IMG/VR virus record: IMGVR_UViG_3300036760_000327
Location: 1-64,000 of that record
DNA length: 64,000 bases
Strand: one strand, 5' to 3'
Origin: a virus
A model generated the notes under the pieces. It was not told the DNA's origin. It did no database searches and worked only from the letters and a program-made list of their open reading frames with translations. Shown piece after piece: positions 1 to 64,000 of this stretch. Within the stretch, counting starts at the first letter, position 1, and every line of letters begins with the position of its first letter. Both the position numbers and the translations under genes were made by a program.

Positions 1-120
1 TTCACTTTCACAATGTCGATTAACCTATCGAAATCATTCATGATTTTTCTATTTGACTTTTCGTTTGTGAAAAGTTAGAATTGTCTCAAATTTGGAAGAA
101 AAGTTTGAGAATTTGAGAAG

Positions 121-436
121 AAAGAAGGTGAAAAGAGAAGTAAAATAATCTAACATTCGTTCCACAATGGGATGACCGCGTATCCCATAGAGTAAACTAT
201 CCAATGCTCTGAATGTAGCCTATACACTACAACGCGTGGAAAGTCAAATCTCCTGTAATGGGATAGCATTTAGACAGGTATGACTAATACAGTCTGTCCG
301 AACAGACTGGCGGAGACGCACCAGGCCGTATATGCCCAATATACGAAAATAACTCGGTAATGTATAGACTATGCCTTGCTATAGGCCCATGTTAGAACTT
401 ATCTGGCCTCTCCATCTTACAAAATGAGAGGTCAAC
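121..436 (+). other. Gene-free structured region upstream of first ORF
   Basis: No convincing reading frame is seen here. The stretch has several clear inverted repeats: an 8-bp pair (181-188 with 258-265) enclosing smaller hairpins, an 8-bp stem with a CCGA loop (290-297 with 302-309), and a 7-bp stem (327-333 with 339-345). It ends in the ribosome site of the gene at 437. It could be a structured leader or an independent small RNA; the sequence alone does not decide. Confidence 0.4.
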
Positions 437-790
437 ATGGATAAGAACATGGTAACTTTAAAAATCGGAAAGACGATTATTCAATGCCGTCCAGAAGACG
501 TGGGAAATATAATGTCTTCAGTTTCTACGGCACCTGTAACCGCGGAAAAGAAATATGAAAAATCTACGGTTATCCATAAGGCAATCCGTAATCTAGAGGC
601 GAACACTCCAGAGGAATTAGTGATTGGTGCTCTAGCCAATAGATCGGGAATCCATACCGTCTTTTCAGGGTTAAATGAAGAATTGAGAAACCGTTTCGGA
701 GCAGATCCCATTGATGTAACTGAAAAGATGATGAATGCCGGTCTTATTAAGGGGCGTCCGGCGAAAAAGGGATTTTGGATCACTAAATAA
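437..790 (+). CDS. Hypothetical protein, 117 aa
   Basis: Unrecognised protein of 117 residues. A good ribosome site (GAGAGGTC) sits just ahead of the ATG. The first 35 residues are beta-like, followed by a Lys/Glu-rich link. The C-terminal half is helix-rich and ends in a short basic beta hairpin (KGRPAKKGFWITK), which resembles a winged-helix type fold; a nucleic-acid-binding role is only a guess. It lies between two stretches rich in inverted repeats and has no close neighbour on its strand. Confidence 0.75.
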   Translation: MDKNMVTLKIGKTIIQCRPEDVGNIMSSVSTAPVTAEKKYEKSTVIHKAIRNLEANTPEELVIGALANRSGIHTVFSGLNEELRNRFGADPIDVTEKMMNAGLIKGRPAKKGFWITK

Positions 791-1440
791 CTTTTCGCAT
801 AAAGCTATCAGTCAATAGCACAATGCGAAAATGGAGAGGTCAAATTGGTTCTAACATGGTTTTTCAGATATAAGAAGTTATAGGTGTTCTTGTATATACT
901 TGTAATAAGGGGTTATAGTTTAAACCTTTGCTATTTCTTATAGAAATGGATAAAACTAAATATATACAAGAGCTTACTAAAATTTCTTATCCGTCTGCCT
1001 CCAGAGTAGAAATAAGTAAGGGCAGAGCAAGAGTGGAAATCTCTTGACTATACTCGTTTGGAACCATTAAGCGAGCTCTTATATAAGTCTCGTTGAACAA
1101 CGGGTTGAGTATAGGTTTCATTTCTGGCTTATTTTGAAAAGGAACGGACACTGATTAAGAAATGGATGGCCTATAATGGAATATATCCTATTCCTAACTT
1201 ATAAACTATATAATGCACCTAATATTATATAGTTAAGTAAGTAACGGCCCAGTTGCGAGAATGTAGACGTTGCTACTTACTGGGTGATGACTGGATAAAT
1301 GAATATTATGACGCATGTCATCATTTACGCCAGTATAAAAGCGCAGACGGGAAAAACTAACCCCGATTGAGACTAAGGGGCAACGAGAGAATGTCGGCCC
1401 GTCGTATGTCATACGGACAGAGCTCTTTCGAGATGAGCAC
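791..1440 (+). ncRNA. Candidate large structured non-coding RNA region
   Basis: About 650 bases with no supported gene but dense base-pairing potential. Visible elements: a two-part hairpin 792-831 (9 bp outer, 5 bp inner); a 13-bp stem 886-898 with 961-973; a bulged 12-bp stem 973-987 with 1008-1020 whose loop 995-999 can pair with 1021-1025, an H-type pseudoknot; a hairpin 1028-1046; an 8-bp stem 1048-1055 with 1107-1114 enclosing two hairpins; an 11-bp hairpin 1204-1234; an 8-bp stem 1236-1243 with 1274-1281; a nested hairpin 1290-1334. AT-rich DNA gives chance stems, but this density and nesting look like a large ornate RNA. Family unknown; a mobile intron is a second option. Strand is inferred from the flanking genes. 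Confidence 0.5.
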
Positions 1441-1478
1441 GTATGTCTTTATCCATTATAAGAATGAGGTCAAATAAC

Positions 1479-1634
1479 ATGACAAAATGGATATATCTTC
1501 TAAAGGTATTTGTTCAGCCAGCCTATGAAGATATTATAATTGGCAAGAACACGAGGCAGAGAGGATACTGGAGCTCTGCTGAAAAGAGAATAACTGGCCG
1601 AGCAGACAACTCGGAAGAGCAAGCCAGTAGTTGA
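1479..1634 (+). CDS. Possible small protein, 51 aa
   Basis: A short frame with an ATG 8 bases after a GAGGTC ribosome-type motif, the same motif that precedes the gene at 437. The product is basic and matches nothing I recognise. The DNA inside it also forms hairpins (1567-1572 with 1624-1629; 5-bp stem around 1598-1614), so it may be part of a structured RNA rather than a gene. Weak call. Confidence 0.3.
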   Translation: MTKWIYLLKVFVQPAYEDIIIGKNTRQRGYWSSAEKRITGRADNSEEQASS

Positions 1635-1678
1635 AGCTGGCATACTATACAATAAATAGGGCGGCCACGAGCTGCTTA

Positions 1679-1756
1679 AACAGATGACGGGGTATGTTCT
1701 TTATGCGGACATACCCCGTTATTCTTATATCTACCACAATTACAATTCCAGCAGAG
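1679..1756 (-). pseudogene. Remnant of an HNH endonuclease C-terminus
   Basis: Read on the minus strand, these bases encode LCWNCNCGRYKNNGVCPHKE. That is nearly the C-terminal zinc motif of the HNH protein at 20594 (LCYNCNLGRQRNNGICPHK). The rest of the HNH domain is not recognisable upstream, so this looks like the surviving tail of a decayed mobile endonuclease. The same DNA contains an 11-bp inverted repeat (1687-1697 with 1709-1719). Confidence 0.55.
1687..1719. repeat. 11-bp perfect inverted repeat (hairpin)
   Basis: Two perfectly complementary 11-base arms (1687-1697 and 1709-1719) separated by 11 bases. No T-run follows on the plus strand, so a simple intrinsic terminator is doubtful. 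Confidence 0.6.
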
Positions 1757-1764
1757 TAGACGAA

Positions 1765-1890
1765 ATGGATAAGTTCCGAGCAGATGGAAAAAGAGATCGC
1801 GCAACCACAGAACTCTTTCTAACTCAAGCTGAAAAAGCTCTAGCAAATGGGGAACGTGCAATTATGGAATTCGTAATTGACGAGAGGTAA
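1765..1890 (+). CDS. Possible small protein, 41 aa
   Basis: Short charged helical product (MDKFRADGKRDRATT...). The frame is open further upstream to 1684, but that part overlaps the HNH remnant, so the ATG at 1765 is preferred. The ribosome site is weak. It ends 4 bases before the next ATG, which supports some reality. Function unknown. Confidence 0.35.
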   Translation: MDKFRADGKRDRATTELFLTQAEKALANGERAIMEFVIDER

Positions 1891-1894
1891 AATT

Positions 1895-2083
1895 ATGTCA
1901 CGCACAATCGCTGATTTACTCAAGAATGAAATAGGAAAAAGACCAATATGGGACTATAGAATATGGGCACCTCTAAGTCTCGACGATGATGCAGAAGTTA
2001 AAATTATTATAGATTTTGGTAAAACAACAATGGAAACGACAGAATGTTATTTTTTAAAAATTGCTAAACCAAAAAAGAGGTGA
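1895..2083 (+). CDS. Hypothetical protein, 62 aa
   Basis: Starts at the ATG after GAGAGG; an earlier in-frame ATG at 1877 lies upstream of that ribosome site and is less likely. The product (MSRTIADLLKNEIGKR...) has a short N-terminal helix and then beta-like segments ending in a basic KPKKR tail. First of a run of closely packed small genes on the plus strand. Not recognised. Confidence 0.65.
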   Translation: MSRTIADLLKNEIGKRPIWDYRIWAPLSLDDDAEVKIIIDFGKTTMETTECYFLKIAKPKKR

Positions 2084-2088
2084 TCGGA

Positions 2089-2316
2089 ATGAGGCCCTAT
2101 CATATCGCGTGTAACAGTACAAATCTAAGCACGGTTAAAATTAACAAAGGACATAGGACTATTATATTTGATAAATGTGAATACTGCAATAGAATTATTG
2201 AATCCCATGAAATAAATAGTTCAAGAATTTTATTTTATAAAGCTATATCAAATATAAAATCTCGTCCTCAATCTGGGGACATGGCCAAAATGATTATTAG
2301 ATCCTATAAAAATTAA
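2089..2316 (+). CDS. Small Cys-pair protein, 75 aa
   Basis: Start chosen at the ATG 8 bases after GAGG; an in-frame GTG at 2080 is inside the ribosome site. One CxxC (KCEYCNRIIESHE) suggests a half zinc ribbon. Function unknown. It follows the previous gene directly and is part of the early small-gene array. Confidence 0.65.
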   Translation: MRPYHIACNSTNLSTVKINKGHRTIIFDKCEYCNRIIESHEINSSRILFYKAISNIKSRPQSGDMAKMIIRSYKN

Positions 2317-2331
2317 AAATTGGAGAGTGAT

Positions 2332-2538
2332 GTGGAAAATATGTTGAAAGAATATGAAGCCGAGGCAACGGATCTTAAGGAAGCTCTTAAAAGATTTACG
2401 GGAATGACTATAAAAGAAGCCCAAAATTATGGATGGGGCGAAAAAGAGGATAGATTACAGGGTAGATTATGGATATTAGGGTACAAGATAACTGATCTTA
2501 AGAATAAAATATCTAAAAATGAAAAACCGATGGATTAA
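2332..2538 (+). CDS. Small helical protein, 68 aa
   Basis: The GTG at 2332 has a GGAG 6-7 bases upstream, so it is preferred over the TTG at 2320 or the ATG at 2341. The product is acidic, mostly helical and could form a coiled coil (Leu-rich, ...LKEYEAEATDLKEALKRF...). Not recognised. Its end overlaps the start of the next gene by 20 bases. Confidence 0.6.
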   Translation: MENMLKEYEAEATDLKEALKRFTGMTIKEAQNYGWGEKEDRLQGRLWILGYKITDLKNKISKNEKPMD

Positions 2539-2716
2539 ATCTTGGGCTCATAAATGGACTGAGTGTAGATTCTGCCATAGAAATGTATATAAGGGAGAGT
2601 TAGTGTGGAAACTTACAGGAACTATATCCCCGTACTATATATGTAACGTATGCAAAAGAAAGGAGAAATTGAAGAATGAAAAATTTCATTATAACAAGCT
2701 GGACAAATTTCCATGA
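2519..2716 (+). CDS. Zinc-ribbon-like small protein, 65 aa
   Basis: Two CxxC pairs (CRFC about residue 16-19 and CNVC about residue 42-45) with the spacing of a small treble-clef or zinc ribbon. Basic ends. No good ribosome site, so expression probably depends on coupling to the overlapping upstream gene. Its tail overlaps the start of the next small gene. Confidence 0.5.
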   Translation: MKNRWIKSWAHKWTECRFCHRNVYKGELVWKLTGTISPYYICNVCKRKEKLKNEKFHYNKLDKFP

Positions 2717-2825
2717 AAATGAAAGATGGGAAGTTGAGGCCGAGTCTTTAGAAGAAGCGCAAAAGATTGCTTTAGAGGAGTTCAATATAACAGTTGAAGA
2801 AGTTCCAGAAAAAGAAATAGTATGA
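2676..2825 (+). CDS. Small DpnD/PcfM-like protein, 49 aa
   Basis: Short gene with a strong AAGGAG ribosome site and an ATGA overlap with the next gene. The product has the pattern WEVEAESLEEAQKIALEEF, which resembles the short DpnD/PcfM-type domain (beta strand, then a helix starting E-A-E-S-x-E-E-A). That family has no settled biochemical function. The gene overlaps the tail of the zinc-ribbon frame before it, which weakens that frame slightly. Confidence 0.65.
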   Translation: MKNFIITSWTNFHENERWEVEAESLEEAQKIALEEFNITVEEVPEKEIV

Positions 2826-3046
2826 GAGAAAATAGAAAGCGTGAACTATCCAGAGTCATGGAAAAAGGCGCACAAATTGATAATGAACTCGTATCCAAAT
2901 GCGCTTATTATCCCTTGTTCCGTTTCTGTAAATTTGTTGATAAGAAAACTGGCGATCTAATTGTCGGCCAGCAATTAGTATGCAAAAATTGTTCTATAAT
3001 AGAGCCTAATTTAAGGTGTAAGCACAGTAGTATCTTGTCATGGTAA
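2822..3046 (+). CDS. Small Cys-rich protein, 74 aa
   Basis: Starts at an ATG overlapping the previous stop (ATGA), which indicates translational coupling. Cys at several places including CKNC and RCKH near the C-terminus suggest metal binding. Looks like a small phage zinc protein of unknown role. Confidence 0.6.
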   Translation: MRENRKRELSRVMEKGAQIDNELVSKCAYYPLFRFCKFVDKKTGDLIVGQQLVCKNCSIIEPNLRCKHSSILSW

Positions 3047-3058
3047 AGGATAAATATA

Positions 3059-3259
3059 ATGAATATTAATAAACTTCAACTTATTAATTGTATATGCCAT
3101 AATGGTTATAAAGAAACGATCAATTCAATTATACATATTCCTCCTAAAATTGTTAACGAATACGCTGGCGCTTTTATAGTGAGCAATGGTTCTATCCAGT
3201 TAGCCAGAATAATGCAATTTATTAGAAAAGAAGACGGGACAATTATTAAAATAAAATGA
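3059..3259 (+). CDS. Hypothetical protein, 66 aa
   Basis: Preceded by AAAGGA. Contains a CxCH near residue 11 and beta-like segments. Its stop overlaps the start of the next gene (ATGA), so both are likely on one transcript. Not recognised. Confidence 0.6.
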   Translation: MNINKLQLINCICHNGYKETINSIIHIPPKIVNEYAGAFIVSNGSIQLARIMQFIRKEDGTIIKIK

Positions 3260-3549
3260 ACCATTTAAATGCGAAAGAGAAAATCGGGGATGTCTATGTT
3301 ATTCATTTTGATAAAAAATACTACCATTGTCTTCATTATATAGGATTCACACAAATTGGTATAAATAATAGATTGTATTTACATAAAACAAATCGTGGAG
3401 CAGCTTTATTAAAGGCTGTTAATAGAGCAGGCATTGACTACAAGATAACTTTATGTTTTAAAAATGTTCCTCAATCATTTGAATTTAAATTGAAACGTCA
3501 AAAGAAAGCAAGTAATATATGTCCGTTATGTAAACAAAGGAGGCTATAA
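3256..3549 (+). CDS. GIY-YIG-like nuclease domain protein, 97 aa
   Basis: The protein begins with the GIY-YIG order of elements: GDVYVIHF (GIY strand), HYIGFT (YIG), then NRLYLH (the Arg position) and GAALLKAV, followed by a helix with a possible catalytic Glu (SFEFKLKRQK). It ends in a zinc knuckle, CPLCKQRRL. Such small GIY-YIG proteins in phages cut DNA as homing or repair-like nucleases. The length is close to a minimal domain. Translationally coupled to the gene before it. The exact target is unknown. Confidence 0.65.
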   Translation: MNHLNAKEKIGDVYVIHFDKKYYHCLHYIGFTQIGINNRLYLHKTNRGAALLKAVNRAGIDYKITLCFKNVPQSFEFKLKRQKKASNICPLCKQRRL

Positions 3550-3551
3550 AA

Positions 3552-3728
3552 ATGGAAAAATTTACTGTCTTTTATGATCAAATAGATAGAATAAATTATC
3601 AGATTTTAGCAAAAGATGAAACGGAGGCAATTTTAAAAGCGAATGAAATATATAAAAGAAAGATAGATATTCCTGACGGTTATGTTCAAGCAGGATGGAT
3701 TTCAGAAAGTGATGGCGAAAATAAATAG
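3552..3728 (+). CDS. Small DpnD/PcfM-like protein, 58 aa
   Basis: Strong AGGAGG ribosome site 8 bases before the ATG. The central part (ILAKDETEAILKANEIY) follows the same strand-helix pattern as the gene at 2676, so the two may be distant relatives of the DpnD/PcfM-type group. No known activity. Confidence 0.6.
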   Translation: MEKFTVFYDQIDRINYQILAKDETEAILKANEIYKRKIDIPDGYVQAGWISESDGENK

Positions 3729-3744
3729 AAAGAAAGAGGATAAA

Positions 3745-4002
3745 ATGAAAATAACAGAAGTTAATTTTGGTCCTATGTTTAATGCTAGCACTGATAAACA
3801 TCCGGTAATAGTCCCTACTGGAAAAGTTACAATATCAGATTGCTATGATGAGAAGGAGCCTCGTCCATATGGAAGATTTCTGGTTAATGTGCACGTTAAT
3901 GTTGGAAGGGATTATAGAGTTATTCAAATTACTGAAAAGAATTATGCTAATCCTATAATAGTAGGTGGGATTGATTGTACGCCATATTTAAATGGAGCAT
4001 AA
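3745..4002 (+). CDS. Hypothetical protein, 85 aa
   Basis: The start is the ATG after AAAGAGGA; the frame is open further upstream but overlaps the previous gene. The product is rich in beta strands (KVTISDCYD..., RFLVNVHVNVG) and Pro/Asn turns. Not recognised. Confidence 0.65.
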   Translation: MKITEVNFGPMFNASTDKHPVIVPTGKVTISDCYDEKEPRPYGRFLVNVHVNVGRDYRVIQITEKNYANPIIVGGIDCTPYLNGA

Positions 4003-4080
4003 GCAAGGAAGCTATACCTTATTTAATTAATACTATGTATAAGGAGAAGAAAATTAAACCTTGGAGGGAAGGAGAAAAAA

Positions 4081-4320
4081 ATGAAGTTTAAATTAAAAAC
4101 TTCTGGCTATTTTTACAAAGATGAGGACAAGGAAAAACTATTGAAACTGGGGTTTAAATTTGATCCTTATATATTTAAGGAATATAGATGGACTAAAAAA
4201 GATAATGTACCAGAAATAGAAATAAATTCCCTTAATGAGTTGGTTAAATTTATGGAAGAATGGGGAGATTTAATTTTATCCCCCAACGCAATAGAAATTT
4301 ATGATAACTATAGAGAATAA
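4081..4320 (+). CDS. Hypothetical protein, 79 aa
   Basis: Strong purine-rich ribosome site (GGGAAGGAG). The product opens with a strand and the pattern YFYKDEDKEKLLKLGFKF, a small strand-helix-strand arrangement, then an acidic helix. Not recognised. Confidence 0.65.
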   Translation: MKFKLKTSGYFYKDEDKEKLLKLGFKFDPYIFKEYRWTKKDNVPEIEINSLNELVKFMEEWGDLILSPNAIEIYDNYRE

Positions 4321-4327
4321 AACGATA

Positions 4328-4364
4328 ATAAAAGGAGCTAATATGAAAAATAATAGAAAATATA
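4328..4364 (+). repeat. 37-bp direct repeat, copy 1
   Basis: Covers the ribosome site and first codons of the membrane-protein gene at 4343. An exact second copy lies at 6309-6345 in front of a dead frame, which indicates duplication or recombination between the two sites. Confidence 0.85.
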
Positions 4365-4501
4365 GTGATGATATTGGATGGAATATTATAGGTTGGATAG
4401 CTGAACGAGTATTTCCTTATCTGCTTCTTGCTGTGATAGGAATATTCTCGTTATTAATAATAGGAATGGCAATAAAATTAATATTAATTCTAATACATTA
4501 A
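4343..4501 (+). CDS. Small single-pass membrane protein, 52 aa
   Basis: Starts at the ATG after AAAGGAGC. A charged N-terminus (MKNNRKYSDD) is followed by one long hydrophobic segment (about residues 18-50, with WIAERVFPYLLLAVIGI), so one or two membrane passes are expected. Phage role unknown. Its first codons lie in a 37-bp sequence repeated at 6309. Confidence 0.6.
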   Translation: MKNNRKYSDDIGWNIIGWIAERVFPYLLLAVIGIFSLLIIGMAIKLILILIH

Positions 4502-4525
4502 ATAATATAAAAGAAAGGAGGTTAG

Positions 4526-4729
4526 ATGAATACTGAAAAAATTATAGAAATTGCAACTCAATGGACTGAAAATCCGCCCTCCCAATTAAGAAATGCTACT
4601 GACTTAAGGATTTGTAAGAATGCAATTTTGTTGCTGTCGTATCGTGGTCTTTCTTCAGGGCTAACCCAGAAGGAGCGAGTTAACCTAAATATTTTGGTTG
4701 GTTTAAGAAAGGAGGAATTACGAAAATAG
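4526..4729 (+). CDS. Hypothetical protein, 67 aa
   Basis: Very strong ribosome site AAAGGAGG. Helical, mildly basic protein. Its last codons (KEELRK, then TAG) contain an internal AGGAGG, and the stop overlaps the open frame of the following repeat protein in the -1 register. It may therefore be the zero-frame part of a -1 frameshift product. Function unknown. Confidence 0.65.
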   Translation: MNTEKIIEIATQWTENPPSQLRNATDLRICKNAILLLSYRGLSSGLTQKERVNLNILVGLRKEELRK

Positions 4730-5550
4730 ATATTATAAATTCCGTTGAAGAACTAGAAGTTTTTAAAGATTATCAAAACAGAAAGATCTCATTCAAAGGA
4801 TCAGTCAAGTTTAATTGCCCAGTTTATCTTAAAGATGACTGGTCAATAAAGGCTGAGGGATTCATTACTACCACAAAATTCATTGATATAGGAGGATTCA
4901 TTGATATAGAAAGATTCATCAGGGCCGGAGGATCCATTAGAGCGAGAAAGCACATTAAGGCTGGAGAATACATTGATATAGAAGGATTCATTAAAACCGA
5001 AAAATACATCAAGACCGAAGGATTCATTAGGGCCGGAGAGAGCATTGAGGCTGGAGGATCAGTTAGGGCGAGAAAACACATTAAGACTGGAGGGCACATT
5101 AAGGCTGGAGAGGGCATTGAAACCGAAGAGGGCATTGAGGCTAGAAGGTATATTGAAGCTGGAGAGCACATTAAGGCTGAGGAGAGCATTGAGGCTGGAG
5201 GATTCATTAAGGCTGGAGAAGGCATTTACGCAGGGAAGTTCATTAAAGCTGGAGAATACATTTTTTCCTTTAATTTTGATATTTCAGCTAAATGGATTTC
5301 TACCAAAACTCTCCCGTTCTATCGAAAATTTTGGTCTGAAATGATTCCTCTAAAAAAGTGGAGATCAATGATTCTCGATAATGACATTTGTTGGAATACT
5401 TTCAGAAATCTTCCTTCGTTTAAAGAAAAACAGGAAATTGTAAATTGGAAGGGATGGCACTGGATTTTAAAAGGTCAACTCGAATGTTTTTTTAGATTAA
5501 AGGATCAATTTAAACCAAAAAGCAACGATGAGACAAAAATTATAAGTTAG
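4726..5550 (+). CDS. Hexapeptide-repeat (bactofilin-like beta-helix) protein without a canonical start
   Basis: An open frame of about 274 codons runs from 4684 to 5550 with no ATG, GTG, TTG or CTG before the repeats; the first in-frame ATG is at 5341. About 22 six-residue units of the type x-I-(K/E/R)-A-G-(E/G) fill residues 40-180, the pattern of a right-handed beta helix as in bactofilins. A Trp-rich globular tail of about 90 residues follows. An AGGAGG at 4710-4715 lies 10 bases before ATA at 4726, which overlaps the TAG of the preceding gene. Translation could start at ATA, or a -1 slip at AAA-TAG could fuse it to the gene at 4526; the upstream Shine-Dalgarno-like site is typical of bacterial -1 frameshifting. 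A decayed start cannot be excluded. Confidence 0.6.
   Translation: MDIINSVEELEVFKDYQNRKISFKGSVKFNCPVYLKDDWSIKAEGFITTTKFIDIGGFIDIERFIRAGGSIRARKHIKAGEYIDIEGFIKTEKYIKTEGFIRAGESIEAGGSVRARKHIKTGGHIKAGEGIETEEGIEARRYIEAGEHIKAEESIEAGGFIKAGEGIYAGKFIKAGEYIFSFNFDISAKWISTKTLPFYRKFWSEMIPLKKWRSMILDNDICWNTFRNLPSFKEKQEIVNWKGWHWILKGQLECFFRLKDQFKPKSNDETKIIS
4842..5262 (+). repeat. Tandem 18-bp repeat region encoding hexapeptides
   Basis: About 22 degenerate 18-base units (core GGA-GGA-TTC-ATT-AAG-GCT) encode the hexapeptide beta-helix. Opposite-strand frames here are shadows of the repeat. Confidence 0.8.
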
Positions 5551-5614
5551 CGATGAAAGACGGGAAGCAAAAGGAACCCAGTTACTGGTATTAAATTTTA
5601 AAGGAGAAAGCAAA

Positions 5615-5770
5615 ATGATAAAAAGAGTCCGCCAATGGAAACAGGACATCAACGGAAAAACTCAAGAGGATAAAAGTGTCATTGTACTTAGTTTAGGACG
5701 AGAGCGGAGTTTGGTAATTCGTAAGAAACCTTTCAAGATAAGTTACCATACTTTCGCGGGATGTGCTTAA
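5615..5770 (+). CDS. Small basic protein, 51 aa
   Basis: Short frame with an AAGGAG ribosome site and an ATG. The product (MIKRVRQWKQDINGK...) is basic and beta-rich. Not recognised. It fills the gap between the repeat protein and the next small genes. Confidence 0.55.
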   Translation: MIKRVRQWKQDINGKTQEDKSVIVLSLGRERSLVIRKKPFKISYHTFAGCA

Positions 5771-5796
5771 TCTTTATAAAAAAGGAAGTAATAAAA

Positions 5797-5904
5797 ATGA
5801 ATAAAAGAATAACGAAAAAGATTTTGAAATTACAGGATAAATTAAATTATTCAAAGACTCAAATTGAAAGAGCAAAGAAAATTTTGAAAAAGGAGAAAGA
5901 TTAA
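5797..5904 (+). CDS. Small basic helical peptide, 35 aa
   Basis: AAAGGAAG precedes the ATG. A Lys-rich amphipathic helix of 35 residues (MNKRITKKILKLQDK...). Too short for any family assignment; supported by the ribosome site and tight packing with the next gene. Confidence 0.4.
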   Translation: MNKRITKKILKLQDKLNYSKTQIERAKKILKKEKD

Positions 5905-5909
5905 ATAGA

Positions 5910-6149
5910 ATGAAATTTGCTGGTAGAGATAAAAGAAACGAAGAAATAAAATATAATGATTTTAAAACTATAATCCATTTCTATTATCCTGAAACTGATA
6001 CTAGATGGATTTCTTTCTCGTCTGAATTGCCTACGTCTATACTAGATCAGATAGTAGATCATAATGAGTATGGGAATGAATTTATTAAAATAATAATATC
6101 TATAAAAAGGAAAGAAAAGGATGGAGAAAAATATGAAAAGAGTATTTGA
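5910..6149 (+). CDS. Hypothetical protein, 79 aa
   Basis: Starts at the ATG just after the previous stop, with AAGGAG about 15 bases upstream. Beta-rich centre (IIHFYYPETDTRWISFSS) and a Lys-rich tail. Not recognised. The ribosome site of the broken membrane gene at 6133 lies in its 3' end. Confidence 0.6.
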   Translation: MKFAGRDKRNEEIKYNDFKTIIHFYYPETDTRWISFSSELPTSILDQIVDHNEYGNEFIKIIISIKRKEKDGEKYEKSI

Positions 6150-6312
6150 GGTCACATCTTTAATTTTAACGCTGATTGGCTCTATCTGGTTTTAGGGATG
6201 ATTATGGTCTCTAAGTTCTGCACAATGGTATCAAGTATGTATTGCCTTTAGTAGCATTATTACAGCTATCGCATTAATTGCCTGTATTGGAATTGTTGCA
6301 ATTAAAAAATAA
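6133..6312 (+). pseudogene. Broken small two-pass membrane protein
   Basis: One frame from ATG 6133 to TAA 6312 encodes two hydrophobic segments (VFEVTSLILTLIGSIWF, and SSIITAIALIACIGIVAI) separated by an in-frame TAG and TGA two codons apart. With both stops removed it would be a normal 59-residue two-helix membrane protein. TAG and TGA end other genes in the window, so recoding is not supported and the gene looks dead, or a short indel lies at this point. Confidence 0.5.
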
Positions 6313-6345
6313 AAGGAGCTAATATGAAAAATAATAGAAAATATA
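6309..6345 (+). repeat. 37-bp direct repeat, copy 2
   Basis: Exact copy of 4328-4364, including the ribosome site and the first codons MKNNRKY. Here the frame runs into an unrelated sequence and stops after 23 codons, so this copy is a non-functional fragment. Confidence 0.85.
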
Positions 6346-6444
6346 ATATGTATTCTGATTTCCCCCCTACAACCCCCCGGTCTAGATCATTATGATCTAT
6401 ATTATAATTTATATTATCTATTTCGTTTCACTCATATATAATAT

Positions 6445-6466
6445 AAATAGCGGAAACCCGCTATTT
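6445..6466. terminator. Putative intrinsic terminator hairpin
   Basis: Perfect 9-bp stem (6445-6453 with 6458-6466) with a 4-base loop, in the gene-poor stretch 6313-6567. It overlaps a TTTGTGACAAA palindrome at its 3' arm, so it may combine termination with a regulatory site. The T-run is modest on either side. Confidence 0.5.
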
Positions 6467-6474
6467 GTGACAAA
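6464..6474. promoter_or_regulatory. TTTGTGACAAA palindrome (half of the promoter motif)
   Basis: Same palindromic core as the four full promoter motifs but without the TACTATTAATATA part at the usual distance. Followed by AATATTTTTA, as at 7478. Possibly an operator for the downstream secreted-protein gene. Confidence 0.4.
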
Positions 6475-6488
6475 ATATTTTTAGATAA

Positions 6489-6536
6489 TTTTAAATAGAA
6501 GATAAACAAATCGTAAAAGATTAATATTTACAAGTA
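6489..6536 (+). repeat. 48-bp direct repeat, copy 1 (contains a gene-end relic)
   Basis: Matches 11481-11528 with one difference. At 11481 the first bases are the last codons of the ATP-grasp gene (FLNRR stop). Here the same codons stand alone (ILNRR stop) in non-coding DNA, so this copy carries a relic of an ATP-grasp gene end. Confidence 0.8.
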
Positions 6537-6567
6537 GATAAAACAATATTTTAAAAAGGAAGCCAAA

Positions 6568-6957
6568 ATGAAAAAATTATTATTGTCAGGGTTATTAGTA
6601 TTAGTTTTATTTACATCAGCATTTTCAGCAGAATTAGTAGCACCATTTACAAAAGTTAAAGAAATGGTAAAGGAAAAAGGTGTATCAGTTGAAACAGATG
6701 TAAAGGTTATAACCTTTAAGACAGAAATTGATGGAAAACCAGTTCGTGTAGATTTTATTGTTGCAGAAAATAATGTCGGAATAGAAATGACAGACGGTAG
6801 GAATAGTATAATAGTTGGATATGATACCACAAATAAAGTTTATTTTATGGTAATAAATCCAGACGAAACCTCCCTTCCAGTTGTAATTACTGATACAAAT
6901 GCTCAGTTATTTGGATTTAACGTTTTTCGCTTACTGGTTGATAAAAATCTATTATAA
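6568..6957 (+). CDS. Secreted protein with signal peptide, 129 aa
   Basis: The N-terminus MKKLLLSGLLVLVLFTSAFSA is a classic Sec signal peptide with a likely cut after AFSA, leaving about 108 residues outside the cytoplasm. No lipobox Cys is present. The mature part has a helix, then alternating strands (VKVITFKTEIDGKPVRVDFIVAE). Good ribosome site (AAAGGAAG). It lies downstream of a 48-bp repeat and a TTTGTGACAAA palindrome. A periplasmic or cell-surface role during infection, such as superinfection exclusion, is possible but not shown. Confidence 0.7.
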   Translation: MKKLLLSGLLVLVLFTSAFSAELVAPFTKVKEMVKEKGVSVETDVKVITFKTEIDGKPVRVDFIVAENNVGIEMTDGRNSIIVGYDTTNKVYFMVINPDETSLPVVITDTNAQLFGFNVFRLLVDKNLL

Positions 6958-7013
6958 TACCCTTTGATTCATTCCAGAATGCCTTAAGACGATACTTTAA
7001 AAGAAATACTGGG

Positions 7014-7436
7014 TTAAAATAGCCTGAATTTATTACTTTCGAGATATCTAATTGCATTCATTAATATTTCTGAATCATCTTTCATAAGTCCCAATGCTGT
7101 ATTGTAGTTATTGCACAATAATCCTCTAACTTTTTCATTTGTATGATCATGATCTATACATACTTTATCTCCTGGGGTAAAGATATGGGAACAGATGGCG
7201 CATTTACTTTCTTGTTTTTCTAGTAATATTTTAAATTCTTCTAATGATATTTTATAGTTATATTTTATCTGATATTCTTTTTTGTACTCTTTCCGATGCT
7301 CTTTAACATCAGGTCGTTGAAAATATTTTTTATTATACTCTTTCATATATTCTCTATGATATTCTTTTCGCTGTTTTCTAATAGTGTCTTTGTTCTTTTG
7401 AAAATATTCTTTCATATACTCTTTTTTATCGAACAT
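7014..7436 (-). CDS. Endonuclease VII-like HNH protein, zinc site altered
   Basis: A Lys/Tyr/Glu-rich N-terminal repeat (EYMKEYxQ) is followed by a recombination endonuclease VII-type domain: CAICSH, DKVCIDHDH, VRGLLC. The start is taken at MFDKKEY because the paralog at 16961 starts there and the ribosome site is identical in place; an ATG 18 bases upstream overlaps that site. Oddity: the last zinc pair reads CNNYN instead of CxxCN, so one zinc ligand is lost. It is a lone minus-strand gene among plus-strand genes, under its own copy of the conserved promoter motif. Probably a mobile homing-type nuclease, perhaps inactive. Confidence 0.8.
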   Translation of the reverse strand: MFDKKEYMKEYFQKNKDTIRKQRKEYHREYMKEYNKKYFQRPDVKEHRKEYKKEYQIKYNYKISLEEFKILLEKQESKCAICSHIFTPGDKVCIDHDHTNEKVRGLLCNNYNTALGLMKDDSEILMNAIRYLESNKFRLF

Positions 7437-7452
7437 AATATTATACTTCTCC

Positions 7453-7488
7453 ATATATTAATAGTAAAATTTAGATATTTGTGACAAA
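7453..7488 (-). promoter_or_regulatory. Conserved phage promoter motif, copy C (minus strand)
   Basis: On the minus strand: TTTGTCACAAA, 8 bases, then TTTTACTATTAATATAT, directly upstream of the endonuclease VII-like gene. Spacing and sequence match copies at 16909, 32018 and 55757. The palindromic half may also serve the plus-strand gene at 7528. Confidence 0.65.
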
Positions 7489-7527
7489 ATATTTTTAAAA
7501 ATTTAATAAGAATAAAGGAGACCAAAT

Positions 7528-7710
7528 ATGGCAAAAGGATGGGAAGGAGCCAATAAAGCTGAAAAAGATGACTTCTGTGCTGTGTGTAAAAGACAAGGAG
7601 ACATTAGGATATTTCATAGTTTAAGGGAAGGGGTGGAACATATCTTTGTATGTAAAGAACATGCCAATTCTCTCTCGGAAGATTGGCATGGCTGTGGATG
7701 TGGTGGATAA
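7528..7710 (+). CDS. Small zinc protein, 60 aa
   Basis: Ribosome site AAAGGAG. CAVC near residue 17, CKEH near residue 42, and a terminal HGCGCGG cluster: likely binds zinc. Not recognised. Lies just after the divergent promoter-like motif. Confidence 0.65.
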   Translation: MAKGWEGANKAEKDDFCAVCKRQGDIRIFHSLREGVEHIFVCKEHANSLSEDWHGCGCGG

Positions 7711-7734
7711 ACTATTTATGGAAAAGGAGAACAG

Positions 7735-7953
7735 ATGGCTAGGTTTGGAATAAATAGACGTATCTATAAGCGAGTAGATTTACACGGGAATCAGCAGGAT
7801 GTTATTGAGATTGTTGGTGAAATGGATTGTAAAGCGAACGCTTTATCAGGCGCATGTGAGAAGAAATGTGAAGGTAAAGTATGGATCGGCGAGAAGGGAA
7901 GGAAGTATTGCCCTCATCCTTATGGATTGGCTTGGGTTAGAATAAATGTCTGA
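7735..7953 (+). CDS. Small Cys-rich protein, 72 aa
   Basis: Preceded by AAAAGGAGA. Cys residues (MDCKANALSGACEKKCEG, YCPH) suggest a metal site. Not recognised. Followed by the pentapeptide-repeat gene. Confidence 0.6.
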   Translation: MARFGINRRIYKRVDLHGNQQDVIEIVGEMDCKANALSGACEKKCEGKVWIGEKGRKYCPHPYGLAWVRINV

Positions 7954-8000
7954 ATAAAAATCATGACACTATGTCACCTTTTTGAAGGAGGAACCAAATA

Positions 8001-8855
8001 ATGACAAGAGATGAAATTATCAGAAACAAAGCAAATTTACAAGAAGCAGATTTACGGAAAGTAAATTTACAAGAAGCAAATTTGCAGAGAGCGGATTTAC
8101 AGGGAACAGATTTACAGGGAGCAAATTTACAGGGAACAGATTTACAGGGAGCAAATTTACAGGGAGCAAATTTACAGAGAGCAAATTTACAGAGAGCAAA
8201 TTTACAGAGAGCAGATTTGTGGAGAGCAGATTTGCGGGGAGCAGATTTGCGGGGAGCAGATTTGCGGGGAGCAGATTTGCGGGGAGCAGATTTGCGGGGA
8301 GCAGATTTGCGGGGAGCAGATTTGCGGGGAGCAGATTTACAAGGAACAGATTTACAAGGAACAGATTTACAAGGAACAGATTTACAAGGAACAGATTTAC
8401 AGGGAGCAAATTTACAGGGAGCAAATTTAAAGGGAGCAGATTTGTGGGGAGCAAATCTATATAGAGCAAATTTACAGGGAGCAAAAAATTTACCAGCAAA
8501 ATTTGCCAGCAATCTAAATCTTCTAAAACGGCAAAAAAATTCATTGATAGCTTTTAAATTTCTTAACGGGGATACATCTCCATATCAAAATTTCGCTTAC
8601 AAAATCGGAGAAACATATATTTGCGATGATGGGGATTCAGATGAAAGAATTCTTTGTGGCAAAGGTATCAATCTTGCCCCTCTAGAATGGTGTTTACGAC
8701 AAACAAATAATGATTTATCGAAAACTTATGCTATTTTTGAATTCAATCCAGAGGATATTTTGACAGTACCATATAACTCAGACGGAAAATTTAGGGTTAA
8801 AAGAGCGAAATATATTAGAAATTTAACCAGGCAAGAATTGAAAAATGTAATATGA
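8001..8855 (+). CDS. Pentapeptide-repeat protein with C-terminal domain, 284 aa
   Basis: Strong AAGGAGG ribosome site. Residues about 10-165 are some 30 tandem A(D/N)L(R/Q)(G/R) pentapeptides, which fold as a right-handed quadrilateral beta helix. Residues about 180-284 form a separate domain (GDTSPYQN, CGKGINLAPLEWCL, YAIFEFNPEDI, FRVKRAKYIRNLT) of the type often joined to pentapeptide repeats in phage and bacterial proteins of unknown role. Some pentapeptide proteins mimic DNA and protect gyrase; nothing here shows that activity. The repeat DNA is nearly identical from unit to unit, so copy number may vary. Confidence 0.85.
   Translation: MTRDEIIRNKANLQEADLRKVNLQEANLQRADLQGTDLQGANLQGTDLQGANLQGANLQRANLQRANLQRADLWRADLRGADLRGADLRGADLRGADLRGADLRGADLRGADLQGTDLQGTDLQGTDLQGTDLQGANLQGANLKGADLWGANLYRANLQGAKNLPAKFASNLNLLKRQKNSLIAFKFLNGDTSPYQNFAYKIGETYICDDGDSDERILCGKGINLAPLEWCLRQTNNDLSKTYAIFEFNPEDILTVPYNSDGKFRVKRAKYIRNLTRQELKNVI
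8034..8490 (+). repeat. Tandem 15-bp repeats encoding pentapeptides
   Basis: About 30 near-identical 15-base units; eight consecutive copies between 8222 and 8340 are almost the same. Likely prone to slippage. Opposite-strand frames here are shadows. Confidence 0.85.
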
Positions 8856-8869
8856 TCTAAGGAAATAAT

Positions 8870-10093
8870 ATGAAAAATGCATTGATTATTGATAGTCTAG
8901 GAAAATTTGTTGAGATAAACAATACAACAACCTCAAAAATTGGGTTAATAATTGGTATTGTTAATTATAGAGATGTTTGTGTAAATTTGTTATCTCCAAC
9001 TTATAATCTAGAATATATATATCTTTCACCAAAAAATGAATGTCGAATTTTAAATTCTGACGAAATAAATAAATTATTTAATCCTATTAAAGTTATGAAT
9101 AGAATACCATTTCAAGGTTGTAATAATGGAGCAGATCCAGAAGTTTTTGTGGTTGATAAAGATGATAATGTAATACCAGCATTTACATTTCTTCCTGATA
9201 AGAAATGCGGAAACCCATTCTGGGATGGTTTTCAGGCCGAGTTTACTATTATTCCAACATCTTGTCTCAGCTATATGGTTGATTATATTAGAGACAAATT
9301 GCGCAGTGTACTTCAAAAAGCGCAAGCAAAAGATCCTAATGCTAAATTAACATGGAAAAGCGTTATGGATGTCCCTTGTGAAATTTTACAAAAGACAGAG
9401 CATAAGTATATAGAATTAGGTTGCGCACCAAGTCAAAACATATATGGTATAGAAATAACAAGACCTGATCCTATGGTCCTTCCTTTACGATTTGCAGGTT
9501 GTCATTTACATTTTGGTTTAGACCAAAAGGTAAGGGAAAATAAATTTCTTATCAATAATATAATAAAATATATGGATTCATTATTTGGAATAATTTCTGT
9601 TTCCTTATTACAAGGAATGGAAGATCCTCGCCGGAGATTATTTTATGGGTTGGCTGGGGAACATCGACTTCCCCCACACGGCATAGAATACAGAGTTCCA
9701 AGTTCTGCTATACTTGCTCATCCCGCATTATTTCATTTATGTTTCGATATTATAAGAGCTTCTTTATATTTGGCACAATATGATATAATGTCCTTATTTC
9801 ATATAAAAAATAGAGAAGAAGAGATAATTGATATAATTAATAATTATGATTTATTAGCTGCTAAAAAATATTTAAACAGACATAAAACTATAATTATATT
9901 AATACTTGATAGAATATATTGTGATAGGGGTAAAGAAATATTTGCCTTAATTACAGACGGATTTAGAAATAATGTAGATATATCCAGCATGGAAAAAAAT
10001 TGGATACTTGATTCAGATCAATGGAGTTGCCATTCTGAATCTAAAAATTGTAATGTGTCTAAATTGGAATTGCCGTCCAATTTATTAGAATAG
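8870..10093 (+). CDS. COOH-NH2 ligase (amidoligase), phiEco32-like type 2, paralog 1
   Basis: ATP-dependent amidoligase with a glutamine-synthetase-like fold, expected to join a carboxyl to an amine. Key motifs, shared with the paralogs at 12549 and 15842: GADPE (87-91), the Glu strand QAEF (122-125), CHLHFG (211-216) and EYR with following VP (273-277). These supply the metal and ATP ligands of the family. Residues 1-75 are an extra N-terminal region not found in the shortest paralog. The gene opens a cluster with an ATP-grasp ligase and a class II amidotransferase. Family assignment is from motifs; the substrate is unknown. Confidence 0.8.
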   Translation: MKNALIIDSLGKFVEINNTTTSKIGLIIGIVNYRDVCVNLLSPTYNLEYIYLSPKNECRILNSDEINKLFNPIKVMNRIPFQGCNNGADPEVFVVDKDDNVIPAFTFLPDKKCGNPFWDGFQAEFTIIPTSCLSYMVDYIRDKLRSVLQKAQAKDPNAKLTWKSVMDVPCEILQKTEHKYIELGCAPSQNIYGIEITRPDPMVLPLRFAGCHLHFGLDQKVRENKFLINNIIKYMDSLFGIISVSLLQGMEDPRRRLFYGLAGEHRLPPHGIEYRVPSSAILAHPALFHLCFDIIRASLYLAQYDIMSLFHIKNREEEIIDIINNYDLLAAKKYLNRHKTIIILILDRIYCDRGKEIFALITDGFRNNVDISSMEKNWILDSDQWSCHSESKNCNVSKLELPSNLLE

Positions 10094-10103
10094 AATTCTA
10101 ATA

Positions 10104-10114
10104 TTTATGACAAA
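10104..10114. promoter_or_regulatory. Imperfect TTTATGACAAA palindrome
   Basis: One mismatch from the TTTGTGACAAA core of the promoter motif, followed by CTATTTTTA, and placed 30 bases before the gene at 10146. Possibly a weak regulatory site. Confidence 0.3.
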
Positions 10115-10145
10115 CTATTTTTAAATATTTTAAAAGGAGAATACT

Positions 10146-10403
10146 ATGGCGCAATGGCATGTGTATCAAACTAGAGCAGGTACAATATTTACTATAGGAT
10201 TGTCTGGAAATAGTGATGAAGAAATAAAAATAGTAGCCTATGATCATAATATTCCGCCAACTACTGCAAAATTGGTAGGTATATTCCAGGCTGATTCTCA
10301 GTGTGATTATATAAATAAGATGATTCCAATTTTATTACGGAATTTAAAAGATAATATTGAAACAAAAAAAATTTATAAAAGGATTAAGAAAGAGGGATTA
10401 TAA
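10146..10403 (+). CDS. Hypothetical protein in amidoligase cluster, 85 aa
   Basis: Ribosome site AAAAGGAG. An alpha/beta protein with a basic helical tail (KKIYKRIKKEGL). Stop and next start overlap (TAATG), so it is coupled to the gene at 10403. Function unknown; its location suggests a role with the ATP-grasp enzyme two genes on. Confidence 0.65.
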   Translation: MAQWHVYQTRAGTIFTIGLSGNSDEEIKIVAYDHNIPPTTAKLVGIFQADSQCDYINKMIPILLRNLKDNIETKKIYKRIKKEGL

Positions 10404-10774
10404 TGAAAATACAGATGATTAATCGGAAATATAAATTTCCGTTTAATTTGTATACACCAATTGTTTTTCAAAAAGAGTATAATGGGAAATATATTACAGG
10501 CGATATTATAACTGTTTATATTTTAATTGAAGATGCGCACTATGAGTATCTTCCTTCAAGATGGTATTATTTAATACTTAAGGGCGCAGAAAAATATTTT
10601 ATAATTAGATACCTTTCTACAAGAAGACGCCAACAGAGATGGAAACCTTTATATACAGAAGATGTATTTGCATCTTATATTGATGCTAAAACTTATATGG
10701 ACGACATAATTAATAATTGGAAGGATAATAATATATATAGTTTAATTGACATAATTCATGTAAAGGAAGTATAA
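10403..10774 (+). CDS. Hypothetical protein in amidoligase cluster, 123 aa
   Basis: Coupled to the previous gene. Rich in Tyr and beta strands (ITVYILIEDAHYEYLPSRWYYLILKG), with basic RRRQQRWK in the middle. Not recognised; conserved neighbours could tell whether it belongs to the ligase pathway. Confidence 0.65.
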   Translation: MKIQMINRKYKFPFNLYTPIVFQKEYNGKYITGDIITVYILIEDAHYEYLPSRWYYLILKGAEKYFIIRYLSTRRRQQRWKPLYTEDVFASYIDAKTYMDDIINNWKDNNIYSLIDIIHVKEV

Positions 10775-10789
10775 GAAAAAGGAGATAAA

Positions 10790-11497
10790 ATGAAGATTTG
10801 GATTGATGCAAACAAAAATTTAACCACGTGGAAGGCTATTGCCACAGCTGGAAACTTTTCTTTATATAAAGGAAGAGCAGATCCAGGAGATGTTATTATT
10901 AGATGGGGTGCAAATTACGGGAGATATAATTATCCCGCGGGAGTAATGATATTGAACCCTAAGTTAATTTTAAGTAAAGCTGCTCAGGGTAGAATATTAA
11001 TGGAACATGAAATTCCCATACCAACAATATTTAATACACGAGCGGAGTGGCAACAAGCCGGACGCCCATTAGTAGTTTGTAAACCGTGGCATGGTCAAGG
11101 TGGTACTGGAATGCGATTAACTACTGCCCCAATATTTGGCGGAAAATTTGTTATTCAACAATATCTTGAGAAACAAAAAGAATATAGAGCAATGATGGTG
11201 CATGATATACTGGCTTTCTTTATGGAAAAACATTGTCCAGATAATGGTAATTTTAGATGGAACGAGCATCAAGGAGCTGTCTGGACCGGAGTGCCAGAAA
11301 ATAATAGATTGCGAGCAAAAATTAAGATACTAGGGGCAAGCGCATTAAATGCTTTGGGTTATGATTTTGGAGCCATTGATATTATATTATACAATAATAT
11401 ACTTTATGTTTTAGAGGTTAATTCAAGGCCTGAGTTTGGACCTAGAAATGCAGAAAGATTTGTTAGAGCAATTCAAGAATTTTTAAATAGGAGATAA
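10790..11497 (+). CDS. ATP-grasp ligase (RimK-like), 235 aa
   Basis: A compact ATP-grasp enzyme that would activate a carboxylate as acyl phosphate and couple it to an amine. Visible: the ATP-binding Lys in VVCKPW (K98), a Gly-rich loop HGQGGTG (101-107), and the metal triad in GAIDIIL (D197) and LEVNSRP (E209, N211). It resembles the short ATP-grasp proteins of phiEco32-like phages, which sit with COOH-NH2 ligases and amidotransferases. Good ribosome site AAAAGGAG. Its last codons are part of a 48-bp sequence repeated at 6489. Confidence 0.8.
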   Translation: MKIWIDANKNLTTWKAIATAGNFSLYKGRADPGDVIIRWGANYGRYNYPAGVMILNPKLILSKAAQGRILMEHEIPIPTIFNTRAEWQQAGRPLVVCKPWHGQGGTGMRLTTAPIFGGKFVIQQYLEKQKEYRAMMVHDILAFFMEKHCPDNGNFRWNEHQGAVWTGVPENNRLRAKIKILGASALNALGYDFGAIDIILYNNILYVLEVNSRPEFGPRNAERFVRAIQEFLNRR

Positions 11498-11528
11498 ACA
11501 AATCGTAAAAGATTAATATTTACAAGTA
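11481..11528 (+). repeat. 48-bp direct repeat, copy 2
   Basis: Spans the last codons of the ATP-grasp gene and the following 30 non-coding bases. Nearly identical to 6489-6536. Confidence 0.8.
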
Positions 11529-11571
11529 AACAGAAGAAAAGGAGTTATTAGTATGGAAGTGGAGGATCAAC

Positions 11572-11865
11572 ATGGAACTGGATATTAGTGTTAATAATAT
11601 TTTCTTTTCAAAAAATGTGCCTAAAGAATGGTTTTGTAAAATTATTAGAAAGAACGTGGATATTTTTAATATGACCAGAGTAGAAGTCTGTAATCCACCC
11701 GAGAATATAATAGGGATTGGATTAATATCTTTGAGTGATGACGATATGGAATCTATTATTAATGAAGTAGAAAAGAGTGAAAGCTATTGGATTATTGGAG
11801 AAGAAAAGGTTTCTCTTACTGGTACTAGTATTATGATAGATGCTCTAATTATTGAGCAAATGTAG
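11572..11865 (+). CDS. Hypothetical protein, 97 aa
   Basis: Start at the ATG after GGAGGATCAAC. An acidic alpha/beta protein (ENIIGIGLISLSDDDMESIINEVEKSE). Not recognised. Lies between the ATP-grasp gene and the second amidoligase, so a role in that pathway is possible. Confidence 0.65.
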   Translation: MELDISVNNIFFSKNVPKEWFCKIIRKNVDIFNMTRVEVCNPPENIIGIGLISLSDDDMESIINEVEKSESYWIIGEEKVSLTGTSIMIDALIIEQM

Positions 11866-11874
11866 AGGATAGTT

Positions 11875-12093
11875 ATGCTTATTGAATTGATAAAAAATAA
11901 AACAACAATAAAAGTAATTAGACTTTTAAGCGGATGTACAATATTATCAAATTGTATAGTGTGTAATTCTCCTATAAAAGGGCATGATAACTGGAGAGCT
12001 TTGTGCAATTCTTGCGGGGAGTCATTATCACCAGAGAAAAGAATTTATTGGTTCAAACTAGCTTGTGACTATTATCCCCAACTTATAATATAG
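11875..12093 (+). CDS. Small zinc-ribbon protein, 72 aa
   Basis: Two Cys pairs, CIVCNSPIKG (about 27-30) and CNSCGES (about 44-47), form a likely zinc ribbon. Ribosome site is AGAGGA. Function unknown. Confidence 0.65.
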   Translation: MLIELIKNKTTIKVIRLLSGCTILSNCIVCNSPIKGHDNWRALCNSCGESLSPEKRIYWFKLACDYYPQLII

Positions 12094-12111
12094 AACAGCA
12101 GGAGAAATAAT

Positions 12112-12297
12112 GTGCGTGTAGAATATGTGGTTGAAAAAATAGAAAAAGGTAAAACTATACATATTGGAGCTGAAAATATACGCGATGCTGAACAAATATT
12201 GTGCTTAATCTCTAAACAACACAGAGGATCTGTTTATCCCTTATACTCGAAGGACATTTTAGTAAATGAAACCAAGGAGGATCAACAATGCGATTAG
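12112..12297 (+). CDS. Hypothetical protein, 61 aa, GTG start
   Basis: GTG start 7 bases after CAGGAGA. The strand-helix pattern (ENIRDAEQILCLISK) recalls the small DpnD/PcfM-like proteins earlier in the window. Overlaps the next gene by 10 bases. Confidence 0.6.
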   Translation: MRVEYVVEKIEKGKTIHIGAENIRDAEQILCLISKQHRGSVYPLYSKDILVNETKEDQQCD

Positions 12298-12506
12298 ATA
12301 ATACAATAGTAGATGCTATTGCCCAAAAGTGTGTTGATAATATTATTGAAAAATTTGGCATAAAAAACTTGGCCACTATGCCTTTTGATGCGTTGAATGC
12401 AGAGATATATGAAATGATTGAAGATATTGAAGATCAAGTTGATAAGATAGTGGTATCAAAAATTATAGATGCTTCTGTTACTTCGATAGATGATCTCTGG
12501 AAATAA
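12288..12506 (+). CDS. Acidic helical protein, 72 aa
   Basis: Strong AAGGAGG ribosome site inside the end of the previous gene. All-helical and acidic (EIYEMIEDIEDQVDKI). Not recognised. Confidence 0.6.
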   Translation: MRLDNTIVDAIAQKCVDNIIEKFGIKNLATMPFDALNAEIYEMIEDIEDQVDKIVVSKIIDASVTSIDDLWK

Positions 12507-12548
12507 AATGAATATTTTAATAATATAAATTTTGTAAAGGGGAAAAAT

Positions 12549-14189
12549 ATGGATTTGCTTGTTGAACTTCCGGACACCGGGTACACGTACCAGTCATTAA
12601 ATCAGACAGAACTGTTACAGTTGTTTAATAAAACTAAATTTAAATTAATTATGGCTCGTATAATAATAGATGCTACAAATAATTATGGAGAACTAACGAA
12701 AGAAGAAATTTTAGATCCTACTATAAGGAAAACCAAAAGACCTCCATTACAAGAAAATACCATATATTGTTATTGTAAACTTAAACAACATAAAATTGAT
12801 TGCGCTATACTACAAAAACTTATTCAGTGTTCTCAACAATCAAACGAAATTCAAGTAAATCTTCCAGAACTGCTCCAATGGGAAAAGGATTATGTTACTA
12901 TTGATCTTCCAACACATAAAGATTTAATATTTAAACATAACGACGAGGAAATTGGATGGTACAATAAAGAAAATAATATATTATGGATAAGTGATATAGG
13001 ACATTTTTCAGAAAGGGTTGTTAAGAATTTTAAATTAATTTTATCCAATATTATAGAATTTAATAGAACTGGCAGTATTCCCGTACTGCCATATCTACTT
13101 ATTGGTTGTGATCTCGAGTTTGAACTATTTGATAAAAATGGAAACTTTATTCCAGCAAATGCGTATTTGCACGATATTGAAAATAGAAATCATGAACTAG
13201 GGCGCGAAGTTGGGCTTGATGGACATCCTCAAACAGGAGAAATTAGACCTGCTCCAGCGAATAATCCAATTAAATTGGCTGGCAATATTAGAAGAACTGT
13301 TAAAAAACTAATCCATATATTAACATTGCACAATCCTGATATACAGATATTTTGTGGCGGGGGTTTGAAAGAAAGTTTAGGCGGGCATATTCATTTTAAC
13401 ACAGAGGGTTTTGTTATTAATAACAATAACCTTAAATATATTTTATATAATTTAATAGGGAAATATATTAAAGCAGGTATGAATACGCGTAGTGTAAGAA
13501 TTGACCGAAACGAATTTATGAGTAAAGACGCGCCAGATGGTTTTAGAACAACCGAGTCTCATATTGGGTGGGAATGGAGATGTCCTCCATCATTTATGCT
13601 AAATGAAATAATATGTAAGTCTATCTTATGTACTACTTGGTGTGTTATTAAAGAATATTATGGTTATGGATTTGCAGAAACAGAATATACACGAGTTCAC
13701 ATAGAGCAAGATAGCATTAACGTATTAACAACATTACATTTTTATCCTTATTATAAAAAATGGATTGATCAATTTATTGATATGTTCATTTTAAATAAAA
13801 CTGCAATGGAAGGAAAAGATATTAAAAAAGAATGGAACATTGTATCATACCAATATAATATCACAATATTTTCTGAACTTCCCTGGGTAGAAGAATATAT
13901 TAATTCTTGTTGGGTTGATATATCTAGAGTAATAAAAATTGGTATATATAAAAATAGGAATTTGATGTTTTCGGTTTCTACAATTAAATCCTTATCTAAG
14001 AAGTTATCCTCTGAGATAGAAGAATTTGCAATTAATCATTTAGTTTCATCATCAATTGCGCTTCACACGGATTCAACATTAGATATAATAATTTATATTC
14101 CGTGGGATGCTCCGCCTGATACAAAGATGGCTTCGGATAAACTTAAAGTTATATTAAAGAAAATAATTGTAGAGATTAATAAAAGTTAA
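12549..14189 (+). CDS. COOH-NH2 ligase (amidoligase), paralog 2, 546 aa
   Basis: The largest of the three amidoligases. The catalytic half carries GCDLE (186-190), EIRP (231-234), GGHIHF (278-283) and EWR with following CPP (342-347). About 180 residues precede it and about 190 follow, so it has extra domains of unknown role. AAAGGGG lies before the ATG. It sits between small genes and the class II amidotransferase; an in-trans ammonia or amino-acid supply from that enzyme is plausible. The acceptor is unknown. Confidence 0.8.
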   Translation: MDLLVELPDTGYTYQSLNQTELLQLFNKTKFKLIMARIIIDATNNYGELTKEEILDPTIRKTKRPPLQENTIYCYCKLKQHKIDCAILQKLIQCSQQSNEIQVNLPELLQWEKDYVTIDLPTHKDLIFKHNDEEIGWYNKENNILWISDIGHFSERVVKNFKLILSNIIEFNRTGSIPVLPYLLIGCDLEFELFDKNGNFIPANAYLHDIENRNHELGREVGLDGHPQTGEIRPAPANNPIKLAGNIRRTVKKLIHILTLHNPDIQIFCGGGLKESLGGHIHFNTEGFVINNNNLKYILYNLIGKYIKAGMNTRSVRIDRNEFMSKDAPDGFRTTESHIGWEWRCPPSFMLNEIICKSILCTTWCVIKEYYGYGFAETEYTRVHIEQDSINVLTTLHFYPYYKKWIDQFIDMFILNKTAMEGKDIKKEWNIVSYQYNITIFSELPWVEEYINSCWVDISRVIKIGIYKNRNLMFSVSTIKSLSKKLSSEIEEFAINHLVSSSIALHTDSTLDIIIYIPWDAPPDTKMASDKLKVILKKIIVEINKS

Positions 14190-14236
14190 TAGGATATTTT
14201 GTATGGTAGGCTAACCTATCGGAAAGAGAGGACAAT

Positions 14237-15496
14237 TTGTGTGGCATTCTTGGTTTTATTACAGATAGGGCATCTAAAGAAAATATTAAATATTTTAAGA
14301 AAATTTTATATATGTCCGAAGCTCGAGGAAGAGAAGCAACAGGTATATTTTATACAAAAGACGATGCTTATGTGATTGAAAAACAACCGATCATCTCGTC
14401 AAAGTTTATTCAGGATATATTTCCAGTGCATGCTAATAATCTGGGACGAGCTAGAATTGCTCTTGGGCATACCAGATCTCCTACACAAGGAAGCCCCAAA
14501 GATAACAGCAATAATCATCCGCTAGAAAGTAAAAATTGGATCTTGATACATAATGGTGGAGTAACTTTAATGCCAAGATTAAATGATTACAAATATAAAG
14601 GAGAGGTTGATTCAGAAGTCTTATTAAGTTATATAGAAAAATATGGACTAAAAGAAGGGTTGCCTTATGTTGAAAGAGGATCGGCTGCTGTGGCATTAAT
14701 TCAGAAAAATGATTTAAATTCTGTGTATTTATGGAGAGAAACTAATCCAATTATACTGGCGTGTGATACAAAATCTAATACTATTTTCTTTGCGTCGCAA
14801 AAAGAATTTTTAGAAAGCGGACTAGCAAATAGGTTTTTATTTTTTACATCGTTTCAATTAAGAGAATTGCCTGAAAATCTTTTAATTAAAATAACCGCAA
14901 ATCCTTTTACAATTACTCCTATGGGATATATTGAAGTAATGAAATATGATTATACTAGATATGTATCTCCTATAATAGAGAAATATAAACCAAAAAGTAT
15001 ACCACTAGTATTTAATCAAAGTAATTTTCGATGGGAATTACCATCACAACCTTTATCAAAACCACCAGCTATAATAACAACAGATGGTCAGAAGGAAAAG
15101 TGTACTTTTCTTAATACTGATGGAAAGTGCTTTAAAGGATATACAACTCCTTGTCCTGAAAATAAATATGATTGTGATTATTTTGGAGCAGATCTTAATA
15201 CAGATAAATTACATAGTGGAGAACCTGAACATAATATAAATAAATATTATATAGATGGTATATCGAGAGATTTTAAAAATTGGTTTAAATTACCCAAACC
15301 AAACAAAGGACATATTTCAATGGATGGTGTATTATTTAAAAAATGGGACGATGTTAAGAAAAAACATTATATTATGCTAGTCGAGGATGCAATAAAAGAA
15401 AAGTTAATAGACGAGACATTACTTATAGAAGATGAAGATAGTTTAGATCTTCCATCTAAAATGATCCCGTATTATACAAATATGGAAATGGAGTAA
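14237..15496 (+). CDS. Class II glutamine amidotransferase, 419 aa
   Basis: Ntn-type glutaminase domain of the GlmS/PurF kind: Cys2 directly after the initiator (MCGILGF), GHTR (77-80), NNHP (92-95), HNGG (105-108) and DSE. The start must be the TTG at 14237, since Cys2 has to become the N-terminus; GAGAGG lies 6 bases upstream. Residues 1-210 hydrolyse glutamine to release ammonia. The C-terminal 200 residues are not a GlmS or PurF synthase half; they hold a Cys cluster (CTFLNTDGKCFKGYTTPC) that may bind metal. It likely feeds ammonia to, or trims glutamine for, the neighbouring amidoligases. Confidence 0.85.
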   Translation: MCGILGFITDRASKENIKYFKKILYMSEARGREATGIFYTKDDAYVIEKQPIISSKFIQDIFPVHANNLGRARIALGHTRSPTQGSPKDNSNNHPLESKNWILIHNGGVTLMPRLNDYKYKGEVDSEVLLSYIEKYGLKEGLPYVERGSAAVALIQKNDLNSVYLWRETNPIILACDTKSNTIFFASQKEFLESGLANRFLFFTSFQLRELPENLLIKITANPFTITPMGYIEVMKYDYTRYVSPIIEKYKPKSIPLVFNQSNFRWELPSQPLSKPPAIITTDGQKEKCTFLNTDGKCFKGYTTPCPENKYDCDYFGADLNTDKLHSGEPEHNINKYYIDGISRDFKNWFKLPKPNKGHISMDGVLFKKWDDVKKKHYIMLVEDAIKEKLIDETLLIEDEDSLDLPSKMIPYYTNMEME

Positions 15497-15503
15497 AGAT
15501 AAA

Positions 15504-15815
15504 ATGCAAGCAACTGTATATTGTAGAGTAAATTATATGGTATTTTTAGATAGTAAAGATGAAATGATAGGCTATCAATTAGATAAGTCTACTTTAAAGA
15601 AAATGAAATTTTTAGATATTAAATTTCCTGTTGAACCGCCTGAGGGTACTAAAAAAGCAGTGGTAATAAAGGAAGTTCGATCTATGATAGTATACGAGAA
15701 AAAAAATATTGCTGATGAGATGGCTAGAGTTGTTACATACCAAATTCAAGATGGACCATATTATGTCCAGAAATTAATTAGGGATAATTTATCCCAGAAT
15801 TTATTGCTTGCTTAA
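15504..15815 (+). CDS. Hypothetical protein in amidoligase cluster, 103 aa
   Basis: Lies between the amidotransferase and the third amidoligase with short gaps, so likely in one transcript. Alpha/beta, no motif recognised (MQATVYCRVNYMVFLDSKDE...). Confidence 0.65.
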   Translation: MQATVYCRVNYMVFLDSKDEMIGYQLDKSTLKKMKFLDIKFPVEPPEGTKKAVVIKEVRSMIVYEKKNIADEMARVVTYQIQDGPYYVQKLIRDNLSQNLLLA

Positions 15816-15841
15816 ATAAATTTTTTGTTGCGGAGGTATAT

Positions 15842-16642
15842 ATGAAACAGGTAAAAATTGGTTGTGATCCAGAATTTATGATTTTAGCAAGTGATGGTAA
15901 AATTGTACCGTCTCTGACAATATGTGATGATGAAAATTTAAAAAATCATTTTGGAAGAGAGGTAGGCCAGGGTGGATGGCTATTTGAATTGCGTCCTGAT
16001 CCGTCTACCAATATATTTGCATTATTGGCAAATATACGTAAAATTATGAAAATTCATATACGGAAATTTCCTTATTTAAAAAAGTGTATATTTATTGGTG
16101 GCCATGCTGCTGAAGATCATTTTGCTATTGGCGGACATATTCATATTAGTACAGATGAAATGTATTCAGATGATTTATTGGAGTCTAATTTTAAACGTTT
16201 TATTAATAAAATAATATACAGTGGTTTTATGCATATAATTAATGATAAGGAGGGCCAGTATGTTCGTCAAACAATAGGATATGGTAAAGCGAGAGATTTT
16301 AGATGTTGCAAATATGACAGTTCTTCTTTAGAATATCGAACTCCACCATCGTGGCTTGTTAGTCCGACACTAGCTTTTATTTTCTTAACATTAGCAAAGA
16401 TTTGTGGATTGCTGTATATTAATAAAAAATATTTTAATATTAATGATGAGATTTATAATTTGTCGCATGATACACATAAAGGGATGTTGCTATTAAAAAG
16501 ATTTTTTACTGTGGTGAAAATTTGTGACGGATTGATGGAAGAAGAGGATGTGGTTAAATGTATAGAAATGCTAGAAAATTTACCAAATAAGCGGATAAAT
16601 TTAAACTGGAATCGTGATTTTAAAATAGCATGGCAATTATAA
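15842..16642 (+). CDS. COOH-NH2 ligase (amidoligase), paralog 3, 266 aa
   Basis: Minimal form of the family with the catalytic domain only: GCDPE (7-11), ELRP (49-52), GGHIHI (97-102) and EYR with following TPP (164-169). The absence of N- and C-terminal extensions marks which parts of the two longer paralogs are accessory. Ribosome site is GCGGAGG. Three paralogs in one locus suggest successive coupling steps or different substrates. Confidence 0.8.
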   Translation: MKQVKIGCDPEFMILASDGKIVPSLTICDDENLKNHFGREVGQGGWLFELRPDPSTNIFALLANIRKIMKIHIRKFPYLKKCIFIGGHAAEDHFAIGGHIHISTDEMYSDDLLESNFKRFINKIIYSGFMHIINDKEGQYVRQTIGYGKARDFRCCKYDSSSLEYRTPPSWLVSPTLAFIFLTLAKICGLLYINKKYFNINDEIYNLSHDTHKGMLLLKRFFTVVKICDGLMEEEDVVKCIEMLENLPNKRINLNWNRDFKIAWQL

Positions 16643-16664
16643 TTTATTACAGGAGATTATCAAA

Positions 16665-16856
16665 ATGGCAAATTGTATGATTTGTAATAAAGAAATTATT
16701 AATAAGGATGACGAGGTTATTCCAGCCGTCAAATATAATTTATGTAGAGCGTGCCGTAAAAAAAGATTTATTGTAGAAGAATATAATTATATTGCTGATG
16801 AAAATGATAAGGAATTAATAAAAAACCTATTGCACATAGATGCTATTTTAACTTAA
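16665..16856 (+). CDS. Small zinc protein, 63 aa
   Basis: Two CxxC pairs, CMIC (4-7) and CRAC (27-30), then an acidic helix. Ribosome site CAGGAG. Last gene of the amidoligase run; function unknown. Confidence 0.65.
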   Translation: MANCMICNKEIINKDDEVIPAVKYNLCRACRKKRFIVEEYNYIADENDKELIKNLLHIDAILT

Positions 16857-16908
16857 TAGTTATGAATACTATTAAAGAATAAAATTATTTGCGGGTTTTC
16901 CAAACTAT

Positions 16909-16944
16909 TTTGTCACAAACTAGCTCGTTTTACTATTAATATAT
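16909..16944 (+). promoter_or_regulatory. Conserved phage promoter motif, copy A (plus strand)
   Basis: TTTGTCACAAA, an 8-base spacer, then TTTTACTATTAATATAT, just upstream of the endonuclease VII-like gene at 16961. Same layout as copies at 7453, 32018 and 55757. Confidence 0.65.
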
Positions 16945-16960
16945 AAAGAGGTATAATATT

Positions 16961-17551
16961 ATGTTCGATAAAAAAGAGTATATGAAAGAATATTATCAGC
17001 GACCTGATGTCAAGAAGCGTCAAAAAGAATATTATCAAAAAAATAAAAAATATATAAAAGAATACCAGCAAAAAAATAAAGATATTATTAAAGAATACCA
17101 AAAGGAGTATTATCAGCGTCCTTATGTCAAAGAATATTATCAACAGCCTGATATTAAAAAGCGTAAGAAAGAATATGATAAAGAATATCGTCAGCGGTCT
17201 GATATTAAAAAGCGCCAAAAAGAATATAATAAAGAATATAATCAACGACCTAGTATTAAAAAGCGTAAGAAAAAGTATATGAAAAAATATAATATAAAGC
17301 ATAACTATGGAATATTATTAGAAGAATTCAAATTCTATTTAGAAAAGCAAGAAAATAAATGTGCTATCTGCTCACATACCTTTACTCCAGAAGATAAAAT
17401 ATGTATAGATCATGATCATGCAACTGGAAAAGTTAGAGGATTATTGTGCTTTAAATGTAATGTATTACTTGGAATGGCAGTAGATAATTCAAAAACATTA
17501 ATGAATGCAATTAAATATCTCAATGAATACAATCAGATAGCCGAACTTTAA
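16961..17551 (+). CDS. Endonuclease VII-like HNH protein, 196 aa
   Basis: Paralog of the gene at 7014 with an intact zinc site: CAICSH, KICIDHDH, VRGLLCFKCN. That is the recombination endonuclease VII pattern (two Cys pairs around a DH-D-H catalytic strand). The N-terminal half (residues 1-110) is a Lys/Tyr/Gln-rich repeat of EYYQRPDIKKR type, longer than in the paralog, probably a DNA-contacting arm. Its own promoter motif and the matching upstream region in both copies suggest that promoter and gene moved together. Confidence 0.85.
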   Translation: MFDKKEYMKEYYQRPDVKKRQKEYYQKNKKYIKEYQQKNKDIIKEYQKEYYQRPYVKEYYQQPDIKKRKKEYDKEYRQRSDIKKRQKEYNKEYNQRPSIKKRKKKYMKKYNIKHNYGILLEEFKFYLEKQENKCAICSHTFTPEDKICIDHDHATGKVRGLLCFKCNVLLGMAVDNSKTLMNAIKYLNEYNQIAEL

Positions 17552-17582
17552 TATTATTTCCTTTTCACAGACACTTAATTTT

Positions 17583-18983
17583 ATGATAAAAAGTGAGCTT
17601 TATGAATATCAAAAACGTAATCTTAAGTTTCATCTATCTCGAAATAGATCCGCTGATTGGTCTGACATGGGTATTGGAAAGACCATTATTGCTCTGGCTA
17701 AGATTGATATATTAAAAAAGCAAGGTGTCATTAAATCAGCCCTGGTTATTTGTCCCAGATCAGTAAGTCCGGTATGGGAGTCAGAAGTAAAGAAACACAG
17801 TACATTATCTGCTGTTGCTCTTACGGGATCACTTGAAAATAAAATAGAACTTTTAGCCAAAAATTCGGATATTTATATAATTTCATATGACTCTATTCCA
17901 GGACGTAAAAAAACCTTAGGAATATTATTCCAGTTCCTTTTAAACAAATGTTTTGGTATTGTAATTCTGGATGAAATTACCCATGTAAAAAATTTCAATG
18001 CTGTACGTACTAAGGCAGTTACTGTTTTATGTAATAAAATCAATAAAGTATTAGCACTTAGTGGTACTCCAATTACCAATTCACCCGAATCTGTAATAAC
18101 CATATATAATTGTGTTGATGGGGGAGAAACTTTTGGTAGAAATTATTTTGCTGCTCGTAACTATTATTTTGTAAATCATGGCTATTCTTTTCCTGACTGG
18201 CATATAAGAGAAGAAAAGAAAGAAGAATTTAAAAAAAGACTATTTTTTAATGCTATTAGATTATCCAAAGATGAATGCCTGGATTTACCTCCTAAGATAT
18301 TTACTGAAAGATATACAGAACTGTTGGGTGTTCAGAAAGATATTTATAGGAAAATAGCTAATGAACTTTTGTACGAATTAAGATTACCAGCGGGCATAGT
18401 AAAAATAAAAAATAGTTTAGTAAAACTAACTAAACTGTCTCAAATCGCTAACGGATTTATTTATACAAATAAAGATGTGCAATTATTTTCTGAAAATCCA
18501 AAACTAGAATTATTACAGCAAACCATTGCAGAAATACCGCGGGATAATAAAGTTATAATATTTGTAAAATGGACACAAGATGTTAAAAATATAGCGCAAT
18601 TGCTGGATAAATTTAATATTCCCTTTGCTGTTATTCAAGGAAAAACACGTGATCGGGCAATCCCAATTAATAATTTTATTAATTCTGATCAAATAAAAAT
18701 ATTGCTATCTCAAATTACAGTTGGTGCGTATGGTCTAAATCTTATAACGGCTAATTACATAATTTATTATTCTTTGGGATTCTCTGTTATTGAATTTTTA
18801 CAAAGCCAGGACCGAATTCATCGAGTTGGACAAACAAGATCGTGTATATATATTTCTTTGCTTTGTCATAATTCTGTGGACGAGTACATTTATAAATGTT
18901 TAAAAGAAAATATTAGTATAGCCCAATCATTATTGAATAATATATCTGTAGAACAATTAAAGGAGAACTTGCGGGGTATATAA
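17583..18983 (+). CDS. SNF2-family DNA helicase/translocase, 466 aa
   Basis: Superfamily 2 ATPase. Walker A in DMGIGKT (28-34), motif II DEIT (130-133), motif III SGTP (160-163), and motif VI QDRIHRVGQTRS near the C-terminus, which is typical of SWI2/SNF2 proteins. It would translocate on double-stranded DNA and could clear proteins or remodel forks. Length is that of the core alone. Similar stand-alone SNF2 proteins are common in phage replication modules. It is followed immediately by the gene at 18984. Confidence 0.85.
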   Translation: MIKSELYEYQKRNLKFHLSRNRSADWSDMGIGKTIIALAKIDILKKQGVIKSALVICPRSVSPVWESEVKKHSTLSAVALTGSLENKIELLAKNSDIYIISYDSIPGRKKTLGILFQFLLNKCFGIVILDEITHVKNFNAVRTKAVTVLCNKINKVLALSGTPITNSPESVITIYNCVDGGETFGRNYFAARNYYFVNHGYSFPDWHIREEKKEEFKKRLFFNAIRLSKDECLDLPPKIFTERYTELLGVQKDIYRKIANELLYELRLPAGIVKIKNSLVKLTKLSQIANGFIYTNKDVQLFSENPKLELLQQTIAEIPRDNKVIIFVKWTQDVKNIAQLLDKFNIPFAVIQGKTRDRAIPINNFINSDQIKILLSQITVGAYGLNLITANYIIYYSLGFSVIEFLQSQDRIHRVGQTRSCIYISLLCHNSVDEYIYKCLKENISIAQSLLNNISVEQLKENLRGI

Positions 18984-19232
18984 ATGTTAATTGAATTTAT
19001 TGATAATAAACATGATGATGATAATAACATTCTAAAAACGGGAAAACGGTATATGGTTGCCCGTGATTCTGTACTTTTATCTTCCGGCCGAACGATACGG
19101 ATAATAGCTATTAATCGTTCAGCTTATGATCCTAATCAAGAAGTTCAATATATTTATGAGGGCGGGTTTCCAAATGGAACCTTTTGTAGACGAGAACAAG
19201 AGATATTATCAAGTATTATGTTAGAGCCATAG
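18984..19232 (+). CDS. Hypothetical protein, 82 aa
   Basis: Starts directly after the SNF2 stop with AAGGAG inside the helicase gene, so it is coupled to it. Beta-rich (RYMVARDSVLLSSGRTIRIIAINRS). Not recognised. Confidence 0.65.
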   Translation: MLIEFIDNKHDDDNNILKTGKRYMVARDSVLLSSGRTIRIIAINRSAYDPNQEVQYIYEGGFPNGTFCRREQEILSSIMLEP

Positions 19233-19253
19233 TCTATAAGGAGACAAACGAAA

Positions 19254-20144
19254 ATGACAATTCCTGAATTAGTTCATCTTTTATCTGATGCTTCTGTATT
19301 AGAAAATGAAGGGCAATTGGATAGTGCATCTAAACTTTTAACACAAATAATTGATGATCCTATTTGTCCTAAACAAATAAAAATGACTGCCGAGAAAATG
19401 ATGAATAGGATAAGTACCAAACAAAATAATATAGTGGGCGAGACAGTGGAATCAAAACCTATTACAAAAGATAATATATTAAATGTGGATGTGTTTGCCT
19501 TGGGAAGTATTCCTCAAATAGAAGGCAAAATGGCAATTAAACCAGAGGACTATGAAAGAATAAAGGAAGGAATAAAAAAGAGAGGAATTATAAATCCTCT
19601 AATTGCTTTGCCAGATCTTAGATTGGTTTGCGGATATAATAGATTAAAAATTGCTAAGGAATTAGAACTAAAAACAGTACCTGTAATATTTAAAGATATT
19701 CCAGAGGCCAGAATAGTTGAATATGCTATGAAGGACAATATCGAAAGGAGACAACTTTCACCAGAACAGATAGCGGATTATGTTGCGGGAGTTGTATCGC
19801 AGGGAGTGGGACGACCTAAAAAAGGAAGTAGAAATAAAACAAATGAGGACATTGCTCAAGTGCTGGGTATCTCTGAAAGAACAGTGCAACGAGCAAGAAA
19901 GTTTACTAAAAAAGTTAAAGAAAATCCTCAGCTTAAAGGACAGAGTATAAAATCAGTAATTGAGGGCGGTAATCGTATAGATAGATTAAATATGAGATTC
20001 CAATATATTATTGGTGTGGGTGATTTTAATCAAGAAATGATTGAAGACGGGGCTAAAACAATAAATAAAATACAAGATTTAAATCCAGCTAACGGAGATA
20101 AAATTAAAGTTGTAACCCAGATTTATTTAATTCGGAGGAAATAA
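19254..20144 (+). CDS. ParB/Spo0J-like protein, 296 aa
   Basis: ParB N-terminal nuclease/CTPase-type domain: strand with EGKMAIKPEDYERIKEGIKK (about 90-110), LVCGYNRLKIAKEL (the GxRR-like box, about 124-137), and DNIERRQLSPEQIADYV (the ENxxR box, about 161-177). A helix-turn-helix follows (EDIAQVLGISERTVQRARK). The first 80 residues are an extra helical region. No ParA ATPase is visible nearby, so a gene-regulation or nuclease role is as likely as partition. Ribosome site AAGGAGA. Confidence 0.8.
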   Translation: MTIPELVHLLSDASVLENEGQLDSASKLLTQIIDDPICPKQIKMTAEKMMNRISTKQNNIVGETVESKPITKDNILNVDVFALGSIPQIEGKMAIKPEDYERIKEGIKKRGIINPLIALPDLRLVCGYNRLKIAKELELKTVPVIFKDIPEARIVEYAMKDNIERRQLSPEQIADYVAGVVSQGVGRPKKGSRNKTNEDIAQVLGISERTVQRARKFTKKVKENPQLKGQSIKSVIEGGNRIDRLNMRFQYIIGVGDFNQEMIEDGAKTINKIQDLNPANGDKIKVVTQIYLIRRK

Positions 20145-20171
20145 TTATAGGGGTGATGACATGTAATATTA

Positions 20172-20244
20172 GCTTGCGTAGCTTATGAAGGTAAAGCCCT
20201 GTTTTGTAAACAGGAAGAAGGGGGTTCAATTCCTCCCGCAAGCT
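20172..20244 (+). tRNA. tRNA-Thr (anticodon TGT)
   Basis: Cloverleaf: acceptor GCTTGCG with CGCAAGC (20172-20178, 20237-20243), anticodon stem CCTGT/ACAGG with loop TTTGTAA (anticodon TGT, reads ACA), and a T arm with TTCAATT. No CCA is encoded. ACA is common in AT-rich phage genes. Confidence 0.85.
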
Positions 20245-20299
20245 CTAAGATGTGGGCTCTACCCTGACTTGTTCTACCAAATTTTTTCAAGGAGGAAAA

Positions 20300-20509
20300 A
20301 TGGGAGACCGTTATTTAATAACAGTAAAGTGTTCTGAATGCGGTTTTATAGAAGGAGAAGTTTATTATGCTCCAACTTGCGGATTTACAGACTGGAATTG
20401 CCCAAAGTGCAATCACAAAGTTGATTTGGAAAATTATACGGGAATTAGTTATAAGGACGCTTCTAACAAAGAGTTAATAGAAAAAATTGTAAAAGCAGTT
20501 GGAAAGTAG
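20300..20509 (+). CDS. Zinc-ribbon protein, 69 aa
   Basis: Start at the ATG after AAGGAGG; the longer frame would overlap the tRNA trailer. CSEC (11-14) and CPKC make a zinc ribbon, with a further C in PTCGFTDW. The C-terminal tail is helical. Small phage zinc protein of unknown role. Confidence 0.7.
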   Translation: MGDRYLITVKCSECGFIEGEVYYAPTCGFTDWNCPKCNHKVDLENYTGISYKDASNKELIEKIVKAVGK

Positions 20510-20593
20510 ATTGATCTTATAAATTATTGATCAGAATTTGATTTCCATAACGAGTTCTGATATAAGAAAACAAATCGTGGAAGGAATTTTAAT

Positions 20594-21013
20594 ATGACCA
20601 ACGAGGAGCTAAAATTATTAAAAGAATTGCGGTGTGGTCAGCATAAATGTATCCATTGTGGTAAAGATTTAGTCGATGGTTATGATAATGAATCTTGTAA
20701 ATCATGTAGGCGTCTATTACATAAAGCGATGAATGATGGGGGTTGGCGGGCTAAACTTACTGTTAAAATTTTAGACCATTATGGCTGGAAATGTTCCTGC
20801 TGCGGTTGTGATATTCCTGAATTTTTAACCGTTGATCATTGTTTTGGAGCCGGTAACGAGCATAGAAGAGACGCTAGAAAAATGGGCAGTAATGATTGGT
20901 ACAAAACAATTATTGCTGAAAACTATCCTGATAAATATCAAATACTTTGTTATAATTGTAACTTAGGCCGCCAGCGTAATAATGGAATATGCCCGCATAA
21001 ATTGGAGCAATAA
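20594..21013 (+). CDS. HNH endonuclease, 139 aa
   Basis: Begins with a zinc finger (CIHCGKDL...CKSC, about 17-44). The HNH core then reads CSCCGCDIPEFLTVDHCFG, with catalytic His in VDH, then ILCYNCNLGRQRNNGICPHK. The C-terminal zinc motif is near-identical to the remnant at 1679. Likely a mobile, homing-type nuclease. Its leader contains a 7-bp hairpin (around 20530-20562). Confidence 0.8.
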   Translation: MTNEELKLLKELRCGQHKCIHCGKDLVDGYDNESCKSCRRLLHKAMNDGGWRAKLTVKILDHYGWKCSCCGCDIPEFLTVDHCFGAGNEHRRDARKMGSNDWYKTIIAENYPDKYQILCYNCNLGRQRNNGICPHKLEQ

Positions 21014-21017
21014 CTAT

Positions 21018-21335
21018 ATGGCAGATAAATATGCTGAATAACGTCGTTCTATTATTAATAGAAATAAATGGTTAGCTTTTTTAAAGGAGAATGATAAGAC
21101 TTGCTGTTCTAGATGTGGATATGATACTTATTTTGGCGCTATTGATTTTCATCATTTAAATCCCGCGCAAAAAGAATATGATATTGGGACTATTTTGACA
21201 CAGAAAATAACAGATAAAAGAATACAGGAAATTCAAAAATGTATAACTTTATGTTCTAATTGTCATAGAGAACTTCATGCAGGATTATGGACTATTTTAA
21301 ATGGTGTTTGTCCGCACAAAGAAGAGGAAATATAA
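21018..21335 (+). pseudogene. HNH endonuclease with in-frame stop at codon 8
   Basis: From ATG 21018 the frame reads MADKYAE, TAA (21039-21041), then about 97 codons encoding CCSRCGYDTYFGAIDFHHLNP and CSNCHRELHAGLW, an HNH domain paralogous to the gene at 38636 (CCQRCGYN...CSNCHRELHADLW). No good start follows the stop codon, so the gene looks inactivated by one nonsense change. Its end overlaps the start of the RNA ligase gene by one base. Confidence 0.7.
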
Positions 21336-22204
21336 TGTCTTATTACCATATCCCAAATTTATACCAGGATCAATCTATTCTTCTTTTTAAAGAGTGTTAC
21401 GCCCTAGAAAAGATTCATGGAACTAGCGCTCATATTTTATATAAGGATGATGATATAGTATTTTTTTCTGGAGGTGTTAAATACGAGGAATTTGTAAAAT
21501 TATTCAGTTACGAAAATTTGTTATCCATATTTAGAGAACACTTTACACCAGAACAAAAGGTATGCGTATATGGAGAAGCTTATGGTGGTAAATGTCAAGG
21601 AATGTCGACTACTTATGGCCCAAATTTAAAATTTGTAGCATTTGAAGTTCTTGTAGATGGTATATGGTTAAAGGTTCCAGATGCTGAAACAGTTGTTAAA
21701 TTTCTGGGATTAGAATTTGTATTTTATCGTAAAATTCCTACTGATATAGAATCTATTAATAGAGAAAGAGATGCTCCTTCTATTCAAGCAGTTCGTAATG
21801 GGATCCCAGATTATCAGCCGATGTTTAGAGAAGGAATTGTTCTTCGTCCACTAGAAGAAATGATAAAAAATAATGGAGGACGTGTTATTGCTAAACATAA
21901 AAGGGATGAATTTAGGGAGACTAAAACCCCGCGAAATGTAATAGATAAATCTGAAAAACGGGAAAAATTAATTGAAGTAAATAAAATTATTGATGAATGG
22001 TTAACCGAAAGGCGATTGGATCACGTATTGGATAATGCTAATTTGGAATTAAAAGTGGAAAATATTGGGAAAATAATTCCTTTAATGATGGAGGATATAT
22101 ACAGAGAGGGGAAGGGCGAGATTGAAGAATCTCAAGAATTAAAGAAAGCCATCGGGAGAGAAACAGCACTTATGTTTAAAAGGAGATTAAATGTCATAAA
22201 ATAG
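21335..22204 (+). CDS. RNA ligase (nucleotidyltransferase family), 289 aa
   Basis: Covalent nucleotidyltransferase fold: motif I EKIHGTS (the Lys becomes adenylated, about residue 25), motif III-like VAFEVLV, motif IV EGIVLRP (about 168-174), and motif V VIAKHKRDEF (about 186-195). The pattern fits Rnl2-type RNA ligases, which seal nicked RNA and in phages repair tRNAs cut by host defence. DNA ligase is less likely because there is no OB-fold tail of normal length. Start at the ATG overlapping the broken HNH stop. Two phage tRNAs lie close by. Confidence 0.8.
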   Translation: MSYYHIPNLYQDQSILLFKECYALEKIHGTSAHILYKDDDIVFFSGGVKYEEFVKLFSYENLLSIFREHFTPEQKVCVYGEAYGGKCQGMSTTYGPNLKFVAFEVLVDGIWLKVPDAETVVKFLGLEFVFYRKIPTDIESINRERDAPSIQAVRNGIPDYQPMFREGIVLRPLEEMIKNNGGRVIAKHKRDEFRETKTPRNVIDKSEKREKLIEVNKIIDEWLTERRLDHVLDNANLELKVENIGKIIPLMMEDIYREGKGEIEESQELKKAIGRETALMFKRRLNVIK

Positions 22205-22258
22205 GGTATTTCTCTATTAATAAAGATAGAGATGTATAAAACGGAGAAATAGATATTT

Positions 22259-22834
22259 ATGGATCAGGAACAATATTTTATTAATCTTTATATAAGCGCA
22301 AAACGGAATATAATGAAAAATAATTTTATAAAATCTCCAAAGACAGGATCAAAACAATATCAAAATTTAATTGATGCAGCTAATTTAGTAGAAAATATGC
22401 ATGCTGATCCAATTGATTTTATTCAGTTTTTTATAAAACGACTATCACCTTTACGTATTTTTCCACAACCGTACCATTTGGTGTCGAAAAAATTAATAGA
22501 AAAGTACAGATATCACCAATCTTTAAAAAATAGATATATTTTTGCTGATTATATGATGTGCGGAGACGATTTTACCATAAATAGAACTTATGAAGTTGTA
22601 AGTTATCGAGATGCAATAATGCTTCCGGTTGATAAAGATTTACGTTTAAAAACAGTTATGTTTATGTGCACACAAAAAGATCATAAATTAACTGACAAAG
22701 ATAAAAAAGATATTGCTTACGCGTTTGTTAAACTTAATTTTTTAGGAAAACCTGTACCTGAAAAATTAAAAATGCTTTATAGAAAGGAGGTGGAAGAAAA
22801 TGATAATGGAAAAAGCAGCCGTATTAGCAGTTAA
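22259..22834 (+). CDS. Hypothetical protein, 191 aa
   Basis: Mixed alpha/beta protein with no motif I recognise. CGGAGAAA lies ahead of the ATG. Its 3' end contains the AAAGGAGG used by the next gene, which overlaps it by 35 bases. Lies between RNA ligase and primase-helicase. Confidence 0.65.
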   Translation: MDQEQYFINLYISAKRNIMKNNFIKSPKTGSKQYQNLIDAANLVENMHADPIDFIQFFIKRLSPLRIFPQPYHLVSKKLIEKYRYHQSLKNRYIFADYMMCGDDFTINRTYEVVSYRDAIMLPVDKDLRLKTVMFMCTQKDHKLTDKDKKDIAYAFVKLNFLGKPVPEKLKMLYRKEVEENDNGKSSRISS

Positions 22835-23036
22835 AGAGTATCTAATAGAATTGTTAAACGACGAGAAGTGGTGTGAAGCTCAAAAAGTAGGAGAAGCACT
22901 AAGAATATTAGTGTATAGCCAAAAAAATCTGGCTCGGCCTACAATTTCAGATAGTATAATGGTAGGAGGGGGCATGGCACAGATCCAGCTTCCTAATGGC
23001 AGCTCTACGGCTTGCGGAAGAAAGGAGGTGAAATAA
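22800..23036 (+). CDS. Hypothetical protein, 78 aa
   Basis: Two possible ATG starts (22800, 22806) follow AAAGGAGG. A helical N-terminus (AAVLAVKEYLIELLNDEKW) and a Gly/Ser-rich tail. Its stop overlaps the next start (TAATG). Confidence 0.55.
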   Translation: MIMEKAAVLAVKEYLIELLNDEKWCEAQKVGEALRILVYSQKNLARPTISDSIMVGGGMAQIQLPNGSSTACGRKEVK

Positions 23037-23236
23037 TGTCAATAATAAAAGATGGTTCTATTGAAGGATGGTTTGTAGTATTGTGTGAAACAGTAATGGT
23101 ATTTGGATTATTGGCTGCTGGATTTTTTATTACGTCTGTACGGGATGCTTGGCCTACCATGGGGCCGTACATACAAACCATATATCCGTTAGCCATGGGA
23201 ACATGGTTTGCATACAAAACTGTAAAATCTTTCTAA
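23036..23236 (+). CDS. Small two-pass membrane protein, 66 aa
   Basis: The ATG overlaps the previous stop and follows AAAGGAGG; an earlier in-frame ATG at 23012 precedes that site. Two hydrophobic segments (about 13-33 and 48-63, with IYPLAMGTWFAYKTV). Could be a holin or anchor; no motif decides. Confidence 0.55.
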   Translation: MSIIKDGSIEGWFVVLCETVMVFGLLAAGFFITSVRDAWPTMGPYIQTIYPLAMGTWFAYKTVKSF

Positions 23237-23248
23237 AGGAGGATAATT

Positions 23249-23599
23249 ATGAAAAGAATTATTTTAATCACTTTGGCCATAATGCTTTTGTCTACCTTGG
23301 TCTTTGGGGCAAATGTTCCACTTAAAGCAACATGGACTCCAAACACAGAAACAGATATGAAAGAATATAGACTTTATCGGCTTGATCCAACAAGAATATT
23401 AATAGGAACTATTCCTCATCCGCCTGTATTGCCTTATAATTTTACAACTACAGCACCAGACGGATCAGAAGTTTTAATGACTTTTGTTCTAACGGCAGTA
23501 GATCAAGCAGGAAATGAATCGGGGGACAGCAATGTAGCAACTTTCCCTTTCGATCAAATGGCGCCGGGTGTTCCTAAAAATGTTATTATTACAAAATAA
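23249..23599 (+). CDS. Secreted fibronectin type III-like protein, 116 aa
   Basis: Signal peptide MKRIILITLAIMLLSTLVFG with a likely cut before ANVPL. The mature part has the FN3 pattern: ATWTPNTETDMKEYRLYR, then FVLTAVDQAGNESGDSN near the end. FN3 domains bind proteins or sugars on surfaces. Strong AAAGGAGG ribosome site. A secreted single FN3 domain is unusual for a phage replication region. Confidence 0.75.
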   Translation: MKRIILITLAIMLLSTLVFGANVPLKATWTPNTETDMKEYRLYRLDPTRILIGTIPHPPVLPYNFTTTAPDGSEVLMTFVLTAVDQAGNESGDSNVATFPFDQMAPGVPKNVIITK

Positions 23600-23620
23600 A
23601 TTGGTGGCGGCGTCTGTATA

Positions 23621-25324
23621 GTGGAAAATATTGAAGAATATATTAAAAATAAAAAATGGCGATATAAAACTGTTTCCAGTAATAATGGGCCACAATTTTT
23701 AATTGAAAGATGCCCATTTTGTTTTGATATTACTGGAACTCATTTTTATATAGCAGCGCAGACTGGCCAGTATTATTGCCATCATTGTGGTGCAGCTGGT
23801 TCTTTCTTTAATCTAAAAAAGCATTTAGGAGATATAATTGAGCCGATCTCATTTGGTTCGCTAGTACCAAAAGAAAAAATTATTATTGACGAAAAGGAAT
23901 TAGAAAATGTGCGAAAAGCACATTTATGGTTATTACAAGATAAAGATGTCCTGTTGTACCTCTCTTCTCGCTGTATTACATTGGAGGCTGTAAAATATTT
24001 TAAATTGGGTTTATCTGACGAGAATAATATTAAATGGTTATTGTTTCCATATATCTCTAATGGTGAACTCAAAAATATTAAAATGAGGACTCTGCCTCCC
24101 GCTAAGAAGGGATTTAAAAGATTACTTGGTGGAGAGTCCTCATTATATAATGAGGATATACTACAAAAAAAATTAGATTGTGTTATGGTATGTGAAGGTG
24201 AAACAGATCTTTTAACATTATGGAGTAAAGGTTTTAAAAATGTTATTGCTACGTCAATAGGTGCCGGAGGTATAAAGAATGAATGGATAGAACAACTGGA
24301 TAAAATTCCAATTATCTATATTTGTTATGATAATGATGAGGCGGGCCAGACAGGAGCGCAAAAGCTGGCATCTAGATTGGGCATAGAAAAATGTAAACAA
24401 ATACGACTACCTATAAAATATAATGATATTAATGAATATTTTCAAAAACATAAAAATTCATCGAATTTTCAACAGTTAATTGATCGTGCAATTCCCTTTG
24501 ATGTTACTAGTGTTAAATCATTAGGAAATGTAATAAAAGATACGGTTCGTAAATTATCTTCCGGAATTCCAGAGGATAAACTTATTTTACCCTGGAAAAA
24601 TGTGGACAAATTATTAAATGGATTTATGCCAGGAGATTTAATTATAATAGGGGCTAAAGTAGGTGTTGGTAAAAGCAGTCTTGGTTTTAATCTATTATAC
24701 AATTATTCAATACAAGGTATTCCTTCTTTATTATTTTCTTTAGAGATGCCCCCGTGGAGAATTTTACCGCGTATCGTTGCATTACATAAACGTAAAGATT
24801 CAAGATTATGCTCAGATGCTGATATTTTATTAAGCGCTTATGAAGAACTAAAAGATGTTCCATTCTATTTGGCTTATAAATATGATAAACCAAATTGGGA
24901 TTTTATATCAGATACCATACGACACTGCGTAAAAAGATATGGCATTCGATTTGTAGTATTTGATAATTTGCACTTCTTGTGTCGATCTTTATCACATGCT
25001 ACTGAAGAAATTTCAGTTATGATACAGAGTTTTAAATTATTAGCTGAAGAATTAATGATTCCTATTATTGTAATTGCTCGGCCTCGTAAAACTACATCTA
25101 GAATAATTGACGAGGAAGACCTTAAGGGTTCGATAGATGTTGCTGGAGATGCTGATATTATATTATTACTATCCAGAGATAAAAAGAAGAGCGTTAGTGG
25201 GGAAGCTACAGAAGGAGTATTTGAGCCCCAGTGTTTAGTAACTGCTGCTAAAGTAAGATATGCTGCTGGCGGTAGTACATTTTTGTTTGTAAATGATGCA
25301 GAATGTCGATTTGAAGAGATGTAA
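23621..25324 (+). CDS. Bifunctional primase-helicase (T7 gp4-like), 567 aa
   Basis: Makes RNA primers and unwinds the fork. A zinc domain with C31, C34, C53 and C56 (CPFC, CHHC) reads the priming site. TOPRIM motifs follow: CEGETD (191-196) and YDNDEAG (236-242). The DnaB/gp4-type RecA fold has Walker A GAKVGVGKSS (344-353), FDNLHF (Walker B region) and a C-terminal VAGDADIILLLSRD. Length equals T7 gp4. GTG start at 23621 with a weak ribosome site. It works with the family A polymerase at 27226. Confidence 0.9.
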   Translation: MENIEEYIKNKKWRYKTVSSNNGPQFLIERCPFCFDITGTHFYIAAQTGQYYCHHCGAAGSFFNLKKHLGDIIEPISFGSLVPKEKIIIDEKELENVRKAHLWLLQDKDVLLYLSSRCITLEAVKYFKLGLSDENNIKWLLFPYISNGELKNIKMRTLPPAKKGFKRLLGGESSLYNEDILQKKLDCVMVCEGETDLLTLWSKGFKNVIATSIGAGGIKNEWIEQLDKIPIIYICYDNDEAGQTGAQKLASRLGIEKCKQIRLPIKYNDINEYFQKHKNSSNFQQLIDRAIPFDVTSVKSLGNVIKDTVRKLSSGIPEDKLILPWKNVDKLLNGFMPGDLIIIGAKVGVGKSSLGFNLLYNYSIQGIPSLLFSLEMPPWRILPRIVALHKRKDSRLCSDADILLSAYEELKDVPFYLAYKYDKPNWDFISDTIRHCVKRYGIRFVVFDNLHFLCRSLSHATEEISVMIQSFKLLAEELMIPIIVIARPRKTTSRIIDEEDLKGSIDVAGDADIILLLSRDKKKSVSGEATEGVFEPQCLVTAAKVRYAAGGSTFLFVNDAECRFEEM

Positions 25325-25386
25325 AAAGATGATTAGAATTCAATCTTGAAATCTAAATGTGAAAGAATGAAAAGGCGGAAAAGAAA

Positions 25387-25506
25387 ATGACGAAAGAAGA
25401 ATATGATAAGAGTTATTTTGATTTATGGTACTGTGATTATTTTTGGGTTTGGTATATTGCTAAAAAAGAGATGTATGACCAATGGCCTTTTTCTCAAAAG
25501 GAGTAA
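25387..25506 (+). CDS. Small aromatic-rich protein, 39 aa
   Basis: Preceded by a purine-rich site (GGCGGAAAAG). Product is rich in Trp, Tyr and Phe (YFDLWYCDYFWVWYIAKK). Overlapping longer frames in another register are less likely. Unknown role. Confidence 0.4.
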   Translation: MTKEEYDKSYFDLWYCDYFWVWYIAKKEMYDQWPFSQKE

Positions 25507-25510
25507 TAAG

Positions 25511-25744
25511 ATGGATGAGAAAATAAAAGAGATTCAGGAAAGATGGCATAGGCTTCCGATCCCAACTTATAATCAATCGGCAAGAGATATTGGATATCTT
25601 CTCTTATATATTACGAAACTTCAAGACCATGCTGAGAAGTTAAAGGAAGGAATTAAGGACTTTCTCGATTGTTGTCATAGGGAAGATCATAACATTCCAG
25701 AACGGGTTATGGATAAACTTAGAAAACTGATAGAGAAGAAATAG
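25511..25744 (+). CDS. Hypothetical helical protein, 77 aa
   Basis: Start at the ATG after AAAAGGAG; the open frame extends upstream to 25403 without a ribosome site. Helical, charged product (IQERWHRLPIPTYNQSARDIGYLL). Small phage proteins of this kind are common; function unknown. The cloverleaf-like RNA begins 2 bases after its stop. Confidence 0.65.
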   Translation: MDEKIKEIQERWHRLPIPTYNQSARDIGYLLLYITKLQDHAEKLKEGIKDFLDCCHREDHNIPERVMDKLRKLIEKK

Positions 25745-25745
25745 G

Positions 25746-25823
25746 GCAGGTCGGTGGCTCTGAAAAGAGTAGGGCAACCAGCGAAGGTTGACTCGGAATA
25801 GTGGGCAATTCCGCCCGACCCGC
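25746..25823 (+). ncRNA. Cloverleaf-like structured RNA, copy 1
   Basis: Outer stem 25746-25754 with 25815-25823 (8 of 9 pairs), hairpin with GAAA tetraloop (25758-25769), hairpin CAACC/GGTTG (25775-25790) and hairpin CGGAAT/ATTCCG (25794-25813). Same layout and shared outer-stem sequence as 29577-29642. tRNA-sized, but with no T-loop sequence or valid anticodon loop. Function unknown. Confidence 0.55.
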
Positions 25824-25834
25824 TTTAAAAAGAA

Positions 25835-25908
25835 TCGGGATTAGTATTTTCTCGTCAACACAGACTCTCGCCGTGGGACATTCTTGCGATGAGAAATATT
25901 AATCCCGA
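25835..25908 (+). promoter_or_regulatory. Long hairpin leader of the sigma-like gene
   Basis: A 20-bp stem with one bulge (25836-25856 with 25888-25907) and a 31-base loop. Its 3' arm ends at the ribosome site (GAGAAAGG) of the gene at 25922. This layout suits control of translation or attenuation. Confidence 0.55.
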
Positions 25909-25921
25909 GAAAGGAAAATTT

Positions 25922-26404
25922 ATGTCGGAAGTGTGTGCAAACAAACTTTTGGAAACAAAACTTAAACAAAAAGCAAAATGGGTGGCCAGAAGATATCCGG
26001 AACTGTTGGAAAATGATTTAATACAAGAAGGTTTAGAATTAATTTGTAAATTAAGGAACATTAAAGGAAAAAATATTTCCATACATTATTTATTAAAAGC
26101 CCTTTCATTTCATTTTTCTAATATAATGAGAGCAACCAATCAAAAACATAATATAAGTATGCAAAATATTAATTTTCAGGGCGAGGATTTATCAGTAAAA
26201 AAAGAATTTGAAGAATTAGAAAAGCGATTTGACAGAGAAAAATTTATTAAATATATAGAAAACAATAATTTATTATTTATACTATCTGGTTTAATGAATG
26301 GAGATAAAATAAAAGAAATTGCAAAAAGAAATAATATTTCTGTAAGAACAATTTATCGACACATAAAAACTTTAAAGAAACTAAGAGAAGTTTGGGAAAA
26401 ATAA
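25922..26404 (+). CDS. Sigma-70-like RNA polymerase factor, 160 aa
   Basis: The N-terminal half resembles sigma region 2: KWVARRYPELLENDLIQEGLELI (about 18-40), then a helix with SFHFSNIMRATN. The C-terminal half has a region 4-type helix-turn-helix: GDKIKEIAKRNNISVRTIYRHIKTLKKL (about 128-155). Short, like ECF or phage sigma factors. It could direct host RNA polymerase to the conserved phage promoter motif found at four places in this window; that link is inferred. The start follows GAGAAAGG; an upstream in-frame ATG at 25889 lies inside the leader hairpin. Confidence 0.7.
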   Translation: MSEVCANKLLETKLKQKAKWVARRYPELLENDLIQEGLELICKLRNIKGKNISIHYLLKALSFHFSNIMRATNQKHNISMQNINFQGEDLSVKKEFEELEKRFDREKFIKYIENNNLLFILSGLMNGDKIKEIAKRNNISVRTIYRHIKTLKKLREVWEK

Positions 26405-26416
26405 GGAAAATGATTT

Positions 26417-26959
26417 ATGTCACAAATTTGGTTTACCGCGGACACGCATTTTAATCATATTAATATTATTAGATATTGTAATCGTCCATTTGATAATGTT
26501 ATTGAGATGAATAAAACATTAATTGAAAATTGGAATTCCCGCGTATCTGAAAAAGATTTAGTATATCATTTAGGGGATTTTGGTTTTAAGTTTCAGTATT
26601 TACAAGGGATTATTGATTCTTTAAACGGAAAGAAAATTTTAATTCCAGGTTCCCATGATCATAGATTGGAAAAATATGTTACAGGTATAACGTTTGTTAG
26701 TCCTTTATTTATTTTAAAAGGTGTTTCTAGTGTTCCAGATATTATTCTTTGCCATTATGCCATGCGTACCTGGCCGAGATCACATTGGGGAACATGGCAT
26801 TTATTTGGGCACAGTCATGGTAAATTGCAAGGATTTGGAAAATCTTTTGATGTGGGCGTAGATGCAAATCAATTTATGCCAATTTCATTGTATGATGTAA
26901 GTAAACGAATGGAAAATATTAAAAATAGTGATGAAGTAAGGAGGGGATGTAATGATTAA
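26417..26959 (+). CDS. Calcineurin-like metallophosphoesterase, 180 aa
   Basis: Compact metallophosphoesterase: DTHFNH (9-14), HLGDFG (about 51-56), GSHDHR (about 77-82), CHYAMRTW, FGHSHG (about 134-139) and DVGVD. All metal ligands are present, except that the usual GNHD reads GSHD. Related stand-alone phage and bacterial proteins act as phosphodiesterases or phosphatases; the substrate is unknown. Distinct from the longer Mre11-like protein at 39118. Confidence 0.85.
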   Translation: MSQIWFTADTHFNHINIIRYCNRPFDNVIEMNKTLIENWNSRVSEKDLVYHLGDFGFKFQYLQGIIDSLNGKKILIPGSHDHRLEKYVTGITFVSPLFILKGVSSVPDIILCHYAMRTWPRSHWGTWHLFGHSHGKLQGFGKSFDVGVDANQFMPISLYDVSKRMENIKNSDEVRRGCND

Positions 26960-27119
26960 ATTACTTAATTTGAAATTATATAATACTTGTGATCACTGTC
27001 CGTATTATGATTCTACCTGGAGTATGTGTTGCGAAAAAAATAAAGAGGTTGAAATTGATGAAGAAAAAGGAACTTTATTTCCTGATTGGTGTCCATTAGA
27101 AACTCTGGAAATAGAGTAA
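26952..27119 (+). CDS. Small Cys-rich protein, 55 aa
   Basis: Overlaps the end of the phosphoesterase gene by 8 bases, with GGAGG ahead of the ATG. Cys pattern CDHCPYYDS, CCEK and WCPLE is typical of a small phage family with a metal site. Function unknown. Confidence 0.65.
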   Translation: MIKLLNLKLYNTCDHCPYYDSTWSMCCEKNKEVEIDEEKGTLFPDWCPLETLEIE

Positions 27120-27131
27120 GAATTTTAACCT

Positions 27132-27209
27132 GTGGCCGAAGGCAAAGTAGACGAGCCACCTGGTTGTGGCCCAGGTAATTAGCGGGTGCGAGTCTCGCCG
27201 GCCACCCCA
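27132..27209 (+). tRNA. tRNA-His (anticodon GTG) with encoded CCA
   Basis: Acceptor GTGGCCG with CGGCCAC (27132-27138, 27199-27205), anticodon stem CCTGG/CCAGG with loop TTGTGGC (anticodon GTG), discriminator C and encoded CCA. Base -1 is T rather than the G usual for tRNA-His, and T-loop position 55 is G, so it may need processing or be a variant. Confidence 0.8.
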
Positions 27210-27225
27210 TTTAAAAAAGAAAATT

Positions 27226-29055
27226 ATGCCGAATTTAAATAATAATTTTGGAAAATGGTATAAAATAAATAATTTACAAGAATGGAAAAAATGGCTATAT
27301 AAAATATATAAAAAGGGATACTTTATTTTTGATCTTGAAACAACGGGATTAAATCCATTTTGGGATAATCAATATATTAAAATGATATCTTTTTCTATAG
27401 ATGAAGACGAAGCATTTGCTTTAGTATTTGAGAGCTGGAACAAAACTGATTGGGCTGAAATTTTGAATGATCTTAAAAAATTATTTGAAGATAAAAATGT
27501 AGGAAAGATAGGTCAAAATTTAAAGTTTGATATCCTTTGGCTTCAAGTAATTGAAAATATTCAGGTTAAAGGAATTATTTGGGATACCATGTTATCCCAA
27601 CATACATTATATCCCAATAAATCGAATCATTTAAAAGATATGGCGGGGGAACTTGGACTTGGAGGGTATGAAAACCTATCTGTAGATGTCCAGGATGCGT
27701 CTGGAGATGAATTAATTGAATATGGTTGTAAGGATAGTTTAATAACTCACAAAATATATAACTTACATAAAAATGTTTTTGTTAAAGAGCCTGAATTATA
27801 TAAAGGTTACAAGCACTTACTTATACCAGTTTCATCTGTTTTAAGTATAATGGAATATAATGGTATACGAATAAATCCATCTCGTTTGCATATAGCAAAT
27901 ACAAAGACAGATAAAATAATTAAGAATGTTTTAGAAGGCATTAAACAATATCCCGCGATTAAAAAATTTGAACATCAACATAAGATGGAGTTTAATCCAA
28001 ATTCACATGTACAGTTGCAAGAAATTCTTTTTGGAGATAAATATGAAAATTTGGATTCTATTAAGGAAACTAAAAAGAAGAAACAACCTTCTACTGATAA
28101 AGATGTATTGGAATATTATAAAGATACAAATCCATTTGCAAATTTATTATATACTTATTCTCAATATAATACTATGCACAAATTTTGTAATGAAATTAAG
28201 GAAAACATTACGCCGGATAATCGGATTCATACAACATACTGGTTGACCGAAACAAGATCTGGGCGCTCGTCCAGCCGAAATCCTAATTGCCAAAATTTTG
28301 CTAAGGGTGAAAAAGATTTAATTGGTTTACGTAATATATTTATAGCAGATAAAGGTTTCTTTTTGGCCGAATTAGATCATTCTCAAATGGAACTAAGAGT
28401 TATGGCAGAAGAAGCACAAGATGATGTTTTAAAAGACGCTGTATTAAATAGTGATGTTCACCAATTAACAGCAGCCACATGTTTAAATAAGGATCCTAAA
28501 TTAATAACTGAACAAGAAAGACGCGATATTGGAAAGGTTATGAATTTTCAATCAATTTATGGTGCCAGTGAGTTTGGTGTTGCCAGAGTATTAAAATGTA
28601 ATCTGGCTACTGCAAGATTATATTTATATAACTTTTTTAAGAAATATTATAAAACGAAAGAATGGATGGACAAAACAGCAGTTTTTGTGAAAAAAAATGG
28701 TTATGTTGTTATACGATCTGGTTTTAAAAAATATTTTCCCAATTATCCAAATTTAAATGATCATGAAATAAAGAGTGCAATGAATACTCCAATTCAAGGG
28801 CTAGCTGGTCATATTTTATTTATGGCGTTAATAGAGGTTCAAAAATTTATAGAATTAAATAAACTTAAATCATTTCTTAGTCTTGAAATTCATGATTCAA
28901 TAGTAATGAATATTCATAAATCTGAAATAAATATTTTGCCGGAGATTAAAAATCTTATGGAGACTTGCCATTTAAAATATATTCCAGATTTTAAAATTCC
29001 GTTGAAGGTGGATATAAAGATCGGAGAAAATTTAGGTGAATTAAAAGGAGAATAA
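27226..29055 (+). CDS. Family A DNA polymerase with 3'-5' exonuclease, 609 aa
   Basis: Replicative polymerase of T7 type. The exonuclease domain starts with IFDLETTGLN (34-43) and has GQNLKFDI and YGCKDSLIT. Polymerase motifs: TRSGRSSSRNPNCQN (template/finger entry), motif A LAELDHSQMELRV, motif B RRDIGKVMNFQSIYGAS, and motif C LEIHDSIVM. In the O helix the residue opposite Klenow F762 is F (MNFQSIYG). Start ATG at 27226 lies after the tRNA; an in-frame ATG at 27166 is inside the tRNA. Confidence 0.9.
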   Translation: MPNLNNNFGKWYKINNLQEWKKWLYKIYKKGYFIFDLETTGLNPFWDNQYIKMISFSIDEDEAFALVFESWNKTDWAEILNDLKKLFEDKNVGKIGQNLKFDILWLQVIENIQVKGIIWDTMLSQHTLYPNKSNHLKDMAGELGLGGYENLSVDVQDASGDELIEYGCKDSLITHKIYNLHKNVFVKEPELYKGYKHLLIPVSSVLSIMEYNGIRINPSRLHIANTKTDKIIKNVLEGIKQYPAIKKFEHQHKMEFNPNSHVQLQEILFGDKYENLDSIKETKKKKQPSTDKDVLEYYKDTNPFANLLYTYSQYNTMHKFCNEIKENITPDNRIHTTYWLTETRSGRSSSRNPNCQNFAKGEKDLIGLRNIFIADKGFFLAELDHSQMELRVMAEEAQDDVLKDAVLNSDVHQLTAATCLNKDPKLITEQERRDIGKVMNFQSIYGASEFGVARVLKCNLATARLYLYNFFKKYYKTKEWMDKTAVFVKKNGYVVIRSGFKKYFPNYPNLNDHEIKSAMNTPIQGLAGHILFMALIEVQKFIELNKLKSFLSLEIHDSIVMNIHKSEINILPEIKNLMETCHLKYIPDFKIPLKVDIKIGENLGELKGE

Positions 29056-29056
29056 A

Positions 29057-29149
29057 ATGGAATTAAGTCTTACACAAATGATGTTTACATTTTTTTTAAT
29101 AGGAATTGGTGTGGGTTTTATTACATTTTTATTAATTTTTAAAAATTGA
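29057..29149 (+). CDS. Single-pass membrane peptide, 30 aa
   Basis: AAAGGAG within the polymerase end precedes the ATG. MELSLTQMMFTFFLIGIGVG... is one membrane helix with a KN tail. Too short to classify. Confidence 0.5.
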   Translation: MELSLTQMMFTFFLIGIGVGFITFLLIFKN

Positions 29150-29162
29150 AAGGGGGAAAATA

Positions 29163-29348
29163 ATGTTGTCCAGAAAACATTATAAGGCGATAGCTAATAT
29201 AATTACTAAATTACACTGGAAAGAATTTGAAAATGAACCAATCGTTTATATTTCTGAATTAACTAAAAATTTGGCTGTGTATTTTAAAGAGGATAATCCA
29301 AAATTTAAAATAGAAAAATTTATAAACGCCTGTTATATAGGAGAATAA
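29163..29348 (+). CDS. Hypothetical protein, 61 aa
   Basis: Ribosome site AAGGGGG. Helical basic protein (MLSRKHYKAIANIITKL...) ending just before the next ATG; likely co-translated with it. The N-terminal pattern occurs in many small phage proteins of unknown role. Confidence 0.65.
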   Translation: MLSRKHYKAIANIITKLHWKEFENEPIVYISELTKNLAVYFKEDNPKFKIEKFINACYIGE

Positions 29349-29349
29349 A

Positions 29350-29532
29350 ATGGATTTGTACAAATACAGATATGTAAAGCGAGTACCATACAAAAGAATA
29401 TGGAACGCACCTATGTTAATGGAACAGATTAATTCTAAAATGTTGCGCTTTCTTAGGGAAAGTAAACTGGTATACGGAGACTTTATTTGTTTTGATTTTA
29501 GATTATTTGTGGAGAAAAATGGAAAAAAGTAG
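29350..29532 (+). CDS. Hypothetical basic protein, 60 aa
   Basis: Starts one base after the previous stop with GGAG upstream. Basic, Tyr/Phe-rich (YKYRYVKRVPYKRIW). Not recognised. The second cloverleaf-like RNA follows 44 bases downstream. Confidence 0.6.
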   Translation: MDLYKYRYVKRVPYKRIWNAPMLMEQINSKMLRFLRESKLVYGDFICFDFRLFVEKNGKK

Positions 29533-29576
29533 AGTATGTAGATGAAGAAGAGTACCTGGAATTTTGAAGAATAGGA

Positions 29577-29642
29577 CAGGTTGGTGGTGAAAGCCAAGCA
29601 AAGTTTATATTGCAGGAGTATGAATAGTTCCTGCCCGACCTG
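29577..29642 (+). ncRNA. Cloverleaf-like structured RNA, copy 2
   Basis: Outer stem 29577-29584 with 29635-29642 (8 pairs, one G-T), hairpin TGGT/GCCA with GAAA tetraloop (29585-29596), hairpin GCAA/TTGC (29598-29613) and hairpin AGGA/TCCT (29614-29632). Shares AGGTYGGTGG and GCCCGACCYGC with copy 1 while the inner hairpins differ in sequence but keep their position. Confidence 0.55.
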
Positions 29643-29665
29643 CCTTATTGAGAAAGGAAAAGAAG

Positions 29666-29782
29666 ATGGAGTATTATTTTACTGAGTTTGGAACATGGAA
29701 TCCTTACGAAATAGATTTATCGCCTTATAAATTAAATTCTACATACGACTTTGTAGAAGAGTATGAAATAGAAGACAGGTAA
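29666..29782 (+). CDS. Small acidic protein, 38 aa
   Basis: GAGAAAGG precedes the ATG. Acidic Tyr-rich product (MEYYFTEFGTWNPYE...). Ends one base before the next start. Unknown. Confidence 0.45.
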   Translation: MEYYFTEFGTWNPYEIDLSPYKLNSTYDFVEEYEIEDR

Positions 29783-29783
29783 G

Positions 29784-29978
29784 ATGAAAACAAAAATTTG
29801 TCCAAATTGTCATCATCCTTTGCAATATATTAAAGGATTAGATAAAACAAACTGGTGGGAGTGCTCTAATACATTACGATGTAGGTATATTAAAGTGGAC
29901 CGTAATTATACTATAGATTATATGGCTATTGGTATTTTATTATTCATAATATTTGTTACAGTAATTCTAATAAAATAA
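29784..29978 (+). CDS. Zinc-ribbon membrane protein, 64 aa
   Basis: N-terminal zinc-ribbon-like CPNCHH with C...C further on (WWECSNTLRCRY), then one membrane helix (about 45-63). A membrane-tethered small zinc protein. Unknown role. Confidence 0.6.
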   Translation: MKTKICPNCHHPLQYIKGLDKTNWWECSNTLRCRYIKVDRNYTIDYMAIGILLFIIFVTVILIK

Positions 29979-29990
29979 TAGGAGAATATT

Positions 29991-30257
29991 ATGCCTTACA
30001 TTACTCAATTGGACAGAGAACGTATTAAACCTTATATTGAGGAATTTTGGGGGAAGTGTCCTACAACAGAAGAAGGAGAAATGAATTATATAATTACCCA
30101 GCTTATTGAACATTATAGAAACGGAAGATATAAATATTCTCTTTTCAATAAAATTATAGGTATTCTAGAATGTATTAAATTAGAGTACTATCGAAGAATG
30201 GTGGCTCCTTACGAATCTGAAAAGTGTCATGAGAATGGAGATGTGTATCATTACTAG
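29991..30257 (+). CDS. Hypothetical protein, 88 aa
   Basis: Ribosome site TAGGAG. Helical protein with N-terminal ITQLDRERIKPYIEEF and a GKCPTTEEGEMNYIITQLIEHY segment, a pattern seen in small phage proteins near nucleotide-metabolism genes. No known activity. Confidence 0.65.
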   Translation: MPYITQLDRERIKPYIEEFWGKCPTTEEGEMNYIITQLIEHYRNGRYKYSLFNKIIGILECIKLEYYRRMVAPYESEKCHENGDVYHY

Positions 30258-30267
30258 GAGGTTTTTT

Positions 30268-30777
30268 ATGATAGACAAAAGAATCACAATATATCTTGCA
30301 GGTGCTATTCGTGATGACCATCCAGAAGATATTGAATGGAGAGAGTTGTTTATTAAACATCTTAAGAATATTGCTACTATATTCAATCCATTAGCGGGCA
30401 AGGTTTTTGATTCTGAAAAGAAAAAGTGGTATTTACACGGTCATTTTAGTACAGGTGAAATAATCGTACCACACGATTTTTGGATGGTAGAACACAGCGA
30501 TTTAATTATATTTAATTTTTTGTCTTTAGCAGAAGGATATCCTAGTATTGGTACATTAGTAGAATTTGGGCATGCAACAGCAGGAAATGCTTTACTTTAT
30601 TGTATAATTCCCAAGGGTTATACTGGGCACGATAGTACAAATCAATATAAATTACATCCATTTCTAGCTAAAAATGCTACAATGGTATTTCAGGGCGTTG
30701 ATTCTTGTTTGGAATTTTTAATTAAACGTGTTCAAAGTTTGAACGGAAACAAGCCTGAATATGGGGATTATGTATGA
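30268..30777 (+). CDS. Nucleoside 2-deoxyribosyltransferase-like protein, 169 aa
   Basis: Rossmann-like fold opening with ITIYLAGAI, then FNPLAG, a HSDLIIFNFL strand and SIGTLVEFGHA, whose Glu is the expected nucleophile position in this family. Such enzymes swap or hydrolyse nucleobases of deoxynucleosides or their 5'-phosphates. Start at the ATG after AGGAGG. Overlaps the next gene by 4 bases; with the two genes that follow it makes a small nucleotide-salvage group. Confidence 0.75.
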   Translation: MIDKRITIYLAGAIRDDHPEDIEWRELFIKHLKNIATIFNPLAGKVFDSEKKKWYLHGHFSTGEIIVPHDFWMVEHSDLIIFNFLSLAEGYPSIGTLVEFGHATAGNALLYCIIPKGYTGHDSTNQYKLHPFLAKNATMVFQGVDSCLEFLIKRVQSLNGNKPEYGDYV

Positions 30778-30998
30778 ATTTTATAGAATTATTACCCTGG
30801 ATATGTTCAGGGTTTTCGGCTATCGGATCAATTTTTAATATATTTAAAAAGAAAATATGTTTTATTATATGGACAATAGGCAATATTGGATTTCTTTTTT
30901 TAAATATTAAATTTGAAATGTATGGCCAATTACCTGTATGGATTGTTTTTATAGCATGTAATATTTATGGGTATTGGAAATGGAGTAAAGAAAAATAA
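30774..30998 (+). CDS. Small membrane protein, PnuC-like, 74 aa
   Basis: Three hydrophobic segments; the last part (PVWIVFIACNIYGYWKWSKEK) resembles the C-terminal end of PnuC vitamin transporters, and very short PnuC-like proteins occur in phages. Overlaps both neighbours. Transport function is not proven. Confidence 0.55.
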   Translation: MNFIELLPWICSGFSAIGSIFNIFKKKICFIIWTIGNIGFLFLNIKFEMYGQLPVWIVFIACNIYGYWKWSKEK

Positions 30999-31444
30999 TG
31001 AACGAAAAAATAAAACGATTTAATAGTGGAACTACACAAGATATAGATAATGATAAAGATAAATTGATTATACCAAGCGATTTTTGTGCGGCGGAACACC
31101 GTAAAATAAGACGATTTAATAGTGGGGCTACACGAGATATAGATAATGATAAAATTGATTACGAAGGTTTCTTATCTCCACTTGTATTACAGGCATTTGG
31201 TGAATACATGAACAAACATCGTTACCAGTCAAACGGGGCTGTACGCGACTCGGATAATTGGCAAAAAGGAATCCCAAAAGATGTTTATATGAAATCAGCG
31301 TTAAGACATATCCATGATTTATGGATGGAACATCGAAAATATAAATCTCGAGATGGAATTGACTCTGCTCTAGGAGGATTATTGTTTAACGTTATGGGTT
31401 ACTGGTTTGAACTTCTTAAAGAGCGAAGAATACAAGGAGGGTAA
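30998..31444 (+). CDS. dATP/dGTP diphosphohydrolase N-terminal-like protein, 148 aa
   Basis: Matches the pattern of a widespread phage domain: RFNSGATRD, YEGFLSPLVLQAFGEYMNKHR, RDSDNWQKGIPKDVYMKSALRHIHDLW. The domain is named after dATP/dGTP diphosphohydrolases, but most members are uncharacterised. Oddity: the N-terminal 17-residue segment KIKRFNSGTTQDIDNDK is duplicated about 32 residues later (KIRRFNSGATRDIDNDK), with near-identical DNA. Sits with the nucleoside transferase, so a dNTP-pool role is likely. Confidence 0.7.
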   Translation: MNEKIKRFNSGTTQDIDNDKDKLIIPSDFCAAEHRKIRRFNSGATRDIDNDKIDYEGFLSPLVLQAFGEYMNKHRYQSNGAVRDSDNWQKGIPKDVYMKSALRHIHDLWMEHRKYKSRDGIDSALGGLLFNVMGYWFELLKERRIQGG

Positions 31445-31445
31445 A

Positions 31446-31808
31446 ATGCCTATATTTTTATACAAATGTTTAGATTGCGAGTATGAATTTGAAAAAATTG
31501 TAATTGATAGTCAAGCGGGATTTAGTGAACCAGATCAATGTCCCGAATGTAGAAGTAATATTATTGAAAAAATGGTTACCGCGCCAGCACAAATTCGTAT
31601 GGATGGTAAAGCAGGTTTACGATCAGTACCAGATCCTAAGCCACCATTACAGGAATTAAGGGGTAAAAATAAATCTGGATGCGAGGGCGGTTATGCGGAT
31701 CTTCCCGAGTTTAAGCCAACGGAACGTAAAAAGACGAAAGGCGGAAATTGGGAATGGAGCGAAAAAAAGAAACAATATATTGATATGAAAAGGGGAGGAA
31801 AAAAATGA
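31446..31808 (+). CDS. FmdB-type zinc-ribbon protein, 120 aa
   Basis: MPIFLYKCLDCEYEFE followed by CPEC is the FmdB-like regulatory zinc ribbon (C8, C11, and CPEC about 32-35). The tail is Lys/Gly-rich and disordered. Strong AGGAGGG ribosome site. In phages these proteins are of unknown function. Overlaps the next gene. Confidence 0.75.
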   Translation: MPIFLYKCLDCEYEFEKIVIDSQAGFSEPDQCPECRSNIIEKMVTAPAQIRMDGKAGLRSVPDPKPPLQELRGKNKSGCEGGYADLPEFKPTERKKTKGGNWEWSEKKKQYIDMKRGGKK

Positions 31809-32008
31809 AAAAGACTACTACAATAAATAAAGAAATATGGAGTGTATGCGGTTGTGGTGGTAAAAAAGATTGCATTTTATGCGAAGGAACAGGAAAGTTT
31901 ATATCCGAAACTTTTGTAGAGACAATTGTGGAGGAAATGCCTGAAAAGATAGATGAAATAATAGATGCAGAAGAAATTTTACCTAAAATTCCTTTAAAAA
32001 GTAATTAA
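31805..32008 (+). CDS. Small CxC-rich protein, 67 aa
   Basis: VCGCGGKKDCILCEGTGKF recalls half of the DnaJ-type zinc finger (CxxCxGxG). The acidic tail is probably disordered. Function unknown. Coupled to the gene before it by a 4-base overlap. Confidence 0.6.
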   Translation: MKKTTTINKEIWSVCGCGGKKDCILCEGTGKFISETFVETIVEEMPEKIDEIIDAEEILPKIPLKSN

Positions 32009-32017
32009 AATATTATT

Positions 32018-32053
32018 TTTGTCACAAAAACAGAGAATTTACTATTAACATAG
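32018..32053 (+). promoter_or_regulatory. Conserved phage promoter motif, copy B (plus strand)
   Basis: TTTGTCACAAA, an 8-base spacer, then ATTTACTATTAACATA, upstream of the recombination gene set that starts at 32067. Matches the copies at 7453, 16909 and 55757. Confidence 0.65.
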
Positions 32054-32066
32054 TAGGAGGCATAAA

Positions 32067-32600
32067 ATGAACGAAACAATTCAGAAGGATGTTGTTCGGA
32101 AAGATATTGAAGGAGATTTAAAAAAAGAGTTAGAAATTAATGATGCTGATATTGCTACTGAACTTAGGGAACAATCTACTAAATTTTTCTTTTATGGTAC
32201 ATTATGGGCCAGGGCTTTACGAGCAGAACGACAACAAAAATTAATTGTAGAAAGTCTTGAGGCATCTCTTAGTAAGGAATTCCGAGAACTTATGTTAAGG
32301 ACAGAACCAGGAACAAGAGTTACTGAAAAAATGCTAAAAGAATATATATCAGGTGCTCCTTTGTATCAAGAAGCACAACAGAAGCTTATTAATGCTGGTT
32401 ATTCTGCTGATCTATTTAATGTTGCCAAAACTGCATTTGAGTCACGAGGTCGTATGTTGTTAGAGTTGTCACGCCAGACTGGAGAAAATAAATTCTATGA
32501 TCGAGAGTTTCTTAATATGAAGGATGAGTTTGAGCGGCGAGAAGAAAAGAAAGCTAAGGGAAGATCTAAAAAGGCCGAATCCAAAGGAATCGTGGAATAA
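32067..32600 (+). CDS. Putative recombination mediator (UvsY-like), 177 aa
   Basis: All-helical charged protein. Helices around ADIATELREQSTKFFFYGTLWARALRAERQQKLIVESLEAS resemble the phage UvsY-like mediators that load RecA/UvsX on SSB-coated DNA. It is followed by a gp32-like SSB and then by RecA/UvsX, the order expected for a loader. The similarity is by eye, so another helical structural role is possible. Promoter motif copy B lies just upstream. Confidence 0.5.
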   Translation: MNETIQKDVVRKDIEGDLKKELEINDADIATELREQSTKFFFYGTLWARALRAERQQKLIVESLEASLSKEFRELMLRTEPGTRVTEKMLKEYISGAPLYQEAQQKLINAGYSADLFNVAKTAFESRGRMLLELSRQTGENKFYDREFLNMKDEFERREEKKAKGRSKKAESKGIVE

Positions 32601-32601
32601 T

Positions 32602-32811
32602 ATGAGCTCTTTTCACAAAGTTCCCTATTGCTGGGGAAAATTAAAATATACACAAGATGATATACATAATCTTGGTTCTATTATTTGTCCTCACTGTAAA
32701 ATAACAATAACAAATCAAGATGTTGTTGATTCCTTACTTTTGGTCGATCTTATATCGTTGATAAAAGCAGCCGGAAGTAAACAAACCAATCTGTTCGAGG
32801 GAATTAAATAA
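32602..32811 (+). CDS. Hypothetical protein with CxxC, 69 aa
   Basis: Start at the ATG overlapping the previous stop region (TAATATG). One zinc pair (CPHC, about 30-33) and a helical C-terminus ending NLFEGIK. Not recognised. Confidence 0.6.
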   Translation: MSSFHKVPYCWGKLKYTQDDIHNLGSIICPHCKITITNQDVVDSLLLVDLISLIKAAGSKQTNLFEGIK

Positions 32812-32822
32812 GGAGAATAAAA

Positions 32823-33875
32823 ATGACAGATAATGATTATCTTCAGGACATGAAAGATTTTTACACCCGAACCTTACAGACTAGTAATAAAATCTCAGGC
32901 GTAGTTTGCCCTCACTCATTTGATACTCGAGACGAGAAAAATAATTGTGAATTATGTGAACTATGTAAAAATGTGCTTATTAATCGAGACACGCCTAAAA
33001 ATGATCCTTTGAAAGAGAAGGCCAGGACTATCAATTCTAAGAAAAAGTTTTATTCAAATATGGTTTTTATGGCCAATCCGTCTGAAGTTATTGTTCTTGC
33101 ATACGGAGAAAAAATATTTAATAAACTTATTGTAGGCCAAATGGACGAACTTAGTGAATGGAAAAATTTTATGCATCCGACACAAGGAAGAAATTTTTAT
33201 ATAACTAAAGTTAAAACTGGACCAGAAAAGAAAGATGTTGATTATAGCGTAGAACCGCGCATGGCAACAAGTCAATTGCCAGATCCATCAGTATTAGCCC
33301 GATTATATGATATTAATAATATAACAGCTCTCATAAAGTCAGGAGCTGTAAAACCGGTTCATCAATCCAAATTTGATTTTCAGAAAACCGAGGTTAGATT
33401 TCTTCCTAGTGGAGACAAAACCAGACCTTTAATGTTTTTTAAATTAGTTTTGTGGCATTATAATATTTCACCAGAAGAATTTACGGCTGTCCAGAACGGA
33501 CAATATAATCCAATTACTGGTCTTTATACAAAACAGACCCGTGAAATAACAGCCACAGAAATTGTTAAGATGCAAGAAAAAGCTAAAGATTTTAAAATTC
33601 CTTCTAGTACAAAAACTTTAGATAGTAAAGATTTATTGGCAGAATGGGGCGGAGAACTTGCGGATAATGATTTAACCGAGGATCCTTCTTTAACTGAAAA
33701 TGCTAATTTTGAGACAGAAATTGGAATAGAACCAATTTGTTTTGGCCAGTATGATAAAGATAATAAAACGTGTATAGGAAAATGTTCAGAAAATGAAGGA
33801 TGGGGAATAGCATGTCGTAAAATCGTAGAGGAAAGATTGGCCATGAGAGCAAGAGCAAAGAGATTAGTTAGATAA
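32823..33875 (+). CDS. Single-stranded DNA-binding protein, T4 gp32-like, 350 aa
   Basis: Coats single-stranded DNA during replication. An N-terminal zinc site is formed by CPHSFDTRDEKNNCELCELC (about 29-48). The OB-fold core follows: FYSNMVFMANPSEVIVLAYGEKIFNKL, then THPTQGRN-type FMHPTQGRNFYITKVKTG and VDYSVEP, with the order seen in T4 gp32 relatives. An acidic stretch (GGELADNDLTEDPSLTE) resembles the protein-binding tail, but here a Cys-containing domain follows it. Downstream of the UvsY-like gene and upstream of RecA. Confidence 0.75.
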   Translation: MTDNDYLQDMKDFYTRTLQTSNKISGVVCPHSFDTRDEKNNCELCELCKNVLINRDTPKNDPLKEKARTINSKKKFYSNMVFMANPSEVIVLAYGEKIFNKLIVGQMDELSEWKNFMHPTQGRNFYITKVKTGPEKKDVDYSVEPRMATSQLPDPSVLARLYDINNITALIKSGAVKPVHQSKFDFQKTEVRFLPSGDKTRPLMFFKLVLWHYNISPEEFTAVQNGQYNPITGLYTKQTREITATEIVKMQEKAKDFKIPSSTKTLDSKDLLAEWGGELADNDLTEDPSLTENANFETEIGIEPICFGQYDKDNKTCIGKCSENEGWGIACRKIVEERLAMRARAKRLVR

Positions 33876-33901
33876 TTAATGTAAAATAAAAAGGAGCTAT
33901 A

Positions 33902-34063
33902 ATGCCTTATTTATGTTACCAATGTTATATTGAAAAGTTTAAAGAAGATAAATGGGATACTTTTGATTGTAATTTAGAAATTAGAAAAACTTGCGAAAAT
34001 TGTGGTTTACTAGGATTATATGTTAGAGAGATCAAAGAAACAGAGAAAGAAAGGAAAAACTGA
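33902..34063 (+). CDS. Small zinc protein, 53 aa
   Basis: AAGGAGC precedes the ATG. CYQC (5-8) and CENC (about 31-34) form a zinc ribbon; the tail is basic. Unknown. Confidence 0.6.
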   Translation: MPYLCYQCYIEKFKEDKWDTFDCNLEIRKTCENCGLLGLYVREIKETEKERKN

Positions 34064-34088
34064 TTTAACAAAAGGAGAAAAATATTAT

Positions 34089-34754
34089 ATGAGACCACCT
34101 GTATGGAGAATGCCAAAAAAGGAAATTGTACAACTTGCAAAATGGCGGTGTGTACATGGTGAAAGTGGACTATCACATTATAATTGCTTTTTAAGAGAAC
34201 ATCCTGATGTTCAAGAAAAAACAGGTTTTCTGGATATTGAAACATCTAATTTACATGCCACATTTGGCATTATTTTATCATATTCGATTAAAGAAAGAGG
34301 TGTGGATAATATTTATAGTCGAGTAATAACTGCCCATGAATTGCGTACATGTTTAGATAAGAATGTTGTTATGCAATGTGTAAGGGACATGCAAAAATTT
34401 GATCGAGTTATAACTTTTTATGGGACACGTTTTGATCTTCCGTTCATTCGGACAAGAGCTTTGGCTCTTGGAATAGATTTTCCTGAATATGGTCAATTAT
34501 ATCATAAGGATATATATTATATAGCTCGCAATAAACTTCGACTTCATTCCAATCGTCTGGATGCCGTTTGTCGTGCTCTTTTTGGCGATACAACCAAGAC
34601 TCGTATAGAACCTCAGCACTGGATCCAGGCATTGATGGGTAAAAAAGAAGCTTTAGATTATATTCTTGAACATAATAGGCAGGATGTGATTGAATTGGAG
34701 AGAGTGTATGATACATTAATTTGTTTTAATACAATTACTAATACAAGTATATAA
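34089..34754 (+). CDS. RNase H-like 3'-5' exonuclease (YprB-like), 221 aa
   Basis: DEDD-type exonuclease fold: GFLDIETSNL (catalytic D and E, about 49-58), YGTRFDLPFI (second D region), a helix with HSNRLDAVCRALFG, and NRQDVIELERVY (last D). This is the YprB-like group, close to polymerase proofreading domains. Start at the ATG after AAAAGGAG. It may trim recombination ends. Confidence 0.8.
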   Translation: MRPPVWRMPKKEIVQLAKWRCVHGESGLSHYNCFLREHPDVQEKTGFLDIETSNLHATFGIILSYSIKERGVDNIYSRVITAHELRTCLDKNVVMQCVRDMQKFDRVITFYGTRFDLPFIRTRALALGIDFPEYGQLYHKDIYYIARNKLRLHSNRLDAVCRALFGDTTKTRIEPQHWIQALMGKKEALDYILEHNRQDVIELERVYDTLICFNTITNTSI

Positions 34755-34755
34755 G

Positions 34756-34896
34756 ATGTCAGAATATATATGGTGCGATAAACGGCAACAGCAAATTCAT
34801 GTGGACGTTTGTCAAAAATTAATATGCCGTAAAAGAAAAAAATGTGATGCGTGGATCCAGAAACAAAATAAACATAAGGAGGAACTGAATGACTAA
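34756..34896 (+). CDS. Small Cys-rich basic protein, 46 aa
   Basis: Follows the exonuclease after one base and overlaps the next gene by 8 bases. Four Cys (WCDK, VCQK, ICRK, KCDAW) suggest zinc binding. Unknown. Confidence 0.5.
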   Translation: MSEYIWCDKRQQQIHVDVCQKLICRKRKKCDAWIQKQNKHKEELND

Positions 34897-35278
34897 TTTT
34901 CCTGATGTAGCTGTTGGTGATGGTAATTTTCAAAATATCAGAAAAAATGCTATTCGAGATAGATTAAACGGAGCAAAAATTAAAATAGGAGGCACAAATT
35001 TCCTGGTTGGAGTAAAAAACAGAGTAATGGAAAGATTTAAAGTTGCAGGCCAGACAGATTTTTTCAATTCTACAATATTATTAGAGGCCAATTTGACAGA
35101 GGGTAATACCTTAATAACTCTTTTACACGAGATGATAGAATGTCTTTCACGTATCTATCATTTAGATTTACCTCATGAATTGATTGAGCAATTAGAGACA
35201 CTTTTATTTGAAGCCTTGGTTACCAATCCTCGTGTCTTACAAGAGTTATTAATTTATGCAAAGAAATTAAATGACTAA
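34889..35278 (+). CDS. Small metallopeptidase-like protein with HExxE, 129 aa
   Basis: The helix TLLHEMIECLSRIYHL (about 72-87) is in the position of a zincin HExxH helix, as in the minus-strand protein at 42978 (LIHELIHGSLE), but the second His is Glu. The surrounding layout (beta strands, helix, C-terminal helix) is otherwise similar, so the two are probably homologous. It may be non-catalytic or bind metal differently. Strong AAGGAGG ribosome site. Confidence 0.55.
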   Translation: MTNFPDVAVGDGNFQNIRKNAIRDRLNGAKIKIGGTNFLVGVKNRVMERFKVAGQTDFFNSTILLEANLTEGNTLITLLHEMIECLSRIYHLDLPHELIEQLETLLFEALVTNPRVLQELLIYAKKLND

Positions 35279-35585
35279 GCAACAAAAAGAACAAAGAAAA
35301 TTAGAGCGTAAGAAACTTAAAGAATGGAGTAAAGAAGTACGTACTAATGATGGTTGGCATTGTGTTTATTGCAATAAAGAAAATAAAAGACTTAATGCCC
35401 ATCATCTTTTACCAAAACAAATTTATCCTCAATTTAAATTTGACCCTAAAGTAGGAATTTCCCTTTGTCCATTTTCTTGTCATCGTAGACGAGCCCATTA
35501 TGATGGTGTAGCTTTTACAATTTGGCTTATGGAACATAGACCAGAACAGTTTGAATATATTAAAAGCTTATTGAAAACAAAATGA
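35271..35585 (+). CDS. HNH endonuclease, 104 aa
   Basis: HNH core: WHCVYCNKENKRLNAHHLLPK (first zinc Cys pair, catalytic HH), then ISLCPFSCHRRRAHYDG (second Cys pair and final His). Basic N-terminal arm. Small stand-alone HNH next to the intein-bearing recA gene, so probably mobile. Overlaps both neighbours by a few bases. Confidence 0.75.
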   Translation: MTKQQKEQRKLERKKLKEWSKEVRTNDGWHCVYCNKENKRLNAHHLLPKQIYPQFKFDPKVGISLCPFSCHRRRAHYDGVAFTIWLMEHRPEQFEYIKSLLKTK

Positions 35586-35914
35586 ATTTTTTTAATGAAC
35601 TTAAAAATTATTTTGGCAGAAAAATTTCTTTAGAATCTTATGGAGACAATTTTATAGCCCCTCCATGTCCGCTACAACTTCAAATAACTAAAACATGTGT
35701 TTGTATGACATGTGATTTAGTAAACAATTGTCCTATGGAAATATTGTGCAGACAACAAGGATGTGAAATGGTATTTATTAGAGGTTGTACTAGTTATACA
35801 AACAGGAAGGAAAAAAATTGTGAAGAAAAACGGGAAGTCTTTAGAGAAGGTTCCCACTTCGATGGAGGAGTCTTCTGTTTTAGAGGAAAACCCAAAACAA
35901 ATTCAACAATTTAA
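35582..35914 (+). CDS. Cys-rich protein, 110 aa
   Basis: Contains many Cys (CPLQ, CVCMTCDLVNNC, CRQQGC, RGC, NC) between residues 29 and 80, likely a metal-binding module. Its last 95 bases overlap the start of recA in another frame, so the true C-terminus or recA start may differ. Function unknown. Confidence 0.5.
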   Translation: MNFFNELKNYFGRKISLESYGDNFIAPPCPLQLQITKTCVCMTCDLVNNCPMEILCRQQGCEMVFIRGCTSYTNRKEKNCEEKREVFREGSHFDGGVFCFRGKPKTNSTI

Positions 35915-38039
35915 AAAGTTACTTGAAGCCGAGGATAATATATTTGGCACAACCCTATATTATTTACATTCAGGAAATCTAGCTTTGGATTATATTATTA
36001 GCGGGAAAGCTGATGGGACAGGCGGGTGGCCAGGTGGCAAAGTTGTAGAAATGTTTGGGGCACCATCTTGTTTGGTAGCTGGAACCAAAATTTGTTTGGC
36101 GAATGGCAGTATGGTTCCAATTGAAAGTCTAGGGCATAATCATTTAGACAATATTAATATTGATATATTATTAGATAAATATGGTAATAAAGCTAATGCT
36201 AAAATATTTCATAAGTTTGATAATCAAAATATAGTAGAAATATTAATGCAAGGGGGAACAATAATTAAAGGTACATATAATCATCCTTTATTAAAAGTTA
36301 TGGATGATTATAGTTTTGTATGGACTACACTAGATAAATTAAAAATCGGAGATAAATTAGCAACGATTACTTATATTCCGTGCTCAATCGTAGAAGAAAT
36401 AAATACCGATTTTCATTATTTACCTATAAGTAAATATTCTCCTAAATATAAATATAATATTCCTGAAAAAGTAACCGAGGAATTGGCCGCAATATTTGGG
36501 TATATTATAGGTGATGGTTGGATACAAAAAGATAAAAAATATGGTTATGGATTTAGAAGAGTGGCATTTCTTGTAAATGAATCAGAACAAGATATTTTAC
36601 CTATATTACTTAAATATGTAGAAAATACATTTGGTTGTCCTCCTCGTATCTCTGTTAGAGAACCAGATACTACTCCACGATTAATGAAAAGCGGGAAATA
36701 TATTGTTGGAAAACAAACACTAACAGACGTAACTTATAGTAGTGTGCCAATGGCAACTATTTTATCTTTTCTTATTAATAAAGAAGTTCCAGATTTAATA
36801 TTTCGATCTGGCAATAAAGTGGTGGCATCATTTATACGGTGGCTATTTGAAGCTGATGGACATGTAGATGATCCTACAAATTATACATCCCAAAGTACTC
36901 CGGGTATAGGATTAACTTCAAATTATCCGCAATTATTACAAGATATAAAACTTTTATTATTAAGATTTAAAATTAGGAGTCGAATATATAATAATAAATT
37001 ATATATTTCAGATGGTCAATCTATAATATATTATGCACAACATATTGGATTTGTTTCTAATAAAAAGAAAAATAGACTAATTCACTTAATGTCAGTAAGA
37101 CAAGATAGAAGGAAACAAACATATTCTGATTACGAAATTATTAAAGATATTAAGTATTTAAACGACAAAGAATCAGTTTATGATATTGAAGTTCTATATG
37201 AACATAGTTTTATAGCTAATGGTGTTATAAGTCACAATACTGGGAAGACGCTTCTTATTGATAAAGCTGGCGCGGAAATGCAAAAAATAGGGGGTGTATT
37301 TGTATTAGCTGATGTTGAAAATCGGTGGAACAAAGCATTTGCTAAAATGCATGGCGTGAATGTTGACAATGTTATTTGTTTTTCCCCGTCTACAGTTGAA
37401 GAATTTACTATTAAGATAGATAGATTGTTAGAAGCTGCTGAAGATACTAAATTTTTAATTGCATTAGATAGTCTTGCACGTTTATCAACTATTAAAGAAG
37501 TTGATGATGTAGGCGATGGTGATATTAAAGCAGACCAAGGAAGAAAGGCTCAAAAAATCCATGCTGCTATGAGAGTATTACCAGCCAAAATTAGCAAAAC
37601 AAATTCCATATTTATGGTAGCAAATCATATAATTGATAACCCGAATCAAATGTATTCTTCTATTAAACATACCCCAGGTGGACGTGGGATACCATTTCAG
37701 GCTACAGTACGGGTTGATTTATCTTCACCAACTACTATAGTACTGAAAGGAAGAAATCGTCCCATCGGGGTAGAATTGCATGCTAAATGTGTAAAGAATT
37801 CTGAAACAGTCCCCTTTGGAGAATGTGATATTAAAATGTTATGGAGCATAGGTATAAGTAAATATGCAGGTCTGGCTGATATTTTAGTGGATTGTGGTAT
37901 TATTAACAAAAATGGAGCGTGGTTAGAATTTCAAGGGCAAAAATTTTATGAAAGAGACATATCTAAAATTATAGAATCCCATCCTGAAATATTAACTGAT
38001 AAGCAATTAACAAATCCATATTTTATGCGGGAAGAATGA
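35820..38039 (+). CDS. RecA/UvsX recombinase interrupted by an intein
   Basis: Strand-exchange ATPase. The host protein is split inside its P-loop: ...VVEMFGAPS, intein, TGKTLLIDKAG..., giving GAPSTGKT after splicing. Further RecA motifs: FLIALDSLARL (Walker B) and VANHIIDNP (the L2-adjacent strand). The mature protein is about 349 residues, normal for phage UvsX/RecA. The GTG at 35820 after AGGAAGG is the likeliest start; the frame is open to 35763. Neighbours (SSB, UvsY-like, exonuclease, Mre11/Rad50-like) confirm a recombination role. Confidence 0.85.
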   Translation: MKKNGKSLEKVPTSMEESSVLEENPKQIQQFKKLLEAEDNIFGTTLYYLHSGNLALDYIISGKADGTGGWPGGKVVEMFGAPSCLVAGTKICLANGSMVPIESLGHNHLDNINIDILLDKYGNKANAKIFHKFDNQNIVEILMQGGTIIKGTYNHPLLKVMDDYSFVWTTLDKLKIGDKLATITYIPCSIVEEINTDFHYLPISKYSPKYKYNIPEKVTEELAAIFGYIIGDGWIQKDKKYGYGFRRVAFLVNESEQDILPILLKYVENTFGCPPRISVREPDTTPRLMKSGKYIVGKQTLTDVTYSSVPMATILSFLINKEVPDLIFRSGNKVVASFIRWLFEADGHVDDPTNYTSQSTPGIGLTSNYPQLLQDIKLLLLRFKIRSRIYNNKLYISDGQSIIYYAQHIGFVSNKKKNRLIHLMSVRQDRRKQTYSDYEIIKDIKYLNDKESVYDIEVLYEHSFIANGVISHNTGKTLLIDKAGAEMQKIGGVFVLADVENRWNKAFAKMHGVNVDNVICFSPSTVEEFTIKIDRLLEAAEDTKFLIALDSLARLSTIKEVDDVGDGDIKADQGRKAQKIHAAMRVLPAKISKTNSIFMVANHIIDNPNQMYSSIKHTPGGRGIPFQATVRVDLSSPTTIVLKGRNRPIGVELHAKCVKNSETVPFGECDIKMLWSIGISKYAGLADILVDCGIINKNGAWLEFQGQKFYERDISKIIESHPEILTDKQLTNPYFMREE
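36069..37238 (+). other. Intein with LAGLIDADG homing endonuclease in RecA
   Basis: 390 residues from Cys1 (CLVAGTKICLANG) to the terminal Asn (NGVISHN), with Thr as the +1 residue. Splicing blocks: A at the start, B GTYNHPLL (TxxH type), and F VYDIEVLYEHSFIANG. Endonuclease blocks: IFGYIIGDG and FIRWLFEADG, both with the acidic catalytic residue. It sits in the ATP-binding loop, a common intein site. It appears intact for splicing and homing. Confidence 0.9.
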
Positions 38040-38639
38040 ATGATTAAAAGTATTTCTTTCTCAAATACTGAAATTTTACAGAATATTTTAAAATTATACG
38101 TGCGCGCAGATCGTTTTGATCTTGATCCTACTTTCAGTAAAGGAAATTTCTATAAAAATATACTTGAACCTACTTACAAATCCGATTTAATTCCGCAGAG
38201 ACCAGATATAATTCCAGCAGATTTTACTAAATTACCGTTTAAAGATAATAGCATAAATTCTATATGCGCTGATCCCCCATTTGTCGTGGGTTTGCCGAAT
38301 AAATCTAAAGATACTGTTGGGTCTAATTTGATAAAAAATCGTTTTGGCGCTTTTAGGACTATAAAAGATTTAAAAAATATCTACGTAGCTGCCATTAAAG
38401 AATTTTATCGAGTATTAAAACCAGGCGGCTGGCTTGTGTGGAAATGCCAAGATACCGTATCTTCGGGTAAACAATACTGGAGCCATGTTGATAGTTACAA
38501 CATGGCTATAGTTGCTGGCTTTGAGGCTATTGATCTTTTTGTTTTATTGGCTAAGTCCCGCATGACCAGCAGCAAATGGAGGGGCCAGTATCATGCAAGA
38601 AAATTTCATAGTTTTTTCTGGGTCTTTAAAAAGATATGA
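38040..38639 (+). CDS. DNA methyltransferase-like protein, 199 aa
   Basis: Class I methyltransferase with the catalytic motif ADPPFV (a DPPY variant, about 80-85), preceded by LPFKDNSINSI and followed by EFYRVLKPGGWLVWK, the usual strand order near that motif. No FxGxG motif I is clear at the N-terminus, so it may be a circularly permuted amino-methyltransferase. Starts right after recA. Probably methylates phage DNA against host restriction. Confidence 0.7.
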   Translation: MIKSISFSNTEILQNILKLYVRADRFDLDPTFSKGNFYKNILEPTYKSDLIPQRPDIIPADFTKLPFKDNSINSICADPPFVVGLPNKSKDTVGSNLIKNRFGAFRTIKDLKNIYVAAIKEFYRVLKPGGWLVWKCQDTVSSGKQYWSHVDSYNMAIVAGFEAIDLFVLLAKSRMTSSKWRGQYHARKFHSFFWVFKKI

Positions 38640-39118
38640 TAAAAATGGGAAGGCGTGATATAAAATTTCATGCATTGAAAAAAGGAAGACGTATAAAATA
38701 CCCGAAACTACAGGAATTATTACATACCGATCTAAAAGAATATCATCGACAAGTAGAAATTATTAATAGAGAAAAACGTTCCTTGCAAAAAAGAATATAC
38801 AAGAAAGAACATAAAAAAGAAATAAATACAGCTCGCCGAAGCCATAGAGTCCAAAATAAAATCAATAATCTTGAATGGTTAAAAACTTATTTAAAAGTTA
38901 ATAAAATTTGTTGTCAAAGATGTGGATATAATAAAAGTTTTGAAGCCATTGATGGGCACCATAAAAATCCACTAGAAAAGAAGAGCAAACAAGATCATTT
39001 TAGCTATTGGATTCTAGAAACTCCTAGTAACTTTAAAAATAAAATAATTAATAATGATATATTATTTCTGTGTTCCAATTGCCATAGAGAACTTCACGCG
39101 GATTTATGGAGCATATAA
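38636..39118 (+). CDS. HNH endonuclease, 160 aa
   Basis: A basic helical N-terminal half (RRIKYPKLQELL..., about 1-85) is followed by an HNH domain: CCQRCGYNKSFEAIDGHHKNP and LCSNCHRELHADLW. Paralog of the broken gene at 21018. A second possible start lies at 38645. Inserted between recombination genes with short overlaps, as expected for a homing nuclease. Confidence 0.75.
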   Translation: MIKMGRRDIKFHALKKGRRIKYPKLQELLHTDLKEYHRQVEIINREKRSLQKRIYKKEHKKEINTARRSHRVQNKINNLEWLKTYLKVNKICCQRCGYNKSFEAIDGHHKNPLEKKSKQDHFSYWILETPSNFKNKIINNDILFLCSNCHRELHADLWSI

Positions 39119-40113
39119 TGCCACTTTGGATGATTTTTTCGGATGTCCATCTTAAAGAATGGCGCCCGTTTTCATCTATTTTATCCAACGGAATGAATTC
39201 CCGTTTAATGGAACAAGTTAAAGTTTTACAACGAGTAAAACAGATTGCTCAACAATATCATATTTCTCATATTTTTTTCTTGGGGGATTTGGTAGATTCC
39301 CTTTCTCCGACTATTTCTAAAATTGTTATCAATACTGCTTTTTATATGGTACAATCATTAGCAGAAATAGCCAATATTTATTTAATCGTGGGCAATCACG
39401 ATATTTTTGGTCAGATAAACACCCTTACTCCATTTTCTTCTATTCCAAGAGTTAAAATTATTAATGAGGTTACGGTTATAAAACTAGATGGAAAAACTAT
39501 AGATTTAATTCCGTGTTACGGGAAAATTCCGCAGAAAAAATCCGAGTACTGTTTCGGGCACTTCGGAATACAAGGAGCTACCATAGGAAATGGGGTCATA
39601 GTAGACGAGGAAATTGAACCTAAAATGTTAGTCGGATATAAATTAGTTCTTGCAGGACATTTCCATTCTAGACAGCAAGTAGCAGATAATGCTTATCAAG
39701 TTGGTAGTGTAATGGATATAAATTTTTCCAGTACAACAGAAGATAAAGGAGTATTTTTATTAAATCCTAAAAATGATGAACTTAAGTTTATACCTATTTT
39801 ATCTTCTAAATTCTATACTATTGAAATTAATAATAAAAAAGATTTAGAAGATTTTATAAAACAATATAATTGTCAAAAAACAAATGATTATTTTAAATTA
39901 CGAATTAAAACGGACAATATTACAGTGCCAGAACTTTCTAATAATGTTATTGTAGAATTTGATTTTGAACCCTCAATAAACGAAAAAGAACTTATAGATA
40001 CTCATGATATTACAAACTTACAACCAATTATAAAAGATTTTATTCAATCATCTAACACAGCTTTAAATAAAGATATTTTATATAAAAAAGCAATAGAGCT
40101 TTTAGAAATATAA
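39118..40113 (+). CDS. Mre11/SbcD-like nuclease (T4 gp47-like), 331 aa
   Basis: Metallophosphoesterase nuclease: DVHLKEW (8-14), GDLVDS (about 56-61), GNHDIFG (about 90-96), FGHFGIQG, and AGHFHSRQ. A C-terminal capping region of about 120 residues is present. Works with the Rad50/SbcC-like ATPase at 40898 to process ends and start recombination-dependent replication. The ATG overlaps the HNH stop (TAATG). Confidence 0.85.
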   Translation: MPLWMIFSDVHLKEWRPFSSILSNGMNSRLMEQVKVLQRVKQIAQQYHISHIFFLGDLVDSLSPTISKIVINTAFYMVQSLAEIANIYLIVGNHDIFGQINTLTPFSSIPRVKIINEVTVIKLDGKTIDLIPCYGKIPQKKSEYCFGHFGIQGATIGNGVIVDEEIEPKMLVGYKLVLAGHFHSRQQVADNAYQVGSVMDINFSSTTEDKGVFLLNPKNDELKFIPILSSKFYTIEINNKKDLEDFIKQYNCQKTNDYFKLRIKTDNITVPELSNNVIVEFDFEPSINEKELIDTHDITNLQPIIKDFIQSSNTALNKDILYKKAIELLEI

Positions 40114-40944
40114 ATGATAGAAATAAATAAAACCTATAACGAGAATTGTTTGAATACAATGGCTAGAATGTATGATAATTTTATTGATTTGACGGTTACG
40201 TCTCCTCCTTACGATACTCTTCGTTCCTACAAAGGATATGAATTTGATTTTGAAAATATAGCCAAAGAACTTTATAGAGTAACAAAACAAAATGGAATTA
40301 TAGTTTGGGTAGTTGGAGATGCAACAGTAAATGGAAGTGAAACTGGCACATCTTTTAAACAAGCATTATATTTTAAACACATAGGTTTTAATTTACATGA
40401 TACTATGATTTATGAAAAATGTGGATTTCAATATCCTTCTAGTATCACTTCAAAACGGTATCATCAAGTTTTTGAATATGTTTTTATTTTATCTAAAGGT
40501 AAACCCAAAACATTTAATCCGATTTGTGATAGAGAAATTAAATGGCCAGAAGGTTCGTGGGGCAAATCCACTAGTAGACAAAAAGATGGAAGTTTAAAAG
40601 AAGGGCGTCGGACAAAACAAGATAGTAAAGAAAAAGGAAAAAGATTTAATATATGGACATATCCTGTGGGAAAAGGATTTGGAACTAAAGATATAATTGC
40701 TTATCAGCATCCTGCTAGATTTCCTGAAAAATTGGCCGAAGATCATATTATTAGTTGGAGCAATGAAGGAGATCTGGTTTATGATCCATTTATGGGTAGC
40801 GGTACGACAGCAAAAATGGCATTACTCAATAAACGTAATTATATTGGAAGTGAAATATCACAAGAATATTGTAAAATAATAGAGGAAAGACTAAATAATG
40901 TTTATATTAAAATCTCTCAAAATCAACAATTTTCTCTCCTTTGA
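40114..40944 (+). CDS. DNA N4-cytosine or N6-adenine methyltransferase, 276 aa
   Basis: Beta-class order: TSPPYDTL (catalytic, about 29-36) comes first and DPFMGSGTTAKMALLNKRNYIGSEIS (SAM-binding motif I, about 227-252) near the end. The SPPY form favours N4-cytosine, but N6-adenine is possible. No restriction endonuclease is nearby, so it is an orphan anti-restriction or regulatory methyltransferase. Overlaps the Rad50-like gene by 47 bases. Confidence 0.85.
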   Translation: MIEINKTYNENCLNTMARMYDNFIDLTVTSPPYDTLRSYKGYEFDFENIAKELYRVTKQNGIIVWVVGDATVNGSETGTSFKQALYFKHIGFNLHDTMIYEKCGFQYPSSITSKRYHQVFEYVFILSKGKPKTFNPICDREIKWPEGSWGKSTSRQKDGSLKEGRRTKQDSKEKGKRFNIWTYPVGKGFGTKDIIAYQHPARFPEKLAEDHIISWSNEGDLVYDPFMGSGTTAKMALLNKRNYIGSEISQEYCKIIEERLNNVYIKISQNQQFSLL

Positions 40945-42703
40945 TACCCTAGAAATTGATTTTAGCCAGCACGGTTTTTGGGCCATAAGTGGGTTCAATA
41001 ATAAAGGGGGAGACTCGAATGGTTCCGGAAAATCGGCTTTATTGTCCAGTATTGTATGGGGACTATTTGGAAAAACTCAAAACGGACTATTTGGCAAAGA
41101 TGTAGTTAGATGGGGTCATGATGATTGTGCTGTGATCCTAACCTTTTCTAATGGTACAAATATTTATTCTATTAGCAGAACTCTTAAATCTGTTGATTTT
41201 TATATTAATGATCAACTCCAGCAGGGACATAAGAAAGATATTCAGGATCTGATTAATAAAACCTTCGGGACAGATTACCAGTTATTTCTAACTTTTAATA
41301 TTTTTACAAAAGCATGGGGTAATTTTATTACAGAAATTGGGGATGCTGGGCGTAAAAAATTATTTAAATCAATATTAATGTTAGATAAAATAGATAATGC
41401 TTTAAACAAGGCCAAAGAAATATATGTACAATTAAATGTTCAAGCCAATAAAACCGAGGGTATAATTAAACAATTATCTAATACCCTACCAGAATTAGAG
41501 GATATTCTCAATAAAAATAAAGAACTATCTGCAAACGAGGAGAGAATTAAACAAGAAGCTATTAAAGAACTAGAACAACAAAAGATACAATTAAAGCCAG
41601 AAGTAATTGACTTTACAGCTAGTATTGTTGCTTTGGATAAAGAAATTAAGGATCTGGTTGATCAAAAAACTTCTGATACTGCGGAATATAATGACATTAA
41701 ATTAACCAATATTAAAAATTTAATATTTCATGATAAGGCTACTTTAGTTCAGATAGAAGAGAAACTAAAAAATATTAATTTAATTGGGGGTGAGTGTCCT
41801 ACTTGTGGCCAAAAAATTCTGGCAAAGAATAAAAAAATGCATATTAGACATCTAGAAATTCTTAGAGATGAATGTATAGAATCATTAAAAAATAATGAAA
41901 CAACAGAGAAAAATATAAATAAAGAAATTTATGAAATTGACGCGATACAGCAAAAAATATCTGAATTAAATAAAAGAAAATCAGATATAGAACGGCAAAT
42001 ATGGGAACAGGATATTAAAATTCAAAAGTATAATGATTTTCTTCAAATGTCAGCAAAATCTTTAAATTATCTTAGAGATAACCAAACTGATTATTCTGAA
42101 TTAATAAAGGTTACTGAATCTAAAATAAATAAGGTTAAAACAGGAATTGAATATAACCAGAATTTACTTATTGGATATGCAAAAGAGATTGATGTATTTA
42201 ATTATCTTCAATGGTTATATGGACGACAAGGGGTAATCAACCTTATTATAGAAAAATGTTTTGCTAGATTGGCTTATTTATCCAATAGATATTTACGTAA
42301 GCTTTCTGGAGAATTTAAATTAGAAATTTCGGCCCAGAAAGAATTAAAGTCGGGAGTATATAAGGACGAAGTTGATATATTCGTATGGAACGAAGGAAAA
42401 AGAGTACAATATGCTAGTTTATCGGCCGGGCAACAACAAAGACTTAATATTGCCATGTTACTGGCTCTTTGCGATTGGGGCAAAGAAATTGGGGCTAACT
42501 CGTTTGATCTTCTTATGCTAGATGAAATTCTTGATCTATCTCTGGCAGAAAGAGGACAAGAAGAAACCTTGGATTTGTTATATTCTAAAAAACCAACCAT
42601 AAATCATATTATTTTGATCAGTCACAAAGACTTGTTAAAGGGTCAATTTGATAAAGAAATTAATATTTTACGAGGCGAAGATGGAATATCAAGAATTGGA
42701 TAA
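40898..42703 (+). CDS. Rad50/SbcC-like ATPase (T4 gp46-like), 601 aa
   Basis: SMC-type ATPase: Walker A GGDSNGSGKS (37-46), a coiled coil from about 170, zinc hook GECPTCGQ (about 296-303), a second coiled coil, signature LSAGQQQRLN, Walker B FDLLMLDEILD, and ISHK at the end. About 600 residues, so the coils are short, as in T4 gp46. Partner of the Mre11-like nuclease at 39118. Confidence 0.9.
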   Translation: MFILKSLKINNFLSFDTLEIDFSQHGFWAISGFNNKGGDSNGSGKSALLSSIVWGLFGKTQNGLFGKDVVRWGHDDCAVILTFSNGTNIYSISRTLKSVDFYINDQLQQGHKKDIQDLINKTFGTDYQLFLTFNIFTKAWGNFITEIGDAGRKKLFKSILMLDKIDNALNKAKEIYVQLNVQANKTEGIIKQLSNTLPELEDILNKNKELSANEERIKQEAIKELEQQKIQLKPEVIDFTASIVALDKEIKDLVDQKTSDTAEYNDIKLTNIKNLIFHDKATLVQIEEKLKNINLIGGECPTCGQKILAKNKKMHIRHLEILRDECIESLKNNETTEKNINKEIYEIDAIQQKISELNKRKSDIERQIWEQDIKIQKYNDFLQMSAKSLNYLRDNQTDYSELIKVTESKINKVKTGIEYNQNLLIGYAKEIDVFNYLQWLYGRQGVINLIIEKCFARLAYLSNRYLRKLSGEFKLEISAQKELKSGVYKDEVDIFVWNEGKRVQYASLSAGQQQRLNIAMLLALCDWGKEIGANSFDLLMLDEILDLSLAERGQEETLDLLYSKKPTINHIILISHKDLLKGQFDKEINILRGEDGISRIG

Positions 42704-42714
42704 AGGAGGAAAAT

Positions 42715-42969
42715 ATGAAATTGTGGTTATTGAGACCAAGAAAAGAATGTATTAAGAAAGATAATCCATGGGAGCCGTGGTATGATAAAGCGTTTGGATT
42801 TGTTATAAGAGCAAAAACAGAAAAAAAAGCTCGTTGTTTGGCTGATCAAGACGCGGGGGATGAAAATGACAATTTCTCTGCTTGGACAGACAAAAAATAT
42901 TCAACTTGTATTGAATTAACTCCATCAGGTAAAGAACAAATAATTCTGCGAGATTTTTACAGTGCTTAA
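42715..42969 (+). CDS. Hypothetical protein, 84 aa
   Basis: AAAGGAGG ahead of the ATG. The pattern MKLWLLRPRKE, DPWEPWYDKAFGFVIRAKTEKKAR and ARCLADQDAGDE occurs in small phage proteins of unknown function. Last plus-strand gene; the next gene is convergent only 8 bases away, with no room for a usual terminator. Confidence 0.7.
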   Translation: MKLWLLRPRKECIKKDNPWEPWYDKAFGFVIRAKTEKKARCLADQDAGDENDNFSAWTDKKYSTCIELTPSGKEQIILRDFYSA

Positions 42970-42977
42970 AATATAAA

Positions 42978-43307
42978 TCATTCCTTTAACAATCCAGCCG
43001 ATCTTAAAGCTCCCGTTAATACACGAGAAAATGGATTAACAATTAATTCTTCTATTTCGGCAAATTTAGCTGATACATCGGCTGGTATTACGGTTTCCAA
43101 ACTCCCGTGTATTAATTCATGAATTAAAGTTGAAATTTTTTCAGACGATGCCATTCTTTTTAATATATTTATTATTCTTTTATTAAAATCTATGTCACCT
43201 TTGGTTTCTATATCTTTATTCGAGTTAGAAATATGTTTCTTATATTTTATCTGATATAAAATCCCTCCAATTTCAACCGTCTTACCATTAAATCTACGAT
43301 TTTTCAT
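42978..43307 (-). CDS. Small zinc metallopeptidase-like protein (HExxH), 109 aa
   Basis: The helix ISTLIHELIHGSLETV (about 58-73) contains HExxH, with a following Glu that could be the third ligand, as in gluzincin-like ImmA/IrrE-type peptidases. The length is minimal. It overlaps the endolysin gene by 14 bases and thus belongs to the lysis operon; a role there is not established. Likely homologous to the plus-strand HExxE protein at 34889. Confidence 0.6.
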   Translation of the reverse strand: MKNRRFNGKTVEIGGILYQIKYKKHISNSNKDIETKGDIDFNKRIINILKRMASSEKISTLIHELIHGSLETVIPADVSAKFAEIEELIVNPFSRVLTGALRSAGLLKE

Positions 43308-43764
43308 TATTTTCCCCTAGTATAAATAATTTTGCTTCTCGTGCTCGTCTACCCATAAGACCTTTATTTATCTTTCCTCCGGCATATATCCAAGATAGCA
43401 TAGCTTCTGGAACTCTGCTATATTCACTCCTATTCAATCTAGACCTAGCCGTACTGGCCTGGAATCCTCCTGTCCCAATGTTAAAAACAAAGGAAAGAAG
43501 AGCCGCATATTGGTTATCCGTAAGAGGAACTCTAACTAATCTCATAATGGCCGTAGCTGTACGTAATAAATCTTTGCGCAATAAATCATCGGCTTGAGAT
43601 TCAGTTATGCCATCTTTAAATATAGTTTCTTCATTTGGCAATAAAAGATGTCCTACACCAATTGTTTTTTTGCCAGCTACATCAAGATAAATATGGAGGA
43701 CACAAGCTTCTTCTCGTTTAATAAACTCTATAGCAATTTGGGGTATTTGACGAACCGTTATCAT
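43294..43764 (-). CDS. Endolysin, T4-type lysozyme (GH24), 156 aa
   Basis: Muramidase that cuts peptidoglycan for lysis. N-terminal helix with a catalytic Glu in KREEA (about 17-21), then YLDVAGKKTIGVGH (about 26-39) giving the Asp and Thr of the E-D-T triad. The second domain has LTDNQYAALLSFVFNIG, typical of GH24. No signal peptide, so it depends on the holin encoded next to it (4-base overlap). Confidence 0.9.
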   Translation of the reverse strand: MITVRQIPQIAIEFIKREEACVLHIYLDVAGKKTIGVGHLLLPNEETIFKDGITESQADDLLRKDLLRTATAIMRLVRVPLTDNQYAALLSFVFNIGTGGFQASTARSRLNRSEYSRVPEAMLSWIYAGGKINKGLMGRRAREAKLFILGENNEKS

Positions 43765-44285
43765 TTTTTAATTCCATTCTTCAATGCGCTTATTACAGAA
43801 GAAGATGGCATGGAAGTTCTGCCTAAACTATACCTCATAAAACGGGCTCCAAACCAAAATGCCAAAATTGTCGATAGTACAGCAAAGTCTTCGCTGTTCC
43901 ATATTTGCGTTCCGACTTCGTTCCATTTGGCCCCTGCTTGAACTAAAGAATAGATTAAAGAATATTTAACGTACATATAGAGCACCATAAAACCGTATGT
44001 GATCGTTGGACGTACTGAGGAATTGTATAATGATACGATTCCATCAATCCAGCGAACACCAGTGATCTTTTGTTCTGATGCTTTATAGATCGCTTCTGTT
44101 TCAGCTATATCAGCCTGCGCACCCAACTCCTCTAGTTTAATCTGGCCCTGTAACTTCGCGGCTTCCATCTGTAATTTTCCCATCTCTATTTCATGTTTAT
44201 GATCTTCTTTATTGTTCCAAAATTTCAAAATTTCGGGCAATAATGAACCTAACAAACCAAATATAGTACCTAAAAGTGTTAGCAT
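43761..44285 (-). CDS. Holin, three-TM type, 174 aa
   Basis: N-terminal hydrophobic segment (1-22), a long charged helix (EIEMGKLQMEAAKLQGQIKLEEL), then two membrane segments (about 92-115 and 132-150). The order with RWIDGIVSLYNSSVRPTITYGF before the last membrane helices matches the 3TM phage holin family. Stop overlaps the endolysin start, the usual lysis cassette order. Confidence 0.75.
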   Translation of the reverse strand: MLTLLGTIFGLLGSLLPEILKFWNNKEDHKHEIEMGKLQMEAAKLQGQIKLEELGAQADIAETEAIYKASEQKITGVRWIDGIVSLYNSSVRPTITYGFMVLYMYVKYSLIYSLVQAGAKWNEVGTQIWNSEDFAVLSTILAFWFGARFMRYSLGRTSMPSSSVISALKNGIKK

Positions 44286-44288
44286 AAA

Positions 44289-44564
44289 TTATTTCACCTC
44301 TTTCGTTGTGTTATGATGGGGATAAAGGATCGTCTGTTGTGGGTGCATAATTTGAGCAATATGTGGATCCTCTGTTGTATTACAGTGGTAGAAGGACGGT
44401 GCGGGTAAAGGACCATTTGTTGTGGGTACAGGATTTGGCGGGTATACAGGACCACTTGGAAAAACTTCATAATTCCATATTGCTGGACTACAATCACATG
44501 TTTCTTTCCACGGTGCATTTACTCTACTACATCTTGGACAAATCCATCCATAATTTGATGACAT
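44289..44564 (-). CDS. Zinc-finger and Pro-rich protein, 91 aa
   Basis: An N-terminal RanBP2-like zinc finger (WICPRCSRVNAPWKETC, about 7-23) and a long Pro-rich disordered tail (FPSGPVYPPNPVPTTNGP). Very similar short proteins occur beside phage lysis or structural genes. Ends 3 bases before the holin gene. Confidence 0.65.
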   Translation of the reverse strand: MSSNYGWICPRCSRVNAPWKETCDCSPAIWNYEVFPSGPVYPPNPVPTTNGPLPAPSFYHCNTTEDPHIAQIMHPQQTILYPHHNTTKEVK

Positions 44565-44584
44565 AAATTTATCCTCCTTTGATT

Positions 44585-45715
44585 TTATTTGTTTTCTTGA
44601 ATTTTTTCACATATAAACGATATATTATCTTCGGACAATTCTACATGCAATGGAAGACTAATACACCTTTCAAAAAATTTAATGGCCTCCTGGCAACCAT
44701 TATCGGTTTCGTATGTACGATACATTTTATAAAGATGATTCAGGCGATAATGAACGCCGCATTGTATCCCTTGTTCAGACAAATATTTCATTAATTTATC
44801 CCTGTTATTTACAAGAATTACAAATAAATGATTAGCAGATATTCTATCTGGAAATATTTTTAATAATTCAATCTGTTCTGTATTAGCTAATAATTTTCTA
44901 TATTTATCTACTAGCATTTGTCTATAGATTCTATCTTCTTCATAATGTTGCAACTGCCCTAATCCAATAGCTGCTTGTATATCATTCATATGATTTTTCC
45001 AACCCATTGATACTATATCATAGTCCCATGAATATTTTTCATTATTTGTTCGTTCGGATGTATTTTTATTTATGCCAAACCATCGCAATAATCTGGCCAT
45101 TTTATCAATTTCTGGATCATAGGTAGTTAACAAACCACCATCTCCGATAGCAAGTGGTTTAACAGAATGGAGACTAAAAGTGCAGAATCTAGAATGCAAA
45201 CATCCTATTTTCTCGTTTTGATACTCAGCGCCGAAAGCGTGAGAGCTATCCTCAATTACATCTAAATGATATTTAGTAGCTATATCATATATTGCATTCA
45301 TATCAACTGGCATACCGCCAAAATGGACAACCATAATTGCTTTTGCTCTAGAATTAATAAATGGATTGGTCATTAATCTTTCAATAGATTTTGGATCTAT
45401 GTTGCCGGTATCTGGTTCAATATCTGCAAAAACAGGATAGTAACCAGCTTGTAAAATACAATGATTTGTGGCAATAAAAGTCAACGGGGTCGTAATGACA
45501 TAAGAGCCTTTGGGAGCTTTAAGACAAGCTAAAGCTATTTGTATGGCCGCCGTGCCAGAATTAAGTGCAATTACATATGGAGTATTCAAATATTGGGATA
45601 CTGCCTGTTCAAACTCAGCAACACGAGGGCCAAGGCCGGTCCAGCCGCTTTTTAATACTTCTGTAACATTATCAATGCTTTTCTGGTAAACGTGGTGGCG
45701 GAATAAAGTTATCAT
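44585..45715 (-). CDS. DegT/DnrJ/EryC1-family sugar aminotransferase, 376 aa
   Basis: PLP enzyme that turns a nucleotide keto-sugar into an amino-sugar. Landmarks: LKSGWTGLGPRVAEFE, ALNSGTAAIQIALA, the cofactor strand EDSSHAFGAEY, and the PLP lysine in HSVKPLAIGDGG; tail HYRLNHLY. Start at the ATG after GGGGGA; a longer frame to 45748 overlaps the upstream gene. Together with the GNAT at 46817 it could make an N-acylated amino-sugar. Confidence 0.85.
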   Translation of the reverse strand: MITLFRHHVYQKSIDNVTEVLKSGWTGLGPRVAEFEQAVSQYLNTPYVIALNSGTAAIQIALACLKAPKGSYVITTPLTFIATNHCILQAGYYPVFADIEPDTGNIDPKSIERLMTNPFINSRAKAIMVVHFGGMPVDMNAIYDIATKYHLDVIEDSSHAFGAEYQNEKIGCLHSRFCTFSLHSVKPLAIGDGGLLTTYDPEIDKMARLLRWFGINKNTSERTNNEKYSWDYDIVSMGWKNHMNDIQAAIGLGQLQHYEEDRIYRQMLVDKYRKLLANTEQIELLKIFPDRISANHLFVILVNNRDKLMKYLSEQGIQCGVHYRLNHLYKMYRTYETDNGCQEAIKFFERCISLPLHVELSEDNISFICEKIQENK

Positions 45716-45716
45716 T

Positions 45717-45944
45717 TTATTCTTTTTCCCCCAGATATTCATAGCCAAACGGACGAATTTCCCACATGTCCATTCCCAATGATTCTAAAGCACAATGGGC
45801 ACATAATACGCAATCTTTTCCCATTATATCAATTATCTTTTTCCAGTACTTATTACTAAGCTGATAATCATAGTGCATACGGGCATGGCATTTTTTACAT
45901 ACCATACCATTATGTAAGATTGTCTCTAGTATTTTTTTTCTCAT
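45717..45944 (-). CDS. Zinc protein, 75 aa
   Basis: CKKCHARMHYD (about 16-26) and CVLCAHCALES (about 45-55) provide two Cys pairs with His. Stops just before the aminotransferase ATG. Unknown; may be regulatory or structural. Confidence 0.6.
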   Translation of the reverse strand: MRKKILETILHNGMVCKKCHARMHYDYQLSNKYWKKIIDIMGKDCVLCAHCALESLGMDMWEIRPFGYEYLGEKE

Positions 45945-45951
45945 CTTTCCT

Positions 45952-46089
45952 TTATTTTTCTCGCATAGCCCATTGTATAAAACATTCTTTACTACAAAAA
46001 TAATATTTTTTATTATTTTTTATTACAACATATACCGGATATTTAATTCCTTGAGATAATTTTTCTAATCCACAATAAGCACATTTCAT
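45952..46089 (-). CDS. Small zinc-finger protein (TRASH/MYM-like), 45 aa
   Basis: MKCAYCG at the start and FCSKECF near the end form a CxxC...CxxxC site like TRASH or MYM fingers. Ribosome site GGATAAAAAT overlaps the upstream stop. Too short to give a function. Confidence 0.55.
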   Translation of the reverse strand: MKCAYCGLEKLSQGIKYPVYVVIKNNKKYYFCSKECFIQWAMREK

Positions 46090-46093
46090 ATTT

Positions 46094-46270
46094 TTATCCT
46101 ATCCTACTTGGTTTTTCCACGTCTTCTAAACTATCAATCATTAGTTGAAGTAATGAAATTGATTTTTGATAATTAGGATAATTTTTAATTAAAGCCTGAA
46201 GTTGCTGGTCCAGATTTAATTTTATCATTTCCATTTTCATTTTAGAAGTCCAACTTCGTCTTAATTTCAT
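46094..46270 (-). CDS. Small helical protein, 58 aa
   Basis: Basic N-terminus (MKLRRSWTSK) and Leu/Gln-rich helices. Its stop lies in the ribosome site of the next gene. Not recognised. Confidence 0.5.
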   Translation of the reverse strand: MKLRRSWTSKMKMEMIKLNLDQQLQALIKNYPNYQKSISLLQLMIDSLEDVEKPSRIG

Positions 46271-46284
46271 GCTGTTTTACCTAG

Positions 46285-46815
46285 TTAGCACCTAGTAAAT
46301 CCACAAGAATAACATTTTGCACAACCTTCTTCCATAATTAAACCAGAACCACACTCTGGACAAGGCTCGGTAATAAATTTTGGGGTCTTTTTGACCGCAG
46401 TTTTTACTTCAGCAATAACTTTATCAAAATTGATCTTATGCACTTCTGGTAATTTTTCTTCTTTCTTTTCAATTATTGTTATAGATTTCTCTTGTTTTTT
46501 TCTGCTTTTAGCCAAACATTGAGCTACAGCATCAGCACAACTTAATGTTTTTGTATTTCCAAAACCATTAGATTGATGGCAACCTATACCTGCCAACTGT
46601 TTGATTATTGTTTCCATACTTGTTCCAGCTTTTAAAGCTAAACTAATAAGTCTTCCTAGAGCTTCAGATTGGCTGGCGGCACATCCTCCCGCCTTTCCTA
46701 AACGAATAAACACCTCCCACGGTTTTCCTTCAGCATCTTCATTTATAGTAATATATAAATTTCCACACCCCGTACTTATACGACGTGTATGTCCCCTAAG
46801 CACTTCTTCTCTCAT
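46285..46815 (-). CDS. Stand-alone TSCPD-domain protein (NrdJ C-terminal-like), 176 aa
   Basis: Residues 1-95 match the TSCPD domain found at the C-terminus of B12-dependent ribonucleotide reductases: RGHTRRISTGCGNLYITIN, EVFIRLGKAGGCAASQSEALGRLISLAL and a Cys-containing QLAGIGCHQ. A Lys-rich linker and a zinc ribbon (CPECGS, CAKCYSCG) end the protein. No reductase catalytic gene is visible in the window. It may act with a reductase elsewhere or be regulatory. Start at MREEVL after AAGGA. Confidence 0.8.
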   Translation of the reverse strand: MREEVLRGHTRRISTGCGNLYITINEDAEGKPWEVFIRLGKAGGCAASQSEALGRLISLALKAGTSMETIIKQLAGIGCHQSNGFGNTKTLSCADAVAQCLAKSRKKQEKSITIIEKKEEKLPEVHKINFDKVIAEVKTAVKKTPKFITEPCPECGSGLIMEEGCAKCYSCGFTRC

Positions 46816-46816
46816 T

Positions 46817-47374
46817 TTACATGTCCTTGATATTTGTGGCCTGATTTTCATATGAATCTGATAGATCATCATAGCTGTAAATAACAGATGGTTTTTTTGA
46901 ATCAAAATTATGATTAATGGCCTCTAATAATTGAATAGGTTTTGTAACGGATTTAAATCCTGCTCTTGCATAGATAGCAATAGCATCTATATTGTCCATA
47001 TGGACTTCTACTCTAACTTTGTACAGTTTCATTTCTTCAAATGCAATACGGAGAATTCTTTTAACCATTTCTTCAGCATATCCATGTTGCCGAAATTCTT
47101 CTAATAATAATACTCTTCCTAATTTAGCCGTTCGACTAGTGATGTCAGTAGCATAAAGAGCGATAGTCCCGATCTTTTCACCGGATTTAAGCATTACAAT
47201 AAACATATTATCCGTACCAATATCCCTATATTTTTGATACCAAGCTTTTTGTTGTTCTTTGGTTATCTCATTTGCATCAAAAAAATGATCTCTATATTTA
47301 TTACGAGTTTCTCTTAACCATTCAATATCATTCTCATTTACGGGCTTAAAAACTAATCGTTCACTTTTTATCAT
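46817..47374 (-). CDS. GNAT N-acetyltransferase, 185 aa
   Basis: GNAT fold: VFKPVNENDIEWLRETRN (strand 1, helix 1), KIGTIALYAT, the acetyl-CoA loop region LEEFRQHGYAEEMVKR (Q/RxxGxA form, about 91-106), and NIDAIAIYARAGFK. Resembles acetyltransferases of amino-sugar biosynthesis such as PseH. With the DegT aminotransferase it suggests an N-acetylated amino-sugar. Overlaps the glycosyltransferase before it by 14 bases. Confidence 0.8.
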   Translation of the reverse strand: MIKSERLVFKPVNENDIEWLRETRNKYRDHFFDANEITKEQQKAWYQKYRDIGTDNMFIVMLKSGEKIGTIALYATDITSRTAKLGRVLLLEEFRQHGYAEEMVKRILRIAFEEMKLYKVRVEVHMDNIDAIAIYARAGFKSVTKPIQLLEAINHNFDSKKPSVIYSYDDLSDSYENQATNIKDM

Positions 47375-48245
47375 TTAATATTTCCTCCCATTTATGACCA
47401 ATTGTATCTATTGAATATTTATCCAGTACATCTTCTCTTGCCTGTTGTCCAATTTTAATTCGCAAATCTCTATTTTTTAATATCTCAAGATACATTGTCC
47501 ATTCGTTCTTTGAATTATTTAAACAAACAAATCCATTTTTGCCTTGACGAATGATCTCTGTATAAGCCGGAATTGGAGAAGTTATTACAGGCAACCCTAA
47601 TATCATTGACTGGGTTAAACGATTATTCCCCTTCGCAAGTTCAAATGGCGGCAGTTCACCGAGAAACGGTATTACAATAATATCTGAATCAATTAAATCT
47701 GACCATATAGTATCTAATCTCCATTGTTTTGTTGCTTCTTTACAGGCACTAATGGTAATATATTTAAAGCCCAGAGATTCTATTAATGGCCGTATGGTTT
47801 CGGCTTGGGGAAAATGAAGAAGAGTACCAAACCAAGAAATTATGAGATTATCTTCCCTGTGTTCTTTTTTATATAAATTTCTTGGGGTTTCATACGCGTC
47901 ATTTATCGTGTATAATTTAGCTTTTGTATAAGATTGAATCCATTCTCGGATGTACTCAGAGCCACAGACAACTTTATCAGCAATCTGGGCCATTGGAATA
48001 CCTTCAAAGTATAGATCATCCAGTATATAAATTACTTCTTTCCCCTTTTCTTGGCATTCTTTAGCCCTATTAATTTCAGTAAATATTTTTTGGAATATAA
48101 TAATATCATATAAATCAATATTATAGGGGGATATAAGTATATCCGAAATGATACCGTTTTGATTCATCCAGTTAGAAACATTTATACCCATAATACGACT
48201 GCTAGGAGTATTTTTATCACCAATTAAAATCCATCCTATATACAT
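47361..48245 (-). CDS. Glycosyltransferase (GT4-like), 294 aa
   Basis: Two Rossmann-like halves. The C-terminal part has FELAKGNNRLTQSMILGLPVITSPIPAYTEII (donor-binding E region) and QAREDVLDKYSIDTIGHKWEEIL, as in GT-B family 4 enzymes. The first half is short. Near-identical wording occurs in the two larger glycosyltransferases at 52332 and 54515 (SPxxxY, QARED), so the three are related. Confidence 0.75.
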   Translation of the reverse strand: MYIGWILIGDKNTPSSRIMGINVSNWMNQNGIISDILISPYNIDLYDIIIFQKIFTEINRAKECQEKGKEVIYILDDLYFEGIPMAQIADKVVCGSEYIREWIQSYTKAKLYTINDAYETPRNLYKKEHREDNLIISWFGTLLHFPQAETIRPLIESLGFKYITISACKEATKQWRLDTIWSDLIDSDIIVIPFLGELPPFELAKGNNRLTQSMILGLPVITSPIPAYTEIIRQGKNGFVCLNNSKNEWTMYLEILKNRDLRIKIGQQAREDVLDKYSIDTIGHKWEEILNDKK

Positions 48246-48766
48246 AAATTTACCAAATATAAAGTATGATTTCCTTTACTTTTAAGAGTATCTATTCCAA
48301 TAATTTCATTGGAACAAGATTCTAATTCAAATAATGCATCGCTACATATAAAATATCTAGTATGTTCTTTAAGCCAACAAATCAAATTTTTTCTCCATAC
48401 TAAATTTTCATCTGGTAACATATCCCATCGTCGCCACGTTTCTAGCATTAAAGTTAAATCAAAATTATTATTATAAGTATTAATAAAATCTTGAAATGTA
48501 GTATGATAAAATTTAATATTATTATATTTCGTCCATTCATCATATGTCCATATATCCACACCTTGACAAATAGTATTTGGAAATTTTTTGCTCAAACCGA
48601 AAAGAACATAACCCTTGCCACAGCACAAATCAAGTATATTATGAGGACGTATATTTCTATTTATAAGTGCTTCAAAGATTTTATATCCTCGTCCAATTCC
48701 TTCTTCTTCATTATTATTCTCGTCATTTCCCCATACTCTTTTAATTTCCATATCGCCTTCTGTCAA
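48236..48766 (-). CDS. Class I SAM methyltransferase, 176 aa
   Basis: Motif I ILDLCCGKGYVLFGLSKKFP (about 44-63), then GVDIW (acidic ribose-binding strand) and DLTLMLETWRRW. Start is the TTG with GGAGG 7 bases upstream, overlapping the previous stop (TTGA); an ATG five codons later has a poorer site. Lies among sugar genes, so a sugar or small-molecule target is likely. Confidence 0.7.
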   Translation of the reverse strand: MTEGDMEIKRVWGNDENNNEEEGIGRGYKIFEALINRNIRPHNILDLCCGKGYVLFGLSKKFPNTICQGVDIWTYDEWTKYNNIKFYHTTFQDFINTYNNNFDLTLMLETWRRWDMLPDENLVWRKNLICWLKEHTRYFICSDALFELESCSNEIIGIDTLKSKGNHTLYLVNLCI

Positions 48767-48930
48767 TTTAATTCCTCCAATAATATATTACAAGGTTGCC
48801 CACATAAAGAACATATATAATAACAAGTGCCTATTTTTTGTTTCTTTACATCTTCTCCAATAAAATCAGGCATATCTGAAAATACTATTAATACTTCGGC
48901 TTGGCAACATGTACTTAGATTGGTATTCAT
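48763..48930 (-). CDS. Small zinc protein, 55 aa
   Basis: CCQAE near the start and CYYICSLCGQPC near the end form a likely metal site. The stop overlaps the next start. Short Cys proteins of this type accompany many genes of this phage. Confidence 0.55.
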   Translation of the reverse strand: MNTNLSTCCQAEVLIVFSDMPDFIGEDVKKQKIGTCYYICSLCGQPCNILLEELN

Positions 48931-49421
48931 TTTACTGCCCTTAAAATAAAGACTATATTATAAATTATATTTAAATAATGTTTTTTAGCAAATTCTAATT
49001 CTTTACCGGATAATTTTTGTCCCTCTGGTGTCAGGGTTTCAATTAATTGGACTAGATCAAATTTTCCAGTGTAAGTATAATGTGGAACTTGTTTTTGTCG
49101 GCAATCAAGATACTCATAGGTTCTGTGAGTCCAATACTTTTTATGTGTTGGATCTCTAAAGGCTGATTCGCAACCCCAATACGGCACTTGTATTTCAACC
49201 AAAGCTCCAGGCATACAAACGCGATAAATTTCTCCCATAATCCTTAAGGGGTTATCCACATGTTCAAAAAAGTAAATAGCTCTTACTGCTGCTACACTAT
49301 TGTCCTCAAAGGGTAAATCTTCATTTTCTAAATCACATATAATCTCAGCTGGTGGAAGTTTATCTACCCCAATCCATCCTGGTAAACATTGATTTCCACA
49401 ACCAATATCTAATTTAATCAT
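48927..49421 (-). CDS. Class I SAM methyltransferase, 164 aa
   Basis: Motif I LDIGCGNQCLPGWIGVD (4-20), LPFEDNSVAAVRAIYFFEHVDNP (motif for strand 4), EIYRVCMPGALVEIQVPYW. Short methyltransferase 11-type fold, as found in glycan clusters. Overlaps both neighbours. Confidence 0.8.
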   Translation of the reverse strand: MIKLDIGCGNQCLPGWIGVDKLPPAEIICDLENEDLPFEDNSVAAVRAIYFFEHVDNPLRIMGEIYRVCMPGALVEIQVPYWGCESAFRDPTHKKYWTHRTYEYLDCRQKQVPHYTYTGKFDLVQLIETLTPEGQKLSGKELEFAKKHYLNIIYNIVFILRAVK

Positions 49422-49548
49422 AAACGCACCATTTACATCCTATAGGATTATGTTTAGTAATAATATTTAAACGTATTAACACATGTTCAAAAAAGTCGCA
49501 AAAGTCTTTACCCTGGGATAATAAAGCATTAATTTCTTTTTCCGTCAC
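49414..49548 (-). CDS. Small protein, 44 aa, GTG start
   Basis: The GTG overlaps the radical SAM stop (GTGA), and the end overlaps the next gene, so it fits the coupled operon. Product MTEKEINALLSQGKDFCDFF... ends in CKWC, a possible metal site. Unknown. Confidence 0.45.
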   Translation of the reverse strand: MTEKEINALLSQGKDFCDFFEHVLIRLNIITKHNPIGCKWCVYD

Positions 49549-50921
49549 ATGCCCCTCTGAATAGGTATCTCGTCTTTTTCTCTACACTTCCAAAATTGAT
49601 TTATAAAATAATCCCATTTAAATTCCCACCCATGTTCGGGTAAAAATTTAACCATAAAAAAATTAATCATATCGCTAATTTCTCTACTGCACCAGGGAGG
49701 AACATATCGCAAAGTATATTCGCTCCATTCTTTTAATGTTTGTGGCATTTTATATCCTTGTTTTTTAAAATCATCGTATAATTTTGAACCTGGGTAGGGA
49801 CGAATATAGAAAAGTTTAAATTTCATATAAGGATTAATTCGATGGGCTTCTTGAAGCATTAATATTGTATCTTTAAAGTCTTCTAATTCATCTGAATCCG
49901 GAAAACCAGTCATAGTAGAAAGATCTGGAACCATTCCAAATTTAGTTATCTTTTCTACAAATTGTAATATATTATCTTTAGTTTGATGTTTCTTTAGTCG
50001 ATCTAAAATAATCTGATTTCCACTTTCCGCTCCAATTAATATTTCCTTAATTCCAGCCTGCGCTAATGTAAGATACATTTCATCTGAATATGTTAAAGCA
50101 GCTCTTACATGCACCAAAATAGAAATTGGAACAAAATTATATCCGGTTTTTATCCATTTTTCACAAAATTCCATGACTCTAGATTTTTTAAAAAACCATT
50201 CGTCATCATCAATATTTAAATGGGATATAGACTTCTTGTGAGTAAATATATATTTAAGATCATTAATAATCTCATCAATATCCCTAAATACATATTTATG
50301 TTTGGATATAACTTGCAAGCAACAAAACCGGCAGGTTTCATAACATCCAAAACTGGTTAAGTACCCGAAATAAGGACCATATTTATCTAAATCAATCATC
50401 TCCCATGGAATTTTTCCAAATTTTAATGGTAAACTGTCAAGACCTGTATCAATTATACCTTCTGGTTCTTTCCACAATACACCAGGACAAGACTTTTTAT
50501 TATTAGCTATATCATCTACTAGGTTAACAATTAGATGCTCAAACTGGCCTTTGGCCACAATATCTGCATAAGATTCTTGAATAATATTTTCTGGAATTAA
50601 GGAAGCAGCCCATCCCCCCCAGACAATCGGAATAGATTTATCAAATGATCTTATATACTTAGCAAAATTAATAGCTCCTCTTAATTGTTGTCCAATTAAA
50701 CTACTAATCCCCACAAATAAAGGTTTACTTTTAAGATAAGTACTTAATATTTCAGGATTATCAACTCGGGCATCGAATAGTTTAACCTCATATCCAGCTT
50801 CCACCAATGGTCCAGATAGATTTAAAATTGAATAAGGAACTCTATGTAAACCATCGGTTTTAATATACGATATTTCTGGATAATACAAAAGGATAGTTCC
50901 TTTACTTATGTTCCATCCCAT
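49545..50921 (-). CDS. B12-binding-type radical SAM enzyme, 458 aa
   Basis: Residues about 10-140 form a cobalamin-binding-like Rossmann domain (GPLVEAGYEVKLFDARVD, IPIVWGGWAASLIPE), but the DxHxxG motif is absent, so cobalamin would bind without a His ligand. The radical SAM cluster motif is C193, C197, C200 (CYETCRFC), followed by HLNIDDDEWFF, IKEILIGAESGN and GFPDSDE. This architecture is that of BchE/methyltransferase-type enzymes that methylate or rearrange unreactive carbons. In a glycosyltransferase-methyltransferase operon it may modify a sugar. Rare cargo for a phage. Confidence 0.85.
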   Translation of the reverse strand: MGWNISKGTILLYYPEISYIKTDGLHRVPYSILNLSGPLVEAGYEVKLFDARVDNPEILSTYLKSKPLFVGISSLIGQQLRGAINFAKYIRSFDKSIPIVWGGWAASLIPENIIQESYADIVAKGQFEHLIVNLVDDIANNKKSCPGVLWKEPEGIIDTGLDSLPLKFGKIPWEMIDLDKYGPYFGYLTSFGCYETCRFCCLQVISKHKYVFRDIDEIINDLKYIFTHKKSISHLNIDDDEWFFKKSRVMEFCEKWIKTGYNFVPISILVHVRAALTYSDEMYLTLAQAGIKEILIGAESGNQIILDRLKKHQTKDNILQFVEKITKFGMVPDLSTMTGFPDSDELEDFKDTILMLQEAHRINPYMKFKLFYIRPYPGSKLYDDFKKQGYKMPQTLKEWSEYTLRYVPPWCSREISDMINFFMVKFLPEHGWEFKWDYFINQFWKCREKDEIPIQRGM

Positions 50922-50923
50922 AA

Positions 50924-51793
50924 TTAATCCTCAAATGTTCCTGTTATATTTACTAGTTTACCTTGTTCACAGAAATTCCAATTTTCATTGCTGCCATTAA
51001 TATAAGACTTGCTTGCTGTATTCCATCCGCCAAATCTGGATTCAAGCATTATATTATTATCTTGAGTATAATAACTGTAATAAGCAGGTGATTTTATTAC
51101 ATTTTTATTATACAATGCCTTAGCTATCCATTTTCTAGGATGAATATTTTCTTCTAATTGATATTCATTTTGCTTGATAACACAATCCGGTAAATATATG
51201 TTTTTCAATGCTAACATGCTAATTCTAAGCGGCATATCAAGATCATCACATTGGAGATCTTCATTAAAAAATTGTAATTGATCTAACATCTCGCCCTTAA
51301 AGGCCCATACACACCCGACAACCCCCGCTCTATCCGGCGATATGTATATCCAGAAATGTGGTGCCCGTTCTTCAATTTTTATTTCCTTGTAGAAAAATTC
51401 TTTACGACCAGGAGAATCTACAAAAAATGTAGGTCGAATAGCTAAAGCTGATCCAATGTCAGGATAGGACAAAGCTTTTAATATTAAATTTAACCAATTA
51501 TCTGATTCAATAACTGAATCATCGTCCCATTTTATATAAATTTGTGAGGGTTGGCGTAATGACATTAAGAAATTATGTCCAAAGACTATACCCGTATTAA
51601 AAGAATTTTGTCCAATATAATCAAATTCTTTTCTATATTTATGGATAACTTCTTTAACTTCTGGAGTTGCATTTTGATCTAAAACAGCCCATTGAAATTT
51701 AGATCTGTCTGTATGTAATAATAAGGCTTTAATACATTTTTCAGTAGCTTGAGGACGACCAAGAACGCACATTCCAATCAAAGGCTTTTTCAT
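50924..51793 (-). CDS. Glycosyltransferase family 2-like, 289 aa
   Basis: GT-A fold: IGMCVLGRPQATEKCIKALLLHT, then the metal-binding IKWDDDSVI (about 88-96), a VGCVWAFKGEML acceptor region and EDLQCDDLDMPLRI. About 290 residues, usual for this family. Overlaps the upstream methyltransferase by 4 bases and ends 2 bases before the radical SAM gene. Confidence 0.8.
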   Translation of the reverse strand: MKKPLIGMCVLGRPQATEKCIKALLLHTDRSKFQWAVLDQNATPEVKEVIHKYRKEFDYIGQNSFNTGIVFGHNFLMSLRQPSQIYIKWDDDSVIESDNWLNLILKALSYPDIGSALAIRPTFFVDSPGRKEFFYKEIKIEERAPHFWIYISPDRAGVVGCVWAFKGEMLDQLQFFNEDLQCDDLDMPLRISMLALKNIYLPDCVIKQNEYQLEENIHPRKWIAKALYNKNVIKSPAYYSYYTQDNNIMLESRFGGWNTASKSYINGSNENWNFCEQGKLVNITGTFED

Positions 51794-52335
51794 TTTATAC
51801 CCCGCACATAAATTTTTAATTGAATAAAGTCTTCTGGCGTAATTCCTTTAGCTTTTAATTCTACATCTTCTCGTAACATATCTAGTTGCTCCAAAGCTAC
51901 ATCTTTAACATTCGAAAATCCAACACTTTTTAATTCTTCTATTATCATACTTGGCCATAATAAAGACCGATGGTAATCATACGGAGTTTGTCCTTGACCG
52001 AGTATATTATATATAACATAGGAATAATATTTACCTTGGTGAAGTAAATGAACAGAACCTTCAAAATTGGGACAGGTAATAAATAATGTTCCGTTAGGAA
52101 CTAAAACTCTATAACATTCTTTTAAAAGTCTATAAATATCAGGTAATTCCAGATGTTCTATAAATTCTACTGATACAATATTGTCTATGGATTCATCTTT
52201 ATATGGAATTCCTTTTCTTAAATCCCAGATAATATCTACATTTGGATGTTCAATAATATCAATACCAATATAATCTTTATACTGATTATATCTATTCTTT
52301 AAAGGATTTATACCGCATCCAAGATCAAGATTCAT
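51790..52335 (-). CDS. Class I SAM methyltransferase, 181 aa
   Basis: LDLGCGINPLKNRYNQYKDYIGIDI (motif I, 3-27), VDIIWDLRKGIPYKDESIDNIVSVEFIEHL, and LLKECYRVLVPNGTLFITCPNF. Typical glycan-cluster methyltransferase 11-type. Coupled at both ends. Confidence 0.8.
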   Translation of the reverse strand: MNLDLGCGINPLKNRYNQYKDYIGIDIIEHPNVDIIWDLRKGIPYKDESIDNIVSVEFIEHLELPDIYRLLKECYRVLVPNGTLFITCPNFEGSVHLLHQGKYYSYVIYNILGQGQTPYDYHRSLLWPSMIIEELKSVGFSNVKDVALEQLDMLREDVELKAKGITPEDFIQLKIYVRGIK

Positions 52336-54503
52336 ATTAATACCTCTAAGTATTTTTTAATCATAATTTCGGCTGTATAAGTATCCTGTATTTTTTTTAA
52401 TAATCCTTTTCTTATTGACTGTATAAATTCTTTGTCCTCTAATTGTACTTCAAAGATATATCGCAAATCATCTATTGTGTCAAATCCAAAAACTAAATCT
52501 TCTCCAAACATTTCGGGAACTACGTTACATTTTTTATTATAAATTATTGGACATTGACAAGCTGCTGCCTCGAGCGCTGTATTACTACATCCTTCATGTT
52601 CGCTAAGAAACAACATAGCATCTGTTGATCTATATAAATTTACTAATTGTTTTGGCGCTTTAACCGGCCCATAATACATAATATTAGGTAATTGTGAAAA
52701 TAATTCCATTGTTTTAGCCGTATCTAAACTAAAATAATTACCCACTAAATGAAAATCTATATTAGGATATTGTTTAGCAATTCCTTCAATTAAATCAGCA
52801 CGTTTGTGTGGAAATATACTCCAAGAATTTATTAAGATTTTTGTTTTATTACCTGGCAAAGAAATATGTGGTCCACTGGTATTAAAAATTTCTGTATCCA
52901 CGCCATTATAAATTACTACACTTTTCTTCGTAGTATCTACATAAGGCTCCCATACTTTCTTTGCAAATTCGGATTGCCATACAATTAAATCTGCTAGTTC
53001 ATAATTATCCTTCATTACTTTCAGTGCACATTCTTGTATCTCTCCTGGTTTCTGCCCAGAGTTATCTCCGAGGTACGAGACAAAGGGTAAACCATCCATT
53101 CGTTCTATAAATTTTATGCTTGGATCTCGCTTTTTGGCCGCTTGCAGAATTTCAGCATTTAAAAATGCTATCGAAAGTATATATTTAACTGCTGGTGAAT
53201 CTTGATCCACAATCTTATATTTATTATTGGTTAATCTAGGTATATATTTTTTTAATGTATTTCCAAAAGTTCCAGGACCACCGTCTGAGATTGCTGTTAA
53301 TATTCCGATACTATTATCTATTTCTTTATAATTTCCCATAATGGCATCACGATATAATGGATACCTTATTTTAATATCATAATTTTCTTCAATATCTTCT
53401 CTGGCCTGTAATCCGATTTTCGTGGATTCTATAGGATTTGCTTTACAATACAATATCTTATCCAGAAACTCATCTGCCGAACGAACAATAAATCCAGTTT
53501 TTCCATCTTGAATTGCTTCAGTATATGATCGACTAGGAGAAGAAATAATCGGTATTTTAGCCGCTCCGGCCATTGTATATTTTACTGCACTTTTAGAATC
53601 GAGCCATGTACTTTGCCACATGGGCGGCACGAGATAATCAATATCTTTATTACTAACAGGATTAATTATAAGATTCACTGATTTGCATAAACGGTAATAA
53701 TCTTCGATAGATAGCCAATCTATATAGGTTTTATATAAATTTCTAAATCCATTAATAAGTGTGCGCATCTGGGCCACGCCATTAGCATTTATAATCCATT
53801 CAATATCTTTAAATTCTTCCCATCGTGCATTGGCCTTCTCGCACATTTCAAATAATAAAGTTGCTCCAACTCTACCGCTACTGGTCATTAAAACTTTATA
53901 TTTAGAAATTTGACTAATCCAATCTAATTTTGGCAGGTAATCAAAGATCGGTAAATTAATATGTGTAGGTACATGAATAACTGGCACAGCAAAATTAGAT
54001 AATTTTTTAAAGAAATCCTTTAATTCAGAAGTAGCCACAATAACAGCATCACACATATTTGCAATTTGTATTGGAGCGTTCTGATTAGCATTAACCAGAA
54101 AATCATCAATATAATAAACTATTCTTACGCCAAGTTGTTGTAAATGTTTAACAATTCTTGTTACATTATTAAGACCAATTTCCTGACCAAATTCAGAATT
54201 TGTACCAACTCTTACCAAGACAACCCATTTAGGCACAAATTGAATGATTTCTTGCATGCCTTTTTGTAATGTAAATACAATTTGATATCCTTCTTTTTCA
54301 AAGAATGGCACATATTCTTTAACAATTTTGTCGATACAACAGTCACTTTTAGGGCCCACGAAGCAAATGGTCTTATCTGTGATTTTGATATCTCGTGCAG
54401 CCATTACTTGAGGCGGGGCTGTCAGATTAACCTTACATACTGGCAACTTAACATTATTTGCCCAATAAGGTCTAGCTATTTTGCGTCGTCTATGTTCTCC
54501 CAT
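52332..54503 (-). CDS. Large two-domain glycosyltransferase, 723 aa
   Basis: Two GT-B (GT4-like) units in tandem. The first (about 40-380) ends with SAVKYTMAGAAKIPIISSPSRSY and QAREDIEENYD. The second (about 400-720) has ILINSWSIFPHKRADLIEGIAKQYP (donor entry) and LFLSEHEGCSNTALEAAACQCPII (the E-x7-E donor site). Only the second has the full E-x7-E region, so the first may be inactive or bind acceptor. Start after TGGAGAT. Central enzyme of the sugar island. Confidence 0.8.
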   Translation of the reverse strand: MGEHRRRKIARPYWANNVKLPVCKVNLTAPPQVMAARDIKITDKTICFVGPKSDCCIDKIVKEYVPFFEKEGYQIVFTLQKGMQEIIQFVPKWVVLVRVGTNSEFGQEIGLNNVTRIVKHLQQLGVRIVYYIDDFLVNANQNAPIQIANMCDAVIVATSELKDFFKKLSNFAVPVIHVPTHINLPIFDYLPKLDWISQISKYKVLMTSSGRVGATLLFEMCEKANARWEEFKDIEWIINANGVAQMRTLINGFRNLYKTYIDWLSIEDYYRLCKSVNLIINPVSNKDIDYLVPPMWQSTWLDSKSAVKYTMAGAAKIPIISSPSRSYTEAIQDGKTGFIVRSADEFLDKILYCKANPIESTKIGLQAREDIEENYDIKIRYPLYRDAIMGNYKEIDNSIGILTAISDGGPGTFGNTLKKYIPRLTNNKYKIVDQDSPAVKYILSIAFLNAEILQAAKKRDPSIKFIERMDGLPFVSYLGDNSGQKPGEIQECALKVMKDNYELADLIVWQSEFAKKVWEPYVDTTKKSVVIYNGVDTEIFNTSGPHISLPGNKTKILINSWSIFPHKRADLIEGIAKQYPNIDFHLVGNYFSLDTAKTMELFSQLPNIMYYGPVKAPKQLVNLYRSTDAMLFLSEHEGCSNTALEAAACQCPIIYNKKCNVVPEMFGEDLVFGFDTIDDLRYIFEVQLEDKEFIQSIRKGLLKKIQDTYTAEIMIKKYLEVLI

Positions 54504-54514
54504 CTTATCTCCAG

Positions 54515-55570
54515 TTAAATATCGTTGATCCCATTAACAACTACCAGATTTTGTATTCTTTCGGCTTCTTCAAAATTCCACACTTTATCTTCGTATCCAG
54601 GCACTTTAAGATTAGTGCCCTTCAATTTATTATACATTTCATAAAAAATAGCCGCGTGTTCTGCTATATAAGTATTGATATTATGGTGTTCTAATACATA
54701 ATAATATGCTCGTTTTGCCATTGCCTCTCTTTTCTCTTTATTTTCAATAAGATATGAAATAGCACTAATCCAATCTTCTGATGCATTACTCTTTGGAATA
54801 ACTGCGCATTTCTTCTCGTCCCAACCAAGATAAGGCAATACGGGAGATAATATCATTGGTATCCCCAAAATTGCATATTCTAGAGCTTTTCTATTTGTTT
54901 TACCCCAATTAAAGGCATTATCTTGTAATGGCGCTATTCCGATATCCATATCCAATGATGCTAGTGCAGGATAGAAAGCATCTACCGGAACAAAATTATA
55001 GTACTCGTACTTATTTTTAGGCAAAGTAGCAATTGATGGCGGCAGCCATCCCATCATAATCCATTTGACTTGCGGATAATGTTTAGTAATTTTAGGAACT
55101 ACATCCTTAATTATATCGGCATCTGGCTTATGATGTGGGGTTAAATGCCATCCAATTCTCAAAGTATTCTCGTCGTTTTTATCCCTTCCTGGACTTACAA
55201 ATTCATTTAAATGAGATTCAACTAAATTTCGCTCTACAAACACGTTTTGATTAAATTTTAAAGCAAGTTTTTTTAAATAAGGCGTAGAAGTCGTAAGAAA
55301 ATCAACCTCTTTAAGAACTTGTTCATATCGCGCAAGAACTTGTGGTGTATAAACAGATTTGGCTGGATTATCTGTGGGTAAATGCCATACATCGTCATCT
55401 ACATTACTGCCAAGTATAATTTCTTTTTGTTTGATTTTTCGTATATACATAATAATTTCAGGAACATACTGACGCTGCATCATAAAAATATCTGCATTCT
55501 CGGCTAGCGCTTGATCTAAAGTATAAATTAATTTTCCCTGAAGCAAATTAAACTTATGAAAGTATTGCAA
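54515..55570 (-). CDS. Glycosyltransferase (GT4-like), N-terminus cut by an amber codon
   Basis: GT-B enzyme: ADIFMMQRQYVPEI, LRIGWHLTPHHKPD, VKWIMMGWLPPS, ALEYAILGIPMILSP and a C-terminal helix. The best start in this frame is TTG at 55570, without a clear ribosome site. The same frame continues upstream through a TAG at 55595-55597 to an ATG at 55660 with AAAGGAG, and the extra residues look like a normal glycosyltransferase start. So the gene is either broken or read through. It is first in the sugar operon, behind promoter motif D. Confidence 0.7.
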   Translation of the reverse strand: MQYFHKFNLLQGKLIYTLDQALAENADIFMMQRQYVPEIIMYIRKIKQKEIILGSNVDDDVWHLPTDNPAKSVYTPQVLARYEQVLKEVDFLTTSTPYLKKLALKFNQNVFVERNLVESHLNEFVSPGRDKNDENTLRIGWHLTPHHKPDADIIKDVVPKITKHYPQVKWIMMGWLPPSIATLPKNKYEYYNFVPVDAFYPALASLDMDIGIAPLQDNAFNWGKTNRKALEYAILGIPMILSPVLPYLGWDEKKCAVIPKSNASEDWISAISYLIENKEKREAMAKRAYYYVLEHHNINTYIAEHAAIFYEMYNKLKGTNLKVPGYEDKVWNFEEAERIQNLVVVNGINDI

Positions 55571-55594
55571 TGGTAAGAATTGAACGTGGTAGTT

Positions 55595-55660
55595 CTAATT
55601 AGGGCCAGAATTATCAGCTCCCACAAATAGAACTTTTAATAATTTTTTCTGGTCCATCAT
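55595..55660 (-). pseudogene. Detached N-terminal fragment of the glycosyltransferase
   Basis: MMDQKKLLKVLFVGADNSGP then N and TAG. The frame is shared with the glycosyltransferase at 54515 and has the ribosome site the longer part lacks. KVLFVGADNSGP is a usual first strand and loop of GT-B enzymes. Confidence 0.6.
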
Positions 55661-55756
55661 TGGCATCACTCTCCTTTTGATAAGGACAAATTCCTTTATT
55701 ATATTAATTAGTTATAATTTATTGGATTAACCAGGTAATATTACGAGGGCCTCTAT

Positions 55757-55792
55757 ATATATTAATAGTAAAATGAGCTTATTTGTGACAAA
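55757..55792 (-). promoter_or_regulatory. Conserved phage promoter motif, copy D (minus strand)
   Basis: On the minus strand: TTTGTCACAAA, 8 bases, TTTTACTATTAATATAT, about 100 bases before the start of the sugar-modification operon. Same layout as the copies at 7453, 16909 and 32018. Confidence 0.65.
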
Positions 55793-55799
55793 ATATTTT

Positions 55800-55840
55800 A
55801 TGCCCGCCAACCAAAAATTGCTTAATTGATCAACGGGCAT
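55800..55840 (-). terminator. Putative terminator after the virion gene
   Basis: 7-bp GC-rich stem (55800-55806 with 55834-55840) with a 27-base loop, followed on the minus strand by AAAATATTTT. It separates the virion genes from promoter copy D. The loop is long, so the call is moderate. Confidence 0.4.
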
Positions 55841-55902
55841 ATTTTATATTGTTCTGATTTAAGGTAGGACTTTAAGGTAGGTGTTTAAAATTGTTAAGAA
55901 GT

Positions 55903-56280
55903 TTACTTCCTCCCGTAACCAACGAATCTTACAGTAAATGCTGAAAGATTTGTTCCATTAGGAATTTCTACTGCCATTTGAGATGCCGGACCTCCAGATG
56001 TGTCTCCCAAAGCCATAACTTTAGCGTTGTTATAATCATATTGAGCAATAAAAGATTGCCCAAGATTAGTTGCACCAGCACTTGGTTCAACACTAAATGA
56101 AATGAATAGAATCTCTTCGAGATCAATATCCGAAGCTGCTAAAGACTCGCCGCCAGACGCGTAAGAAGAATCCATGGTAAATTCACCAATGACCATAGAT
56201 AAATCTGAAAAAGTCTTTGATCTAACCGGTCTTACACTACCACCAGGACTATATCCTGTTTTAGAAAAAGTAAGTGCCAT
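55903..56280 (-). CDS. Putative small virion protein, 125 aa
   Basis: Beta-rich, no signal peptide, very strong AAAGGAGG ribosome site. Gly/Ser-rich strands with FSDLSMVIGEFTMDSSYASGGESLAASDI near the N-terminus resemble small phage structural or decoration proteins. Adjacent to other virion-like genes; the role is inferred from context. Confidence 0.55.
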   Translation of the reverse strand: MALTFSKTGYSPGGSVRPVRSKTFSDLSMVIGEFTMDSSYASGGESLAASDIDLEEILFISFSVEPSAGATNLGQSFIAQYDYNNAKVMALGDTSGGPASQMAVEIPNGTNLSAFTVRFVGYGRK

Positions 56281-56358
56281 TAAAATCGCCTCCTTTCTAT
56301 TGTAATATTTTATCCAGAATACCTCTGGAAAGGAGATCTAATGATCCCCTTAGTTCAA

Positions 56359-56550
56359 TTACTTATAAATCGCTCCAGAGCCCATTTCTTTGCCTTTATG
56401 TTCTCCTCGCTCACTCCGTTCCCGCATATCTTTAAGTTTATTCTTCGCATTCTTGAGATCAGGAGCTGCAGGTACCCAATCGGGAATCCAGTCTATTATA
56501 TTTTCTAAAGTGCTTTTCTTTTTTGAAATTTCGTTATATGTTTCTTCCAT
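56359..56550 (-). CDS. Hypothetical protein, 63 aa
   Basis: Contains IIDWIPDWVPAAPDL, then a charged helix with Lys/Arg/Glu (NKLKDMRERSERGEHKGKE). Not recognised. Lies among virion-type genes. Confidence 0.55.
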   Translation of the reverse strand: MEETYNEISKKKSTLENIIDWIPDWVPAAPDLKNAKNKLKDMRERSERGEHKGKEMGSGAIYK

Positions 56551-56554
56551 ATTA

Positions 56555-56857
56555 TTACTCCTTGGTTAAAATACGGTCAATAATTTTATACATAAAATCA
56601 AAAAGTATGGATTGTGTAGAAGTCATATAATCCAAGAAATCACTTAGACATATTGAATTATTATTTGTTTTCTTGGCAATCATATTAGAAAGAATGGTTT
56701 CTTTGGAGTTCTGCAAGCCAAGATTAAATTTTTTCAATGGACTTGTCCAATTAGGATCACGTATACTACCCCAATCATTAGTCCTATCTATTTCAACTTC
56801 ATCCTGATCAACAGGCAATATTCCAAAAACCTCTTCTATGGTTAGTTTATCTTTCAT
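56555..56857 (-). CDS. Hypothetical protein, 100 aa
   Basis: Acidic N-terminal half (EEVFGILPVDQDEVEIDRTNDW) and a helical C-terminal half. AAGAGGAAAT lies ahead of the ATG. No family recognised; position suggests a virion or assembly role. Confidence 0.6.
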   Translation of the reverse strand: MKDKLTIEEVFGILPVDQDEVEIDRTNDWGSIRDPNWTSPLKKFNLGLQNSKETILSNMIAKKTNNNSICLSDFLDYMTSTQSILFDFMYKIIDRILTKE

Positions 56858-56897
56858 ATTTCCTCTTAATTAAAAAATTTCTAAATCAGGAATATTA

Positions 56898-57770
56898 TTA
56901 TGAATATTGTTTGCCAATTATATAAATTACTTTTCCCTCTATGGCATCAAATCCAATTATTGTAACACTCTGACCTGGAATGGTTATACTGGCTGGTAAT
57001 CCTGTAATAATATAAGATCCAGGATTAGCAGAAAGAATATAGTTTACAATTACACCGATATCAATTCCAGTAACTATATAGATTCCTGGTTCAACATTCA
57101 ATAATCTATCTGTAATAAGACCAGCATTTACTCCCGTAACAGCATAAATACCATTTTCAGCATTAAGAATTCGGGTTGCATGTAACCCTGCTTCTGTTCC
57201 AATTACCAAATAACTACCCGAATCGGCTGTAAGTACATATGCTCCAACACCTGAATAAACTAAATCAGCAACAGATCCAGTTAAATTATAACTTCCCACT
57301 TCAGCGTTGAGCAATCTATCAGCAAGAATTTGAGCAGTTGCTCCCGTCACAAGGTAACTTCCTATATCTGCCGAGATAAGTCTCTGGGCAAGCAAGACCG
57401 CATCTGCACCCGTAATTGTGTAAACACCACCATCTGCTGAAATGAAATATCCACGAGCAAGCACGGCATCTGCACCCGTAATTGCATAAACACCACTATT
57501 TACCGAGATAAGTCTCTGGGCAAGCAAGCCGGCATCTACTCCAGTTAATACATAACTGTCTGACAATGCCGCTATAATTCGATCAGCTAATACACCTGAA
57601 GCTATCCCAGATACGGCATAGGAACCTGGATCGACAGATAAAAAATAACTTCCCGCCGCTGCCGGCCAAATAATCAAGCCATTTTCGGTTAATAATCCAC
57701 TCCAAACGAATCTACCAAATTCGTCTATTAAGTATCCCGTTAAAACAATTCTTCCATCTTCTACGATCAT
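56898..57770 (-). CDS. Repeat-containing virion/tail protein, 290 aa
   Basis: About ten tandem 24-residue units of the form L-(S/N)-A-x-x-G-x-Y-x-(I/V)-T-G-x-x-A-x-L-A-x-R run from residue 40 to 270 (for example ISADGGVYTITGADAVLLAQRL). These repeats occur in phage tail or appendage proteins and probably form a beta solenoid. A short N-terminal cap has LTGYLIDEFGRFVWSGLL. Overlaps the upstream gene by 4 bases. Confidence 0.7.
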   Translation of the reverse strand: MIVEDGRIVLTGYLIDEFGRFVWSGLLTENGLIIWPAAAGSYFLSVDPGSYAVSGIASGVLADRIIAALSDSYVLTGVDAGLLAQRLISVNSGVYAITGADAVLARGYFISADGGVYTITGADAVLLAQRLISADIGSYLVTGATAQILADRLLNAEVGSYNLTGSVADLVYSGVGAYVLTADSGSYLVIGTEAGLHATRILNAENGIYAVTGVNAGLITDRLLNVEPGIYIVTGIDIGVIVNYILSANPGSYIITGLPASITIPGQSVTIIGFDAIEGKVIYIIGKQYS

Positions 57771-58060
57771 GCTGACGTCACTATTCCATCGTAGCCGATC
57801 AGTTTCGCAAGCGAAGCATGAGTATTTTTTACCCTGAGATAACGGGTGTTATTAAGATGGAAAGCATAATAAGCCATAGCTCCTGCACCCTGCTCAGTTG
57901 TAAAAACAAGGCTATTTGTTCCATCATAAAGTTCAACCGTGATATCATATTCGTGGTAAATGTTATGAATAACCCATTCCACTCCCGCCCCAGGCTGTAT
58001 TGTTAAATAACCTGCTGAGGCTACTGAAGTAAGTGCAGAAATAACATCTCCTCTTGCCAT
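57767..58060 (-). CDS. Putative virion protein, 97 aa
   Basis: Beta-sandwich-like small protein (GVEWVIHNIYHEYDITVELYD, YLRVKNTHASLAKLIGYDG). The pattern is common for small phage proteins between tail genes. Overlaps the repeat protein start by 4 bases. Confidence 0.65.
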   Translation of the reverse strand: MARGDVISALTSVASAGYLTIQPGAGVEWVIHNIYHEYDITVELYDGTNSLVFTTEQGAGAMAYYAFHLNNTRYLRVKNTHASLAKLIGYDGIVTSA

Positions 58061-58069
58061 ATTAACCTC

Positions 58070-59110
58070 CTATACTTTCAATTTTCTCGTAAACCTTACC
58101 CCATCATCAAAAGAATCTACCAATAATGCCATCTGAACTCTTCTTAACGTATCCTGAGTCCATGCGCCTGCATCTGTTCGAGATGTTTGATAACACTTCT
58201 GCCCAAGAGAATAGGAATTCATCTGACCAGCAAGATCAACGGCAAAGTAAGATAAACCTATACTTGTAACTGTATTAGGGACTACCGTCATCCTATACCA
58301 GGTATCCTTCAATAAATTAACTGGAGTAGCAAAATAAGCCCAACATAAACCAACTGCCGTTCCAATTCTTTGGGCAAGGAGTAATTGTTTTGAAGCTAAG
58401 ACAGTGGTTCCGTCTGAATCATACAGAGTGAACGTAGCAGATTCGTCGAGATCACTATAAGCAACTATCCCCACTGCCCTACAAGGAAAGGGAATTTGAA
58501 AATAGTTTCCATATTCATCTGGAGACGATCCTGAATTGTAAGTGTAATAAGATAGAGTAGACATTGGATGAGTAAAACCAGAGGAATAAGAGCCATCAGA
58601 ATATTCGAGGGCTACATTGATTAAATTGGCACTTTTAGCCCACGCAGCTGTATATAAATCTGTATACACATTATAGTGGTTAGTCCCAATCCCTGTCCCA
58701 CCTGCTGAAATATTTAAGTTCCCTGCTACCCAAGCATTAAACTCAATGACGATAGCTATTGGGTCATTTTTTGTAACTGAGGCTCCAGCAACAAGGGTAA
58801 CAAGAAACCATGTATTATCATTGGTATCTGCAACAACCAGTGTCTGGTAAGCGTTTCCACTCGCAAGTATTGTTCCGTCAGGATTGCCTGAAGCATTAAC
58901 ACCCTGAAGAGATATTTTTAAAGTATCTCCTGTGGTGACTGTTCCAGTTCTAAATCCAACCTTTGAAATTGTTCCTGTCTTGGGGGCGTAGGTTATGAAT
59001 GCCGCTTTTTCAGCAGCAGCATCTATAAGCAGAGAACTCCAATAATAACTATGACAATAATCTATCAAACCAGGAATTAGTATGGGCGGATTAATTGCTT
59101 GTAACGTCAT
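58070..59110 (-). CDS. Putative tail fibre/virion protein, 346 aa
   Basis: Two beta-sandwich regions. The first (about 35-190) has TGTISKVGFRTGTVTTGDTLKISLQG, like carbohydrate-binding modules on phage fibres. The second (200-346) has AVGIVAYSDLDESATFTLYDSDG. No catalytic motif. Ser/Thr/Tyr-rich composition fits a host-binding appendage. Ends just before the gene at 57767. Confidence 0.65.
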   Translation of the reverse strand: MTLQAINPPILIPGLIDYCHSYYWSSLLIDAAAEKAAFITYAPKTGTISKVGFRTGTVTTGDTLKISLQGVNASGNPDGTILASGNAYQTLVVADTNDNTWFLVTLVAGASVTKNDPIAIVIEFNAWVAGNLNISAGGTGIGTNHYNVYTDLYTAAWAKSANLINVALEYSDGSYSSGFTHPMSTLSYYTYNSGSSPDEYGNYFQIPFPCRAVGIVAYSDLDESATFTLYDSDGTTVLASKQLLLAQRIGTAVGLCWAYFATPVNLLKDTWYRMTVVPNTVTSIGLSYFAVDLAGQMNSYSLGQKCYQTSRTDAGAWTQDTLRRVQMALLVDSFDDGVRFTRKLKV

Positions 59111-59352
59111 ACCTTAAACACCGTCCCTTCGATCAAAGTTTTTAAATTCGAGAGTGACACTAAAGGATTCTCAACAATTATTTTTCTCATCTGCCCAAAT
59201 AATAACTGCTCTACTTCATCAAGAGAATCAGGAACCAAAGCTTCCCTTAGTTCCTGAATCGTTGTAACTTTGGTCATGGTTTTTGTGCCCGATGTATAGG
59301 TTAATATTACATGAGAACACGGAAGCTTATTAATTTTTACTGTGACGTCCAT
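59107..59352 (-). CDS. Hypothetical protein, 81 aa
   Basis: Short beta N-terminus (MDVTVKINKLPCSHVILTY) and a helical rest. Overlaps the next gene by 4 bases, so co-translated with the fibre-like protein. Not recognised. Confidence 0.6.
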   Translation of the reverse strand: MDVTVKINKLPCSHVILTYTSGTKTMTKVTTIQELREALVPDSLDEVEQLLFGQMRKIIVENPLVSLSNLKTLIEGTVFKV

Positions 59353-59410
59353 ATCTATTTCCCTACTTTGATAATCTCAAATTTCCTGGGAGTGTAGCCG
59401 CCGATATTTT

Positions 59411-59728
59411 TTATCTCATTTCTTTTCCACTAACCCCCAATTTTCCAGCATCCATAGAAAGTTCAAAGTGTCTGCATTGACAAATCCGACATTTGAAAAT
59501 CGTAAGATCGGGTTTATCACTCGGTTGAAGTTCAAGATTTTCGGGATTTTTACAACAGTCCTTCCGTTTATCATCTTGTTCTTTTGCCAAAACCTCTAAC
59601 TCATGGGTGATCTCTATGATTGGATCATTATTATGATCCCCTTCTTCAGTTGAAATAAACCAATTATCATTTAGAATAGAAAGCAATCTTCCCATGAGTT
59701 CGGCTGAAATATTGTATGTCTTAATCAT
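59411..59728 (-). CDS. Zinc-containing small protein, 105 aa
   Basis: Start at the ATG after AAGGGGGTC; the longer frame overlaps the homing endonuclease. Helical first half; CCKN and FKCRICQCRHFELS give a likely zinc site near the C-terminus. The pattern of a CRxCxCRHFE end is common in small phage proteins. Function unknown. Confidence 0.6.
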   Translation of the reverse strand: MIKTYNISAELMGRLLSILNDNWFISTEEGDHNNDPIIEITHELEVLAKEQDDKRKDCCKNPENLELQPSDKPDLTIFKCRICQCRHFELSMDAGKLGVSGKEMR

Positions 59729-59738
59729 TTTGACCCCC

Positions 59739-60209
59739 TTATGCAAGTTGTTTACGTGGACGTGGGCCGATAAGTGGCCCATGTGCCCTATATTTTCGCA
59801 TATAACAAGTCTGACATAGTCCCATTCCAGCTATTCTTTTGTCTGGATGGCATGTTGCAGTCCAATGGATTCCTCGGGGAGCACGATGTGAAGTCATCTT
59901 TTTCCATTGTTCAATAATAAATCGAATCTTTTCCCTTCTTCTTTCACCCAAAAATTGATATAATGTCATCATCCATCCAATGGCTCGTGATCCATAAATC
60001 CCGCATTTCCATGTTGGTTTATGGTTTTTTCTTTTCCAATAGTAAGGCTTTTCTGGACTTTTTACTCCCAACAAAAAGGCTGCACGGATTACAATATCAC
60101 AATCTGTCATCTGCAAGCCTATGACGGGCCACTTTTTGTCTTTTAGACCGAACCAACCTTCACCCTCTAAAAGACCAGCTAACCATGCAATGTCCATTAT
60201 ACGTTTCAT
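59739..60209 (-). CDS. LAGLIDADG-type homing endonuclease, 156 aa
   Basis: DIAWLAGLLEGEGWFG (6-21) is a LAGLIDADG helix with the catalytic Glu, followed by the beta-sheet and an RREKIRFIIEQWKKM helix. One motif only, so it probably acts as a dimer. A C-terminal zinc site (CHPDKRIAGMGLCQTCYMRKYRAHG) is added. Free-standing and inserted between virion genes. A second in-frame ATG is at codon 5. Confidence 0.8.
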   Translation of the reverse strand: MKRIMDIAWLAGLLEGEGWFGLKDKKWPVIGLQMTDCDIVIRAAFLLGVKSPEKPYYWKRKNHKPTWKCGIYGSRAIGWMMTLYQFLGERRREKIRFIIEQWKKMTSHRAPRGIHWTATCHPDKRIAGMGLCQTCYMRKYRAHGPLIGPRPRKQLA

Positions 60210-60213
60210 AGGT

Positions 60214-60648
60214 TTATGTCAAAGTCAGTATCGTTCCCGTTGTCTCTGATCCATCGAACTTGACCGAAAATGTCTCACCGACCTGTAAGGTTAAGGACGA
60301 ACCATAATCCCACCAGCTAACAAGAGGATCAGCAGGGCTAGTCTGAGTATCGTTATAAAGAACAACATACCGAAAAGCTGCCATTGCTGCTGTATCGCAT
60401 GTCCAAACTATTTTTGTTCCTGTTGCCGTTCCAGTTCCTCCCGTTTCAGCCCATGTAAGTTGTGCATCCTCACCACCTGCCGTATATCCATTGCCAGAAG
60501 CAACCTCGGTTAAATCGGCCTTGACGGAATTCGTTGCGGACGGCGCTGGAGTATTAACTAACATACATTTAAATACGGCTGTTCCAAGTACATGCTTACC
60601 TTGACCTAATTGATCAACAAAATCAAAAAATTTCTGATATGTAGCCAT
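60214..60648 (-). CDS. Putative virion protein, 144 aa
   Basis: Starts MATYQKFFDFVDQLGQGKHVLG with the pattern of a phage structural protein found near tail genes; then Ala/Thr/Gly-rich strands (VWTCDTAAMAAFRYVVLYND, WWDYGSSLTL). Ribosome site GGAGAGAA. Role inferred from family look and context. Confidence 0.7.
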   Translation of the reverse strand: MATYQKFFDFVDQLGQGKHVLGTAVFKCMLVNTPAPSATNSVKADLTEVASGNGYTAGGEDAQLTWAETGGTGTATGTKIVWTCDTAAMAAFRYVVLYNDTQTSPADPLVSWWDYGSSLTLQVGETFSVKFDGSETTGTILTLT

Positions 60649-60695
60649 TTTTCTCTCCTCTTTTCTCTCCTTAAATAAATTTTATTTTGTTCAAA

Positions 60696-60920
60696 TTAAA
60701 ACACATCATGAAAATAATTATAATCTAAACTTGCTCTATTATTCCAATCAGTTATATAACTTTCATTAGCGCTTCCTCTATAATATCTTGCAGTGGTATC
60801 CGTCATTGCTAATATGTAATAATTTCCAGTCTCGTCCAGAAAACCATAATATTTTGTAGTTCCAGACGCGTCTAAATCAGATATTGCATATCCATCTTTA
60901 ATAAAGAATTGTTTACTCAT
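60696..60920 (-). CDS. Putative virion-associated protein, 74 aa
   Basis: MSKQFFIKDGYAISDLDASGTTKYYGFLD, then YYRGSANESYITDWNNRASLDY: a small beta protein of a type seen next to tail genes in many phages. No known activity. Confidence 0.65.
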   Translation of the reverse strand: MSKQFFIKDGYAISDLDASGTTKYYGFLDETGNYYILAMTDTTARYYRGSANESYITDWNNRASLDYNYFHDVF

Positions 60921-60926
60921 ATAGTA

Positions 60927-61175
60927 TTACCTATGTCCTGCTACTAGCCAACCTATTATGGCAATTATTATACTTGCAAGAAACCCCGCCATTGCTCCCC
61001 ATACAGAAGCTTTGCCCTTAATTGTGCTAACGTCTTCAATAGATTTCATTTTAAATGTATCTAAATCACCGGATATTTTATTTAAAACCACCAGTATCTC
61101 TTGATGTGCTATATCATTTTGGGCCAGCTTCGTGTCGATACAGCCTAGCCGATACTCTAGAGATTCATTTGTCAT
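60927..61175 (-). CDS. Single-pass membrane protein, 82 aa
   Basis: N-terminal coiled-coil-like region (LEYRLGCIDTKLAQNDIAHQEIL) and one C-terminal membrane helix (about 58-80, WGAMAGFLASIIIAIIGWLV). The layout resembles XhlA-type haemolysin/holin accessory proteins. Far from the lysis cassette, so a virion or injection role is also possible. Confidence 0.6.
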   Translation of the reverse strand: MTNESLEYRLGCIDTKLAQNDIAHQEILVVLNKISGDLDTFKMKSIEDVSTIKGKASVWGAMAGFLASIIIAIIGWLVAGHR

Positions 61176-61176
61176 A

Positions 61177-64000
61177 TTATTCCTCTTCTTCTGTTTTTTG
61201 TTCCCCCGACCACATAGATCGTCCGGCTACATTTTCTGCTTTACCAAATTTAGATGGCATTAATCCTTCTTCTAATTCCTGAATTCTTTTTTGCATTGCA
61301 GGACGTAAATGTTTTGGCAATCTTTTTAATTGTGCCTGCAAATAAGTTATGGTTTTATGTGTTCTATAATATTTTGACAATTCAGAATATGTTAATACAA
61401 TATTATTTTTTTGCGCCTTCTCAAAAACTTGACGCACATCTTCCATTTTACCTTTATCTAGAGCATTAATACCTTTTAATACTAAATCTTGTTTATCTTT
61501 TCGGTAGGTATAAGCTTCATCACGCATTTGTTGATATAAATCATAGGTTGCTTTAGATCCTACATACGGAAATCCTGTAAGATCCATAATGGCATGTAAT
61601 GGACTTGTTTCCATCGTCATTAATTGTTGTTTTCCCGCTGCTTTATATCCACGTTCTAAATCAGTTGCAGTCCTTAATGCTTTTGCTCCATATCTAAATT
61701 GCGGAATAGATATAATGCCCAAAGCATTTAGTAAATCATCTGCTCCAGAAGATTTGTCTTCTGCGCTTTGACCAAATGTGGCCTGATAAGCTCCTTTCAT
61801 AATTTCCCATGGAACGGATAATATTTTTACTGGCATTAACCCAACACCAAAAATTGAACTAACATCCATGCCCAATTGGGCCATGGCTGCTGCAATAGTA
61901 AGTTGAAATCCAGCGTATAAACCAAATCTTGCTAGTACACTTTTATCTCCACTTTTAATACCCTCGGTTAATCCACGAGCCATAAATTGAATTGTATTAG
62001 CAGGATATGACCAAAATATAGTACTTATTTTTGCCACCGGTCCACGTGTTAATGGATTTCTCATGGTTTTAGAATAACCATATTGTGATGTAATTGTAGA
62101 TTTAAAAGCATTAAAATAAGCATCAGGAATTATTAAATCTGGTATATCTTCCATACTTTTTAATAATCCTAATCTAACGCCCTTTTCAAAACTCCAACCT
62201 CTTTCTCCTGCTTCGCTTAAAGCAGTCTGAAACGCTAAAAATTTATTAAAATGTTCTGTAGCCCTCATTGGACTCATTGCCATATCGCTAATCCAATCAT
62301 AAAAAGCTAATCCTTTTCCAGGTAAGGTTTCTGCTCTGCCCAATCTTGCTTTTAATGCCTTGCCACCAGGCCCTACTTCTTCATAATATTCTTCTGCCCC
62401 TAATAACATATCGTACCATTTTTTAACTTCTGGATCCCCTTTTCCTTTAATATATTCAAGATAAGAATTTAATCCTTTGGCAAATTTTCCTGGTCCTTCA
62501 TTAACTAGTGTTTGAACTGATTGTAAAATATTACGAATTGCCGTATCTGGCCCAATAGCTCCTCTGGCCACTTGTCCTGCCAATCGACCAGCTATTATAT
62601 TTGGAAAATTAGGATTTAATACCTCTTGTCCTATAACATTATTTAATCTTTCCACCTCTTGTGATAGCCACCTTGCTCCCATAGTTCTAGTTCCTAAAGC
62701 CTGTTTTACTTGTTTTTCCATATACCATCTAACAGATCTAATAATATCACTTCTAGGATATTTATTAATTATGGGCATGACCTCTTGTTTAAATATCCTA
62801 TCACATTCTTTATTAATCATTGTATAAAGATATTGAGACAATACTTCTTGCGAATCATGTTTATATGACAGTAAATTTCCACCTGTTCTCTCTTGTAAAT
62901 GGGGGTTAAATGTCTTTTCTCTAGTTCTAGCCATTACATCAGAAGGCAAAAATGCCCATTGATCATAAATTCCTTCAAAATCAAGAACATTATATCTAAT
63001 TCTGTTCTTCTCAATAGGAGATAATTCTTTCCATGTTTTGTTAGCAGCAAAAATGGTTTTTAATTCTAAAAATTCTTCATTTGATAAGGCTGATTGTCCT
63101 GCTATAATATATCTACTAGGCAAACCACGCGGATTATTAATTTTATCATATGGTGCATTATTATCAAAATTTGCAAACATTCCTTTAACTTTAAGATAAG
63201 TATTCTCATTATCTACAATTAATGGAAAATACTCATCTATAAAAAATTTACGTTCTCGTAAATTATTCGCATCCCCAAACTTATCCAAAAAAGAACGAAT
63301 ATTGTTTTTTACCTCTAATACTAATAGATTATTTGGAATAGTCTTACGAATAAATGAATCAGATACTTGTTCTCTTAATTCTTGAGCATTAGACTGCTCA
63401 TTAATTTTCTTATATATGGTATTTAATACACTATTAGCATCATAAACTAATTTCTTTTTTAAATCTCGTTTACGCACTTCATTTAAAGTTGCTTTTTCAG
63501 CCACCGCACGAATATCTGGATTTGCATTTGCCATACTCTGTCCAAGCATATCTGTAGCTTTTACCATTGGAACATCACCCTTTGAAATACCCTCAGGAGC
63601 TCCCATAGTTGTTACTGGTACTTTTGTAATATCCTTAGCCATGCTTTCAGTATGCATTGCAGCTATCTCGGCATCAGATAGTTTTAACTTTTCTCCGTCC
63701 ATCGTATCTTTTAGAACAGATGGCATTTCTTCCCGAGATATCCGTTTATTTGTACCCTTTCGGTCAGCAAATCCTTGATAAATACTTATTGTTTTTTGTT
63801 TAAGTCGAGATGCCATTTCTTTGGCCAAATCAATATCTATACCAGTACGAAGTTTAAGTCCAGTAGGTCCTGGTAATCCAAACCCTTGTTTTTCATAATA
63901 ACTTTGAATACTATTTTTAAATTCTTCTTTAAAGAAATCTTGTTGTGGTATATCCAGAGTATTGGGAAAATCTATTTTTGTGGGTTTTCCATCAACCGTT
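61177..64000 (-). CDS. Very large virion-type protein, N-terminus beyond window
   Basis: The frame is open from the stop at 61177 to the window edge (more than 940 codons). The internal ATG at 63828 is not the true start, since upstream residues look coding (IDLAKE, KQGFGLPGPTGLKLRTGIDI, VDGKPTKIDFPNTLDIPQQDF). Mostly helical. Hydrophobic stretches around 61830-62060 (ARFGLYAGFQLTIAAAMAQLG) suggest membrane contact. Size, position and composition suit an internal virion or DNA-ejection protein; no enzymatic motif was recognised in the visible part. Confidence 0.65.
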   Translation of the reverse strand, partial: TVDGKPTKIDFPNTLDIPQQDFFKEEFKNSIQSYYEKQGFGLPGPTGLKLRTGIDIDLAKEMASRLKQKTISIYQGFADRKGTNKRISREEMPSVLKDTMDGEKLKLSDAEIAAMHTESMAKDITKVPVTTMGAPEGISKGDVPMVKATDMLGQSMANANPDIRAVAEKATLNEVRKRDLKKKLVYDANSVLNTIYKKINEQSNAQELREQVSDSFIRKTIPNNLLVLEVKNNIRSFLDKFGDANNLRERKFFIDEYFPLIVDNENTYLKVKGMFANFDNNAPYDKINNPRGLPSRYIIAGQSALSNEEFLELKTIFAANKTWKELSPIEKNRIRYNVLDFEGIYDQWAFLPSDVMARTREKTFNPHLQERTGGNLLSYKHDSQEVLSQYLYTMINKECDRIFKQEVMPIINKYPRSDIIRSVRWYMEKQVKQALGTRTMGARWLSQEVERLNNVIGQEVLNPNFPNIIAGRLAGQVARGAIGPDTAIRNILQSVQTLVNEGPGKFAKGLNSYLEYIKGKGDPEVKKWYDMLLGAEEYYEEVGPGGKALKARLGRAETLPGKGLAFYDWISDMAMSPMRATEHFNKFLAFQTALSEAGERGWSFEKGVRLGLLKSMEDIPDLIIPDAYFNAFKSTITSQYGYSKTMRNPLTRGPVAKISTIFWSYPANTIQFMARGLTEGIKSGDKSVLARFGLYAGFQLTIAAAMAQLGMDVSSIFGVGLMPVKILSVPWEIMKGAYQATFGQSAEDKSSGADDLLNALGIISIPQFRYGAKALRTATDLERGYKAAGKQQLMTMETSPLHAIMDLTGFPYVGSKATYDLYQQMRDEAYTYRKDKQDLVLKGINALDKGKMEDVRQVFEKAQKNNIVLTYSELSKYYRTHKTITYLQAQLKRLPKHLRPAMQKRIQELEEGLMPSKFGKAENVAGRSMWSGEQKTEEEE

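Follow-up and report, generated by a model that had tools for sequence, protein, structure and literature searches.

The clustering of three COOH-NH2 ligase genes with genes for an ATP-grasp ligase and a class II glutamine amidotransferase poses the question whether a single phage encodes a multi-step pathway of amide-bond formation, and what such a pathway would make. We analysed a 64,000-nucleotide stretch (the window) of the 106,486-bp IMG/VR record IMGVR_UViG_3300036760_000327. The cassette spans positions 8870-16642, and its five open reading frames are intact, each with a plausible ribosome-binding site:

8870-10093, + strand: lig1, COOH-NH2 ligase of clade A, 407 aa
10790-11497, + strand: RimK-like ATP-grasp amide ligase, 235 aa
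12549-14189, + strand: lig2, COOH-NH2 ligase, 546 aa
14237-15496, + strand: GAT-II, class II glutamine amidotransferase, 419 aa, TTG start, Cys2
15842-16642, + strand: lig3, compact COOH-NH2 ligase, 266 aa

The cluster is confirmed as real and lies far beyond chance; PF14395 matches number exactly three in the entire record, all inside it. The cassette genes share the + strand with a primase-helicase and a DNA polymerase, while terminase and portal are encoded on the - strand. The source is a tailed bacterial virus. Promoter-like matches were no more frequent than in shuffled sequence.

Identity of the cassette enzymes

Pfam and PHROGs profiles bear out the family assignments that an earlier note had read from sequence motifs. 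Against PF14395 (curated cut-off 25 bits), lig1 scores 27.9, lig2 52.4 and lig3 83.9 bits. The ligase domain of lig1 (residues 87-340) is flanked by N- and C-terminal extensions, and the protein matches phrog_3815, 'COOH.NH2 ligase' (9.5e-29). In lig2, the domain covers residues ~183-431, leaving ~180 N-terminal and ~115 C-terminal residues of no assigned identity.

The ATP-grasp protein exceeds the cut-offs of both ATP-grasp_3 (PF02655, 29.9 bits) and RimK (PF08443, 28.3 bits), corresponds to phrog_2599 (6e-15) and weakly matches 3vpb and S6-glutamate ligases in the PDB. Lys98, a glycine-rich loop, DFGAID and LEVN can be recognised in its sequence. GAT-II matches GATase_6 (51.4 bits, 1.4e-13) and phrog_4736 (9e-28). 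Its glutaminase domain (~1-195) carries the class II marks, with Cys2 as the nucleophile after Met, GHTR, and HNGG followed by Asp. The C-terminal region contains a four-cysteine cluster, and relatives in related loci have a zinc-ribbon-like CxxC...CxxC tail. We considered this tail as a LysW-like amino carrier and set the idea aside, as the LysW-like acidic end is absent from the tails.

With lig2 or lig3 alone as the query, INPHARED and IMG/VR gave no match; a 12-sequence ligase alignment was the effective query for scanning genomes. Searching the PDB by sequence returned nothing useful for GAT-II, and neither lig3 nor the alignment of ligases had a detectable relative there. In an alignment with classical members, GxDxE, E..P, HxH and ExR form invariant columns across lig1, lig2, lig3 and the classical phage ligases, and lig2 and lig3 keep DxE, HxH and ExR when set against 55 sequences.

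Structure prediction points the same way for two of the ligases. The lig3 model (pLDDT 86.7, pTM 0.90) matches 3ln7, YbdK and glutamine synthetase (GS) in Foldseek with E-values of 1.7e-7 to 8e-7. The ligase domain of lig2 is well modelled and matches 1tt4/YbdK, GS and PafA (core E 1.5e-5); GmaS and gamma-glutamylcysteine ligases are also among the matches of the two models. Thus lig3 and the lig2 core are predicted to adopt the glutamine-synthetase/gamma-glutamylcysteine-ligase fold, and the refutation named in the earlier note, predicted folds without a glutamine-synthetase-like active site, did not occur. Predicted fold and metal-site motifs are common to the window ligases and the GS/gamma-glutamylcysteine ligase/YbdK/PafA superfamily, whereas identity is only 9-18%.

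A variant of the classical phage cassette

The classical cassette is known from phiEco32-like, LUZ24/tf/UFV-P2-like, Zobellviridae (PA11, TC6, CVT22, CW02) and crAss-like (cr108_1, phi14:2) phages (Iyer et al. 2009, cited through PMC10580990; PMC3890496). The link to phiEco32-type cassettes, suggested in the earlier note, holds up when phage loci are compared. Both cassettes contain a lig1-type PF14395 ligase, an ATP-grasp ligase and a class II amidotransferase, and both lie beside replication genes. lig1 shares 39.7% identity with the ligase of locus L024 and groups with the classical phage ligases with support of 100/100. On sequence grounds, lig1 is an orthologue of the phrog_3815 ligase of classical cassettes and a member of the GS-like carboxylate-amine ligase superfamily.

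In the classical cassettes that we checked, a single PF14395 ligase accompanies one Amidoligase_2 (PF12224), and a gamma-glutamyl cyclotransferase (GGCT) and a class I amidotransferase are often present too; in contrast, the window has three PF14395 ligases and neither PF12224 nor GGCT. The PF12224 profile had no match in the 106-kb record, nor in the control genomes, but a locally built HMM of the PF12224 type detected this ligase in most classical loci and not in the window. PF06094, the cyclotransferase profile, likewise had no match in the record, compared with one in 9 of 14 control genomes. Across classical cassettes the cyclotransferase is frequent, not universal. The window cassette is a variant form of the amidoligase cassette already known from phages. 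The idea that lig2 is a diverged Amidoligase_2 is not supported: in hhalign, lig2/lig3 reach a probability of 0.2 against the PF12224 type and 97.5 against the lig1 type.

The earlier note had called the triplication unusual. This is true with respect to cultivated phages but does not extend to uncultivated ones, where 13 other IMG/VR records besides the window carry three PF14395 reading frames. Queried with a single B ligase and a single C ligase, tblastn gave no match among 50,697 deposited phages. The usual gene order in three-ligase records is A - B - amidotransferase - ATP-grasp - C. The set of A, B, GAT-II and ATP-grasp recurs in other IMG/VR contigs, many of which also have C, and PF12224 is absent from nearly all loci with B/C ligases. 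Like these cassettes (L186, L187, L189, L190, L193, L194, L201 and L206 among them), the window lacks PF12224 and combines an ATP-grasp with a third ligase and a ligase directly before GAT-II, the place held by B and here by lig2. It differs in the place of its ATP-grasp gene, which is found between lig1 and lig2 instead of behind GAT-II, in the strong divergence of lig2 and lig3, which share about 20-34% identity with any relative, in the lack of GGCT and in its small genes. lig3 would be the counterpart of the C-clade ligases of relatives. Many of the sister cassettes possess the cyclotransferase that the window lacks.

Relationships among the three ligases

The three ligases had been described as paralogs. 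They do belong to one family but are not simple copies of each other: lig1 sits in the classical clade, whereas a separate superclade unites lig2 and lig3 with the B and C ligases and with proteins of Bacillota. Within it, the exact positions of lig2 and lig3 are not fixed because of their long branches, that of lig2 being the longest in the tree (3.32). In the free tree lig2 falls outside B and lig3 outside C, and AU tests do not reject joining them to these clades (p 0.35 and 0.41, respectively). Tree and AU tests establish descent of lig2/lig3 neither from each other nor from Bacillota.

In BLAST, lig3 matches best to PF14395 proteins of Bacillota (Syntrophomonas, Cohnella, Paenibacillus, Thermoactinomycetaceae), as does lig2, though weakly. 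These proteins share the ligase domain with the window ligases (344 bits) and form their own clade (support 95/98). Unlike in the window, where the genes are separate, an N-terminal ATP-grasp domain is fused to PF14395, and this domain aligns with the phage ATP-grasp family (hhalign probability 99.7, E 2.6e-25). The fusion is a Rosetta-stone link between the two enzymes. A surrounding GAT-II/ligase cluster is lacking in nearly all of the Bacillota stretches read.

A proposed amide-bond pathway and its alternatives

We propose that the phage probably encodes a sequential, ATP-dependent pathway forming several amide bonds, for which we infer activity, step order and division of labour. The multi-step pathway suggested earlier gains support from gene content, folds and conserved residues. 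The pathway would run in the cytosol, expressed from the early/replication gene strand. GAT-II would free ammonia from glutamine, while the ATP-grasp and the three GS-like ligases would each activate a carboxylate with ATP as an acyl phosphate, whose partner in the new bond would be ammonia or an amine. Given how far the three ligases have diverged, each probably uses a donor or acceptor of its own. The product would be a short isopeptide or gamma-glutamyl-type conjugate, probably amidated.

In favour of this pathway are the family matches, the active-site columns G, DxE, E, HxH and ExR conserved in all three ligases, the lig3/lig2 fold matches, the recurrence of the enzyme set, the Bacillota fusion and the shared + strand. 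Against it count that no substrate, product or phenotype came to light for any member, the departures of lig2 from several near-invariant positions, the lack of a gamma-glutamyl cyclotransferase in the window and the long-branch placement of lig2/lig3. The small genes between the ligases had been included as pathway members; they have no detectable relatives in related cassettes, and their membership is therefore unsupported.

Alternatively, the cassette may serve protein tagging: a protein of host or phage would receive amino acids or a peptide from the ligases, in the manner of RimK on ribosomal protein S6 and of PafA with Pup. The RimK-like ATP-grasp and the presence of PafA among the structural matches of lig2 are consistent with such tagging, and host proteins have been proposed as substrates of phage R2K ATP-grasp ligases (PMC4431377, PMC7824862). 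However, tagging needs less than a glutaminase and three ligases, neither a Pup-like protein nor a conserved small substrate protein turned up, and the small genes of the window are not conserved among relatives. We consider it unlikely.

If instead only lig1, the ATP-grasp and GAT-II were active, lig2 and lig3 would be drifting extra copies or non-catalytic partners. lig2 differs at several near-invariant positions, its YG..D.R stretch is absent as aligned and its branch is long, and its activity could be impaired. Yet both frames are intact with the catalytic motifs in place, and the arrangement is found again in 13 other records, making decay quite improbable. Least probable is hypermodification of nucleotides or DNA bases, in which the amide ligases would add groups to a modified base either ahead of replication or following it: cassettes adjoin primase-helicase and polymerase in many phages, but the record, which may be incomplete, has no thymidylate synthase/hydroxymethylase-type gene (the one base-modification class searched), and the DNA-modification genes that were seen encode N6/N4 methylases of the ordinary kind.

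For the proposed pathway, the likeliest single target may be a host cell-envelope peptide or precursor, a guess that we hold tentatively; for phiEco32, such a target has been suggested in the literature. The literature searched yielded no paper giving a product of phage amidoligase cassettes. The broader idea is that an uncultivated phage lineage uses three different GS-like ligases, an ATP-grasp and a zinc-ribbon-bearing glutaminase in a phage-specific biosynthetic pathway, and that the resulting amide-linked conjugate, of a kind hitherto unknown, reshapes the infected host; we consider this less likely than not. If phages really make such a conjugate, it would offer a new way of taking over the host or controlling superinfection.

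Distribution of the enzyme set

Record counts for lig1 and the amidotransferase indicate that phage amidoligase cassettes are widespread: 306 deposited phage records match lig1, at least 547 IMG/VR stretches encode a relative of it, and 277 deposited phage records match the amidotransferase. For the ATP-grasp, tblastn matches 174 phage records. A lineage in which two extra PF14395 ligases replace Amidoligase_2, together with the Bacillota ATP-grasp/PF14395 fusion, offers a well-delimited group of enzymes and a ready contrast with which to search for the product. Proteins of ~190 aa whose genes lie near B and C were compared with the N-terminal region of lig2 and with that of the Bacillota proteins, and equivalence was not supported (hhalign probabilities below 4); of these ~190-aa proteins, the protein beside the C ligase is sigma-factor-like and that beside the B ligase is Cys/His-rich.

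The three-ligase cassette

The cassette comprises five genes:

8870-10093, + strand, COOH-NH2 ligase lig1 (PF14395)
10790-11497, + strand, ATP-grasp protein of 235 aa
12549-14189, + strand, COOH-NH2 ligase lig2 (PF14395)
14237-15496, + strand, class II glutamine amidotransferase (GAT-II) of 419 aa
15842-16642, + strand, COOH-NH2 ligase lig3 (PF14395)

All five had been placed here by the earlier note; the ORFs are open on the + strand, each preceded by a plausible ribosome-binding site, and Pfam bears out the identities assigned to them. Each ligase exceeds the curated cut-off of PF14395, the 235-aa protein matches ATP-grasp/RimK and the 419-aa protein GATase_6, with PHROGs concordant for lig1, lig3, the ATP-grasp and the amidotransferase. 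The motifs reported as shared by the ligases (GxDxE, E, HxH and ExR) are indeed invariant in an alignment of the three with classical phage ligases. The whole record G000 (106,486 bp; IMG/VR) contains exactly three PF14395 matches, all inside the cluster.

The predicted structure of lig3 (pLDDT 86.7, pTM 0.90) has bifunctional glutathione synthetase 3ln7, YbdK, glutamine synthetases and gamma-glutamylmethylamide synthetase as its top PDB matches. The lig2 model is good in the ligase domain only, which matches the same superfamily, including PafA. The DxE, HxH and ExR residues of lig2 are kept; alterations at several near-invariant positions make its predicted activity less certain.

Relation to the classical phage cassette

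In tblastn searches, lig1 matched 306 phage records, the amidotransferase 277 and the ATP-grasp 174. Annotated neighbourhoods revealed a recurrent set of one PF14395 ligase, one Amidoligase_2 (PF12224), a class II amidotransferase and an ATP-grasp ligase, frequently with a gamma-glutamyl cyclotransferase and a class I amidotransferase. This set was seen in LUZ24/tf-like, phiEco32-like, Zobellviridae, Proteus P59-like, Rhizobium and crAss-like phages, and the same domains are listed for UFV-P2 (PMC3890496). Following Iyer et al. 2009, PMC10580990 and PMC11318856 mention a suggestion that it alters the cell wall against superinfection; no experimentally established product was found in the literature searched. 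In contrast to the classical set, the window has three PF14395 ligases, and neither PF12224 nor the cyclotransferase is matched anywhere in its record.

The triplication, which the earlier note had called unusual, is so relative to the classical phages checked, which carry one PF14395 copy per genome, but it recurs in uncultivated phages. An alignment search found at least 547 lig1 relatives in IMG/VR. Among the best nine loci (34-43% identity), all have a second large PF14395 ligase, which in eight is ~500 aa and directly precedes GAT-II and the ATP-grasp. Whole-record searches revealed three PF14395 ORFs in 13 further records (G001, G008, G009, G019-G023, G025, G026, G028, G030 and G035; one of those in G030 is under the cut-off, E 2e-5). 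G024 also has three and retains an Amidoligase_2-type gene. Such a gene is absent from 26/27 fetched loci with ligases of clades B or C (PF14395 groups of related phages) and present in 64/75 of the others, counted as loci, several sharing one record, rather than as independent genomes. With A denoting the lig1-type ligase, the commonest arrangement is A - B - GAT-II - ATP-grasp - C; the ATP-grasp usually follows GAT-II, whereas in the window it lies between A and B.

We conclude that the three-ligase form of this known phage cassette is real and conserved; we found no description of it in the literature searched. The cassette class is already known; the three-ligase form offers a clean, testable variant. 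Among deposited phages, tblastn queries with a single B and a single C ligase gave no match, although a diverged member could escape so narrow a search.

The three-ligase phages have amidotransferases that end in a zinc-ribbon-like CxxC...CxxC tail (loci L187:10384-11382, L189:10639-11679, L185:5279-6292 and others); the window's enzyme has four cysteines in a different spacing. The third ligase is often immediately preceded by a sigma-factor-like gene (L187:13438-13977, L190:12651-13184, L194:14015-14533 and relatives), and a Cys/His-rich protein is encoded upstream of the second. A 452-kb viral record carries two tandem lig1-type ligases (L025:8479-10029 and 10156-11655).

Descent of the ligases

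In a tree of 47 ligase domains, lig1 groups with A and the classical ligases (support 100/100). On the opposite side (100/100) lie lig2 and lig3 together with B, C and the Bacillota ligases, each of the last three a supported clade. Both lig2 and lig3 are long branches with no supported position; an AU test rejects neither a lig2-B grouping (p 0.35) nor a lig3-C grouping (p 0.41). Since lig2 directly precedes GAT-II and lig3 is compact and last, we favour them as the B and C counterparts, respectively.

Proposed pathway

Enzymes of the GAT-II family release ammonia from glutamine, and ATP-grasp and glutamine synthetase-like ligases form acyl phosphates that are then attacked by amines. Here, GAT-II would supply the ammonia, the ATP-grasp and the ligases would form acyl phosphates for amine attack, and several amide bonds would be made one after another. 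That the enzyme set is kept together suggests such sequential bond formation. The sister cassettes contain no relatives of the window's small genes.

Fused bacterial counterparts support joint action of the separate phage ATP-grasp and ligase. We found 74 genomic loci, all Bacillota wherever the title gives phylum or genus. The proteins they encode are for the most part 450-560 aa long and have PF14395 (up to 344 bits) C-terminal to a domain related to the phage ATP-grasp family (near-full-length profile match, prob. 99.7, E 2.6e-25).

Genomic setting

The source virus is a tailed phage. Its + strand half encodes SNF2-like helicase, primase-helicase, DNA polymerase, UvsX-like recombinase and SbcC-like genes, and its - strand half terminase, portal and tail genes. 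Among 50,697 deposited phage genomes it has no close relative, its terminase match reaching 29% at best. Further features are:

7014-7454, - strand, Endonuclease_7 gene
8001-8855, + strand, pentapeptide-repeat protein of 284 aa (PF00805, 194 bits), immediately preceding lig1
16961-17551, + strand, second, related Endonuclease_7 gene
44585-55570, - strand, glycan-type cluster: DegT sugar aminotransferase (342 bits), GNAT acetyltransferase, several glycosyltransferases
L020:15946-17196 (78.9-80.2 kb of the record), - strand, second radical SAM protein (PF04055, phrog_1802), among - strand genes

The two oppositely oriented Endonuclease_7 genes flank the cassette and the pentapeptide gene, and their DNA forms an inverted repeat (78% over 320 bp, 88% over 104 bp). 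Movement or inversion of the cassette may have occurred through these genes. The same record contains a third, more distant copy (L021:15931-16458). Long antisense ORFs at 8001-8855 mirror the pentapeptide repeat. The glycan-type cluster, possibly a virion or host-surface glycan pathway, also encodes a B12-binding radical SAM protein and a weak methyltransferase match.
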